Assembly: GCA_903813345.2 (NCBI GenBank)
Contig: CAIIXF020000002.1
Location: forward strand, 2,954,001 to 3,018,000
Length of the DNA stretch: 64,000 nt
Direction: 5' to 3'
From: Owenia fusiformis
Lineage: Eukaryota; Annelida; Polychaeta; Sabellida; Oweniidae
In this document: positions 1-64,000 of the stretch, one piece after another
Layout of the letters: each line of letters begins with the position of its first letter
Numbering within the stretch: position 1 is the stretch's first letter
Translations under genes and position numbers: made by a program
Notes under the pieces: model-generated
Databases searched by the model: none
What the model saw: the letters and a program-made list of their open reading frames with translations, nothing else
Told to the model about the DNA's origin: nothing

Positions 1-2076
1 ACGATTTTATAAATCGGCAGGTCAATTGAGTGCATGTTGCTTGCAGTTTCACCAAGGGAAAAATCAATACCCGGTGATTTCAGCGGGAAGTGGCGTTTCG
101 TTCAGTGGATGAGCTGCGCGCGCACGCATAAATGTGATTATCAGGGGAGGGTTATTTGAAATAGTTTTTGGTCTCAGGCGCGACCCAGGGCTGTTGTCTT
201 AAGGACATTTCGTTGAAAATGAGCCATTCGGCTGATAATTGGTAAGAGTTTGCGATCTTATTATGTATAACTGTTACTCAGACACATATTTTGACACGAT
301 TCTGTTGGAAATAAGCTTTGAACCGAGAGATATTCACGATTGATATGCACATTTTTGATTGTGCCATTGCTTTTCCATTGCACAATCCATGTATTGATAG
401 AAGTAACATTAATAATGCAGATTATTTTACCTTCAATACATGGAAGACACTACATATCGGTCTATCAAATACCAGTTTGAACCTTAAATAGTTTTATATT
501 TCCATCCACGGCCTGGAGAGCCTGGGTGTGTTTGTCTCTTACTGTGTATGCTTGTGAATTGGTGGGGCTGGTAGGGCACCAATCCCCTGGCCCCGTCCAC
601 TCTTTATTCTTCTTCCCACTTACTCGAGTCTCTATAGCCAATTACCAGTCCAGAGGGCTTGGAAGAAGATATTTACTGTCCCACCAGGTACCTCTGGGGG
701 TCAAGATTGGATTAGACATTTGAAGTAAGACGGGTCTATGACTGTGGCACGAGCCCCCAACCCTGGGCCCCAACCTAGCATACCTCCGGGGCCCGGGCAT
801 ACCTCACTTACGAATCAGCAAGGGGGTAAATGCGGGGGTAAAGGTCGGGGGGAAAGTAAGTATCCGATGAGGGGGGGGGGGCGTTGTAGAATTTAACATG
901 ATGCAAACTCGACATTATAACTCATAGCTGTAACATTTTGACTTCGCTGGAAAACAATAGGAATTATTTTTCTTGCCAATCAATCATGAATCACAATCAA
1001 AATTTCAGAATGATCAATCAGGCAATGGTCTGATCATGGGCTCTACCACATTCAAACATTTTATGATATTCAGCAAGAAGTCCGGTAGAAAAGAATATTT
1101 AAACATCAAAGCTGAAGGTTAAAAGCTAATCTGTCAATTTTCTGTCTGCAAAAGAGCGTTTACATTTGACACAATAACAAACTGAGGCTTTAAAATCTAG
1201 GATTCCCCAGGAAAATATGACGTCATACTAATTAGCATAAGGATTTCCCTATTGGTCTGGGTCGAGCCTTGCTCGAAAACACAATCCATAAATACATGCT
1301 AATTTCTAATGAGATAGGAAGTGTATAACGTGTTTATCGATTTTGTTTAAAGATTTAATCAATTATCAAATTGTTTAAGTGGATAAAGTGGTCACACTTG
1401 CTTCAATTCATAGCGTAATCGACGGATAGAAACTGACCGAATTCCCGATACCCTACCCCGTATTACTGTAGGCTATTAAGCTCAGTGACCTACAGAGGGC
1501 GCTATCACAAACAAGTACTGCACGAACCGATAAATTCCCGGGTATTGTAGCGCCCTTGGTTTCACCATTGCCTAATAATTAAAGAGACCTTAGTTAATAC
1601 CTAAACGTAAAAGGCTCTAACAATCAGGGCATTGTTGGTTATGTATTGAAATCTTCATATCTACACCAGTCTTGCCTAAAGACCTCTTCTACTTCAATAA
1701 ACAGGTTGAACTTTGATTGTTGTCGAAGAAGATATGGGGTCCGGGGTCTTGAAGCAAGACTGTTTATTCGTACTGTAAACAAGTGGTTCATTTACTTTCA
1801 CTTTCATTTTAGATAAAACCTTCGATAGCAAGTCCTACAGTCTGAGTTGTAGCGGGTAGTCTTTATGGTTCGGGGGTAGAGCGTCGAATAAGCGATGGCG
1901 AGACGGGTAAGCTCATCTTTGTCATTCATTTCCGAACTAGTGTAATAAAGGAACAAAATAATGAATCAATGGGCCATAAAACGCTATCAAATGAAGACGT
2001 CCAGCTACGAAACGTGTTGAAGGAGTGTACTTGCAATTGACTAGAGGGAATTGAGCATAACTTTTCTTGTGGATAC
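1..2076. other. no coding region recognised (left flank / presumed intron of the minus-strand sulfotransferase)
   Basis: No open frame here resembles a known protein, and I found no exon carrying the sulfotransferase P-loop on the minus strand, so the remaining exons of the gene starting at 2397 should lie to the left of the window. Visible details are an 11-base G run at 871-881, a GC-rich patch around 745-805, and a short inverted repeat built on AGAGGGCGCTA (about 1491) and TAGCGCCCTTGG (about 1548). Confidence 0.5.
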
Positions 2077-2397
2077 CTCATTGATTTCCGGGTTGTTGTC
2101 CACATAAGCTAGAAACGTTTCAATCGTTTTTGCACCTCCAAGCAGCTCATTCGCAACGTATCTCCCGAACAGAGTCAACTGTCGATCCTTTGATAAACCC
2201 TCCATCAGAATACAACATGGTTCAATAAAGTCATAATCCCGTCCTCTATGTTCTACAAGTGTTTCAAGATCGAGACGTGCTTTGTCACTATCGACTCGGA
2301 GAGCAGTAGCACCTATGTATTTACGGACGTAATAATCTATTGTGTTAATGGAGTTTAATAGAATCCTGATACAGAGTTCCTTGATACCCATTTTCAT
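2077..2397 (-). CDS. first coding exon of a sulfotransferase-family gene (partial, paralogue of the 3619-8933 gene)
   Basis: The ATG at 2397 opens 107 codons ending exactly at a GAG|GTATCC donor, phase 0. The encoded segment aligns along its length with the first exon of the plus-strand gene at 3619: both share IN-x-IDYY-x-R near residue 18-25, a DS...LE-x-LE block, RGR-x-x-DF-x-EPC near residue 52-61, LFGR, and a YVD-x-x-PEI end. Both exons also stop at the same place and in the same phase. The reading frame runs 11 more codons past the donor to a stop at 2041, which I read as intron. By itself the exon has no catalytic motif; its assignment rests on the paralogue. Later exons must lie at lower coordinates, probably outside the window. 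It could also be an orphan exon left by an incomplete duplication. Confidence 0.6.
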
Positions 2398-3618
2398 CTA
2401 TTTCAATTATTATGGCTTTAAAATTCACCCCGAAACTAATTAAATACTACTATATGTTATGTTAGTACACGCATATCTCGACTCATACATACAGTAGGCC
2501 TATAACTTCAGAACTTATAACATGCTGTTTTTGATCATCTTTATCTCAGAATCTTGGTCGAAGTACAAAAGTGTAGTACACCAAGGGAACCGGATCAAAG
2601 GGCAAGTACACGGGAACTAATGAGACCTCGTAGTACGTTCATTTATAGTTCGTCCATTCGTTCGTTTGTTCCAGGCCCATTCCAATGGGTTCACAATTGA
2701 CCATTATGGTCCAAAACTAAAATCACTTGAAAAGTGGTACGGAAAGTCATTCTGATACTCATATGATAGCATCTTTCTGTTTCACCATTTCAAGGCTGAG
2801 AAGAAATGAAATGTCATAGTTTATCATGATGCAGAAAGTCGGGATAAGTAAGTTTAATTAACTTGAATTTGATTGGCTAAGCTTGCGGCCTTTTAAATTT
2901 GAAAAAAGGTTATTACTGTCTTTGAATGTCATTTCACAACCCAACAAAAAAAGTTAAAATCTAAATGCAGAATATGAACATCGAATTATTGAAAAATGAA
3001 TATAGCAAAATAGGAAGCAATACATTTGCTCATATGAAATGTAGGAAAATTGACTAGCTCTGTGAAAATGTCAAAAAATCTGTTATTTTGGGCTGTTCCA
3101 TTAATCTGCCTCCTATTTATACCCAGTGTCCCTCTTTAACTCATTTACAATCTGTGTATCTACACAGAGTCAAAATGATGCAGTCTGACCGGTTTGTCCG
3201 GTGTAAAAGGGTAGAAGATCCTATCAAATTATGGTCCTACTCTCCATTGATTTATATGGTGACCTAAATACAACTCTTTCCCTCATTATCTTATACACAA
3301 TCAGGGCCAGTAAGGGCCGTTAAGAAAAGGGACCCTAATCCCTGGGGGACCATCATTTCTCCCACACCGGTCCCCGTGGTTTACACGTTGGATGCACGTG
3401 TATACATACAGACATACCAGGATGTACGTGCAGTTTAGAGTGTAAGACACATAAATCATGTTGTACACATGACATGGCTTTTATGAGCAAAAATGTCATT
3501 AATCTTAAATTTTTAAACGCCTTGACATTTTCCAGTATAATTCTTACACGGGGACCCGGGCACGGGGATAGAATTCGGTCACCTTGATAGAATTATTACG
3601 ATACTAGATTTTGTCAAA
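2398..3618. promoter_or_regulatory. shared upstream region between two divergent sulfotransferase paralogues
   Basis: The start codons at 2397 (minus) and 3619 (plus) face away from each other across 1.2 kb with no other recognisable gene, so promoters for both should lie here. I see no clear TATA box at a sensible distance from either start. No transposon with clean ends was recognised. The promoter role is inferred from position only. Confidence 0.35.
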
Positions 3619-6600
3619 ATGTATTTTTTGGATGTTAGCATTCGATTATTAATTAAATGGATAAATGTAATCGATTACTATATCCGGGCACTAACAGGGG
3701 TCGTGCTGTTTCCGATTGACAGCAAAAGGACGGTCCTGGAGCTCGAGGCACTTATAAAGGAACGGGGACGACAATTTGACTTCAGGGAACCATGTCGAGT
3801 TCAGTTGGATTGTCTCGAGTCGGACAAAAAAATCAATTTGTTCGGACGCCTTGCAGTAAGAAATTTTCTCGGAAGCCCAGCTGTGATTAGAAAGTTTCTC
3901 AGATATGTTGATGAAAGCCCTGAAATTCGAAAGGTATGGTTACATCATACTTTTATTTCATGTACAGTATATGATTCATAGGGCCCTTCATATACTGAAG
4001 TGTCGCAAAAAGCTCGCGCACGCATTGTTACATATTTTGTGGCGTAATCCAGAGGATCCTCGCTTTTAACATGACAGAATGTGACGTTTTTGAGAAAAAA
4101 TGTACACACATGAAAATCCTTTCGTCCTCCACATTTACCTCTATATCTCAAAACATTTTAGACGAATAACTCTGATATCATATATATATTGTTAATGGGC
4201 TAGGAGCATCATAAAACACGAATCAATTGATATTTTAGGTGAAATAAATATACGTGTTGCTGTGCTTTAAAATAGGCGAATGGCGTAAATTAGCCCTATT
4301 TTAATGAATCTTGAAAACCTTTCGTCCTCCACTTTTCCACATACAACAGAAAACACATACTTTCAGTCGAAATGTTGAGACATGCGCAGACCTCTATTTA
4401 GCGATATTTTCATTTCAAATATGGCGGCCAATCCGATGTCTGACGACCCTTACAAAGAATCTAGGCAGTGTGCATTTTTACTTCCTGTGAAATAACAAGT
4501 GGCATTTAGTAGTTGTTTTGTGTTTTATTATCATTCTGCATCGTAATTCTATGTGATGTGGTGTTGAAATGTCAGCAGAAATACATATCCATACGATAAT
4601 CGAGTGAATCAGATAACAGATTTTTCGAAAACCCGTCTCGTGCTAAGCGTGTAAAAACTTGTATTAACATGCTCAAAAGTGTCAATGTGCACATCAATGT
4701 CAAGCTAAATCAATGTTGTGTCGAAAACAGGTACCCAATCTACTCAAAACAGCTTGTCATTCACGTATACACACTTAGCAAACACGGCGAAATGATCTGA
4801 ATCTTGGAATTTCGTTTGAGAGCTAGTAATGTTTGCTCCGGTCTTCGTCATAAGTGTTTATCAGATTCACGCATGCTCAGGAGAAAAACCATCAACCAAT
4901 AACGTTTATAAATCAATTTTGCGCATGCGCCTTACAACGGTAAAGAAATTCGTATTTATAAACGAACCAATTTGAGATAACCCGGTATCAGTCGGAGAAA
5001 TCTGACGATCTACGAAACTCACTTCAAAAAATCAAATGCGGACTGACGGCGTATTCTACTATGTTTGGATCTAAGATTTTCAGTATAGATAAAGTCTTTT
5101 ATGATCTTTCGAATGAGGTAAGTCTCTAGTTCGAAAGACAATCGTATCAACTTGAACAAAAGTTGAGTTTTGACGAAAAATTTTAACATGCGCAGAAGTC
5201 CCATTTTCGTTATACCATATTGACTGCTTTTGTGAACAAAATCAACTATTTATTAATAAACTAGAGTTTAGGAGCAAAATAATCATGTATGATTTATTAA
5301 AAATTGATCTCGTATTTTTTGTTTAATGTACACCTGGAAAGTTGAAGGTACAAAACAATGAGCAAAAAGGGTCGCTGTCAACAGATTCTATCTTTCAGAC
5401 TCTATGACGTCACAATATGGGACGCTTACTAAAATTCATCCTTTGAAATAAAACTTCCATCTACCTTTATCAAGACGAAAAATAAGTATAATAGTCATAT
5501 ATTGTTTGAGTTATGAGCGTTTAAAGACGAAAAATAATTCAGAATGTAACGTGTCAACATGGGATATTTGCCAGATGTTTTGGTTAAAAACTCTTTTTTA
5601 AAAACGAACGCGCAAAAAGTGTGAACGGAGTGTAGTTGAGCTAAAATCTTCATCGAAACAGCTTTAAAATGATATATAACTTTAATTAGAATATTATCTT
5701 ATAATCCGGGGAATCAAAGTTACATTCACGCGATACCCTTAAAAAGCAAATGCGCCACCTTTTTGCGACACGTCACTGTAATACATTATGTTACTGCGCC
5801 AATCCGTTTGGTTTTTACATTTTTAATGATTTCCCTATATTTCATTCAAGATAAACATCACGCGTCCTATCTTTATTGTGGGCCAGATGAGGACTGGAAC
5901 TACTTTCTTGTTTAATCTTCTTGCGCAAGATGAGAGCCTGTTTTCACCCCCTTTTTGGCAGATCTCTGACCCAACGCCAAGGGAGCTAGATCGCAATGGG
6001 AAAGACTCGAGGATAAAGGAAGCTGTGGGGAACATAGGTGATCATATATTTATGAATAATTGAACCATTGATTTAAGCCATAATGTTCCGACAGGTTAAA
6101 AGTACCGTTTACTGCCATGTTTCATGATAGTTGGGACAATGTTTAGAAAGGTAGACTGTAAATCATGTAAATCTTGTGAAACTTGTAAAATACATTTTTC
6201 GATCTTAAGATGTCTTAGTTTTTATCATTTCAAGGAACATGTAGGAAAAATCTTTGCATTTTGTTTTATTATATCAAGTTGAAAAACAACTATATTGTAG
6301 TATTGAATTGCAAATGTCACATCCTTCTCCTATCTTTATATAAAAGCTGCATTCAAATTGATGTGTGGATCCCGGGGTGTGGATGTTCCCAAAACATTCT
6401 GCTATGTTTTGTTTTGGATTGAAAACAGATGAGAAGGATTTTCAAAGTAACCTGCCTTGTGATCTAAGAATTGCGTAAACATTACCCAATAAATAAGATT
6501 GTGTATCAGAATGCTAATGCAATGTCACCATACTAGCCGAGCCAGAGTAGCATGGTATTACCTCGATCATCTTGACATTGTTTGTTAGGACAGCAAAATA

Positions 6601-8933
6601 TTTTTCACAAAAGTTTTACATATTACATTCTGATTCCATTGAGTAAGACTACGATATAAGCCAAATGGTTTCAACTTCATTTTAAAATCTTCTTTTTCAG
6701 AGACTGACACTAATATCTGAAATCAAATAAATATCTTATATTTTGACGAGCCGTCAATTCATTTTCACTAATTGAAAGATAAAGGGTTCCTAGATTGATA
6801 CTGAGATTTAACAAAAAGTAATGTGTGTCAAAATGCGTTTTTTTGTAAAAAAAATGTGTTTTATGCAAAATTTGTTTTCTGGAAATTTTGTTACCGAAAC
6901 GGTTCGTTTCGGTAACCAGTGTAATCGAGTAAAATATTCTAGCATTATTTAGCATTAACGAAACACTCTATAAGTCCATATGGAGTATACGTATCATTCA
7001 TGCTTTAATTTGTGTTTGATAGATCTCTTACATATATATGGACCGCAGACGCAAACTACACATCCCGTCGATGCATTAGGGCCAGATGAATGTGAATTAC
7101 AGTTTATGCGATATTTCGTTACACGTGACCTTCCGCATACAGTCTACAGGAATTTAGCACCATATCAAAGATGGTACCGAACAGTAGATGATCAAACACT
7201 TCAAAACCTCTACCAGAATTACAAATTGGAACTCCAGTCATTTATTCACCAAGCAGGTATGTCTACTCCTATCAGGGGCATTGCCAGGTTATAAAGTAAA
7301 GAGATTTAGGCTATTCAATAAATTCACAGTTTTCGTTGAAAAATAGGTATTTTGTCAATTTTTGAGGCGACGTCATTGGACCACATTTTTGCATCTACAT
7401 AATGTATGTTCCACTTGTTCCGTGTTTGAATGAGTGGTTCACGACTCGTATAAAAGCTGTGGTGTGTACTTGTATGTCTATGTACCCGTGTACACAAAAG
7501 TTATGTTTTATCTATCCCACATCATTTGAGCCTGAATACACTATCTTTAATGAGTACTAGTATCTACGACTATTTTTGATGTTATGAGTATAGGTTATCA
7601 ATTTTTTCAATTTTTCTTCAACGTGTATTGTAATGACTTCAGTATGAATGAAATGCCCCTTGGTGTTCTGGTCCTGGATTTTGATATTGGTTCTCGATTG
7701 GAGGGGGGAGGGGGATGTTAGACATTGTTTCTTTTCACGTTAGATCATGGTTTTGGGATATATATGGTCTACTTTTCTTATGACAGATTTACACTTACAG
7801 TTTGCTTTTCTTTTTGGGTTTCTTTAGAGTTTCTAGTCACCCTTCCCTTTGGCTTTTGCGCTTATATATTTCCACCCGTTGTGGCTCAGTGGCAGAGAGG
7901 TTACCACTATCGCTAGGCCCCGGGTTCGATTCCAGGTTCAGACAAGTTTGTTTGTGCGTTATGTAATTCTGGGTGTTTGAATGAGTGGTTCACGACTCGT
8001 ATAGCTGTGGTGTGTACTTGTATGTCTATGTACCCGTGCACACAAACGAACACAGGGCTCCTCCAAGGAGGGGTTTCTGGCCCTGTCTTCGAGTGTAAAA
8101 TAAGTTCAATACCAATGAGGTATTGCTCGCCAAATATGGCGGTAACCAAGATACAATAGAAAAAAGAATCTGTGATATAATAGACAACTGGTAACTGAGA
8201 TAACTCAATATGTCATCAGCATATGAACAAAAGTAGGATATTAAATTGCAATGACCATGTCATTGATAAACAATACATTAATATTTGAAATTGAGAGAAA
8301 TTGATGCTTCAAATGGGATAGTAATGGTTCCTAAATGGGGATTCCTTTTTTTGTCAACCTCTAAGTAGCAATTTAGATCCTCTCATGTTTTTATAAGGTA
8401 CACAAGATAAAACTGTACTGAGGAAGGATTCGAACCACGCCAGTTTTATTCGCCAGCTGTTGGCCACGTTCCCTGATGCCAGGGTCATATACACAGTCCG
8501 GGACCCAGCCGAGATTGTACCGTCGGCTTGTAGTATGAACGAGTCGTATGTCGAACTATCTTACTTCCTCGCAGATATCGACCAAAAGCAAATCGGGCGA
8601 CAAGTGCTGGGCCACATGATGCACGAGGCGGAATGTTTTCTCGCTTACAGGAAACAATATGACGAGAACAACCAAGGGAGCTCTCAATTCATGGATATCA
8701 ACTATGAGGATTTTATAAAAGCGCCTATGGCGACCGTCAGGTGTATTTATGAACATTTCGGGATGGAATTGTCAGATGCAGCTGTAGCTAAAATGGAACG
8801 GTACATTAAAGAAAGTCCGCAATACAAACATGGCAAGCACATTTATAATGCCGAGAGATATGGTTTCACAGTTGATGCTCTTCGAAAAGCGTTTAGGGAT
8901 TACATTGAATATTTCAATGTACGGCTAACTTGA
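3619..8933 (+). CDS. sulfotransferase family protein (Sulfotransfer_3-like), four exons
   Basis: Four exons join in phase: 3619-3933 (phase 0), 5851-6037 (ends phase 1), 7023-7256 (ends phase 1) and 8398-8933 with the stop, giving about 423 residues. Exon 2 carries the 5'-phosphosulfate loop GQMRTGTT at residues 116-123, and exon 4 the 3'-phosphate motif VRDP-x-x-x-VPSA with Arg280 and Ser288. These are the two PAPS-binding signatures of sulfotransferases, and the spacing and the HPVDALGPDECE segment of exon 3 fit the Sulfotransfer_3 (PF13469) type rather than the Golgi HS-modifying families. The substrate is unknown. No signal peptide or clear transmembrane anchor is evident, so a cytosolic enzyme is possible. 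Introns hold a tRNA-derived SINE, a SINE fragment and a hairpin. A polyadenylation signal AATAAA lies at 9325-9330. The first exon has no motif I recognise but is conserved in the divergent neighbour. Confidence 0.8.
6889..6916. repeat. short perfect hairpin in intron 2 of the sulfotransferase gene
   Basis: GTTACCGAAACG and CGTTTCGGTAAC are inverted copies separated by only a few bases. Its role is unknown; it may be the core of a degraded MITE. Confidence 0.6.
7423..7498 (+). mobile_element. truncated SINE body fragment
   Basis: This stretch nearly repeats 7970-8046, beginning GTTTGAATGAGTGGTTCACG, but lacks the tRNA-like head that precedes the downstream copy. It is best read as a 5'-truncated copy of the same SINE family, about 470 bp upstream of the fuller one in the same intron. 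Confidence 0.6.
7874..8090 (+). mobile_element. tRNA-derived SINE
   Basis: The head looks like a tRNA gene: an A-box-like TGGCTCAGTGG at 7881-7891 and a B-box GGTTCGATTCC at 7923-7933, about 32 bases apart, which is the layout of an RNA polymerase III promoter. The body that follows occurs again without the head at 7423-7498. The 3' part contains a short inverted repeat around CTCCTCCAAGGAGG at 8058-8071. The right boundary is approximate. It lies in the sense strand of the sulfotransferase intron. A real tRNA gene is unlikely because the 5' half does not form a convincing acceptor stem with any 3' partner. Confidence 0.65.
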
Positions 8934-11095
8934 AGGAAAGCTTAGCACGACTATTTGATATTTACGTATACCCCGTACTATAATCTACCTACTCATCAAA
9001 TATGTGCTGTTTTGGCCCACTTTGATACAATATTTGGGTCCCGGGATTTGGGATTTGATGCTATTTACGTATACCTCGTACGTTACTCTACCTACTTATA
9101 AAATATATGCTGCTTTGGCCAATTTTGGTGGGCAATATTTGGGTCTTGTAATTGTTAAAAATAAAAACATTTTACGTCTCTCAAATCTGGCGATTAAACG
9201 TGTCTGTTGCAACGGCCATCTTGGACTGTTGCTCTATTTGATTTTTATGTCATATTAAAACCCCGAAATGTTTCTCGGAAAGTGATGTTGGTAGTGTATT
9301 TGGCGTTCATACATTACAAATTGAAATAAAGAAAATATGTGGACTAATTGCTGCTGTAAGAATCATATTTTTGTTTGTTTGTGATATGAAGAACCAGTTC
9401 ATTGCAAGCAACATGTACAATTTACCTTCTTTTTTTTAAATCGCCACAATGGCATTATATAAGAATAGGGGGCAGGTGGAAGTAGAAGTGGCAGAACAGG
9501 CAGGGTCTTGGACTAGGGCAGGTGTGACGGGACTATAGGATACTAGAGATGGATAAGAAGGAGGGAATTAGCTATAATTGTCTTTGATAAAATTAACAAT
9601 GAGAAGTAGTATTTTGGAATTTACATGTATGTTTAATTTGGGAATTCCTGTTTTTACCTTCCAATACATTCCTTACAATCTCAAATATATTATATTCCAA
9701 ATTAAAAAGATCCACAATACATTTATAAATTGGTGAAGTTAATAAAGATTCAATGTGCCAAAATGGGGAAAACTTGTTTAAATTCTCCCAAATAATGAAA
9801 AATGGTAACCATAAAAAATAGAACAATAATACATTTAAATGCATTATTGTAGAAATTTTTAGTTTTCCTCAAATACAGTATTTTAGATAATATATATACG
9901 AGTATATAAAGGAATCATATAAGCTAAAAATATTCTAAAATTGATTTTTTTCGTTAAGATCATAATCATAAGGATGCAATTTCAATAACGAAACGTATCT
10001 GGTTATGGTCTGTTACATGTAAAGTCAATATCAACACACGACTTTCTCCCATTAGCGTCCTGGTCTACCTTTGTGACGAAAGTCGGTGAGATTTGGTACT
10101 TATAAATTGTCAACACCTGCACAACTGTTCCACAACTAGTTACTTTGACGGAACGTCAATGTAACAAAATGGATGAACTTCCTGGTTACGAGTTTTTTCT
10201 TTTCTCGATTTAAACCTACTTATAAGTCAAGCTGCAGATTATAATTTGGCACAAAGCTAAAAAATATAGTTTAGTTTTAATACGTTTCCTCGATTTGGAA
10301 ATTGTTTTGTAACTGAGGTTGCAATTCATATATCTAGCCCGTCGCTTTTGTTACATTGACGAACGTCCGTTACATTACCAATGTATGTTACTTTGACGAC
10401 TTACGTCAATGTAAAAAAGCGATGGTCTAAATGCATGAATTTCAGCTTTATCTAAAAATCAAATTCCAAACCGAGAGTATCTCTAAAACCTGGACTATAT
10501 TGCCTAACTTTGTGCCAAATGATAATCTGCAAGATGACTTATAAGTAGGTTTAAATCGATATAGAGACATATAAAACTGTTTTATATGTCTCTGATCAAT
10601 AGAAGGCAGGCACAGAAAGTACAAAAAATGTACTGTATAAGTGGTATTTAATCTGAGTGGTTAATTTGCCAAATAGTTAAATGTTATCATTTTCCTAATT
10701 TTAATTTTCCTAATTACAAGAAACTTCCTATTAGATAACATTATGAAGATAATATTTCCAACGTTTGATTTTCCGAACTTGGCAAATATTGGACAATAGG
10801 CAAAGTAGGTTGCTTGGAATAGATTAGGTGAAGGCGAAATAACTATAGAGCCTTGTTTACTATATATCATTTGTAAAGCTGTTGGTATTTGATGTCACTA
10901 TAAATCTGTCTATAATAGTGATAAATGAAAAATTAACGAAATATCAAATTGTTAATCAATTTTGCAGCCAGATTTAAATGTTACAAATTGAAATCCCGTA
11001 CAATTTTTAGATTGAGATCAAAACAGAAATGTACACTTTTAAAAGGTATGGCTGATTTTAAAGTGAATTTTTACTCCATGTATTCATAACATAAT
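8934..11095. other. intergenic region with a ~0.1-kb tandem duplication
   Basis: Just after the sulfotransferase stop codon, about 100 bases (from about 8957) are repeated in diverged form from about 9059: both copies contain ATTTACGTATACC, CTACCTACT and GCTGxTTTGGCC. The AATAAA at 9325-9330 probably ends the upstream transcript. From 9340 to 11095 I see AT-rich sequence and one fold-back element (annotated separately), and no gene. Confidence 0.5.
10206..10563. mobile_element. fold-back element (imperfect palindrome)
   Basis: The left end CGATTTAAACCTACTTATAA near 10207 returns as its reverse complement near 10544-10563. The adjacent bases pair too: GCAGATTATAATTTGGCACAAAG on the left against CTTTGTGCCAAATGATAATCTGC on the right in diverged form. 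The centre carries several copies of a GTTAC-x-TTGACG-like motif. There is no coding capacity. Target duplications are not clear. Confidence 0.6.
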
Positions 11096-12592
11096 ATGTA
11101 TAGATATGCGCCATGGCAGTGTTTTCGAAGTTCTGCGTCAAGAAGAACGTTTATTCTTGGAGCCGCCTTTTGTGTTTTGACCCTGGGACTCGTCAACAAA
11201 ACGAATCCTTATATTGAACTTCGAAGGAATGATCGACAAAATGGCCCCATAGATATTCAACAAAACGGCCCCACAAACGTGCGAAATACCAATGATAAAG
11301 ACGTACGCAACACCCTTACCTCAAACCTAAATCTGACAGCTATTTCTGGATTTGATATCCAGGAAAACAATGATCTACCTTATGGTGCGTCAATGCATAT
11401 AAACTTACCAAACAAAGAAGATGGCTTAGAAAATGACGTCGATGCACTAAGAAAATTCATAAATCTATCTCACAAAACTGATGTATTTCCGGAAGGAAAA
11501 AATGAATCCAAGAACTCTATTGATAATGTCAGTGATCAAACGAAAAGTACACCTAGCCAAGATAATGACCATAATGTAAATGATAAAAAGGCTCCAATTG
11601 TTCCTGAATTTTCCGATGATGAACCTCTGACCCCTGAGCGAATTATGGAAGTGTATACCATGCCCCCTGACTCATCACAACTGGGGGGAAATCATATTCT
11701 AAAAGAAATGTTCTATCCGAGTACTAGGCGAGATCTCAATGACCTTGTTACACGGCAGAGAGATTTAAACTTGAATCAGGAATTCAGAGATAGGCGTAAA
11801 CCTGATGTTATTCTAGGTGGGATTTTTAAAAGTGGAACAACAACCGCGGCACATTGGATACAGGAACATCCTGACATTATACACAGTGACGCGACTACGG
11901 GATATTACACCAAGGACTGGATGTACGCAAAAGGTCCAGAGTGGCACATTGACACAATTGAAAGTCTCGCTAAGACTATGAAAGAAAGAGTCATATTTGA
12001 ACGATGTTCTGGATGTTTCACAAGACATCCTGCACGCGAAAGAATCAAGGCCGCATACCCGGATGATGACGTCAAGATCATATTCGTAGCACGTGACCCG
12101 ATTGATCGATTAGTTTCGGACTACCTTCAAAATATAGTTTTAAAGGAAACCATGAATATAACTTTTAGAAATTCATATTTCTTTCAAAATGGCTCTGTCA
12201 ATCCTCTCGTTACTGCTACTCAGAGAAGTATTTACGTTAGGCATATGGTACTTTGGCTGCAAATGTTCCCCAGACCAAATTTGCTTTTTATAGATGGAGA
12301 CTCCTTCGCAAAAACACCTTGGATTGAAATGGAAAAAATTGAAAAATTCATAGGAGTAAAACGATTTTTTACGAAAGAAAAATTTACTGTAAACCCAAAT
12401 AATCCAGATTTCTTTTGTATACAAACTTTGAAACACCCATACCCTTTGTGTATGGGGTCGTCGAAAGGTCGAAGGCATCCCACAATAGACGCAGATCTTG
12501 TGAATTCTTTGAAAGATTTTTTCAGATCGTATAATAAACAATTAAGTGTTTTGCTGAACCAGACATTCTTGTGGAATAATAAATATATATAA
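11096..12592 (+). CDS. heparan sulfate 3-O-sulfotransferase-like carbohydrate sulfotransferase (intronless)
   Basis: A single 498-residue frame. A hydrophobic stretch at about residues 19-34 after basic residues looks like a type II Golgi anchor, followed by a ~200-residue low-complexity stem rich in Asn, Asp and Lys. The catalytic part starts near residue 236 with GGIFKSGTTT (5'-phosphosulfate loop, about 241-250). It has VARDPIDRLVSDY near residue 330 (3'-phosphate binding, Arg and Ser in place) and ends with the cysteine pair and SKGRRHP segment near 440-461 that is typical of HS3ST and NDST-type sulfotransferase domains (PF00685). The expected reaction is PAPS-dependent sulfation of a glycosaminoglycan in the Golgi lumen. 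The exact position sulfated cannot be told, and the divergence from vertebrate HS3STs is large. The frame is uninterrupted, with an AATAAA overlapping the stop codon. A single exon could mean an old retrocopy or the intron-poor state common in this family. Confidence 0.85.
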   Translation: MYRYAPWQCFRSSASRRTFILGAAFCVLTLGLVNKTNPYIELRRNDRQNGPIDIQQNGPTNVRNTNDKDVRNTLTSNLNLTAISGFDIQENNDLPYGASMHINLPNKEDGLENDVDALRKFINLSHKTDVFPEGKNESKNSIDNVSDQTKSTPSQDNDHNVNDKKAPIVPEFSDDEPLTPERIMEVYTMPPDSSQLGGNHILKEMFYPSTRRDLNDLVTRQRDLNLNQEFRDRRKPDVILGGIFKSGTTTAAHWIQEHPDIIHSDATTGYYTKDWMYAKGPEWHIDTIESLAKTMKERVIFERCSGCFTRHPARERIKAAYPDDDVKIIFVARDPIDRLVSDYLQNIVLKETMNITFRNSYFFQNGSVNPLVTATQRSIYVRHMVLWLQMFPRPNLLFIDGDSFAKTPWIEMEKIEKFIGVKRFFTKEKFTVNPNNPDFFCIQTLKHPYPLCMGSSKGRRHPTIDADLVNSLKDFFRSYNKQLSVLLNQTFLWNNKYI

Positions 12593-13482
12593 ATGTTTAA
12601 TTTAAAGTGTCCGTTTATAAATATTAGTTACGCATGCGTCATGGCGTGGATAAACTATTAAAAGAGAAACCCCGACTAAGTAGCGTCAGCTTAGAAGGTG
12701 TTCTTAGAAATTAAGCGTCATGGGTTGATGTTGAAGGTGGGCATAACCTGATAACCTAATTACGTACATTTTAGTAGATGCTGAATATCAACGTATTCAT
12801 AAAGAAAATAGCCCACTTCGAAAGTGTCGAAAAGTATGCGGGCCTTGGCCTTGTTACGCCGGGAAAATCACGTTTAGGTTGTGAAAAACCGCGATATAGT
12901 AAGATTAAAGATAAATTGAAATAAAGATGACATGCTTACAAAAACATTAAAAAGATTAAAAAGTAGATAGATGGCATGCCAGTTTTTACCCAGAAAAGTT
13001 GACAAGAAATCGAAAGAGCTAAAGAACAATATCGACAGTAAACCGGTAGATACATTGTACTTGTTGAAAGTAACATATTCATAAAAATATTGCAAGCTTA
13101 AACTCCCTATTATCATTAGGAATCAGATCCAATGTAAATTGTCTAAAACACAAGTATTATTACATAATGCTGACGGTGTTTATGATGGTCTAAGCCTTTA
13201 AGTAGGTTAATTTGAAAATCAATACTAGAATAGTAACCTTTGAAATGCCAGTAATATGAGAATGGCTATCAACTTTTGCCATCAGTGCAGCATTCCATAT
13301 TTCGATCAGGTTTCTGGGGCTAATATCCATTCGATAGCATTCGATACGGTTGTTAGAGAAATTCTAATTTAAATTATTCTGTGCATTTCTCATTCGATAT
13401 TGAGTCAACATAGGATGGTTCTAAAATGATATATATGGAACCTAGCACTAATCCACCAAGGACAACTCGAGCAAAAGTCACA

Positions 13483-13544
13483 GATACGAGGGTTGTCCCA
13501 GTTAGAGCATATAGTGCATTACTTCTGGGACGACCCTCGTATAA
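13483..13544. mobile_element. tiny MITE or solo inverted-repeat pair
   Basis: ATACGAGGGTTGTCCCAG at the left and CTGGGACGACCCTCGTAT at the right are inverted copies with one mismatch, separated by about 24 bases. Ends of the ACGAGGGT type flanked by TA are common in Tc1/mariner-derived MITEs. The family assignment is inferred from that resemblance only. Confidence 0.55.
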
Positions 13545-13944
13545 TTAAATAAGCTTTTAAGATAAATCTAACAGACTTGGGTATGTCACTCTGTTGAATC
13601 AAACCGACTAGATGGGGCATATTTAAAACTCTATGCTACACAACATATAAGCAGTTGATTATAATCTATTAAAATCATGATATTTATTTACATTTTATTT
13701 TTAAATATATCATAAATCTAAATGTTTCCTTTGAGATCCATAATATAATATACTAGAATATAGTAATATGACACAGTAATACCAATATATACAATAATAC
13801 AATGCTATATAAAACATGTATGTTATAATACAAGACCTGTTTAATAGAAATCTAGTCAAATGTCACTTCTACTTTGCGTATTTCAACTGACATCGTCATA
13901 AGCCATGGGTACGCAATCTTGATAAAAATACCAAATATGTATGT

Positions 13945-14235
13945 TTAAAAATGCCAAATAATGTTGAACAGTGCAAAATGAGAAAAATTTCTGAAGAAAT
14001 TGTAACAATTCTACTCTCATTATTGCATGTCATGTTTATTTCCAAAAGTTCCGATTTTTTCAGGATAATCATTTGATTATCCTGAAAAAATGAAAAAGTG
14101 AAAGTCTTCGTGTACGTTTTGATAAATTCGGAAATTTTTGCATCTTAATTGTTCAATGACTTTTATATTTCGTCAAATGTTACAATTCTTCTTCAGAAAA
14201 AATTAGGATGGTAAGAAAAATATTGGCATGCTTTT
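13945..14235. mobile_element. fold-back element with a perfect central hairpin
   Basis: The centre at about 14053-14090 is TTTTTTCAGGATAATCA followed directly by its inverted copy TGATTATCCTGAAAAAA. Outer bases also pair: TTTCTGAAGAAATTGTAACAATT near 13990 against a diverged inverted copy near 14178-14205, and AAATGCCAAATA near 13950 against TATTGGCAT near 14222. Confidence 0.6.
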
Positions 14236-14351
14236 GAAAAGATTTCAGGACCCATGGTGTTGATTCCCATACAACAGGTCAACGAGTGCATCGGCAGCCC
14301 ATCCTTCACAAAACGACCACGGCTTAATCCATGTGTACGAAGGCCTCATTA

Positions 14352-14513
14352 CATTTGATCTACGGCAACCGTACGACGGTCGTACATTCCCAAAATTGAG
14401 AGAAATATTCAGGATAAAATAAATATTATATTATAGGGATAGGCAGTACAATGTAGATTTCTATATCCATTTTGTGAAAATACGGTCGCCGTACGGCAGC
14501 CGTAGATCAAATA
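14352..14513. mobile_element. MITE with CGG-rich terminal inverted repeats
   Basis: The left end ATTTGATCTACGGCAACCGT and the right end ACGGCAGCCGTAGATCAAAT are inverted copies with few differences, enclosing about 120 bases. The right half (GGCAGTACAATGTAGATTT onward) matches the tandemly duplicated unit at 63271-63429, so this is an interspersed family with copies at both ends of the window. Confidence 0.65.
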
Positions 14514-14985
14514 ATTAACAGAAACATAGTGAAGGTAAGAATTCCTCAACCAATTGTTGTATCCATTGATATAATGAAGTAATAAAATAAAAACTTGACC
14601 TAATAATTCTTGAATTTGAAAAACGTGATCATTTGGTTTTTAATTAAAGCAAAAATTCAATATAATCCAAGACACATGAAGTACTTAAACAACTAAATTG
14701 TAATCTAGCATGTACATGAGTACATGTATATGAGTACACAAGCAAATCAGAGAGTTCTCAATATCTCTGAAAGTCTCCATCATTTCTGCATCCATTTTGA
14801 CGTTGCATCCATTAAAATACATGAATAGCTATCATCGAATTTCTTCTTGACTTTTCCATTTTTTCTTCTGAATTGTTGTTTAAAACACTCAGAAAGATCA
14901 TACCATCTGGGATTATTAGCTCGTTGGTTGTTGATTTCGTTTATTCTGAAGGTGGGTTGCAACTACCAACACACGTTATTTAACC

Positions 14986-17900
14986 TCAGCCTCCCTGAAA
15001 AAAAAACATTAATTTTATTTAATAAAATAACATAACAATGCACGACATGGTAACCATGACACATATGACATAACAATGAATTGCATGTTTGTAAATTTTA
15101 CACAAAATGGCACACTGATGAACAAAATGACATAATGATGAAAGACTCCATAACAAATATGAAGCTTAACATATTTTGGGTCAGAAATATGTATAAATCC
15201 ATTTAAAAAGATTGTGAAAACATGGTAGGGTATAATTACTGTAATTCCAATTTCTACATTTTCAATTTTATAAACCACTCAATCATTTTATGATTTTTCT
15301 TCGTTTCAATCATATGTCTATGTCAATAATCAACAAAAGGCTAATAAGCCCATATAAAGCAGATATATAATTTAACAGTGATAGAATTTGAATAGAATAT
15401 AATTCAAAACCTTAACATTTAAAAATAGATCTATAACATTGGTCTATAACATCCTGACTAAAGGTCAAACGACTCCAACATAAAGTTATTACCTTATATA
15501 AAAACAACTATTCTTACCCAAAGTGTGGTATGGTAGTGTGTATTTGAAATAAGGTAAACCAAGGTTAGAGAATGGTATTTAGAATGGTATTTAGAATGAA
15601 CTCACTCCTTTATTTACATCGATCCCAATGTCGGAGAACTTTGTCATTCCTTTGCCAGAAGCCACTGTCTGCGCTTTCTGTAAAGAAAATATAATAAATC
15701 AATTGAACACTGTTTTCTCGAATTTCATAAGAAAACATTCCTGACGAAATTTTCTAGAATACAGCATTTTACAAGTGATCAACTGATCAATGTTTGTTTG
15801 TTTTATCTTTTATTAAAAATATTTTATTCGTCTATATATTACATTGATACAGTTTAACGAAACGGATCGGACAAAAGGCTTTCGCCTATTCTAAGTTTTC
15901 TCCTTTGGTTGTCCTTTGTTTGTTTGTTTGTTTGTTTGTTTTTTGTTTGTTTAAGTGTTTTCTACATGTTACAATAAAAAAAATTCCAACCAATTATTCT
16001 ACAATAAAATATTTTACAATTAATCCATATCACAGGGATTTATACAATTCTACAAGAAAACATGAAATAAACAATAAGGGGGCAACAAAGGGATCATATC
16101 TACGTATGGAATGTATATTTCACATAGCATTGTTTGCTTTTAGACAGGTTCCAATTCAAATAATTCAAGTTTTTGAGGCATTTTTTAGAAAAAGCAACAG
16201 ACCTATTTTTACTAGATCAGTTTTTCATGCTGATAAAGATATTAAAAGATGACAACTCAACGGGGTGGTCACGACACTAAATTTTGGCATTTTTACCCCC
16301 CTAGGAAAATATTCTAGGGGGTACTATGAAACTAGTTCATAACTCAAAGGATATGTGAGCTATTGTTCTGAGTTGTACACCATACATTGCTAGTACAAAT
16401 ATGAATACTATCTTAAAGTTATGGGTTGATACCCTTATTGGTCTCAGAAAAATATAAAAAACAGGAAAAAGATACGCAATTTTTGTCTTGCCAATTTTAT
16501 ATTTGTAGCTTCAAGCACAATATGAGAGCTTTAACAGCTCAAAGTAGTATTTTAAAAACATTTCCAAGCTATGTGTGGTATTGTAATACATCTATTTTAG
16601 TTATGAAGTACTATTTTGTAATTTTAATATGACTTTATAGTGCCCTACCCCTGGAAAATTGAAGAAAGTGAATGTGGTGAATTTTATCATTTTGCAGCAT
16701 TAAGTTAGAAACATGTATTGATAGACACCAAATCAATAAATTCATACCATCATCAAATGTTAGGTGACATTCTAATTCATTTATTACTAGAATATAGGAC
16801 TTAAGATATTTTATATGTAAGTTTTCAATTAAGTACATGTATCATAATGAAATCTAGTGTAATCACATACTAGAGAGGTTGGCATACAGTCTGGACATTG
16901 ACATAAAGTCTAAACATTATAATCATCAATTGATCTCATTTGAGCAACTAGACTATGGTGGTCATCATGCACAAGTAATGTACAGTAGAACCTGCTAAGT
17001 GGAACACCTCTGTAAGTGGAACACCTCCCAAGTGGAACGCCTTTTCAAAGTCCTGTTTTAAAAACCCATTGACTTAATGTTAATTGAACCTCTGTAAGTG
17101 GAACACCTCCAAACATGAACAGTGAACACCCCATATTGAAAAATTAACCTGCTAAGTGGAACAGTCAATTTCCATAGATTTCAATATTGATATATGTAAA
17201 CAGAATTAATCTCCCTCAATGATATCTGGGTATGAAAACAGGTAATACTGTGATAATTGGCAAATTAGGATTTTAATGGATTAACCTAATGGTCAACATG
17301 TGATGCAACCAACAATTAATTTGATAATCAGCAAATTAGGATTTCATAAGATTTTCATTCAGAAAATTGGATTAACCTCCTGTAGAACTGGACACGTGAT
17401 GCTACCACTAATTGATATCCCTTGCTGTTTGTTTCAAACTTAATAAGTAAGATTAAAAATGTCATTTAAAAACAATTGAATTATTAGCAGTAGGAACAAG
17501 TCTTTAAAACTTAATTGCCTAATCCTTGTACCTGAGACTGGCACAATTAGGAGGATTAAGAATGTCAGAAAACATTTTTGGCAGAATGAGGAGGATTAAG
17601 AATGTCAGATACCTTTTTGAGTAAAATAAATGGATTATTAATGGTATACTGGTATACCTGCCCTGTAATGAAGGGAGAATCATATTTCCAATGATACATA
17701 TAAATCCTATATTTGATCTTGTATGTTCCCTGCGAACCCAAAACCTCCGTAAGTGGAACACCTTCTAAGTGGAACGCTTTGTGGCAGAATGGAGTGTTCC
17801 ACTTACACAGGTTCTACTGTATTTACATAATAATGTTATAAAGGAGCATGTAGGTTATCGCAAACAACTTCAGACAATTCTAACTTGAATTATGAATATT

Positions 17901-20900
17901 TTCTGACCATGAACATGGGTATATCTTTTAGATCTATTCATTATCTTCAAGAAAAGTAAATATAATGATTAATCAGACCTAAGTGATATTAAAGGGAATG
18001 GCCCAATCAACATACTTTTTACTAAAAATGGTGACCTAATTTTCACCAAAGATGCAACCTTTAATTATATTGTTGAATGCATAATTAGAATATGCTTTGA
18101 GACATGTTCTATTTCCTAAGAGGAAAAGTGGATTGCTCCTGGGACTTTAAAGACACTGAATTTGGATGACCAAAATGAACTGAAACCAATGGATAGCATG
18201 AATTATTTCAAAGGGGAAATAACATGGGGAACACTAATCTTAGGGGAATTCGGTTTTCTTTTCAAGAGCTATTTGATACATTAAAATTAAGAAAAGTAAT
18301 GCATTAAACATTAATAAAATGATAGCATTTTTGGTGAAAATGAGGTCAACAACTTTGAAAAAATATATTGATGGGTTGATTGCTAGTGAAATATCTCCGA
18401 GTCCGATTGACTTTATTATCCCTGTATACCCTGACTTCATGGTCAGAAAATAGTCATAATCAAAGATATAACTGTCTGAAATTGTTTGTGATAACTTACC
18501 TGAACCTTTCCAGGTCAAATCAGGAGTGACAAAATTATTTCCACCAAATTTTTGACATGTCTTCAAATACGATAATATTTTCTTCATAAGATAGAGTGTC
18601 ACTTGTGAAATTTATTGATTGACCTGAGATCGTACCATATCTTTATGACATAGAAGCGAAATAGCCATATTTAATTTTAATGATGTTTGTTTAATTGTTG
18701 TTTGCCACTTTTCGACAATTGTCAAAATTTGGGGGTTTTGGGGAGGGGTACAATTAGGTTAAAAAATTCACCTGATTCAGACTATCCTTAAATGAGCACT
18801 GATTCACCCGAGAGCATAACTTTTTCAAAACATGTAAGTGTTATTTTTGGACCACTCACATTAATGTTTCGTCTAATTTTCCCTCAGAGTTTCATCATCA
18901 TTGTCCAAATCGTATGCCATGTTTGTTGAGATATATGAATGTTCATTATTAAAATCTTGGCTTCATTTGCAGTTGGAAAGGATTCGGCATTAGGTGTTAT
19001 AAGTCCCAGAGCACGATAAATAAAAAAATAACAACAAAATGACATAGAACTGATAGATGTTTTCTCCTGTGCGTGTCAGCCTTGGTCTACCAAATTGCTA
19101 TTCAGTAGGAAGAAACTCATTTTTCAGTTTCCATTTTAATTTCCTGACAAATAGGGCGATCATCCCAGGATTTTTTCTATGATCTATGTGTCGCCATAGC
19201 AACTTCTGTTTTAGAGAAAAATAGAACAATAGAAAAGATTACTTTACCATGATTTTAATCATCCCACATTGTAGACATATTTAGAATTAAAAATATGAAG
19301 AGAATGACAAAACCTCTTAAAACACATTTCTTAGGAAACAAATAGTGTCGTATTCTTGTTACTATGGCAACAGAGTTTTTTCTTTTTGTCATTTTTGTCA
19401 TACAGATTACCTATCATACCAGGACCAAATCCTGAAAATTTGAATTCAGTATTCTTCATTAGTATCTTAGATATATAGGTTTATTATAGTGTCCCCTGCA
19501 GATTTTATCGGATTATATAAGGAAAATGCTCTGAAGAGGGTTGCCCAAGGATGCCACTTAACAGTTCTGGTATTTTTGAGGTCCCAACCCTCTATTCATG
19601 GGAATAGTTAACCATTGTAAAGCTACTCATGGTTAACTGACAGAATTGATTGTATCTTCAACTAAGAAGACAATAAAATGTTAAAACCAGAAGAAAACCA
19701 CACCAACTTTCTTCTATTTACCAGGGGTAGGGCACTATAAAGTCATATTAAAATTACAAAATAGTACTTCATCACTATAATAGATGTATTACAATATCAC
19801 ATATACCTTGGGAATGTTGTTAGAATACTACTTTGAGCTGTTTAAGTTATCATATTTTGCTTGAAGCTACAAATATAAAATAAGCAAGAAAAAATGACAA
19901 AAATTGCATATTTTTTTCTAATTAATTGTATTTTTCCGAAACCAACAAAGATATCAACCTATAACTTTAAGGTAGTATTCATCTCTGTACTAACAATGTA
20001 TGCTGTAGAACTTAGAACAATGGTTTATATATCCTTTGAGTTATGAACTAATATTATAGTACCCCCTAAAATAATTTCACAGGGGGGTAAAAACGCTAAA
20101 ATTCAGTGTCGTGACCACCCCGTTGAGCTGTCATCTTTTAATATCTTTATCAGCATGAAAAACTGATCCAGAAAAAATAGGTCTGTTGCTTTTTCTAAAA
20201 AATGCCTCAAAAACCCTATCCCTTGAGATATTCTGAAATTGGAACCTGTCTATTTCACTTATGCCATTCTTAGCAACCACCCCATTCACTATTAAATCAC
20301 TCGACAACTTGCTATACCTGGCAAAGTTATTAAACTGATACTAATTTAACTAGTTCACTTTAACTGGTTCACAGCAAAAACAGATACTAGAATAGTTTAA
20401 CTTTTCGTGTAAGTCTCCTAGGGTTTTTAACATTATTTGCTATTTATCATTATCAAAACCGATACGACAAAAACAGTAATCATCCTGATGATCGATACCG
20501 CTCGTAATTGCCGTTATTTGCATGAGGGCTCGAGCTTCGAGCACTAGCGGTATCCCTATTACAAATACGGTAGCACGCGTACGTGGAAGTCGATGTTTAT
20601 TTGTTTTTTGTTTGTTTGTTCGTTTTATGAAAGGATCAATACAGTTCAATTGAGCATTTTGGGAAATATATCACGCGACCTCGAGTAAAGTATATCTCCA
20701 TAAGGCAATGTTTGTTTATAAAATGATTAATACAATACAATTTAATATTTTGAAAAAATTCTGTTCAACATGCTAAATCAAACGTAAGGTTAATGCTTTA
20801 TTTTGTGTCCTTATGACTTAAAATCGCAGACAAACAACGTCCCCGTAATATAAAAGCCAATGTTGATCTGTATGAAATTTGATCAGCGCAATTCAAATGA

Positions 20901-23900
20901 TTATGCTGAGACATAAAACACTTAATCATATTTAAAGCAAGTTGAAAATCAAAAAATGCTTTTTTTTTCCTTTACAAGCCTTATACAAATACATCCCTCG
21001 GCTATCTGCGACAGATGTCAATGAATGATGTCATTTGTTAAGTGCAGCGCCTGCTAAATGAAAGTGTGTACACCTCTGTGTCGCTTCATAATTGAGTTTG
21101 CTACTCAAATTACTCAGCAGCTTAATCCCATTTCAATACCAATTTCAGTTATATAAAAACACGATTTCAAAAAATCGATAGAGGTAAGTGAGTCGCACAC
21201 TTGTAAGTGGAAATATAGTAGCAGCTGCTTTTTGGTCAGCTTATCGCTTTTCATTTGTGACAAAGATCCCATTCAAAAATATAACATGATTTTATTCTCT
21301 CCATTGTGAGACCTCGATTAATATGCAATTTTGATATTTTATAATGATAAAAAAGCAGCTGTCCATGATTGCATCATGGATTAGCAATCTATGTAAAATA
21401 GCACTATCTGGTAAGTCACACAAATGGTTACAAAAGATGCTAATCGCAAATACCGACAATGTCACTGAACGTTGGTCACAAAAACAATGGTTCTAGAACA
21501 ACACCATCAGGTTTTGGCTTCGAAGGATTCGTATCCTTTGTACTTAACTTTTGTTTGTATTATACTTAACTTACAATAGACAGATGCCTGGGCCAGTTCT
21601 TTGTTGATATGAAACAAAGAATTTGTATTATTACCCATAAATTTCCCGAGCGATTTTATAAACAAATAAAGCTTCGGATAGTATCATTGTGTCAGCAGAA
21701 TGGAACGTTCTTAAATTGTGACGTTAATAGACTTCATGATTTGAAATACAAAATTGTTGCGAAAAAAGTTCATTTGCTACATCAGGACTGTGGGTGCTCC
21801 TTTGATATTTCTTTTTTTTGCATTAATACACATACATCCTGAGAGATTTAATGAACTAATAGCGTACATAATTTGGGGAATCCACTAAGAGTTTGGAGGT
21901 TCCTCCAAATACATGTACGTATTCTAAACAAGAAGTTGTTGCCCATATGTCAAGGAAATATATTATGTGTGCTTCCTTAAAGCGCGGGTATATTTATATT
22001 TATACTAAAAGAACCTTTACATAAAAACGATCATATTGGAATTTTTAGCAAAGACATCCGATACAACACACATATACCTTCACAATATCTCAAAAGTGTG
22101 TTTCTTGTAATAACAGAAGTCTACCCGTTTTACAAAGAGTAAAGTGTAATATTCAATGTCCAAAACGTAGGTCCGACAATCCTCCATCGCAAACACATCC
22201 ACACTCTCTGAACATGTGTATTTCACAAACCATAAGGGAATTTCATTGGCTGGTGACATCATACATTCTTTAAGACAGACTGTTTGCCATTTTTGGCAAT
22301 GAAATCTTCTGGCACGCGATACAAACGAGATGTTTAGCATCTCATTGGCTTAACTGCCCTTTTTTGTCGTGTATTAACAGTCAGGTGTATTCCTACATAC
22401 AAATGAAACTTAATACTTTAAGGTGCACTTTGTGCTGATTTTCATACATTCTTTTCATGAGTAAACGGGGATTCCCCAAAGCGTGGGAACTATTGAACAG
22501 CTGCTTTCAGAAATGTCAACATCTGGCTCAAACGATGCAATGAGAAGTTCAGAGTTAAAGAATGACATGCAAACGTATTTGAGAATGAAAGCAGTTTATA
22601 CGTTGTATTGAAATTGAAGTATTGACGCTTATAGACCCTCTTATGGTAAGTCTCATAAGGTTTTGGGAGAATTGGAAACTGTATAAAAAGGACACCATGG
22701 CAAGGCCCTGCGTTGGTAAGTTACTTTAGAATGATTTTTGACAAATCTGGAATGATGCTAAATATCATAGTCAATTGATAAATAAATATTAATTTTGATT
22801 ATGTATATATAATGTATAAGGCTACCACTTTTATTATTATCTAATCATTTGGTTTTTTATCATTATTTCTTATTCATCCAGGTTTCAATCTGCTTTGTAT
22901 TGTTTTTAAGGTAAAAAGGCTGACATTATTTTTTTTTCACTTCACATTCATGGTTCAATCTCCTTTGTTTTCCCAGTTATAAGCTATCATTATTTCTTAT
23001 TCACTCAGGTTCAATCTGCTTTGTTTTCACAGTAATAAGGCTATCATTATTTCTTATTCACTCAGGTTCAATCTGCTTTGTTTTCACAGTAATAAGGCTA
23101 TCATTATTTCTTATTCACTCAGGTTCAATCTGCTTTGTTTTCACAGTAATAAGGCTATCATTATTTCTTATTCACTCAGGGTTCAATCAGCTTTGTTTTC
23201 ACAGTAATACGGCTATGATTATTTCTTATTCACTCAGGTTCAATCTGCTTTGTTCTCACAGTAATAAGGCTATCATTATTTCTTATTCACTCAGGGTTCA
23301 ATCTGCTTTGTTCTCACAGTAATACGGCTATCATTATTTCTTATTCACTCAGGTTCAATCTGCTTTGTTTTCACAGTAATACGGCTATCATTATTTCTTA
23401 TTCACTCAGGTTCAATCTGCTTTGTTTTCACAGTAATACGGCTATCATTATTTATTTTTCACTCAGGGTTCAATCTGCTTTGTTATCACAGTAATAAGGC
23501 TATCATTATTTCTTATTCACTCAGGTTCAATCTGCTTTGTTTTCACAGTAATAAGGCTATCATTATTGCTTATTCAATCAGGTTCAATCTGCTTTGTTTT
23601 CACAGTAATAAGGCTATCATTATTTATTTTTCACTCAGGGTTCAATCTGCTTTGTTTTCACAGTAATAAGGCTATCATTATTTATTTTTCACTTCACATT
23701 CATGGTTCAATCTCCTTTGTTTTCCCAGTTATAAGCTATCATTATTTCTTATTCACTCAGGTTCAATCTGCTTTGTTTTCACAGTAATAAGGCTATCATT
23801 ATTTCTTATTCACTCAGGTTCAATCTGCTTTGTTTTCACAGTAATAAGGCTATCATTATTTCTTATTCACTCAGGTTCAATCTGCTTTGTTTTCACAGTA

Positions 23901-26900
23901 ATAAGGCTATCATTATTTCTTATTCACTCAGGTTCAATCTGCTTTGTTTTCACAGTAATAAGGCTATCATTATTTCTTATTCACTCAGGGTTCAATCTGC
24001 TGTGTTTTCACAGTAATACGGCTATCATTATTTCTTATTCACTCAGGGTTCAATTTGCTTTTTTTTACAGTAATAAGGCTATCATTATTTGTTATTCACT
24101 CAGGGTTCAATTTGCTTTGTTTTCACAGTAATAAGGCTATCATTATTTCTTATTCATTCAGAGTTCAATTTGCTTTGTTTTCACAGTAATGAGGCTATCA
24201 TTATTTCTTATTCACTCAGGGTTCAATTTGCTTTGTTTTCACAGTTATAAGCTATCATTATTTCTTATTCACTCAGGTTCAATCTGCTTTGTTTTCACAG
24301 TTATAAGCTATCATTATTTCTTATTCACTCAGGGTTCAATCTGCTTTGTTTTCACAGTAATAAGGGTATCATTATTTCTTATTCACTCAGGTTCAATCTG
24401 CTTTGTTTTCACAGTAATAAGGCTATCATTATTTCTTATTCACTCAGGTTCAATCTGCTTTGTTTTCACAGTAATACGGCTATCATTATTTCTTATTCAC
24501 TCAGGTTCAATCTGCTTTGTTTTCACAGTAATACGGCTATCATTATTTCTTATTCACTCAGGTTCAATCTGCTTTGTTTTCACAGTAATAAGGCTATCAT
24601 TATTTCTTATTCACTCAGGTTCAATCTGCTTTGTTTTCACAGTAATAAGGGTATCATTATTTCTTATTCACTCAGGTTCAATCTGCTTTGTTTTCACAGT
24701 AATAAGGCTATCATTATTTCTTATTCACTCAGGTTCAATCTGCTTTGTTTTCACAGTAATAAGGGTATCATTATTTCTTATTCACTCAGGTTCAATCTGC
24801 TTTGTTTTCACAGTAATAAGGCTATCATTTTTTCTTATTCACTCAGGTTCAATCTGCTTTGTTTTCACAGTAATAAGGCTATCATTATTTCTTATTCACT
24901 CAGGTTCAATCTGCTTTGTTTTCACAGTAATAAGGGTATCATTATTTCTTATTCACTCAGGTTCAATCTGCTTTGTTTTCACAATAATAAGGCTATCATT
25001 TTTTCTTATTCATTCAGGGTTCAATCTGCTTTGTTTTCACAGTAATAAGGCTATCATTATTTCTTATTCACTCAGGTTCAATCTGCTTTGTTTTCACAGT
25101 AATAAGGCTATCATTATTTCTTATTCATTCAGGGTTCAATCTGCTTTGTTTTCACAGTAATACGGCTATCATTATTTCTTATTCACTCAGGGTTCAATCT
25201 GCTTTGTTTTCACAGTAATAAGGCTATCATTATTTATTTTTCACTTCACATTCATGGTTCAATCTCCTTTGTTTTCCCAGTTATAAGCTATCATTATTTC
25301 TTATTCACTCAGGTTCAATCTGCTTTGTTTTCACAGTAATAAGGCTATCATTATTTCTTATTCATTCAGGGTTCAATCTGCTTTGTTCTCACAGTAATAC
25401 GGCTATCATTATTTCTTATTCACTCAGGTTCAATTTGTTTTGTTTTCACAGTTATAAGCTATCATTATTTCTTATTCACTCGGGTTCAATCTGCTTTGTT
25501 TTCACAGTAATAAGGCTATCATTATTTCTTATTTACTCAGATTCAATCTGCTTTGTTTTCACAGTAATACGGCTATCATTATTTCTTATTCACTCAGGGT
25601 TCAATCTGCTTTGTTTTCACAGTAATACGGCTATCATTATTTCTTATTCACTCAGGTTCAATCTGCTTTGTTCTCACAGTAATAAGGCTATCATTATTTC
25701 TTATTCACTCGGGTTCAATCTGCTTTGTTTTCACAGTAATAAGGCTATCATTATTTCTTATTTACTCAGGTTCAATCTGCTTTGTTTTCACAGTAATACG
25801 GCTATCATTGTTTCTTATTCACTCAGGGTTCAATCTGCTTTGTTTTCACAGTAATACGGCTATCATTATTTCTTATTCACTCAGGTTCAATCTGCTTTGT
25901 TTTCACAGTAATTTTATAAGGCTATCATTATTTCTTATTCACTCAGGTTCAATCTGCTTTGTTTTCACAGTAATACAGCTATCATTATTTCTTATTCACT
26001 CAGGTTCAATCTGCTTTGTTTTCACAGTAATATGGCTATCATTATTTCTTATTCACTCAGGTTCAATCTGCTTTGTTTTCACAGTAATACGGCTATCATT
26101 ATTTCTTATTCATTTCGGGGTGAGTCTAGTTTGTTTTCACAGTAATACGGCTATCATTATTTCTTATTCATTTCGGGGTGAGTCTATTTTGTTTTCACAG
26201 TTATTAGGCTATTATTAGTATTCAGTCATGTTCTACTTTGTTCACATATTCCATTGCAAGTTTGCGTTTCTTTGTTTCCAGAAGAACCTCTCCCTAATAT
26301 GATAATAATTGTTGTGTTATTATGGCCACTGCAGCTTCTTCAAAACTTATGTCGAGAATGTCACCTTAGTGTTCGACAAGTCATCAATATCCCATGTGGC
26401 CATGCTGACTTTTGTGTTGGATGTTTCAACCAACACTATGCACATGCACCAGCAATCTGTACGACATGTGGGTCATTGATTAATGGAAATATAATGATAC
26501 ATCACATCAACTAGTGGACATGACATCATTGTGTTATGACAATGTATGATTTAACTAATGCTTATTTGTATTTACCGTACTGCTGGCAAATGACACATTA
26601 TGAAAGAAAAGAAATGGGTTCTGGCTAAGCACAATGCCACATTAAGGGATACTAATGTTCAGATTACAAGTTCAGATTACACCCAGTGGACATGTCAATG
26701 TTTGGTTTCAAGCTGACACTCTTGTCCCACATGGAGAAACAGACACACTCATATACCAAACCCAAGGGATTAGAGCAGTGACTTCTTCAAAAATTCAAAA
26801 GTACTGAATTTACCCTGAACACTTATGTGGCAAATGTTGAAGCTAGTCACCTGTGTGGACACATTGATTAATATGGGTGTATCAACATTGCTTCTATGCA

Positions 26901-29900
26901 GGTAATATCAGCTGAGAGATGCGCTTCATGAAGCACACCAAAAATGCTTTGCTTAATTTTTTACAGTTTTTCAGATGCGCTTATTCATTAGAGGACATAT
27001 CAACTTGGACATATGACGTATACACTGTATATTAATCTGAAGGGAGTTCACTGGGGAACCAGATCCTCATTTCACCTGTTTTGGCCAGAATATATAAAAA
27101 TGTCACCATTTTGGCAGAGTACGAATAGAAGTTGTACATGGTGACATGTAATTTTAATAATTTCATCAAGGTACATCACAATGTTGCTCTTGTGTGCAGG
27201 TAGAGCACTGATGTCTTTATTCTACCCTTAGTTTCTTAGACGATGCCTCATAGCAGATCAAAGTATAATATATACATGTATGTACATAGATTAATTTATT
27301 ATCAGTGCAGTGTATTATACAAATAGGGTAATCGTAGGTAAGGCCTACAAATATTTCATTCTATTCAAAGGTATTCCCCATCATAGAACAAAATATTTGT
27401 TACTGTGATTGTTTGCTGTAATGTTACATTGCTCATTGTGTGTTAAATATGGAGGGAAATATTTTGTCCAACAGTTGTATACTCAATCACTCTAGTGACA
27501 ATGATTGATGCTGGTGATATGAACTTAGTTAAATACATTAATGCTTAGTGTCACTGGGACAACTGAGTGATAACAGTAGCTCAAATGGGTGAGCTAGAAA
27601 TATCAGGTGTAATATCATATTTTTATGACATGCTTTGTACGTTTTGCATTATTTTAGTTGAGAAATAAACAAAACTGATCACTGACTTTGTTTTTCTTAT
27701 GATTTTCAGCAGAATGCAAATTACTACTCCTGCAGCTTAACAATTCTGACAAGACTGTTCAAGATTTTCATGTTTTTTTCCAACTTCTCCAACGGACTTT
27801 AAATGCAATTGGCTTTTTAGGCTGCTATTTGAATGAATCACTGTAATTGTAATTTCCAAGGGCTCTGTTTCATTGCTTTCTAATAATTATGCAAGTCCAA
27901 CTATGCACGTTGAACACGGTTAATTTGAACTTTAATTCTACCAGATTTTTGAAAATTAAACTGCTCCATTTTTCTTCAAACTTGTTCCATTAAAACCAAA
28001 ACAAAAATGCCTTTCTGTTGGTACACTGTAATCCTTGAGCTACAATTTTTCAAACATCTGGTAGGTAAATTAACAGTTTTCCAAAATGCATAGTTGGACC
28101 CCCGTGATAATGTTATTTTGATCTTTGTCAAGTTTCACTCTTTGAGTTGGAGATAAATTCTCTCACATGATCCTTTGATCTAAGCTTAGCCAATCAGGAT
28201 TCAGTCAATAAAATTCCAGCGGGTACTATTCATATCTAAATGAGTTTCACACAAAAAAGAAGGTTAACATGGTAGTCGACAGCCGAAAGTTCCATTCATG
28301 AATTATTATAATATTCAAATTAAAACTACTATTGAAAGTATCTTTGAAAGTTATGGCAGCTAGTTTAGGAGCCATTTGGATGTTATCAGCATTAAAATTC
28401 ATGAAAAAATGGTTCACAAAAATATGATTGCCACAATTTAACAATTCCTATTACTAATGTTCATTTAATAATTATAATATACTCTCCCTTGAGTCATTCC
28501 AATTTGTTCTATTTTAATATTGGCCATTTGGAGTTATTTGGTGTACATGTGATTAAGGTTGGTAAAGCAGAAGACAAGTTGGAATTTTTTTGATTGATAA
28601 ACTGTTTTGACCAATAGATCTGAAATTTTGATGACACATTCTCATTGGATACTTACAGATGATTTACTCTCTCTAGTCTTTGTCTCTCGTCTGTCAGCCT
28701 CAATCTGAAAAGAATATAATCAATGGCGTCACATCACTATTTATGTATTCATACACAATATCATTCTAACAGGGCAGGGTGTTATATATGACCAAATAAT
28801 CAATTATTAAAATTACTCAGAAATACCCCATGAGCATTTATAATGACAGAATTCAGAGTCTAGAGGGACCAGCTTTCAACTTAGGCGAAGATGGAATAGG
28901 GAATGAATATGATGGTGCCTCCCTCTATTTGTTAAACAAGATGTCATTAAAAATTGAGGCGCTTTCAGTTGATATACATAATACTATATATAGGTAATAC
29001 TAAATAGGTATGGATACAAAATGTGTACCAGTGTATATATGAACGAAGATGGAATAGAAAATGAATATGATGGTGCTGCCCTCTAATTGTAAAACAAGAT
29101 ATCATTAAAAATTGAGGGACTTTCAGTTGATAAACATATTACTATATCAAGGTAATACTAAATAGGTGGATACAAAATGTGTACCAGTGTATATATGAAT
29201 GAAGATGGAATAGGGAATGAATATGATGGTGCTGCCCTCTAATTGTAAAACAAGATATCATTGAAAATTGAGGGACTTTCAGTTGATATACATATTACTA
29301 TATAAAGGTAATAATAAATAGATGGATACAAAATGTGTACCAGTGTATATATGAACGAAGATGGAATAAGGAATGAATATGATGGTGCTGCCCTCTATTT
29401 GTAAAACAAGATATCATCAAAAATTGAGGTACTTTCAGTTGATATACATATTACTATATAAAGGTAATACTAAATAGGTGGATACAAAATGTGTACCAGT
29501 GTATATATGAATAAAGATGGAATAGGGAATGAATATGATGGTGCTGCCCTCTATTTGTAAAACAAGATATCATTAAAAATTGAGGCGCTTTCAGTTGATA
29601 TACATAATACTATATCTAGGTAATACTAAATACAAGGTGGATACAAAATGTGTACCAGTGTATATATGAACGAAGATGGAATAGGGAATGAATATGATGG
29701 TGCCTCCCTCTATTTGTTAAACAAGATATCATTAAAAATTGAGGGACTTTCAGTTGATATACATATTACTATATCAAGGTAATACTAAATAGGTATGGAT
29801 ACAAAATGTGTACCAGTGTATATATGAATGAAGATGGAATAAGGAATGAATATGATGGTGCTGCCCTCTATTTGTAAAACAAGATATAATTAAAAATTGA

Positions 29901-32900
29901 GGCGCTTTCAGTTGATATACATAATACTATATCAAGGTAATACTAAATAGGTGGATACAAAATGTGTACCAGTGTATATATGAATAAAGATGGAATAAGG
30001 AATGAATATGATGGTGCCTCCCTCTATTTGTTAAACAAGATATCATTAAAAATTGAGGGACTCAGTTGATATACATATTACTATATCAAGGTAATACTAA
30101 ATAGGTATGGATACAAAATGTGTACCAGTGTATATATGAACGAAGTTGGAATAGAAAATGAATATGAGATGACACTGCCCTCTATTTGTAAAACAAGGTT
30201 TCATTAAAAATTGAGGGACTTTTAGTTGATATACATAATACTATAGAGGTAATAGGTATGGATACAAAATGTGTACCAATGTATATATGAATGAAGATGG
30301 AATAGGGAATGAATATGAGATGACGCTGCCCTCTATTTGTAAAACAAGATATCATTAAAAATTGAGGGACTTTCAGTTGATATATAAATGTTAACTGTTT
30401 CACTTTGAGCTGAGGTAAGGGATGTCAATATTTAACACAAAGGAGGAGGGAAATTAGCGCAACAGATTTTAGACAGTCATATGTTGGATTTTGGCCATTT
30501 ACTGGGGATTTATTCAGACAGGTGCATATGCACTACCTCCATGAAAATCTCTTCTAGAGATGATAAAATAATTTCGACTTTGAGACAGGGTAGATGCAAA
30601 CAACCCACCCACATGTTTTTTCTGAAACGTTTTCCAGATTTTTTTTGAGGGACTTTCAGTTGATATATAAATGTTTAATGTTTCACTTTGAGCTGAGGTA
30701 AGGGATGTCAATATTTAACACAAAGGAGGAGGGAAATTAGCGCAACAGATTTTAGACAGTCATATGTTGGATTTTGGCCATTTACTGGGGATTTATTCAA
30801 ACAGGTGCATATGCACTACCTCCAGGAAAATCTCTTCTAGAGATGATAAAATAATTTCGACTTTGAGACAGGGTAGATGCAAACAACCAACCCACATGTT
30901 TTTTCTGAAACGTTTTCCAGATTTTCAACCCCTGCCATCCCTGCTTTTTTAATTTTTCTTGCATTATTATGTTGCGTTTTGACACACAGTTAATCTCTTA
31001 AAAGGAATAAGTTTGGTCACCCATAATGGGTATCTTTAAAACCCCTGAAGGAATCACTTATTCCTTTAAAGTCGCTAACTATGTGTCAAAACGCATTATA
31101 TTGATGCAAGAAAAATTAATAAAAATTAATTATTTTATCATCTCTAGAAGTGCTTTACCTGGAGGTAATGCATTGGCCTAACATATGCAATTCTTTAAAT
31201 CCTCAGAAAATGGCCAAAATCCAACATATGACTGTCCAAAATCTGTTGGGCTAATTTCCCTCCTTAGTGCAGTCAGAATGTGGGTTTCGGCGTGCGTTCA
31301 GAGGGATTTTATGGGACATAATTTTTCATATTACTACTATGATTATACATATTTGTATGGATTATTAGATCTTAGTTTTTCAGCTTTTAGATTTTGTGGC
31401 CATTTTACCCCCCATGGGCTAAAATTTGGACCCCTACTATAAAATTGGGCAAGAACTCAAAAAATACTCAGTGGAATGTTTAAAAATTACCAAGTTATAT
31501 TGGTATAGGCTAACTAAATATATGATAAAAATTTCATGTCACATGGTTAAGTGGTTGCCATGAAAATGGATAAAACATGCCCTTTGGGTGTCAATTTTCA
31601 AGCCAATTTTTCAGGACTGACAGAGTAATTTCATGCATATTTTGTCACCAATGTGTTAGGAAGGGTTAAAATGTAAATAGAAAACTTCTATAATATATAA
31701 GAAATAATTGTATGTAAAAATCAGTCCACAAAACCTCAGATTTTGGCCTTGTATTGGTCCATGACTTATACAGGGGTCTATTTCATAGACTCGAGCTCCC
31801 ACATTGGATGGATGCTATAACTTTTGAAATAAGGGAGATACAGGTCTCATTTTTTCAGATCTTCATAAATGGTTGGTTTTAAATACTAAAATGTATGTTT
31901 GGAGCTGGTATATGATTGGTTGCCATGGTAACCAGGGTTTTAAGGAAATCCTGACCCCGACATTGGATGGATGTTATAAATTTTGAAATAAGGGAGATTC
32001 ATGTCTCATTTTTTCAGATTTTTGACAATGATTGATTTAAAGTATTGATTTAGACTTTAGGAGCTGAAATTTGATTGGTTACCATGGAAATCAAGGTTTT
32101 GTTGAAATTCAGACCTCCACAATTTATGAACACTATAACTCTTAAATACAGCCAGATAAGATATAATCTTTTCAGATGTAAGATAATAATAATATGTGTG
32201 TATTGTATTAGACTTTGGAAGCTAGGATTTATTTGTCTACCATGGTAACCATGTTTCATTGTCATGGTAACTGCTGTTTTCGTTTTCAGATTCACCTTTA
32301 TTCTAGATAGGTCAATACATGACATAAAATACCCAAATGCTCAAAGTTACCATTGTATTCTTAATTTTGGGATTTTTTTAAATTTTATATGATTTACATG
32401 CTCATGACTCAATAATACTATAGAGATGCAAACATTGTTTGGCTCATAAGATATCAAATACTAGTAAACAGTTTTTACATGTATGTCTGACAATATTGCC
32501 TTATTCCATACTACTAGTTCTTACAAAAGTTCTGACTCCTAATTTGTTCATTTGTACTCATCATTACTGTTTTCATTAACACAATTTCCTCTTAACATCA
32601 ATTTCTGTTGGAATGAAGGATTGTTTTGACCATTCTGGAGATAAGGATCCTCAGGGGATATAGTCCATTCATGCAGTATTGGACTTGGCAGAATGGGTTA
32701 AGACTGGTCCCTGTAGGTTCACTGTATATAAAATTTGGCTGGGATCCTAGGCTGAACCCTCAAATATCAATATGTTCCCAACCAATCTGTCAAATTTGAA
32801 TGTGTTTCGATATCAACCAAAAGAATGCCCAAAAGCCATACCAAATGGCCAAATATAGGACCAGTGCCATACCAAATATCCAGATATGAAAACATGGCCA

Positions 32901-35900
32901 TTCAAAATTTCTAATGCCTCGAGAAGAAGGCATATCATTGAGGAAAACAACCAAAAATAACCTCACATTAATGATATACTAAATCTATGACATACATGTA
33001 CAACAAGTGAGGGGCAACATGTTTTTCACGACCATTCCCAAATCCAACCATTGCCATACCTCTCAAGTCATAATTTGGAGAGCATTCTCATACCAGATCC
33101 TAAAATTTGGGTCCATTGCCATATCAAATGTGAAAAAGCACCCCACCTGAGCTAAGGATCCCCTCAAGATTTATATACAGTGGACTCCTGGGAGACAGGG
33201 GGTAATGTTTCCACTTCCAAATATAAGTTTTATTATCCATCCTCTTCAAATGTTATAATGAGCAATCATTAAAAGGTGGAAGAGTTCATCATTTAATTTA
33301 TTGCATTATATTAGCTGCTATGAAAGCAGTGAAGGACCAATCTTGAAAGGTGGGAAGAGTTGAAATGTCAACACCTCCATAAGTGAGGGCAGCACTGTTC
33401 TGTTTTGGAGAATATCTTATGTGAAACAGCTCATATCGTTATCTATTGATGTAAGTTACATATATATTTTTGTAATTCTGCTGTACTTTTACTGGTGAAC
33501 AATTCAACTTTGGATTTTATTGTGTCAGGAATTTCTATATTGATTCCTTTTATGAAGAAAACAACCTTAAGAACCTCAACTGATGTGAACTCTGTTCCAT
33601 TACATGTCAGAAGCTCAACCAAACCTCTGTAGCTGCAAACCTAGAACCAAGTACTGAGTGAAGCTATATTAGCCGTCAATGCGTTTACTGGATCAGATTC
33701 GTACAGTGCCTTTCTGAACAAAGGAAAAGTAAATCAACTGAAACGGAAGACAAGCAATTCTTAAAGTTGTTTTCTTCAATAGGAAACAATATAGGAATTC
33801 CTGCTACCATAAAATCGAAAGTTGAATTGTCCACCTGCAAAAATACAGCAGAAATAGAAAAATAACTGCCACTAATAGATTTACGAGCTGTTTCCCATGA
33901 GATATAGAACAAAACAGAAGAGTGCTGCCCTCACTTATGAAGGTGTTGACATTTTCTTTCACATTTGAAGAGGGTTAATTATCAAACCTATGTATTTACA
34001 CATTCCCACCAGCTTAAACCCAGCTCTACCATTATGCCCAACACTGCATGAATGAACTGTGAATTCCCTGACGAATCTTTAACACAAGAATGGTCAAAGG
34101 AATCCTTCTTTCCAATAGAAACTGTTGATATTTTTAATTAAGAGGCAATTGTGGAAGATGAAAACGATAATGGTGAGTAAAAACAAGTTGGGAGTCAGAA
34201 TATGTGTGAGAACTAGTAGAATGGAATGAGGCTATACTGTCAGACATACAGGATAAATTGCTGAAATTAAGAGCAAAATGATAATTTTGAGCATTTTGGT
34301 ATAACATGTTGTGAATTGATCATTCTCAAATGAAGGTAAGACTGAAATAAAAAATTAAGGGTACCATGACGACAAAACATGGTTACCATGGCAATCAAGT
34401 AAATGCTAAGCTACAAAGTCTAATTCAATACACAAATCTAATTAATTTTTAAGATCTGAAATGATGATATCTGTATCTGCTTAAATTCAAACGTTAAAGC
34501 ATTTATCAATTGAGGAGGTCCAAATTTCAATAAAACTCTAGTTACCATGGTAACCAATCAAATTTCAGCTCTCAAAGTCTAATTTAATATTTATAATCAA
34601 TCATTGTCTAAGATCTGAAATAATGAGACATGTATCTCCCTTATTTCAAAAGTTATAGCATCCATCCAATGTGGGGGTCAGAATTTCCCTAAACCCCTGG
34701 TTACCATGGCAACCAATCATATGTCAGTTCCCAAAATAGAATAAAATACTTAAAACTAACCATTTATGAAGATCTGAAAAAATGAGACCTGTATCCCCAT
34801 TATTTCAAAAGTTATAGCATCCATCCAATGTGGGAGCTCGAGTCTATGAAAAAGACCCCTGTATATGTCATGGACCAATACAAGGCCAAAATCTGAGGTT
34901 TTGTGGTCTGATCTTTACATACAATTGTTGCTAATATATTATAGAAGTTTTCTATTTACATTTTAACCCTTCCTAACACATTGGTGACAAAATATGCATG
35001 AAATTACTCTGTCAGTCCTGAAAAATTGGCCTGAAAATTGACACCCAAAGAGCATGTTTTATACATTTCCATGGCAACCACTTAACCATGTGACATGAAA
35101 TTTTTATCATATATTCAGTTAGCCTATATCAATATAACTTAGTAATTTGGAAACATTCCATTGAGTATTTTTTGAGTTCTTGCCCAATTTTATAGTAGGG
35201 GTCCAAATTTTAGCCCATGGGGGGTAAAATGGCCACAAAATCTAAAAGCTGAAAAACTAAGATCTAATAATCCATACAAATATGTATAATCATAGTAGTA
35301 ACATGAAAAATCATGTCCCATAAAATCCCTCCGAACGCACGCCGAAACCCACATTCTGACTGCACTACCTCCTTTTAATCCCAAATACAATAAAACAATC
35401 ACAACAAACATAATCTTTTTTTGGGAATGGCTGGATTTATATCCAAAGTGGATTCTCAAACTGATTTCCATCAATGTGCCAAGATTAATTGAGACGTACC
35501 TGTTCTCTTATTCTTTTCTTCTCCTCCATTTGTCTCTTGTAAGCTTCTAGTTGTTTCTTCCTACCCTCATCTAAGACCTTTGCTTTCTTAGAGTCCTGAA
35601 ATATTTCATATGCATAATTTTGCACTCATCTTATAAAATTTATCCAATGCTTCTTTGATCTTTGCTCTCTTGAATCTTGCAATGTTTTATTTGCATATAG
35701 ATCTTGCAGTCATATGACATGTACACAGGCAATATAATTTGGCACCGTTTCGGCATCGAAAGAATTTGGCGCTGTTCCGGCACCGTTTCGACAACGAAAC
35801 CTTTTGACACCAAAATTTGCCACCAGACTAGTCAGTCCGAAACGGCACCGAAATTTGGCACCGAAAAGGCGTCGAAAATCAGATTGCATTTTGGGGGTGT

Positions 35901-38900
35901 ATGTCATGAGGGTGTTAATATTAATAGCCTTGGGGTTTCATTTTCGGCATGCTGTGTTTTAGGAAGCTTTAATTACAGGGGTTTCACTAGAATTTCTCAC
36001 AACAGGCTAAATAAATGTAAACAATGGGCAAAATGAATGGAAATCATAAATTTAACATGGAAAAGTTGAAAAGTCCCTTAAAACAACAGGCAATTTTGTG
36101 AAAACAACTGGTGAAAATCGACTGTTGCCTCCTGCTAATGAAACCCCTGAATTATTGTTTCCAATGTTAACCATAATTTCAAGATTTTTAAATCATTTTG
36201 CTTTAATCCAGAAATTCAAGTAAAACCCTGTTGTCATAGAAACATTTTAACCAATTAGCCATAGCACAGTTAGTGTGATAGCCAGTATAAAAAAAAACTA
36301 GGGATACAGTACCATCCATAGTATTTTTTCAAATAAGATTCAAATGTCATCTGTTTTTAATAGTAAAATTGTATAAGTTGAACACCCTTATGTGACCTCA
36401 TGAGAGTTTTAACTGTACTGTTATTTTACAATTTACAAACATACCAAAAAGATGCTGCCCTTTCCATTCATTTAACTTCACATCTTAAAAGAGAGCTTTG
36501 TTACTTTTAGCTAACCTGAACATGGGATACAGCTTTCAATGTCTCAAACATGCAAAAAAAGTCAAATAAATAAGCGCTAAAATAATGTGAAGTACAAAAT
36601 ACCTGATTCATTACGTGATTTATCGCTTGTTTCTGTGGAGATTGAGATTGTTTCTGTGGAGTAGCATTCTGAGCTTCCGTACTGAAAGTAAATCATAAAC
36701 TGTTTAACATGTTAAATTCCTGTTCTATCGTGTTTATTCATTTTGTGCAAATAATTGTATATAAGTGCATCTCCAAATATCAATTTTATCTATCAACATT
36801 GTTTCAATTGCCAACCAGAACAACGGCAACGCCAAAGCGTAGCGAATCCCATCGAACATTTTTCAAAACGGGCACCTTCTACCAAAAGTGTCATTAGACA
36901 GTGTGCCATGCTTATAATATTCACATACCAAATATGAACAAAATCGCTCCACTACTTTTCGAGTTATAGTAAAAAACGTTAAAATGGCCGCCATTTTGAA
37001 AAATGGCCGCCTTCTACCAAAAGTGTCATTAAACAGTGTGCCATGCTGATACGTATTCACGTACAAAAATATGAACAAAATCGCTCCACTACTTTTCGAA
37101 TTATAGTAAAATAAGTTAAAATGGCAGCCATTTTTCAAAATGTCCGCCATTTTTCAAAATGGCCGCCTTCTACCAAAAGTGTCATTAGACAGTGTGCCAT
37201 GCTTACAGTATTCACATACCGTATATGAACAAAATCGCTCCACTACGTAAAATAACGAGTAAAGGCCGCCATTTTTCAAGATGGCTGCCATGTGCTTTTT
37301 TAATATCTACATTTCTAGCTTTATTAATGTCCTATATAATTTTTTTACATTTAAAACATATTGCTATTACAGTTTTACATATTGCACCTAAATTACTGTA
37401 AAATCGGCACTAAAATGGCCGCCATTTTTAAATGAGCGGCCATTTTGAAAATCGGCTTTCGAGCAGAACTTCTACCCCCATAGGGTATATGTGTACAAAA
37501 TATGAATAAAATCGGGCCAACGGTTTTTGAGTTATTGCCCGGACGGACGGACGGACGGATGTACGTACGGACGGACGGACGTACGTACGGACGGACGGAC
37601 GGACGGACGGACGGACGGACGGACGTACGGACGGACGGACGGAGGCGTTCCCTATATCCCTCCGAACTTCGTTCGATGGGATAATAATGTTGTCCTGTCA
37701 ACAATGGCAATTTGTATTGTAAACTATTGATTTATAGAAATAAATGTGAAGTATGTAAAAAAAGTGCATCTCCAATTGCCAGAAATATTATATGAGGGAA
37801 TAAAGCAAAGCTGATGCATATTCTACGAATGGGGTGAGGGGGTTGGAGTGAGGGGGATGGAGTGAGGGGGAAGGAGAGAGGGGGAAGGAGTGAGGGGGCT
37901 GGAGTGAGGGGGAGGAGTCAGTTTGTTCAGTCCATGCATGAAATCTTAAACATTCAGAATTTTCTTGAATTTTGCATCATGATGATTTCAATATATGCAC
38001 ATTTTGTTGTATATGCAGGGGCATAATTACAAACCTCAAATGTGCCTGTAAGACTTTTATAGCTGTAGTCAAACTGCTACTGTCCCCTGTTAGGACTACA
38101 GTATCATCTACCTGTAACAAAAAATCACTATAAATCATAGGAATAAATGGGTCATATCATAAATCATAATCACAAATATCTCATAAAATGCCGCTATTTT
38201 ACTTCATATTTGTGTACAGGGGACACCTCGCTTGACCAAAACTGTAAAGTATTGTTCATATCATAAATTTTAAAAAAATGAATGAAATACGTCCACTGGT
38301 ATTTGAGCTATGCTCGAGATGAATGAATGGACTGAAAGTCTGACTGAATGACTGCATTGTATTCTTACCAAACTTTGTTCACTGGGATAATTAAGCAAAT
38401 GAATTATGTTTAATTTACTTGTAATTTTGCTACTTTGGTAACATACCTCTGTCCATCCTGTTGCTAGTAGAAACTGTTGTGCCCCTGAGTAGCACCAAAC
38501 CTTTGAAGCAAAAGCCTTGTTTTCTGTTCGGATAACTTTGTATTTTTCTTCTGTTGGATGACTAACTACATTTCTGAAAAGTAATTAAAAGTGTTCATTG
38601 AAATATTCATTTATTACGGATATTTTTACTGAAAAAAATATTAAAAAACAATTAAAAAAGATAAGCATTAACATTAACATTTGTGCACATAACTTTATGG
38701 TCCATATATTTGTCGATTTATAAAACTACATTATTTTCGTCATTCTGAGTTGCATTTACGTTTTGTGAAAAGGTTTAACTACCTGAATGTAAAGAAATGT
38801 AAAATATATATGACAGGGATTTCACTAGAATTTCTCACAACAGGCTAAATAAATGAAAACAACAGGCATTTAATTAATGGAAATCATAAATTTCAACATG

Positions 38901-41900
38901 AAAAAGTTGAAAAGTCCCTAAAAACAACTACAGGTGATGTTGTGAAAACAACCAGTGAAAATCACCTGTTGCCTACTGCTAATGAAACCCCTGTAGGGAC
39001 AATTGATATACAAGAAAAATATAAAACATTATATGACAGGAGTTTCACTAGAATTTCTCACAACACTATACAGGCTAAATAAATGAAAACAACAGGCAAA
39101 ATTTATGAAAATCATAAGTTTCAACATGGAAAAGTTGAAAAGTCCCTAAAAACAACAGGTCATTTTGTGAAAACAACCAGTGAAAATCTGCCTGCTGCTA
39201 ATGAAACCCCTGTAGGGACAACTGATATACAAGAAATGTAAAACATATATGAAAACTCACTGGAATATTTTTAATAGCGTCTGTAGACATGCATTAGAAC
39301 TTGTCTCATCACATTCTTCTTTTAACAGTAATATACACACATCAAATGTGTCTGTATTTTCTGAACTCCCATTTTCCTAAAACATAAGTAAAACAATATA
39401 CATGACATTTGATGAGTCAACCATTGAGCATAAGCACAATAACAAACAGATAACAAGGCATTAACATGACAAAATGTCACCACCTAGTTGCTCACAATAT
39501 TATGAGTTCAAACTTAAGTCAGATTTGAATTTCTGGGAACTTGTAAAGTCAAGTTTGAACTTCTGAAAAGATGTAGATGTAGATGATTTTGAAAAAAAAA
39601 TTTGGTCAATTTGAAGCAAGTTGAAAAAAGACCTTTTTGACCTTTTTTGACCTTGAGAAGGTCATTGAAGGTCAAATGTCAAATCTAAAGTCAAATCTAA
39701 AGTCATATTTGAATTTCTGAGAACACGTAGATGATTTTGAAAAAAAATTTAGTCAATTTGAAGCAAGATGAAAAAATACCTTTTTGACCTTTTTTGACAT
39801 TGAGAAGGTCATTGAAGGTCAAATGTCAAATCTAAAGTCAGATTTGAATTTCTGAGAACATGTAGATGATTTTGAAAAAAAAATTTAGTCAATTTGAAGC
39901 AAGTTAAAAAAGACCTTTTTGACCGTTTTTGACTTTGAGAAGGTCATTGAAGGTCAAATGTCAAATCTTAAGTCAAATCTAAAGTCAGATTTGAATTTCT
40001 GAGAACACGTAGATGATTTTGAATTTTTTTTTAGTCAATTTGAAGCAAGTTGAAAACATACCTTTTTGACCTTTTTTGACCTTGAGAAGGTCATCGAAGG
40101 TCAAATGTCAAATCTTAAGTCAGATATGAATTTCTGAGAACACGTAGATGATTTTGAAAAAAAAATTTAGTCAATTTGAAGCAAGTTGAAAACAGACCTT
40201 TTTGACATTTTTTGACCTTGAGAAGGTCATTGAAGGTCAAATGTCAAATCTAAAGTCAGATTTGAATTTCTGAGAACATGTAGATGATTTTGAAAAAAAA
40301 AATTAGTCAATTTGAAGCAAGTTGAAAAAAGACCTTTTTGACCTTTTTTGACTTTGAGAAGGTCATTGAAGGTCAAATGTCAAATCTTAAGTCAAATCTA
40401 AAGTCAGATTTGAATTTCTGAGAATACGTAGATGATTTTGAAAAAAATGTTTAGTCAATTTGAAGCAAGTTGAAAACAGACCTTTTTGACTTTTTTTACC
40501 TTGAGAAGGTCATTGAAGGTCAAATGTCAAATCTTAAGTCAGATTTGAATTTCTGAGAACACGTAGATGATTTTGAAAAAGAAATTTAGTCAATTTGAAG
40601 CAAGTTGAAAACAGACCTTTTTGACCTTTTTTGACCTTGAGAAGGTCATTGAAGGTCAAATGTCAAATCTAAAGTCAGATTTGAAGGTCAAATGTCAAAT
40701 CTAAAGTCAGATTTGAATTTCTGAGAACATGTAGATGATTTTGAAAAAAAATTTAGTCAATGTGAAGCAAGTTGAAAAAAGACCTTTTTTACCTTGAGAA
40801 GGTCATTGAAGGTCAAATGTCAAATCTAAAGTCAGATTTGAACTTCTGAGAACATGTAGATGATTTAGAAAAAAATTGAAGTCAGTCTAAACAGTATTTG
40901 TTAAGTTATAGGAAGTTGTAAGAAATTGTTACAGACGCCGGACGCCAACCGCCGGACGCCAACTGCTGGACGCCAACCACCAACCGCCGGACGCCAACCA
41001 CCAACCGCCGTCGCAAAAAAACGGAGACCATAACAATATGTCACCACTTTTGGTGGTGACATAAAAAATGAAACATTGATACTTCTTCATAAATTCTGGA
41101 AACTTTCATTTTGGGCTTGCATGTTCGCATTCAATCTTCCCAAGATAAGTTTTTTCTGATTTGGATTTTCCCGCATGAGCATATATCAAAGACTTCATTC
41201 CCATCACTTTTAAGGCTCAGCTGGAAAGTAACATTTTGGTAAAAAATTGCTATACCTGCACATGTTATTTTCTGGTACAAAATAAAGTATGAAGGCACGT
41301 GTTAATTTCCTTGCTTTTTCAGGGAAGTATCATTACATTGTCTTCTTTAAGAATATCTGGTAAGAGTTCAATGGGAACTCCAGGAACTTCTGATATTTCA
41401 CACTTTCTATTTTTCCAAAGTTTCTTTCAAACTTTCCTGACAACGCAGGAGCGACCATTGACCTGTTTCCAGGTTTACTAAAAGTAAACAGTGTTATGAT
41501 ACTTTCCTGAAAAAAGCAAGGAAAAACATGCATGCCTTCACACTTAATTTTGTACCAGAAAATAACATGTGCATTTACCAAAAATGTCGTTAACGTCTGA
41601 TATTAGTAACGGGCTGTATATTCTAAGTTAGCGATCCAGAAGATGTGAACTAATACATTGATCACTTCATGTGTGTTTTGGAATTTTTGGTGAGGTAATA
41701 AGACCAAAACTCGCAATTCAAATTGTGATGTAGAAAAATGGCGGATATATGATTTCAATGACCAATTGTTCATGCAGGAAATTATCTTTCCAGGAAGGCC
41801 ACGATACCTTAGAAGAAGGTAAGATTTGATTACTTAAGTCAAAACAGAAATGTTTGGGAGTACTTTGAATTTAAAAAATAAGCAATCAAATGACCATATT

Positions 41901-42584
41901 GAAACAGTATATGTAAAAATAGAAACATTTATATTTATCCTAACTTTTGTATATTTTAGTTTGTTTTGTAATTTAGCTATCATATCTGTGTCCTCTCATA
42001 TTTTGATACTTCTCTGCCATGTTATTTTTGGAAAAATTAACATGGCTGAAACTCCCTAAATTACAAAAGGCCACAGCTTTGCTGCACATTATACATTACT
42101 ATCTGAAATATACAAAAGTTAGGATAAATATAAATGTTTCTATTTTTACATAAACTGTTTCAATATGGTCATTTAATTGATTGCTTATTTTTTAAATTCA
42201 AAGTACTCCCAAACATTTCTGTTTTGACTATATGCTAAATCATGGGACATTCTACCCCTAGACAATAACTATTTCAGATAAGAGGAAAAAACTGGATAAC
42301 AAGGTAATTTATCTAAATAACTTAGACCTGGTTCAAGGCTATAAGGCCTAACAACTTTACAGTTACACAGCAATTTTTAGTTTCTGCTAAAAAGAAAAAT
42401 AGAAAAATTGCTTTTCTTGAAAGCCTCAGAAAACGGAATCAAAATACTCCTCGTACCATCCCTGGTATACCATGAACGTTGACTTTTAACATTAAGAATT
42501 ACGAAACACAAACATAAAGCATTTATAATGGAAAAATAGTGGGAATATTATAGAAATATTTCAGTTTACCATGGAGGCTGCCAT
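14986..42584 (-). CDS. PUB-domain coiled-coil protein, nine exons spread over 27.6 kb
   Basis: Exons in transcript order: 42584-42570 (ATG in AAGATGG, Kozak-like), 39376-39261, 38573-38447, 38111-38035, 36681-36603, 35595-35500, 28704-28657, 15677-15606 and 14994-14986 with the stop. All junctions are GT/AG and phases agree throughout, giving about 212 residues. Residues 14-110 form a PUB (PUG) domain: HPTEEKYKVIRTENKAFASK followed by a W-x-x-x-GA-x-x-FL-x-x-x-GW core, comparable with the N-terminal domains of peptide N-glycanase and UBXN6, which bind the C-terminus of the AAA ATPase p97/VCP. A Gln/Pro linker of about 25 residues follows, then a charged helix (EGRKKQLEAYKRQMEEKKRI and on) like the linker of UBX adaptors, then a short Gly-ended tail. 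There is no UBX or transglutaminase domain, so it is a p97-adaptor-like protein by inference. The last exon has only two codons; if unused, exon 8 reads seven codons on, through codons GVSSF, to a TAA near 15590. Two of its introns hold thousands of bases of repeats. Confidence 0.75.
16981..17821. mobile_element. non-autonomous pogo/Tigger-like DNA transposon
   Basis: The ends are inverted: TACAGTAGAACCTGCTAAGT on the left, and the reverse complement reading TACAGTAGAACCTGTGTAAG on the right, both with the flanking TA expected for the Tc1/mariner/pogo superfamily. The motif AAGTGGAACACC is repeated several times at both ends, as in subterminal transposase-binding repeats. The internal 0.8 kb has no transposase frame. 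The CAGTAGAACC start is typical of pogo-type elements in invertebrates (from general knowledge of the family). Confidence 0.7.
17822..22696. other. intron sequence of the PUB gene, no exon recognised
   Basis: Apart from the right arm of the large inverted repeat (to 20254), I see only AT-rich, non-coding sequence. A diverged inverted pair at 18003-18060 and 18330-18395 (motifs AATCAACATAC and GTATATTGATGGGTTGATT) marks another fold-back. No open frame in 20255-22696 resembles a protein I know. Confidence 0.45.
18003..18395. mobile_element. small fold-back nested in the larger inverted repeat
   Basis: The left part 18003-18060 (CCAATCAACATACTTTTTAC, then ATTTTCACCAAA) pairs with the inverted right part 18330-18395 (TTTGGTGAAAATGAGGTCAA, then GATGGGTTGATTGC). 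About 270 bases lie between. No coding capacity. Confidence 0.5.
22697..26514 (+). CDS. small RING-finger protein, two exons (nested antisense in the PUB-gene intron)
   Basis: Exon 2 (26282-26514, after a TTTGTTTCCAG acceptor) encodes a hydrophobic stretch (MIIIVVLLWPLQLL) followed by a C3HC4 RING pattern: C-x2-C, then PCGH, FCVGC and CTTC, and a TAG stop. This Zn-binding module usually recruits an E2 enzyme for ubiquitin transfer, and the PCGH-x3-C-x2-C form resembles BIRC/MIB/MUL1-type C-terminal RINGs. The proposed exon 1 (22697-22715) is ATG in a perfect CACCATGG context, six codons and a G|GTAAGT donor, phase 1; it joins exon 2 in frame to give about 83 residues. A TATAAAA at 22682-22688 is too close to the ATG to set a start site upstream of it. 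Exon 1 is therefore the weak part; exon 2 could instead be the last exon of a longer gene, or a gene fragment. The intron is almost wholly the 57-bp minisatellite. Confidence 0.5.
22880..26216. repeat. 57-bp minisatellite, about 58 copies
   Basis: The monomer reads GGCTATCATTATTTCTTATT then CACTCAGGTTCAATCTGCTT then TGTTTTCACAGTAATAA (57 bases), with 58-base variants that have GGG for GG. Because 57 is a multiple of three, runs of unvaried copies make a long open frame (24189-25160) that is only a by-product. A variant block containing CACTTCACATTCATGGTTCA recurs at about 22941, 23693 and 25245, which shows that multi-monomer blocks were duplicated. Each monomer contains two splice-acceptor-like stretches, TTCACTCAG and TTTGTTTTCACAG, in the sense of the RING gene. 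The array ends about 65 bases before that gene's proposed acceptor, and copies decay at both ends. Confidence 0.95.
26515..28656. other. no exon recognised (3' flank of the RING exon, PUB-gene intron)
   Basis: A plus-strand AATAAA lies near 27664, about 1.15 kb beyond the RING stop. I see no protein-like frame or clear transposon end here. Confidence 0.4.
28880..30395. repeat. ~156-bp tandem repeat, ten copies
   Basis: The phrase GAAGATGGAATAGGGAATGA recurs, with small changes, with its ATGG at about 28891, 29049, 29205, 29361, 29517, 29676, 29834, 29990, 30146 and 30297: spacing 151-159, mostly 156. Each unit also contains ATGGTGCTGCCCTCTATTTG, ATTGAGGGACTTTCAGTTGA and TACAAAATGTGTACCAGTGT. 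It lies in the intron between PUB-gene exons 6 and 7, about 0.2 kb upstream of exon 7 on the minus strand. Confidence 0.95.
30385..30925. repeat. direct duplication of ~265 bp
   Basis: The segment from about 30385 (TTTCACTTTGAGCTGAGGTA) to 30640 is repeated almost base for base from about 30668 to 30920. The junction carries GAGGGACTTTCAGTTGATAT, which is the 156-bp repeat phrase, so one flank of the array was carried along. The copies are nearly identical, so the event is recent. Confidence 0.9.
30735..31262. mobile_element. fold-back formed with an inverted copy of the same unit
   Basis: The sequence from about 30735 (GAAATTAGCGCAACAGATTT) to 31018 is present in inverted, diverged form from about 31038 to 31258 (ending AAATCTGTTGGGCTAATTTC). 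The two meet at a short loop around 31019-31037. The left arm also includes the second direct copy of the preceding duplication. Confidence 0.7.
31265..35367. mobile_element. 4.1-kb long-inverted-repeat (fold-back) element
   Basis: The left end TAGTGCAGTCAGAATGTGGG and the right end CCCACATTCTGACTGCACTA are perfect inverted copies. They continue as paired arms of about 1 kb at high similarity (31265-32330 against 34310-35367) and more weakly inward, for example CTGACAATATTGCCTTATTC near 32487 against its inverted form near 34225-34250, and GTGAGGGCAGCACT near 33392 against AGTGCTGCCCTCAC near 33923. CCTCCT flanks both sides (31259-31264 and 35368-35373) as a possible 6-bp target duplication. 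There is no transposase frame. It sits in the intron between PUB exons 6 and 7, ending about 130 bases from exon 6. Confidence 0.8.
35976..36151. mobile_element. ~175-bp MITE, copy 1
   Basis: The ends are CAGGGGTTTCACTAG and CTAATGAAACCCCTG, nearly perfect inverted repeats. The flanks read AATTA on both sides, a candidate 5-bp target duplication. Two more copies occur at 38814 and 39036. Confidence 0.7.
36830..37500. repeat. ~150-bp tandem units with ATGGCCGCCATTTT palindromes
   Basis: Three diverged units share ACCAAAAGTGTCATTAGACA, GTGTGCCATGC and AACAAAATCGCTCCACTAC at about 36880, 37017 and 37170; they are separated by clusters of the palindrome-rich motif AAAATGGCCGCCATTTT. The frames called across this stretch are by-products of the repeats. 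Confidence 0.8.
37538..37646. repeat. (ACGG)n microsatellite with ACGT interruptions
   Basis: A run of GGAC/ACGG tetranucleotides is broken by GTACGTAC steps. It begins after GAGTTATTGCCC and ends before a small palindrome around GAACTTCGTTC (37662-37672). The Thr-Asp-Gly-Arg and Arg-Pro-Ser-Val frames on its two strands are not genes. Confidence 0.95.
37831..37917. repeat. GA-rich minisatellite, unit ~14-16 bp
   Basis: Units of the form GGAGTGAGGGGGA are repeated about six times with small variations. The strand is all purine over most of its length, with several runs of five G, so triplex or quadruplex formation is possible. It lies between PUB exons 4 and 5. Confidence 0.85.
38814..39240. 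mobile_element. MITE copies 2 and 3, as a ~222-bp tandem duplication
   Basis: Two copies of the same ~175-bp MITE as at 35976 lie at about 38814-38995 and 39036-39214. The shared flanks (TATATGACAGG before, CTGTAGGGACAA and GATATACAAGAAA after) are duplicated too, so one insertion was followed by tandem duplication of the element plus flank. It ends 20 bases from PUB exon 2. Confidence 0.8.
39474..41062. mobile_element. ATGTCACCACC-ended element filled with a ~140-bp tandem repeat
   Basis: The left end ATGTCACCACC (39474) and the right end GGTGGTGACAT (to 41062) are inverted copies; the right end is also a self-palindrome, ATGTCACCACTTTTGGTGGT plus GACAT. Inside, from about 39500 to 40870, a unit containing AGAAGGTCATTGAAGGTCAA, CTAAAGTCAGATTTGAATTT and ATTTAGTCAATTTGAAGCAA is repeated about nine times with spacing 130-165. 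From 40933 to 41010 follows a GC-rich run of GCCGGACGCCAACC-type units. A shorter relative lies at 57788-57927. Confidence 0.75.
41233..41584. mobile_element. fold-back element, arms ~95 bp
   Basis: The left arm GCACATGTTATTTTCTGGTA (from about 41256) to GGGAAGTATCATTA (about 41336) pairs with the right arm TGATACTTTCCTGAAAAAAG to ACCAGAAAATAACATGTGC (41494-41574). The frames in both strands across it are chance. Confidence 0.75.
41842..42231. mobile_element. fold-back element, arms ~115 bp and nearly identical
   Basis: AAACAGAAATGTTTGGGAGT through AAAGTATATTTT-type sequence on the left (41842-41960) is repeated inverted on the right (42105-42231), ending ACTCCCAAACATTTCTGTTT. Only a few mismatches separate the arms, so the element or a gene-conversion event is recent. 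A diverged relative of the 305-bp MITE body (AATAAGACCAAAACTC near 41698) lies just to its left. Confidence 0.8.
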
Positions 42585-42844
42585 CTTAGATGCGCTGAAC
42601 GAAACAGCTGTGATCAATCCCGGTGAGCAGCTGAATGCCCGGGAATATTATTGTGTCTAATGTGGTATTTCAGGCATTTCACTTAATCGTAATTTCAGAG
42701 GTAAGGTAGAAAATTAATACAAAGTGCGACTTTTGAAATAGATCTGAAATTTGTTTATTTATATACTCATAGACATCAGGGTTCTTCAAGTCAATGTACA
42801 GTTGTACACGTAGTGTCGTAGATCGTTTGATTTAATTTATATAC

Positions 42845-43985
42845 ATGTACAGGGTGTTCCAAAAAAGGTGAGTACTTGCAACAAGTTATATCTCAGTTAT
42901 TACTTGTATTAATGGGCTAATATTCTCATATGTTTAAGAGGAAGGTCCGTCTATAGTTTTTGTGAGTACCATAACGGGTCATTCAGGTCTAGGCCTACAC
43001 TGTAAGTCTTGCAGAAGTTACATGGCACCACAGTGACAGACATGCCTGATAAATGGGTTGCTCAATCCATGCTTCACAGTTCTGGATAACTGCTGTCATG
43101 CGAATGTTGAAGTTGTTTGCTGTTCAAAAAATTATAGATACACAGCCAATCCACATCCACATAGAACTGACGTATGCCTTGAAGCGGATCCACCTGGAAT
43201 CCTTGTGAAACCCACATGGGATTCCATATCATCGTATTTGGAGTGTACAACAACTTTTCTTTCCTTATATAAAGAAAAATGCTTTAGGATTACAAATCAC
43301 ACCTTGAGTCCATTTCTGACTGCTTCATTTCGTCAGTAGAACGGCAAAAATAAGAAATTGGGAGACCATTGTGCAATAATATATGGAAAAGTATATTCAT
43401 AATGTACATGAATGACATTTGTATATTTCAGATTTTTTAGTTCTTTGTGCAATAAGCCTATGCCGTCTTGTAATTTGAAGAATTTCAGCCATGTTAATCT
43501 TATTGAAAATAACATGGCAGAGAAACATCCTAATATAAGAGGCCACACACTTTATAAGCCAAACTAGAAGCAATCCAAGATATATACAAATGTCATTCAT
43601 GTACAGTATGAATATATTTTTCCATATATTATTGCACAATGGTCTCCCAATTTCTTATTTTTGCCGTTTTACTGACGAAATGAAGCAGTGAAATAGACTT
43701 TAGATATGCAGGAACGAACAGTAATCAACTTCAACATTCGCATTGCAGCAGTTTTCCAGAACCACGGAGCATTCACTGAGCACATCATCCATAATCAGGC
43801 ATGTCTGTTGATGCCATATAACTTTTGCAAGACTTAGACTGAGTGATCTTTATGGTAAGCCTTACCAACAAAAACTTTAGACTTTCCTCTAAAACATGAC
43901 GTGAGAATATCAGCCCACAAATGCAAGTAATAAATGAGGTATAGCTTGTTGCAAGGGTTCACTTTTTTGGACCACCTTGTACAAG
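42845..43985. mobile_element. 1.1-kb mariner-like fold-back element
   Basis: The left end GTACAGGGTGTTCCAAAAAA continues with GGTGAGTACTTGCAACAAGT; the right end is its inverted relative, with CTTGTTGCAAGGGTTCACTT and GGACCACCTTGTAC. TA lies immediately outside CAGGGTG and CACCTTG, as expected for a Tc1/mariner-type target duplication. Inside, 43318-43688 is a tight palindrome (CAATAATATATGGAAAAGTA against ATATTTTTCCATATATTATTG). No transposase frame remains. Confidence 0.7.
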
Positions 43986-44088
43986 TACATCGCAAGATAC
44001 ATAGAGGATCACAATTATTTTTTATTCTAAGACGATCATTTTTATCCATGAGTTAGCTTAAGCCTTAGATATTAACCATAATGAGGCC

Positions 44089-44824
44089 TTATTCACAAAT
44101 CATCGCAATTTTTAGCGATTGCGGTTGTCGAGCAATACTCTGCGATAGTGATAGCAATAGTAATGAGGCTTTGCGCGGTATTCACAAAAGTACGCTAGCT
44201 GTAAAATAAGCAATACCAAAGCAATCACTATCGCAAATACGTAGCTAACATATAACAGTTTTGATCATTCATTTTTTCCTAGATGAGTGGAGGAAGTCTG
44301 TTTTCTTTACTCCAATGCCGATGTAACATAAAATACGGTCGTTGGACACTCGACGATTATTTCTCCATATTACTATGGGTAGATAATAAATGTCTGGATA
44401 CCATTTTTATTCACTCTTGGATTGCGTCCATCTCTATTCCATCGCTACACTCAAGTGTAATGATCAGAGACCTTATTCACAAAGCATCGCAATTTTGCTA
44501 CGACGCTATCGCAATCTATTTAGCAATTTTTAGCGATTTCTCTTATTCACAATGACGTATGCCCGGGACGTATGCAATTTAGCGATTGCTATATCGCTAT
44601 TTTTCTTTAGCAATCGCTATTAAATCGTTAATTTTTAGCGATAGTGTACTACCTGTCCGCAATTCAATCGCAATCTGCAGCCATTTTTGAATGAATGATC
44701 AAAACTGTATTAGTACAGAATTGTTATATGTTAGCTAAGTATTTGCGATAGTGATTGCTTTGGTATTATGCTATATCATAGCAATCGCTAAAAATTGCGA
44801 TGCTTTGAGAATAAAGGCCTCTGA
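44089..44824. mobile_element. 0.73-kb inverted-repeat element rich in AGCGATTGC motifs
   Basis: The left end GAGGCCTTATTCACAAATCA (then TCGCAATTTTTAGCGATT) pairs with the right end AATCGCTAAAAATTGCGATG, CTTTGAGAATAAAGGCCTC. The motif GCAATTTTTAGCGATT recurs in both directions, and a second GAGACCTTATTCACAAAGCA end lies at about 44467, so one copy may be nested in another. Confidence 0.75.
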
Positions 44825-45079
44825 TTCTCCGGCCTTTATGAAGGCTATGAGTATTCTGTTTTAAGGACACAAGTATTCAAATCCTTGCTCAGCTATATGA
44901 AGAAAATTAAACGTATAACATTTCAGAATACTTGGATCGAAAAGTCGAATTTATTCAAAATTACTCATCAGGCGATTTTCATCAACGAAACAATACCAAT
45001 GCATCAACAAAATGTAATTCATAGATAGAACATTTTATTTAATCTTTATTGTACAGTGTAGCGGAAAAGCGATCCGATG

Positions 45080-45328
45080 CTATTTGAAAAGCTTTTTTCC
45101 CGTTGTATTCGAAGCCATTGTTGGGGCTTCCGTTGGCGTTGTATACGGACCCATTGTTGTAACTGCTTTACAGTAGCACTTAACCTTTCCGCTGCAGTTT
45201 GGATCTTCTGGACACAGGCATTCTGTACCTTCTTCACATACACCCTTCGCTTTAAAGTCACCATTCTTTTTCACTTCTCCACATTTTTCACCCTCGCTTT
45301 TCTCTTTGCTGCTGCTACTACCGCTAGA
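45080..45328 (-). CDS. terminal exon of a small secreted Cys-rich protein gene (copy 1, 5' exon not found)
   Basis: After a CTTCTTATAG acceptor, 82 codons run to TAG. They encode an acidic/basic Ser-rich start, a compact domain with seven cysteines (C-x12-C-x5-C-x-C-x6-C-x5-C-x-C), then a short Thr/Pro tail with PTEAPTMASNTT once and a GKKLFK end. I do not recognise the domain. The copy at 48598-49182 is clearly homologous, and that gene has a signal-peptide exon upstream, so an extracellular protein is likely. For this copy I found no matching signal-peptide exon between 45330 and 48600: homology with copy 2 is lost beyond about 47750. It may therefore use a distant first exon or be a duplicate cut off from its start. 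The reading frame itself is intact. A 2-kb fold-back sits in the upstream intron homologous to that of copy 2. Confidence 0.55.
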   Translation of the reverse strand, partial: SSGSSSSKEKSEGEKCGEVKKNGDFKAKGVCEEGTECLCPEDPNCSGKVKCYCKAVTTMGPYTTPTEAPTMASNTTGKKLFK

Positions 45329-45923
45329 CTATAAGAAGAAATACAATAAACAGTTTTTCATTAACGGTATATTTATGTTTGGACTCTATGAATGTACGTT
45401 CGACCACACTCAAATATACCGGGAGGAAGAATAGTAATAGTTTCAGAGTATGGTACCTGAGGGTAAGTTAGTTTCAGATTGATTGAATTCTGTCTTGGTT
45501 TTCATGTTAAGGCAGCAATTCTGGGGTGCATTTTGTCTGAACGGCCTGAATTCTTAGTTATTTCAGGGTATCCTTATAAAAAGCTTATCCTGTTAAACTC
45601 AAACGTATACGTGTGAATGGCACGTTAAAATTGATTTATTTTTGTAGTTCAATCCACAAAAATTCAGATACTGGTAAAATGATTATTTGTGAAAATGTCA
45701 AAGATTATGTATGACTGATTTTGGCTTGTCATGGTCATGATCTGTATACTGCGTGCGTCATGAAAAATTTCTAAATTTTCTCTGCTTGAGACAGCACCGC
45801 TGAAAATACAATATCTTTAATACCATACAATATGTACCCTTCAAATGGTTTTAACACAATTCCATCAATTAAATGTAGTTATCTCTAGGAGAAGCAAGAC
45901 ATGTCTACCTTGAATAATAAAGC

Positions 45924-46750
45924 TTAAAGGCCCCGTGTAAAGTTTAAACCACTTTGGCTTATATTGTAGACTTACACAATGTTATCAAAGCGTGATATGT
46001 GAAACTTTTTTTTTTAATTTCAAAAAGGGGTTTTTGATAGACTTTTTGTTCCCAAATGTGTGAATTTATTTAAAGCCAACTTTTAGAGGTCACTCATATC
46101 TTCTAATCAGCCACAATTCATACCAATGCATAGCATTCATCCTCCCATGTTTTTTGCCGAAAAAATTAAGAAAATCGGTTGATAAACAAGCGAGAAATGA
46201 ACTTATCAGTGCATGGAAATGGTTCTGAGAAAAATGCATTTCAAAATTTTAGTTCTCATAGAAACCAATGGTACAATGATATCTAAAACATAATTTATTC
46301 TTCCTTTTAACCTGGTTAGACAATCAACATTGTTTTTTATGAAAGTCTAGCAGATTGAGAAAAGGTTGACATCGAAAAAAAAATTCAATTTTTTTCAAAA
46401 AGTTTTTGTTACCTTAGTGACATCACTAATGTTTCAAAATATTTTTGATAAGCTAAAACATTGAAGTGGCCCATTAAATATGACATTTTATTATTGAAAT
46501 AGTGTGTCTTTTGTTCAATCTTTGCATTGGTGTTAAAAAGATAATCTTTTTTGAAATGCATTAAGAAATATTTGATGATTAAGAAATTTCAAAAATGGCG
46601 GGAAATTTGAATATTTGAGAAATGAAATGCTCACAACTTTTTTTCAAAAATTTTTTTTTGTTCAAAAATCTCTTAAATCACTTTTTAAGTCCTGACAAAT
46701 AGTAAATGAATGATAAAAAAATATTTTCAAACTTTAGACGGGGACTTTAA
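45924..46750. mobile_element. TTAA-flanked non-autonomous element nested in the fold-back
   Basis: The ends are TTAAAGGCCCCGTGTAAAGT and, inverted, TTAAAGTCCCCGTCTAAAGT, each including the TTAA target. TTAA duplication is the hallmark of piggyBac- and Kolobok-type transposons. The uninterrupted opposite arm of the palindrome has a single TTAA at the matching place (TGACTTAACAG in inverted reading), which is the empty site. No transposase frame. Confidence 0.75.
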
Positions 46751-47218
46751 CTTACGTCAACTCTTTTTCAAAACTGGCACAATAAGTGACAATATGTCTC
46801 AAAACCTGTCATTTAACCTGTCATGTATGATCTTCAATACTTTAGAAAATTGAAAAACAATTCATTGTCATTCTGTAAATATGAATATGTATACAAGCTC
46901 AACATTTAATTACTGAACATGTCCTCCACCCATGTGAACAATCAGTCTGAGCTGTATTTGACAGGCATGATTGGCTTTAATGACAGGGTTTGAGACATAT
47001 TGTGCCAGTTTTGAAAAAAGCTGAAGTCTGTTAAGTCATATTATCCAAGGGAGACATAATAGCTTCTCTGAGAGATTAATATGTATTAGCCTAATTGATG
47101 GACATTGTGTTGAGACCATTTGAAGGGCATATATTGTATGGTATGAGATACTGTATTTTCAGCAATGATGTCTCAAGCAGAGAAAATTTGGAAATTTTTC
47201 ATGACAAACACATTATAT

Positions 47219-47523
47219 CAAGGAGGATTGGCTCCCAGGATCGAAACTCGATATTTTCCAACAATGAAAACGTCGAAATGTCGTTATTTTCTGAAATTAA
47301 AACCGACTATAAATTCAAAATAAACAGTTCAAAAGATTCGAACCAATATCTCGATCGTTTCTTGTGAGTTTTGGAATTTTTCGTTTGGAAATAAGACCAA
47401 AATTCACGATTTAAATGTTGAAGTGAACAAAATGGCGGCTGTTTGAATTCGAATTTTGTATTACGACATACCCATATATGGGACAGAATATCGGTGGTGC
47501 ACTCTGGGAGCCAATCCTCCTTG
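47219..47523. mobile_element. 305-bp MITE, copy A, with 9-bp target duplication
   Basis: The ends are CAAGGAGGATTGGCTCCCAG and its exact inverted copy. ACATTATAT flanks both sides (47210-47218 and 47524-47532). The body is nearly identical to copy B at 49814-50118, including length; I see one difference (GATCGTTTC here, GATCATTTC there). A 9-bp duplication fits Mutator-like or Merlin-type elements. The 48-codon frame inside is shared by both copies and has no recognisable product. Confidence 0.92.
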
Positions 47524-47658
47524 ACATTATATAGATCATGACCATGACAAGCCAAAATTAATCATAGATACATATTTTTATCTTTAACATTTTCACAAAT
47601 AATCGTTTTGCCAGTATCTGGATTTTTGTGGATTGAACTGCAAAAATAAAGAGAATAG

Positions 47659-48597
47659 AATTAATAGAAAAATGTTCCAGTTTTTATTGGCCCACCCTGT
47701 ATATACATGTACAGCACGAAATAGCTAGATAAGTAAATTACATTGTGGTATGAGTACAGTAATCCAACACCAAATTTGAAAATTCAGAACAATACTTTGC
47801 ACATATGGCGTTCGTGATCAACTATAAAACGCTTACCCCCAATAGTGTTATATGTCGAAATGTACCTGTGCATATAGGGGTTCGATTGATCTACATCAAA
47901 TTATAGGGAGTCAGGTTACTTTTTGAGATATCAGCGTCCATTTATTGTAACTCGCGTTTGCTACCATTTCCTCAATTCTGAGATGACGGGCAAACGCGTA
48001 GGAAACATGCTCACGTCGGAACTATTTTGACCTACATCGCTATTTTCGTAATTCAAATGAAAGTTGAACTCCTCCTCTTTATTTTGATACCAAGTAGTGG
48101 CATACTAGACTATATCCTATTTAGTCTGAATTATATTCAGACTATAAGGCACCTATGTTAAAGTTTGGTAATTTTTGATATTTGTTTACATAGGAAGTGC
48201 TATTCAAAATGGCCGATTTGGTAAAATTAATTTGCACATTTTTACTTCAACTAGCCTTATTTCCACTTGACAATATGCTGTGTTACTTTTTATTGCATTT
48301 AATTGTACCTTACTATTTTATTGAAATTTTGTAATGTTTATTTTATTGAAGAAATGGTTCCTCTAATTGATAATTTTGTGCAAAAAATGTCACTGCAATT
48401 TCCACAGGAAAGTAGTACATCATAACAGACTGACTTCTAGTCAGTCTGTTGGATACATACTAAGTGGCATACTAGGTACCCTAGAAGCAGGCCTGTCAAC
48501 TGTCCCGCAATTTGCGTATTTGTCACGCATTTGCTGAAGAATTTGAAGCCACGCCAGTTATTTTTGCGTGACAGAAAATGTCACGCAAATACGCATT
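47659..48597. other. spacer between the two Cys-rich copies; repeat-like sequence near the 3' end of copy 2
   Basis: 47690-47750 still matches the copy-2 intron at 49573-49620 (ATACATGTACAGCA, AAATAGCTAGATAAGTAAAT). The rest has no frame I trust. From about 48500, AACTGTCCCGCAATTTGCGT and CACGCAAATACGCA motifs in both directions suggest another inverted-repeat element, which runs into the end of the copy-2 reading frame. Confidence 0.45.
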
Positions 48598-50416
48598 TTA
48601 CCTGTTAATTGTCAAGCAAAAATATTTCTGTAGAAAAATTTCTAAAAAAATTCGTCTACACAGCAAAAATACGAACGCCGAAAAAAACGTACGCATTTCG
48701 TTCGGACTTTTCACGCGAATAACGTATATGTCACGCATTCCGTTCAGAATTTTTCGTACCTTTTCGTATTTTGTCGTTGTATACGGAGCCATTGTTGGGG
48801 CTTCCGTTGGCGTTGTATTCGAAGCCATTGTTGGGGCTTCCGTTAGCGTTGTATTCGAAGCCATTGTTGGGGCTTCCGTTGGCGTTGTATTCGAAGCCAT
48901 TGTTGGGGCTTCCGTTAGCGTTGTATTCGAAGCCATTGTTGGGGCTTCCGTTGGCGTTGTATTCGAAGCCATTGTTGGGGCTTCAGTTGGTATTGTAAAC
49001 GGGGCCATTGTTGTTAATGCTTTACAGTAGCACTTAACCTTTCGGCTGCAGTTTGGTTCTTCTGGACACATGCATTTTGTACCTTCTTCACATATACCCT
49101 TCGCTTTAAAGTCACCATTCTTTTTCACTTCTCCACATTTTTCACCCTCGCTTTTCTCTTTGCTGCTGCTACTACCGCTAGACTATAAGAAGAAATACAA
49201 TATACAGTTTTCATAAACGGTATATTTATGTTTGGACTCTGTGAATGTACGTTCGACCACACTCTACCGGAAGAAAGAATAGTAATAGTTTCTGAGAAGA
49301 ATGGTACCTGAGGGTATGTTAGTTTCAGATTGAATGAATTCTGTCTTGGTTTTCAAGTTAAGGCAGCAATTTCTGAAGTGCATTTTGTCTGAACGGCCTG
49401 AAATTTTAGTTATTTCAGGTTATCCTTATAAGAAGCATATCCTGTTTAACTCAAACGTATACGTGTGAATGGCACGTTAAAATTGATTGCATAAAAGTCA
49501 CAGCCATTTCCAGTGTTCTAACTTTTAGTCCTACAAGTATTACCCTGTGCGCAGTCTAGTTAAAAGCCGTGGACATTATATACATGTACAGCATGAAATA
49601 GCTAGATAAGTAAATTACATTGTGTTGTTTTAATGGCATGGATAATAGAGAAAATGAACATAAAATAGAGTTTCCATATTTATTACTTATTATTACCACC
49701 TTGCCGGGCCAGTTCTAGGGGTTTTAGTGCTAGTTTAGAAGGCGTTTATTTTACTATATCGACCTGAGAAATGTGTGACGTCATAGTGGTGGTCCATATG
49801 AACCGGTCTAGAACAAGGAGGATTGGCTCCCAGGATCGAAACTCGATATTTTCCAACAATGAAAACGTCGAAATGTCGTTATTTTCTGAAATTAAAACCG
49901 ACTATAAATTCAAAATAAACAGTTCAAAAGATTCGAACCAATATCTCGATCATTTCTTGTGAGTTTTGGAATTTTTCGTTTGGAAATAAGACCAAAATTC
50001 ACGATTTAAATGTTGAAGTGAACAAAATGGCGGCTGTTTGAATTCGAATTTTGTATTACGACATACCCATATATGGGACAGAATATCGGTGGTGCACTCT
50101 GGGAGCCAATCCTCCTTGGGTCTAGAATATATTCTGGACCGGCAATTTTCCCCGGGAAATTAGATATCGTTCAATGCGTAAGATTTTCTTGCTGTTTCAG
50201 TCCTGGTCGTTAACGCTGGTAATAATACTAATAACGTCATTTCTGCGAGCAATATAGTGAAATATTGGACCTTGGGCCTTCGGCCCTCGGTCCAATATTT
50301 CACTATATCGCCCTAAGAAATGACGTTATTGTACTATTAATACATCTCACCGAAACTACTACGGTCGCCAGCATTGCCAAAACAAACGCCTGGATAAAAC
50401 ACGTTTTCATCTTCAT
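48598..50416 (-). CDS. small secreted Cys-rich protein with Thr/Pro repeat tail (copy 2), two exons
   Basis: Exon 1 (50416-50351) encodes a 22-residue signal peptide starting MKMKTCFIQAFVL and ending VVVS at a TCG|GTGAGA donor, phase 0. Exon 2 (49182-48598) starts after a CTTATAG acceptor with the same Ser/Lys/Glu stretch and seven-cysteine domain as copy 1. It then has a mucin-like tail made of about seven copies of the 12-residue unit PTEAPTMASNTT (36-bp repeat), one variant ending MAPYTT, and a 57-residue end that is unlike the copy-1 ending. That end lies in repeat-like sequence (48500-48770), so the original stop has probably been replaced. The Thr-rich tail would be a candidate for O-glycosylation. 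Protein length is about 216 residues; the function is unknown. The intron holds the 305-bp MITE and a strong hairpin. Confidence 0.65.
48779..49000. repeat. 36-bp coding minisatellite, about six copies
   Basis: On the plus strand the unit reads GCCATTGTTGGGGCTTCCGT followed by TGGCGTTGTATTCGAA (36 bases). On the minus strand it encodes the 12-residue unit PTEAPTMASNTT of copy 2. Copy 1 has a single unit. The plus-strand frames over it are shadows. Confidence 0.95.
49814..50118. mobile_element. 305-bp MITE, copy B, with 9-bp target duplication
   Basis: The termini are the same as copy A: CAAGGAGGATTGGCTCCCAG and its inverted copy. GGTCTAGAA flanks both sides (49805-49813 and 50119-50127), a perfect 9-bp duplication different from that of copy A, so both are independent insertions. 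It lies in the intron of the copy-2 Cys-rich gene. Confidence 0.93.
50221..50340. repeat. strong near-perfect hairpin next to a splice donor
   Basis: ATAACGTCATTTCT, then AATATAGTGAAATATTGGAC, is followed across a GGGCCTTCGGCCC centre by its inverted copy ending AGAAATGACGTTAT. It lies in the copy-2 intron, ending about 10 bases from the exon-1 donor at 50350. It may be another MITE; a related TTTACTATATCGACCTGAGA stretch lies at about 49750. Confidence 0.8.
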
Positions 50417-50527
50417 TGCACTGAGTGTAGGCTACTCAAATCCGAAGTTAAATGCTGTAATAAAAAGGCATATATGAGGCTAAATAAACATAATTTCTCG
50501 ACGGCTAGAAGTCCCAAGATCTGATTA

Positions 50528-51463
50528 TACAGTGTGTCTAAAAAGGGCAACAAAAAAAACATTGCAAAATCACGAAATCATTAATAACTACATCAATTCC
50601 ATTTAGTTAACCTACCATGAAGCCATATATCTCCTCTTTCCAATGATATGTCATTCATTCATATGATACCATGGACCACTGAATAATCATTCATTTTGCA
50701 CTATGGTTCAATATCTGCTCTGGACCAAGTTTTAGGCATTTCACACTACGACAGAGAATCACAAATGATTCAAAAAGATGTGCCTGGAGAGAGAAGCGAA
50801 TATCCATGTGCAGAGAAATGATGGGCATGGAATGTAATCTTGCAAGAGTAATGTTTCATTAGATGGCATAAAATGACTGTGGCTTAATTGTTTCAATAAT
50901 GTCACTTCTTTATGTGTGACGTGTGATGAGCACATAAAGTAAAAAAAATATTTTTCCTAAGTAGAACTAAGTCTGAAATGCATGTTATTAAGTCTTGTGA
51001 CCATAAGTTAATCCTAATCTCATAACATAATGCTTTATCTGATTGCATAATAAGGATTAGTTGATTTAGGAAATTCCATAACTTGGCACAAAGGCATTTT
51101 CATCAATGTACGAAGAAATAATGATTATTCAGTGGTAAATGATCGGATATGAAAAAATGATATATCATTGGAAAGAGGAGGAGACTCGAGCTTCATGGTA
51201 GATTTAGTGAAATAGATATTATTATCCCAGCTCAGACCCCCCCCCCCCCCCCCCCCTTCCACCCCCTCTTCAACTTTTTCCCCGCTAGGCTAGAGTGCTT
51301 ATAATGCCAAAATGGTGATTAGCACTGAATATGCTCTCTTGTATTTAATATATTACACCATGTTGACTCGTACATCAATTTTATATAAATAAATAAAAAA
51401 ATTATCACTGGTTTTGACTTATTGCAATGTTTCTATCTGTTGCGTTTTTTGAGACGCACTGTA
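50528..51463. mobile_element. Tc1/mariner-like non-autonomous fold-back element
   Basis: The left end TACAGTGTGTCTAAAAAGGG and the inverted right end TACAGTGCGTCTCAAAAAAC match the Tc1/mariner style, with TA at both borders. Inner bases pair as well: CATGAAGCCATATATCTCCT near 50618 against GGAGACTCGAGCTTCATG near 51180, and TGATATGTCATTCATTC against GATATATCATTGG. There is no transposase frame. A 20-base C run lies at 51237-51256 inside it. Confidence 0.75.
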
Positions 51464-52679
51464 TATTCTACTTAGCATCATCTTTGTTAGCCATTTTTAA
51501 TTGTATATAAAATTAATTCTCAACAAGTGACATGGTATTTACAAAGTTGTATACAATATTTTTATTTCAATTCAATCTTGAAAAAGACTTGTGGATATAA
51601 ATCGAGAGTCTTGATATAATAAAACTGTTTTTCTCTAAATAAATAAATAAAGTTATTTGGAACTGTTATATAAACCATGGAGATGAACTTACATAGAAAC
51701 ACAGTTTTTTTGTTTTTGTTCAATAGACCACTTTAGGTTCATATATATTGAAATTAAATTAAATTACAATTGTAACATTTTAAGTAATTTAAGTGAATGA
51801 CCTACCTTTGTCTTTATTCAGATTTCTTCCCAAAATGTTTGAGTGTTGCTGAATGTTTACAGTTATTTAAACGATTTTTCTGTTTATTCAAATGATTTTG
51901 GGTCACAGCTTTGTGGATTAATTTAGTTGAAATCAATAGCGCCTACGTGGCCGGAGAGTTTTCAAATTTTGAATAACTCAAGAGGCGTCAGCTAAAAATT
52001 GTTGCCTGAATATGTAACAGGGACAGTAGGGCTGTATGCGCATTATGTTCATGACTGAAATCAACGAAGAAGATCATTTTCAAGACATTGCCATATCTTG
52101 GAAACCACCTCCTCTGGGAGGAGTAAATTACGAATCACGTGACTGTGACTGATAAGCAAAGATGTACATTAAATTCTGTAACAAATATTTGACGGATATT
52201 TCGAATACTGTCCTGCTTTCTCATTTACGAAAGGCTCATTCAATATTGCCAACCGTTCGGGAAAATACGGCATATGTACTAAATTGTACTCCAGTTATAT
52301 TTCTCAACTTTTGATCGGGTGATCCTCGGTGAAATTATATATCTTTTTATTTACTTTTTTATTTCAGAGAAGAAACATGTTGAAACATGCTAAATTATAT
52401 ATCTTTGCTGTTGAATATTGATTTTTTTCAATTTTCAATTGATTTTTTGAGTGCATTCACCTTGTTTCGGACTGAGCTAAGGGTGCCAAAGGCGGATTAA
52501 CGAATCAGGGAATCAGGGAGGAAAGAAGTAAATCAGTTATTACTTGTTAATATCTGACCAACCCTCGGGGTACCCATTAATAATTGTAACACAATTTGTA
52601 CTAATAATCTTACAAAATATTACAGGGGTCACGAGGAACATGGTTAGGTGTAATTGAAATACAGTTGAGAGGTTAAGCT
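51464..52679. other. no gene recognised
   Basis: AT-rich sequence with no protein-like frame, no clear splice-bounded exon and no element with clean ends. Confidence 0.4.
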
Positions 52680-53210
52680 TTGCATATATAATCGAAACTG
52701 AACCTGTACGTATCACTCGACCATATACAAATTCATGTAGCCTTCTCATATAAATAGCCCTTCAAATCCAGTGTTTGTTTAGACTACACCATAGCGTGTA
52801 ATGATTCTATAGAATGTCATTGATGCGGTTTTATAGCTGGTTTTCTAATACATATTTTAAACGAGCTCGTTTCGTAAGATTTTTGGCGCTAAATCATGCA
52901 TGACATACATCATCGTGTTCAGCAAGAATTCAACTGTGCATCGAAATCAAAATTGACAGCATAGTGTTCAATAGACACGAGTAAAATGGTTCCCGTTGAC
53001 CCAACGTCAAATTTCAAAATCTCCCGTTCTGACCCGAAACTCTGAAGCCGAAAGAGTATCTGATCGAAGTAGACTAAGCGCGTATAAAACTATGAGCGCT
53101 CGATACATTCCTTTGTTAATTTTTGTACTTTGCGTTCACGGTTACGTTGTGAAAAACATCGTTAGCTTAACCTCTCCACTGTCATTGGCTTCGCAATTCC
53201 ATAAAGCCCA
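52680..53210. repeat. diverged ~0.5-kb duplication, copy 1 (partner at 62285-62800)
   Basis: From the ATATATAATCGAAAC near 52685 to CGTTCACGGTTACGTTGTGA near 53131-53150, the sequence follows the 62285-62775 segment in order with about three-quarters of the bases recognisably conserved (for example AAACGAGCTCGTTTCGTAAG, ATCAAAATTG-x-CAGCATA, GAAGTAGACTAAG). Both copies carry a TATA-like ATAAATAG (52752, 62362) about 340 bases before a short signal-peptide-like frame. Confidence 0.8.
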
Positions 53211-53226
53211 GTACAGAGGGTGTTGA
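53092..53226 (+). CDS. possible signal-peptide exon or short secreted peptide (copy 1)
   Basis: The frame of 44 codons starts MSARYIPLLIFVLCVHGYVV, a good secretion-signal pattern (basic residue, hydrophobic core, small polar end). The paired segment at 62709-62798 keeps a homologous start, with LCVHGYVVK shared, but then a different, shorter end. Conservation of the start and divergence afterwards fits a first exon whose donor lies near the CACGGTTACG step, or two short relics. I cannot identify downstream exons. It could also be a non-coding repeat with a chance frame. Confidence 0.3.
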   Translation: MSARYIPLLIFVLCVHGYVVKNIVSLTSPLSLASQFHKAQYRGC

Positions 53227-55900
53227 TACAGTCCATTCGCCCTGCTTGGAATCGAGAAAACATCCTTTGAACTGTTAACTTTTGATACATGTACTACAGA
53301 TATTTTTCTGTGTATTTTTTACTAAATTCAGTATTTCATATCTGTCCATTTACAAGTTGTTTTTCTCAGTTTGGCACATTTGAAAAATCAATATTATCCG
53401 ATTTAAATAAAAAAAAAGTACAAACCAAGATATAATCAGTTTTAAATATGTATGCTTACTATATTTATAAGCTTAAAACATGAATCAAATAATATTTTTG
53501 AATTTTTCTGTCAAAATAAGCGGCTACAGATGCCGTCAAGGTATCATATTAGGTTAATTCCATATCGCGTGCATGTGGTGACTGACCTGTGTTTGAACCG
53601 TGTACTATGCATGGAGACTCCTACCAATTGGTTTGGAAACAATCACTCACTCACTGCACTCATTACACTCACTACACTCACTCTCTGTTAATCCCCGAGT
53701 TACATTTGCTCCGATTCATCAGCTGACGCTGTTCAAAATTGTATTCGATCAGTTTTGAACAAATTAAGATTAATTTTAAATTTGATTAAATTAACAAGAT
53801 CCGAGCAAATGTGACCAAGGAAGGATGAGCTCAAAACATAGCAAAAAGACAAATTATAAAACAAAACCTGGGGATATTGACCTATTATCGATTGTTTTGT
53901 GAAAAAATTGGTATCTCGAAACCCCAATAGTGTATCATCATGGACCTCTATCCGGGGCATCATACATACAAAGACACGATATTTTGACAAAGCTTTCACC
54001 GCTCAATTTGATAACGCTCTCCCCTGGATTGTACCCTGCGTGCAGAGTTTAATGAACGAATCTCTCTTTTAAGAAGTGAAGTCGAACGAATGCAAAGGGT
54101 ATCTGGATTGGCACGATATAAGTAATAACGTTAATTTGGAATTCAAAAGTAACTATACATTTATCACAAGTCCAATCATTTATACGTCAATGACTCAGAT
54201 TTTCTGTTCGCATAACCCAATTAAAATATGAGAAATGAAATACTTCATGTACGGAGAGTCACGAAATGTTATAACAATTCGAAAACTTGATGAAAAGAAT
54301 CAATTATTACATCAATTTGTAATGCTTTATTTAATATTCTCATTGTTTACGGTTGTTGTATAGATAAAAAAAAGCAAAACAAATCTTTGCAATAATATGA
54401 TGAGAGCCTTCAAAAACAACAACCGGCCATTCTTTACATAAACCGTACCATTGTCTTGTTATGTCTTCGGGAAACTACAATTGCAATTGCGGCGTCAACG
54501 TGATAGCCTGGGACTCGACTGTAGATGGAGATTTTGTATTTGTGTGATGCCCTGTTCATTCATTCCTGGGTTTCTCAGTTTTGTTTATTCACAAATTAAA
54601 ACAATTGGATATGCTATATGAAATATATTTTTTGAAGACATCATTTTGGTATTCATTATTATTCGTAATATTTAGCGGTCATTTTTATTGAAATAAAATA
54701 GATCAAAATGAAAAGTAGGTCAAATGACAAAAGTTGATAAGACATAATAAGACACGTCAAATTTAACATGGATCGGTATAACACATATAATCCAATATGA
54801 TAACTGAATATGCACAATTGAATGAGCATAGCAATTGCAATTGAACATGCAAGAAGCCAAACATTTGCAATGTTCTATGGAATGTATATCCCGGCTTTCA
54901 GACTTCAGTGAAAAATATTGATTTTATTATCAAACTTTTAGAAAGTAAGATACAAATAATTTGATTGCAGTACGCAATGCATATGACGTTTATGCATATG
55001 GGTTTATGAAGATTTCTTTTGACATTCATCACTAAAGTCTAATATCATTCGTATTATTTGGCAGTAATATTAATAAAAATAAATTAAATTGCAAAAGTAG
55101 GTCAACTCGCAAAAGTAGGTCAGATTACGAATATATAATGGATCAGTATAACCCCGAGTATGACAATGAAATGCAATGGACTGTTCACCTATGTGGGCCT
55201 GCAACAAAATGTTTTTGCTCTCATCAGCAATATTCTTTAATTGTCCATTATCAGAACAAAACCGTCGGCTTCGTCATGGATTGATTGTTATCTCTAAAAA
55301 CACTAAATATCAGAATTTTTACACACGCACACCGTTTTGCAAGTGCATTGTTATGACCTAGCTAGAACAACAGCGCTCAGTTTAACGAAATGATTTCATA
55401 CAGATGATATATTAAAAGCGTTAAACACTATTGATTGCGATCAATTATACATCAACAATGAAACCACCTTGCACGCATACATACATCATACCATGCATTG
55501 GTTTTTCATGAAATAAAGCCAGCCGCAAATCTACCAATAAACGAAAATAACATGAGAGGGCCTTAGGAATTAAAAAATTAAACTCTCCAGTTCGCAAAAA
55601 TGAAAAACTGTTGTTTTAATTTTAGAGATAATACGCCCCCTAATTTATCACTCTGGTACCCCAACGTGAGATCGAAATGGTGAAACTTTTCCACTTAATT
55701 GTGAAACCTGACAATTGTATGTAGAACATTTTCGTGTTGACGTGATTGTAATTCGGACTTCCAGATAATACTCGAACATTTCTAATGATTTATTCATAAA
55801 AGCAAGGGGCAATTTGCACAAACGCATTCAGTTACGTTTAGTTAGTCACGTAGAGTTGATGAAAATACAACATGATATTCTGCGCTAAAGATGGATGTGC
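53227..55900. other. no gene recognised; one diverged direct repeat
   Basis: About 170 bases around 54640-54800 recur in diverged order-preserving form around 55020-55170 (shared AATATTCGTAATATTTxGCxGT-like and AAAAGTAGGTCAA, TAACATGGATCxGTATAAC blocks). 53641-53688 is a short run of CACTCACT-like repeats. No protein-like frame is convincing. Confidence 0.45.
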
Positions 55901-55904
55901 AAAA

Positions 55905-55950
55905 GTTCGTCAACTCTAATGGGGATCGAACCTACGACCCCTCAAGTGAG
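55905..55950 (-). mobile_element. tRNA T-arm-like fragment (possible SINE relic)
   Basis: On the minus strand the sequence GGGGTCGTAGGTTCGATCCC has the form of a tRNA T-stem and loop, with the B-box GGTTCGATCC. No matching A-box half is evident. It lies in the codons upstream of the preferred start of the discoidin gene, which argues against the longer N-terminus. Confidence 0.4.
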
Positions 55951-55959
55951 ATATGGAAG

Positions 55960-58405
55960 ATGGGAGTTGTTTTAAATGCGATCGTCATTTTCTTTTTCTT
56001 TTTCAAAATTTCATTTGTCAAAACAGACAGCGTAAATGTAGCCATAGATCTTTCCAAACATCAGCCGCACATACTGTCGTACAAAAAACTCCCAAATGCC
56101 GAGAGACTGGGGAGTCCGTTGAAGACGCTGAAAGTTCTGACCAATACAAGATGTGAGGCAACCTGCTCTGCAATACCTGATATGTGCGACTCGTATAAAC
56201 TAAGACGAGTTAATGATGATACATTCAAATACTCGTGTGAGCTATTTGGCCCCTGCGTAGCACAACAGCCAACTAACTCGACATCTCTTGACGTTGATCA
56301 TTACGTAAGAGAAGGTAAGGTAGTCCTATGATACTATGACTAAAATATATTGAAATAATCATTATTAGACATTTTTTTAAAAAGAAAGTCCACTACGGAT
56401 TCAATCACACGTACTCAATGTGAAAACTTTTTTTCTGTTTTCTCGTTTTTGCAATTTAGCTTTTTAATAAACAGTAAGTTAAGATTTCTAGTCACTTAGA
56501 ACCCATATCCATCGAATTAAAATCGAGTAGGCATATAGAAAATCCCTTTGTCCGTCGGTCAGTTCGATATTGAAAAGTTCTTTGTCCGTCTGTCAGTTCG
56601 TTTGTCTGTCCAGGTGATAACTTCAATTTCAATAACTTCAATAACCATTTTTCGGCTTATAGTTCTGCCGCATTCCCATTTGGTTTCGGCCCGCTTCTCT
56701 TATCGAGGATACATTTCCGTTTATTATTTCGTTCTCTGGTTTTTCAACTATCGTTTGAGGTTCATATAACCCGAGACAATTATGTTGCCCCAAATGATTT
56801 TTTATAAATATACAGGATGTTATTTGGAGTCTGGATTGATATCGCCGGTCCCTGACTCGGCACTATCTGCCTCTTCAAGATTTAATGTAGATACGGACGC
56901 AGTTCGTTCGAGGCTGAATGATGTTGCATGGGCTGCGGGTATACGCAACACAAATCAGTGGATACAGGTATGAAGAAAATAAAAATAGATGCAGGACTAA
57001 ACGGGTTTTTCCATCTAAGTTGGGAAACAGAGCTCTCGATTAAATGAATCTGAATGGAAAACTTTTCAAAGTGTCTGATCAAATATAGAAGTTAGTTATA
57101 TCGAAGGCCGGCTTAAAGAGAAAACAAGGACCGTAGAAGACATTATACAGATTCCCATAACCTTTGCTAGGCTATCATTGCGCCCTTTAAGTCAGTGGCA
57201 TTAATTCTATTATTTGAAGCTATGTTAAATACGATTTCTATACGTCACATCTGTCACTTAAAATCGAGTTTGGATTTGTAAATTGAAAAAGTGGTCGTTT
57301 CCTTTTTCATTTAAACGATTCACTGCACATCTTAAGAAAATGGGCCGCGATTTTTGAAAAATCGCTAATCTGAGGTAAGGTGATAACGGAGTCAAGGGTC
57401 CCCCTAATGAGAGACCAATAGATCAAACAATATCTGGAAAAATCGTTTTTGAATGGACCATATTTCAAAATAATTAGTCGATTTAAGGATGAAATGAAAA
57501 AGGGACGCCTTCTTCGTGGTTCCATTTAAAAAGGCCGTCCTTTTCCACATCACGGTGTATTTCAAAATCATATTTTTTGTGCTGATCCCATTTAATCAAC
57601 ATTTAAGGTGGACTTCGGTTCAACAATGCGAGTGACGGGTGTTGGGACCAAAGGACGTCATTCAAATATCGTCTATTAATGGACCACGCTATATGACATT
57701 TCATACAGTTCTAATGGTACAACGTTCAAGTATTTAGACCGTGTAAGTAGTTGATCTATGTTAACATTACATTGACAGACATATTTTATGTCACCACCAC
57801 AAGTGGTGACATTTTGTTAAAGTCTCCAACGTTTATGTGGTCGGCGTTTTGCTGTGGACGTCTGTAACAAATGGCAGGTGGTGACATTTTGCATATCAAT
57901 GCCTTGTATATATAAGTTGTCACCACCGATTATTAAAACAAAAAAGTACCGTTGATACTTGGCTAACATGGTGTTGCTCAAAAGAAGAAAGTTAACAATA
58001 AAAAGCAGATTATTCATTTATTTATTTATTTAGACATATACATTTTAACAGTGGCACTCTTACAATAATGTGCATCTAATAGAAATATATTCATAGTGAC
58101 ATGTTGGTTTTAGCTCCCGATTCTGAATAGATAAAAATTGTGATTCGAAGCTAGTTCATTATATCTCATTATTCTAACATATTCTTTTATCTGGTTTTCC
58201 TTGTATCAATACATTTAATATACACGGTCATTTCTTCTTTTGATTTTGTTGTTTACAGCGATTTAGTGGCAACACTGACAGGCATACCCTCGTAAGACAT
58301 GATTTCCAAAGTCCTATTGTTGCGCGGAAAGTACGTCTTTCGCCTCAGTTGTGGTACATTTGGATGTCCCTAAGATGGGAACTTTACGGCTGCTGCTCCC
58401 CATAG
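55960..58405 (+). pseudogene. secreted PAN-like plus F5/8C (discoidin) protein gene, interrupted by one in-frame stop
   Basis: Four exons join in phase: 55960-56314, 56816-56967, 57608-57742 and 58259-58405 (stop TAG at 58403). The start at 55960 (MGVVLNAIVIFFFFF) gives a signal peptide; an ATG at 55891 would add 23 residues over a tRNA-like relic. Exon 1 then encodes a PAN/apple-like segment with cysteines in CEATC, MCDSYKL and CELFGPC. Exons 2-4 encode a discoidin domain: CYLESG, NQWIQVDFGS, TGVGTKGR, W-x-x-LYDISYSSNG, GNTDRHTLV, PIVARKVRL and SLRWELYGC, a carbohydrate- or membrane-binding fold found in extracellular proteins. In exon 3 the codon before WTTLYDISYS is TAA (57677-57679), where the family usually has Gln (QW). 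All other codons, phases and splice sites are intact, so this looks like a recent or polymorphic null allele, or a sequencing error. Read through the stop, the protein would have about 262 positions. Confidence 0.75.
57788..57927. mobile_element. short ATGTCACCACC-family element
   Basis: It begins with a hairpin ATGTCACCACCACAAGTGGT plus GACAT (57788-57812), has a second GGTGGTGACATT at about 57880 and a TTGTCACCACC at about 57918. These match the ends of the larger element at 39474-41062. It lies in the last intron of the discoidin gene. Confidence 0.6.
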
Positions 58406-58417
58406 ACATAAGACAGG

Positions 58418-58500
58418 TGCACTCGTGGTTCACTCATGGCACACTCGTGGTCCACTCGTGACTCACTCGTGGTTCACTCGTGGCTCACTCGTGGTTAATC
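58418..58500. repeat. short tandem repeat, unit about 10-11 bp (CACTCGTGGTT)
   Basis: About seven units of CACTCGTGGTT with variants CACTCATGGCA and CACTCGTGACT follow directly on the discoidin gene's stop codon, so they probably lie in its 3' untranslated region. Confidence 0.85.
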
Positions 58501-59613
58501 ATAGATGAAACCATGTTTGAGAGAGGTGTAGGAATCTTCATATGGATAATAACGGATCGGATAGGAAAGCACGTATCCAAAATATTTGGAATTCTATTAT
58601 AACCCAGACATATCCAAAAAGCTAAAAATTAATCTACTTTTCTTTAAAATACAATGATTTATGTGCTTGAACTAGTCCAGCAAAGCATGTGACAGTTGTC
58701 AGATTCTGAAATTGTAGAAGTGTTTTTATTTAGACTTAAATTAAATTATAATTGTCAACATCAGTACAGTAGCGAATAGGCCTAGAAGGACGAAACACGT
58801 TTTCATGTTACACAATTCAAAACTAATTATTAAAAAGACAACTTACATTAAGCTTAGTGAGAATAGAAAAAAATAGAATGAAACAGACAACTAGGGTTTG
58901 ATAAAGAGTTCACCTTGGAAATAACAGGAAAATTGTAAATTCCAAATGGTCAAAAGAATTGGAAATAGTACTGCCAATTGTTGATACGTCGCACGGGTTT
59001 TATTGGAAGACGAACTATATTCATCAGTGGTTGATGTCAGCTTATCTCAAGTTTCTTCTTGAACTGGCACACAGTTGAGATGTCAATTTTGAATTTGTGT
59101 GCAGTCTCAAGAACAACCTTTACATATGTAAGAACCCTACAGAACACAGATGATTTAAAACACATTCCGCTAGCTGAATATACTAATAATTAAAAAAGAT
59201 AGGCCCATGGGCGTTTTTTTTGAAAGAGGGCTGTATAATAGCGTTTTCTCCCTCTTTATAATGGCCACTGGCCAGTGGGTGTTAATTTCGAAGACTTCAA
59301 TTAACGCTCAATGTGCGAAAACATCTGAAAGGGATTGAACAAGAAAAACAGCAACACCACAGAGTAGCGTGCCTACCGAACGAATTCAAGTTACACAAAA
59401 ATCATCATATTTTAACTTATGTATTTTTACATGTTTCATTTTTAGACATTGATGACGAAGAGATTCTGTGCTTTAATATTGTGAAAACAGCTCAAGCGCA
59501 TCAACTTTCATTTTTTAGAAATATACATTTGAAGCTGCACTGTGAAATCAACTGTCAATATAGAGGAGTGCTTCGTTAGATATGTTAAATGTGTATCTAT
59601 TTTATTTTCTGTT

Positions 59614-59822
59614 GAGAGCGGGGTAAGACGGAACGCGGGGTGAGACGGAACGATGGATTTTTATTGAATAATTGTTTAAAAGAGGTTATTGAAGTAAACT
59701 TTTTTTGAAAATATATAAAGTGATCTTTCTGTTCAACCATAATTTTCTTGTCGGCTTCAACAAATACTTTAATAAAAAGCCATCGTTCCGTCTCACTCCG
59801 CGTTCCGTCTTACCCCGCTCTC
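59614..59822. mobile_element. 209-bp MITE with long GC-rich inverted ends
   Basis: The left end GAGAGCGGGGTAAGACGGAA (then CGCGGGGTGAGACGGAACGA) is matched inverted on the right by TCGTTCCGTCTCACTCCGCG and TTCCGTCTTACCCCGCTCTC, with one mismatch over about 43 bases. The AT-rich middle has no frame. Confidence 0.85.
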
Positions 59823-60100
59823 CTACTGTTTTAAATTTTTGATTTGCCTATTCGCGAGAAGCTCTAGAAGTAGGCATTGCGTATTGGTGGGTATTGGTTA
59901 TAAGTACAGTTACAAATTGGATTAAGGTTGGTTGACTAAGTTATATGACGATCATGTGTCGGTTAAATCAAAATCTTATTTTATTCTATTTTGATATATA
60001 AAGGGATCTTCAACACCAATATATTGGTCATTTGAAAAATCAGCAAACAAACACGTGTAGGTCCTGTGATCCAGTCTGATTCAATGCAACACAACATCAA

Positions 60101-61207
60101 ATGAACTCAGCATCAAAGATGTGGCGTGGTAGAACGTTGATCTCCGTCATGATTTTAACAATGGTCGTAATATTGGTGCTTTGTATGCATGCATCTTGGG
60201 AAAATGATGTCAATGAAAAAGTAAAGTATCAACAAGGATTTAAGCTACTTCAAAATTACGGCAAAGAAATTGGGAATAAATCAACTGTTCCCCAGTGCAA
60301 CGTAGAATCAAGAAATCTCATAGGTTATGAGGAAAAGAACCGTGATAATTCTCTTATAATTTATAGTAAAATGCCTAAATGTGGCAGTTCGACGCTTGTC
60401 CTTGTATTCCTGGAAACACGTAAGATAATAAAACACTACACTATTAAGCGAGTAAAGCCACACCCTCGAGTTGAAGAGTTACAAAGTGATAATCAGAAAA
60501 AGAAATATATTACAACTAGAATTCTTCCACGAAGGCCGTACATTTACATGGGACATATATCTTTTCTTAATTTTGAGGAACTCGGATTCATGCAACCGCT
60601 TTACATTGATATGGTAAGAGAACCAATAGAAAGAATAATCTCATTATTTTACTTTAGTCTTGAACCAGGTCCGGATTCCGTTCATGTAAAACGTTATAAT
60701 CTTACACAAAGCGACATGAATAAAACTATTGAGGAATGCATCCAGTTATGGATAAACGAGACCCGCTGCTTTGGTAAGAGTATAGAGGATACGGCGGAAT
60801 GTTTAAAGTCGCGACCACACCAGGGATGTAAGGTAGCACCTGTCGAATACAAATACCCTGTATGGTTTTCTGGACAATACACAAATTTATCTTTAGTGTC
60901 GGTGGAAAGAGCAAAAACCAACATTGAAAAGTATTATACCTTTATAGGGCTAACTGAAAACTTTTCTGATTCACTTATGGCATTGGACACAATTTTGCCA
61001 GGATATACGAATGAACTCTCCAATGCGTACAGATCTTTAAAAAAGAACAAGAACGTTGGAAAGAAGGAAAAGGTCAGACCTAGCGACCAAAGCATCAGTC
61101 TGTTGAAAATTTTGTTAAAAGACGATTTTGAACTGTACAGATTCGTACGTCAAAGATTTTACATACATTTAAAATGTCTAGATATAAACATGACATATCA
61201 TGTATAA
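60101..61207 (+). CDS. uronyl / heparan sulfate 2-O-sulfotransferase-like enzyme (intronless)
   Basis: A single frame of 368 residues. The N-terminus is that of a type II Golgi protein: short basic segment, then a membrane anchor at about residues 13-31. The catalytic domain fits the Sulfotransfer_2 type (PF03567) and most resembles uronyl 2-O-sulfotransferase: the PAPS loop SKMPKCGSSTL at about residues 89-99, a GHISFLNFEELG segment near 151 whose His is the likely catalytic base, YIDMVREPIERIISLFYF near 168-185 (3'-phosphate site), a cysteine-containing region at 213-250, and ERAKTNIEKYYTFIGLTE near 269-286. The expected reaction is transfer of sulfate from PAPS to the 2-position of a hexuronic acid in a glycosaminoglycan. 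HS2ST and UST cannot be separated with certainty. Several N-glycosylation sequons are present. AATAAA at 61358-61363 lies about 150 bases past the stop. Confidence 0.85.
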   Translation: MNSASKMWRGRTLISVMILTMVVILVLCMHASWENDVNEKVKYQQGFKLLQNYGKEIGNKSTVPQCNVESRNLIGYEEKNRDNSLIIYSKMPKCGSSTLVLVFLETRKIIKHYTIKRVKPHPRVEELQSDNQKKKYITTRILPRRPYIYMGHISFLNFEELGFMQPLYIDMVREPIERIISLFYFSLEPGPDSVHVKRYNLTQSDMNKTIEECIQLWINETRCFGKSIEDTAECLKSRPHQGCKVAPVEYKYPVWFSGQYTNLSLVSVERAKTNIEKYYTFIGLTENFSDSLMALDTILPGYTNELSNAYRSLKKNKNVGKKEKVRPSDQSISLLKILLKDDFELYRFVRQRFYIHLKCLDINMTYHV

Positions 61208-62284
61208 AACTAAATTATAAGAAAAGAGTTCGCCTTTTTTCAAAGGAGGGGGTGCAGAAAAAGTATTTAAAAATATATATCCTACATTTTTATTATATAA
61301 TTCGAGCTGCATGTGTTAAGTAAATGTGATAACAAATTATTAACATGATTTTAATTCAATAAATTATCTGGCCGTATATAGAACCCACATTTGTCAATGA
61401 ATTTCGAAAAATATATTGAATTTAGTCCTATTTTGCATGTCTTTCTGTGTGAAAATTTCGAGTTTTGCAAATTAACCCCTTAACTACAGGAGACAACGAT
61501 CTAAATTCTGCTGATTCAGCAATTTTCGTTTTTTCACTTAAAATAGCAGTTCTCGGCCCAAATGTCTACATATCTGCCAATTTAAAAGAGGAATCAGTGC
61601 AATCCTTGCCCAATTAAAAGGTACATACCTCGAATGTGCCACACTGTACAAATTATTGACATTTTGACACTTTTAGACCCACCAAAAACCATTTTCAAAG
61701 GAACATATTCAATTAACTCACACAAAAGACCGTGCTAGTTGGTCTGGTCATCAAAATTTCGTGAAAAACGAAAATTTAATGGTGTTCTTTTTTGCAAATA
61801 AACAAATTATCATACTTACAAGAGTATACGAATTATTTGCGCAATTGCTACAAATAACCAACCTTGACTTGGTGATTTGCTATATTGGCATCACTAGGGC
61901 CCAAAACCAAACCAAATTACCCCAAAATTGTTCAGCTATCGAATTTTGCATGTTCCCGACTGATTTAGCCTGTATTAGTGCATTTACAATTGCACAGAAC
62001 AGAAGTCTTGTGGATAACGCAAATGAAATTATCCAGGGGTCAGAAGAACCCTATAAAAACAAAAAGGCTGGAGGGATTGGACTGAAAGTTTGGAAATCAT
62101 TTAAAAAAAAAAACATTCAAATGAACACTGAACAACATGGATATTCAGTCAACCATGACCATATCAATATGATTCATTGGTTGATAGAACAGTATACAGT
62201 AAAAGGCCGAACGCCAAATACATTGAAATTGCGAACGAGGCAGGTTCAGGGTATTTCGTTCGCCCTTGGTTAATGGAGACTTTG
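61208..62284. other. 3' flank of the 2-O-sulfotransferase-like gene; unassigned 170-codon frame
   Basis: A plus-strand frame at 61761-62273 is long for this AT-rich DNA but has no signal peptide, no motif I recognise, no homologue elsewhere in the window and a low-complexity Asn/Lys/Ile/Gln-rich composition. I do not call it a gene. Confidence 0.35.
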
Positions 62285-62800
62285 AGCAATGCGTATAAAA
62301 TCGAAACGTCAACCTGACGTATAGATCGCCCTATACAATTGCATGTAGTTCTCTCACATAAATAGTCGTTCAGTTATAGTATTTTTCTTAGTCCGCTGCA
62401 TAGACTACACATCATCGTGTAATATGCCATTGATAGTTATATAGCTAGTTCTATGATATATATTTTAACAAGCTCGTTTAGTAAGATATTTGGAGCTAAA
62501 ACATGTTTGACATGCATCATTTTCTTCAGGAAGCATTATGCTGTACATCTAAATCAAAATTGCCAGCATAATATTCAATAGACATGAGTATTATGATTCC
62601 CGTTGACACCCGGGCGTTGACACCAACGTGAAATTTCAAATCTCCCGTTGTAAACACGAAACTGAAACTGATCGGGATTTGAAGTAGACTAAGTAGCGCT
62701 TGTTTTGTATGCGCGCTATTCACATAACTGTATTGATTCATGCACTTTGCGTTCACGGTTACGTTGTGAAAACATCGGACACTGCCATAAACAAGTGATT
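62285..62800. repeat. diverged ~0.5-kb duplication, copy 2 (partner at 52680-53210)
   Basis: This is the second member of the pair described for 52680-53210, in the same orientation. At 62709-62798 it has a 29-codon frame MRAIHITVLIHALCVHGYVV and a few more residues, homologous at its start to the 53092 frame but with a different end. About 1.1 kb separates it from the 2-O-sulfotransferase-like gene. Confidence 0.75.
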
Positions 62801-63270
62801 TTGTGAGACTTGATGATGTTTAACATCATTTTGTGACTGTGACTGGCTGGTTGTTCATTAGGTTTTCATTAAATCAAATAACTTTGCTTTGATTGGTCAA
62901 AAGTTATGGTTGCTATGACAACTCATATTCGGTCATGTAGGGCAATATTTTTTGTTTGGGAAGATCAAGTTTAAAGCTCGGAGAAAGGTATTTGTGCTTT
63001 TTAAAAATCGAATATTATATTCTGTAAGCAAATTGCAATATTTATTATCGAACATCGTCAATTCGATTGAAATCGTGTAAAACTTGGCGACGTGTAAGTA
63101 AATATGCTCGTGTCTTATTTTTGTAAATAAAAGATGTTCTGGTCTATATGCGACCGTATACGCCATCTATTCATTCAAAAATTGTTTTAAGAAACCTTTG
63201 TAAAACGTGTACACGTTGCTCATTCCTATTAGTAACATTTGTTCTATGGCAATTGCATAAAATATACGGA
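62801..63270. other. no gene recognised
   Basis: AT-rich, no protein-like frame; a short inverted pair GATGTTTAACATC lies at about 62814-62826. Confidence 0.35.
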
Positions 63271-63429
63271 TACGCAGTACAATGTCGATTTTCTATATCG
63301 ATTTGTGAAGCTACTATCGCCGTTCGGCCGCCGTAGAGCAAATATGACCTACGCAGTACAATGTCGATTTTCTATATCGATTTGTGAAGCTACTATCGCC
63401 GTTCGGCCGCCGTAGAGCGAATATGACCG
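63271..63429. repeat. 79-bp tandem duplication of a MITE half
   Basis: TACGCAGTACAATGTCGATT through CGGCCGCCGTAGAGCAAATA is present twice, starting at 63271 and 63350, with one clear difference (GAGCAAAT, GAGCGAAT). It corresponds to the right half of the MITE at 14352-14513. Confidence 0.9.
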
Positions 63430-64000
63430 AGGCTTGACGTTCTCTGAACCTGAGACTAAGGCAGTTAAACGTGTGTTTTATTTTTAGCTCTTCAATATGC
63501 TTAGTCACTTAAAGAAGGATTTGTTCGTGTATATCCCCAGAGAATGACCAAATTTTCGAGATCTTTTTAAAAACAGAAAATCAAAATGTATAATCGTAGA
63601 CGAAAAACAACGAATCATGTCTTTTGGCCTCAAAGTAAACAAGTGCACAACATGTTTACGTTTAAAATATTGAAATGTTACAATAACATTTTGTCATATT
63701 ATATCATCGATTACCAGAAATTTGAATTTAACGACCTCTAACATTTTAGAAAAGTTCAGTATGTCGATATTTTGATGATTTATAGCAAAAACTAATATTT
63801 TTCCATTTCAATGAGATTCTTTTAACTCATATATATTTGCGTATGTCCATTGAATGTCAAACACAAACGCAATGTATATAGCAGCGTGTAATTCAACCAT
63901 ACAAAGAAGATTTATATTTATTGTAATGTTTGTCTGTCTAACAGGACTACTACTTTGTAGTTTTGTTTTAGATTTCAAAGATTTGAAATACATAAGTGTT
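63430..64000. other. no gene recognised (right flank)
   Basis: AT-rich sequence without a protein-like frame or repeat boundary that I can support. Confidence 0.35.

Follow-up and report, generated by a model that had tools for sequence, protein, structure and literature searches.

The window analysed here is a stretch of 64,000 nucleotides from the polychaete Owenia fusiformis. Its + strand carries a 57-bp minisatellite array (22858–26247), closely followed by a putative exon that encodes a RING finger (26282–26514), with a C3HC4 pattern at 26350–26469 and a stop codon at 26512–26514. Two further elements would make a two-exon gene of this arrangement, with the array in its intron: a putative exon 1 running from an ATG to the donor TTG|GTAAGT (22697–22715), and a proposed acceptor, TTTGTTTCCAG (26271–26281), which would make 26282 the first exonic base. 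Other repeats occur along the window. Inverted repeat pairs lie at 16141–16678 and 19697–20252 (86% identical over 556 aligned columns) and at 31265–32367 and 34264–35367 (1.1 kb, 88.6% identical, with 159-bp tandem units in each arm). The interval 28887–30925 opens with 9.6 tandem copies of a 156-bp unit (to 30384), followed by two copies of a 283-bp unit. Direct repeats are found at 47219–47523 and 49814–50118 (99.7% identical over 305 bases), and at 45101–45636 and 48955–49488 (92% identity); this last pair lies near similar - strand ORFs, the second of which contains a 36-bp tandem repeat. Scans of the window returned 0 Rfam matches and 0 tRNAs, the tRNA tool being one that states the bacterial code.

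Tandem Repeats Finder placed the array at 22952–26217 (period 57, 56.7 copies, 93% matches), and a wrap-around alignment resolved 58 full monomers starting at 22858 and a partial monomer up to 26217. The first-pass annotation had counted about 58 tandem 57-bp monomers, and this count was correct. Being made of head-to-tail units within the range of about 10–100 bp, the array is a minisatellite. Monomer lengths are mostly 57 bp (32 monomers) or 58 bp (16), the others being of 56 bp (five), 65 bp (three), 54 bp (one) and 62 bp (one). There are 37 distinct monomer sequences, and 11 of the 58 are exact copies of the consensus. Divergence is concentrated in the edge monomers 1, 2, 57, and 58, with 9 to 14 departures from the consensus, and in the inner 65-bp variants (monomers 15 and 42), with 11; the remaining 52 of the 58 have 0 to 5. 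Comparison of the monomers revealed a further 65-bp variant close to the 5' edge (22912–22976), with near copies at 23664–23728 and 25216–25280. The two inner copies are identical to each other, and a 56-bp monomer of one and the same type comes after both, so that a 121-bp block is identical at 23664 and 25216, which points to block copying inside the array. Both the near-uniform interior with its diverged exceptions and the copied block are what an ordinary minisatellite would be expected to display.

At its 3' end, the array continues past 26217 as a decayed monomer 59 (26201–26247, the end point 26247 being set by eye). Aligned end to end in register, this monomer scored 43, a value reached by 0 of 2000 shuffles, and 0 of 2000 shuffles did as well as its portion past 26217 taken on its own. 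In a free-register local test, by contrast, monomer 59 did not stand out, 45 of 300 shuffles being as good. The stretch separating the array from the proposed exon is consequently about 34 bases long, and not about 65 as had been claimed. No significant extra monomer was detected upstream of 22858, where 1848 of 2000 shuffles were as good in register and 53 of 300 in the local test. In a self-comparison, the segment 22600–22960 matched, among the matches listed, only itself and the array, and the segment 26200–26600 matched only itself and four short, weak stretches elsewhere (E 0.25 to 0.88). A 25-base monomer pattern had 0 matches in viral contigs.

The RING motif proposed for the downstream frame is borne out by several lines of evidence. 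All eight zinc ligands of the C3HC4 pattern, in the general RING spacing, are present, and this is the only match among the 645 ORFs of at least 40 aa. The mean number of matches was 0.000 in 200 shuffled ORF sets, and 1 of 20000 shuffles of the RING ORF itself produced one. Pfam family PF13920 matched the frame with an E value of 3.6e-6 and a score of 27.1 bits, just above the cut-off of 27.0. A sequence search against solved structures returned 20 sequences at E values up to 1, with a weak best match to the TRIM25 RING (E 0.0022). The single-sequence structure model of the 71 residues was too poor to use (mean pLDDT 55.6), and 0 of 40 candidate stretches were confirmed when the protein was compared with viral contigs. 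Codon usage gave no coding support to the exon, 82 of 180 ORFs scoring higher. This test has little power, however, because the three sulfotransferase ORFs used for training themselves score so low (0.07, 0.037, and -0.036 when each was left out in turn, with -0.071 for the RING exon).

A gene model in which the array fills an intron is possible. With generic metazoan donor and acceptor matrices, the donor at 22715 lies at the 99.07th percentile, and the acceptor at 26282 scores 11.86 bits (99.85th percentile among AG sites in the rest of the window). TTTGTTTCCAG occurs once on the + strand of the window. The 19-nt exon 1 joins the RING exon in frame, a match with a chance of one in three. An intron spanning 22716–26281 would be 3566 nt long, 3390 nt of it taken up by the array. 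Alternatively, there may be no such intron, the array being intergenic or part of another transcript, and the RING frame being an isolated exon spliced to a different set of upstream exons, an exon that begins at the in-frame ATG at 26299, or a gene remnant. We regard this set of alternatives as unlikely, although several observations are in its favour: exon 1 is only 19 nt long and depends on an ATG, a donor, and the one-in-three frame match; another in-frame ATG is available at 26299; the codon score of the RING exon is neutral; and its Pfam score barely passes the cut-off. Moreover, a TATA-like box at 22682 lies 15 bases upstream of the ATG at 22697. TATA boxes are expected about 25–30 bases from the start site, and so this box, as a core promoter, would place the start site beyond the ATG, which is hard to square with exon 1. 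On the other side, the donor and the acceptor both exceed the 99th percentile and join in frame, and the C3HC4 pattern is fully intact. The description of the RING gene as nested was not confirmed: among the ten larger stop-free ORFs submitted to Pfam, only sulfotransferase domains were matched above the cut-off, in three of the ten (8397–8930, 11090–12589, and 60080–61204), and a host gene may still lie in smaller ORFs or in frames with stops.

The monomers of the array carry acceptor-like motifs. TTCACTCAG is found exactly in 43 of the 58 monomers and TTTGTTTTCACAG in 46, with both together in 36; no exact + strand copy of either motif is present elsewhere in the window. Looser forms still ending in AG occur in 51 and 56 monomers, respectively. 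The motif pair thus exists and has the sense of the RING frame, but it is not carried by each monomer, as had been stated. The usual sites score 8.79 and 7.29 bits. Altogether, the + strand of the array harbors 106 acceptor-like AGs of at least 6 bits, or 31.4 per kb versus 2.7 per kb per strand outside, and its - strand harbors none. Sites of at least 10 bits number two in the array and 29 outside it, both strands combined; no array site attains 11 bits, and the top site within 22952–26217 scores 10.64, so that every array site is outscored by the acceptor at 26282. The array thus combines a high density of acceptor-like sites with intermediate strength. Of the 13 window arrays scored, hand-picked from 44 overlapping Tandem Repeats Finder rows, no other comes near its 31.8 sites per kb at the 6-bit threshold, the runner-up having 12.7; this unapproached density does not fit readily with a minisatellite like any other.

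The excess of acceptor motifs is clear against the rest of the window but only weak against the array's own base composition. When the monomer was shuffled circularly with its dinucleotides preserved, its best site was equalled in 980 of 5000 shuffles and its second-best in 250. With plain shuffles the counts were 320 and 46 of 5000, respectively, and with tandem arrays built from random 57-mers of the window they were 142 and 22 of 5000. Since a fair share of the dinucleotide shuffles equals the best monomer site, the T-rich make-up explains much of the acceptor likeness. The pyrimidine-rich strand accounts for much of the resemblance but not for all its rarity, two such sites per unit being infrequent both in plain shuffles and in random tandem 57-mers. 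A count of variable positions in the 52 inner monomers, which omits the divergent monomers 1, 2, 15, 42, 57, and 58, gave 7 of 20 and 8 of 20 for the two acceptor sites versus 7 of 17 elsewhere. Acceptor positions thus vary about as much as the others, and the motifs give no indication of being under selection.

Donor sites are distributed differently. The diverged monomers 57 and 58 (26085–26200) have common changes that turn the consensus TTCAAT into GTGAGT, and both consequently present a consensus donor, GGG|GTGAGT, with last exonic bases at 26119 and 26177 (11.16 bits, 99.8th percentile). A single ancestral change followed by one copying event would suffice to account for the two donors, and no function is drawn from them. 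Monomer 1 has a moderate donor at 22910 (AAGGTAAAA, 5.83 bits), and the donors that recur through the body of the array score low: AGGGTATCA (2.0 bits, 4 copies), ACAGTAATA (0.25, 47 copies), and CAGGTTCAA (-0.12, 33 copies). Given that good donors are absent except in monomers 57 and 58, with the moderate one in monomer 1, array acceptors would rarely define exons. Exon-defining pairs are nevertheless not wholly missing, and the consensus donors of the last two monomers make 35-nt pseudo-exons conceivable. Single pseudo-exons of this length, starting from the preceding acceptors (26085–26119 or 26143–26177), would break the RING frame; across the five pseudo-exon joins tried, three lose the RING and two keep it. 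Read-through into exon 2 from 100 array acceptors (CACAG, CTCAG, and CCCAG) keeps the RING frame in a single case.

These numbers bear on the idea that the array acts as a field of functional decoy acceptors. Such decoys would vie with 26282 and slow or redirect splicing; most redirected products would lose the RING frame, so that array length would tune output. The 106 sites in a single sense and the general loss of frame upon read-through or single pseudo-exon inclusion are consistent with such a role, and an intronic VNTR of the ABCA7 gene whose unit carries a splice motif is reported to alter splicing of that gene (PMC5954066). We nonetheless judge the decoy role improbable: the acceptor at 26282 is stronger than any array site, the motifs bear no sign of constraint, and two of the five pseudo-exon joins keep the frame. 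More speculative still is a length-variable splicing rheostat, in which about 100 one-sided acceptors and two donor monomers would let array length set the share of productive RING mRNA, with predicted 35-nt pseudo-exons that break the RING frame when singly included; we give this version, pseudo-exons included, very little credence.

It had also been suggested that the last decayed monomer merges into the acceptor region and that the intron's own 3' splice site may have given rise to the array. Monomer 59 is indeed present and in register, but the merging finds no support: the segment 26248–26281 resembles the monomer no better than shuffles do (for the first site 1104 of 2000 shuffles aligned as well, for the second 674 of 2000), and the local test of 26252–26290 gave 41 of 300 shuffles as good. 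Neither the RING exon (271 of 300 shuffles as good) nor the sequence preceding the proposed donor (143 of 300) is similar to the monomer beyond shuffles. As a further control, the proposed acceptor and 110 other strong acceptor-like sites in the window were matched to pieces of the monomer in four comparisons; 92, 29, 8, and 41 of these others equalled or surpassed it. The only suggestive comparison is that of 8 in 110, a 13-nt comparison in which CTTTGTTTCCAG is similar to CTTTGTTTTCACAG, and it is modest after four tries. All these alignments concern short stretches and have little power, and an old, decayed relation between the acceptor region and the monomer may exist. Overall, fixed- and free-register alignments, set against shuffles and against the other acceptor-like sites, leave an origin from the splice site unsupported, the proposed acceptor being not clearly closer to the monomer than other strong sites. 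Growth from the splice site, as in the amphioxus mirages, is thus quite improbable, even though monomer 59 ends within 34 bases of the exon.

Several known systems invite comparison. Amphioxus mirages are tandem duplications of exon-intron boundaries, described in globin, Adh3, TnC, and PGBD5 genes, and RT-PCR suggests that these genes are spliced normally (PMC3087553, PMC3902484). They share with the present array a minisatellite-like structure at a splice boundary, many units with AG or GT, and edge units that escape homogenization. By contrast, the 57-bp unit contains neither an exon edge nor the proposed acceptor and does not span a real exon-intron boundary, as far as alignments of short stretches to boundaries that are here only proposed can tell. 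The human IFI6 (G1P3, 6-16) minisatellite provides multiple splice donors (Turri 1995, via PMC4526556). Its tandem units resemble those described here in carrying a credible splice motif, but its donors are used in transcripts, whereas the acceptor-like motifs of the present array are predicted sites. The intronic VNTR of ABCA7 has a 25-bp unit that begins with a donor and is reported to affect splicing (PMC5954066). It likewise lies beside an exon, in an intron (putatively so in Owenia), with a splice motif in its unit, but the Owenia unit is a T-rich 57-mer whose acceptors are sequence-based predictions. The TSSK1-like gene of abalone also has a minisatellite in an intron (PMC6905558), as would this invertebrate gene if its putative intron exists, but the abalone unit is of 27 bp, and a splice motif is not among the features reported in the accessible text. 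Finally, introns can be gained by AGGT duplication, in which the GT of a unit with AG|GT works as donor (PMC4974935); CAG|GTTCAA is present 33 times in the array, with a donor score of -0.12 (61.7th percentile). The array most likely belongs to the general kind of known intronic VNTRs with splice motifs, without the boundary-spanning feature of the mirages. A literature search, in which subscription papers were poorly covered, did not retrieve a minisatellite of acceptor-like units before a RING exon.

The reading that we favour, with a probability of about 0.6, is that of a T-rich minisatellite expanded by local copying in non-coding DNA before a small RING exon, probably in the first intron of the gene. 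Growth would have proceeded by repeated local copying, through unequal exchange or replication slippage, and the acceptor-like motifs would for the most part follow from the pyrimidine richness of a strand that has a few AGs per unit. Were the region transcribed as proposed, the spliceosome would most likely use the stronger, last acceptor at 26282. In line with this reading, shuffles readily reproduce the best monomer site, acceptor positions are as variable as the rest of the monomer, the last acceptor beats every array site, the recurrent body donors score low, and amphioxus arrays that duplicate splice sites are reported to leave normal splicing undisturbed (PMC3087553, PMC3902484). The minisatellite is real, its earlier interpretation was over-read, and the array is best regarded as ordinary until RNA shows otherwise. 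If array acceptors were used, this locus would offer a natural test both of how the spliceosome selects an acceptor when about a hundred lookalikes are available and of whether gene output can be controlled by repeat length. It also carries a caution: T-rich tandem repeats can yield strong-looking acceptor motifs without selection.
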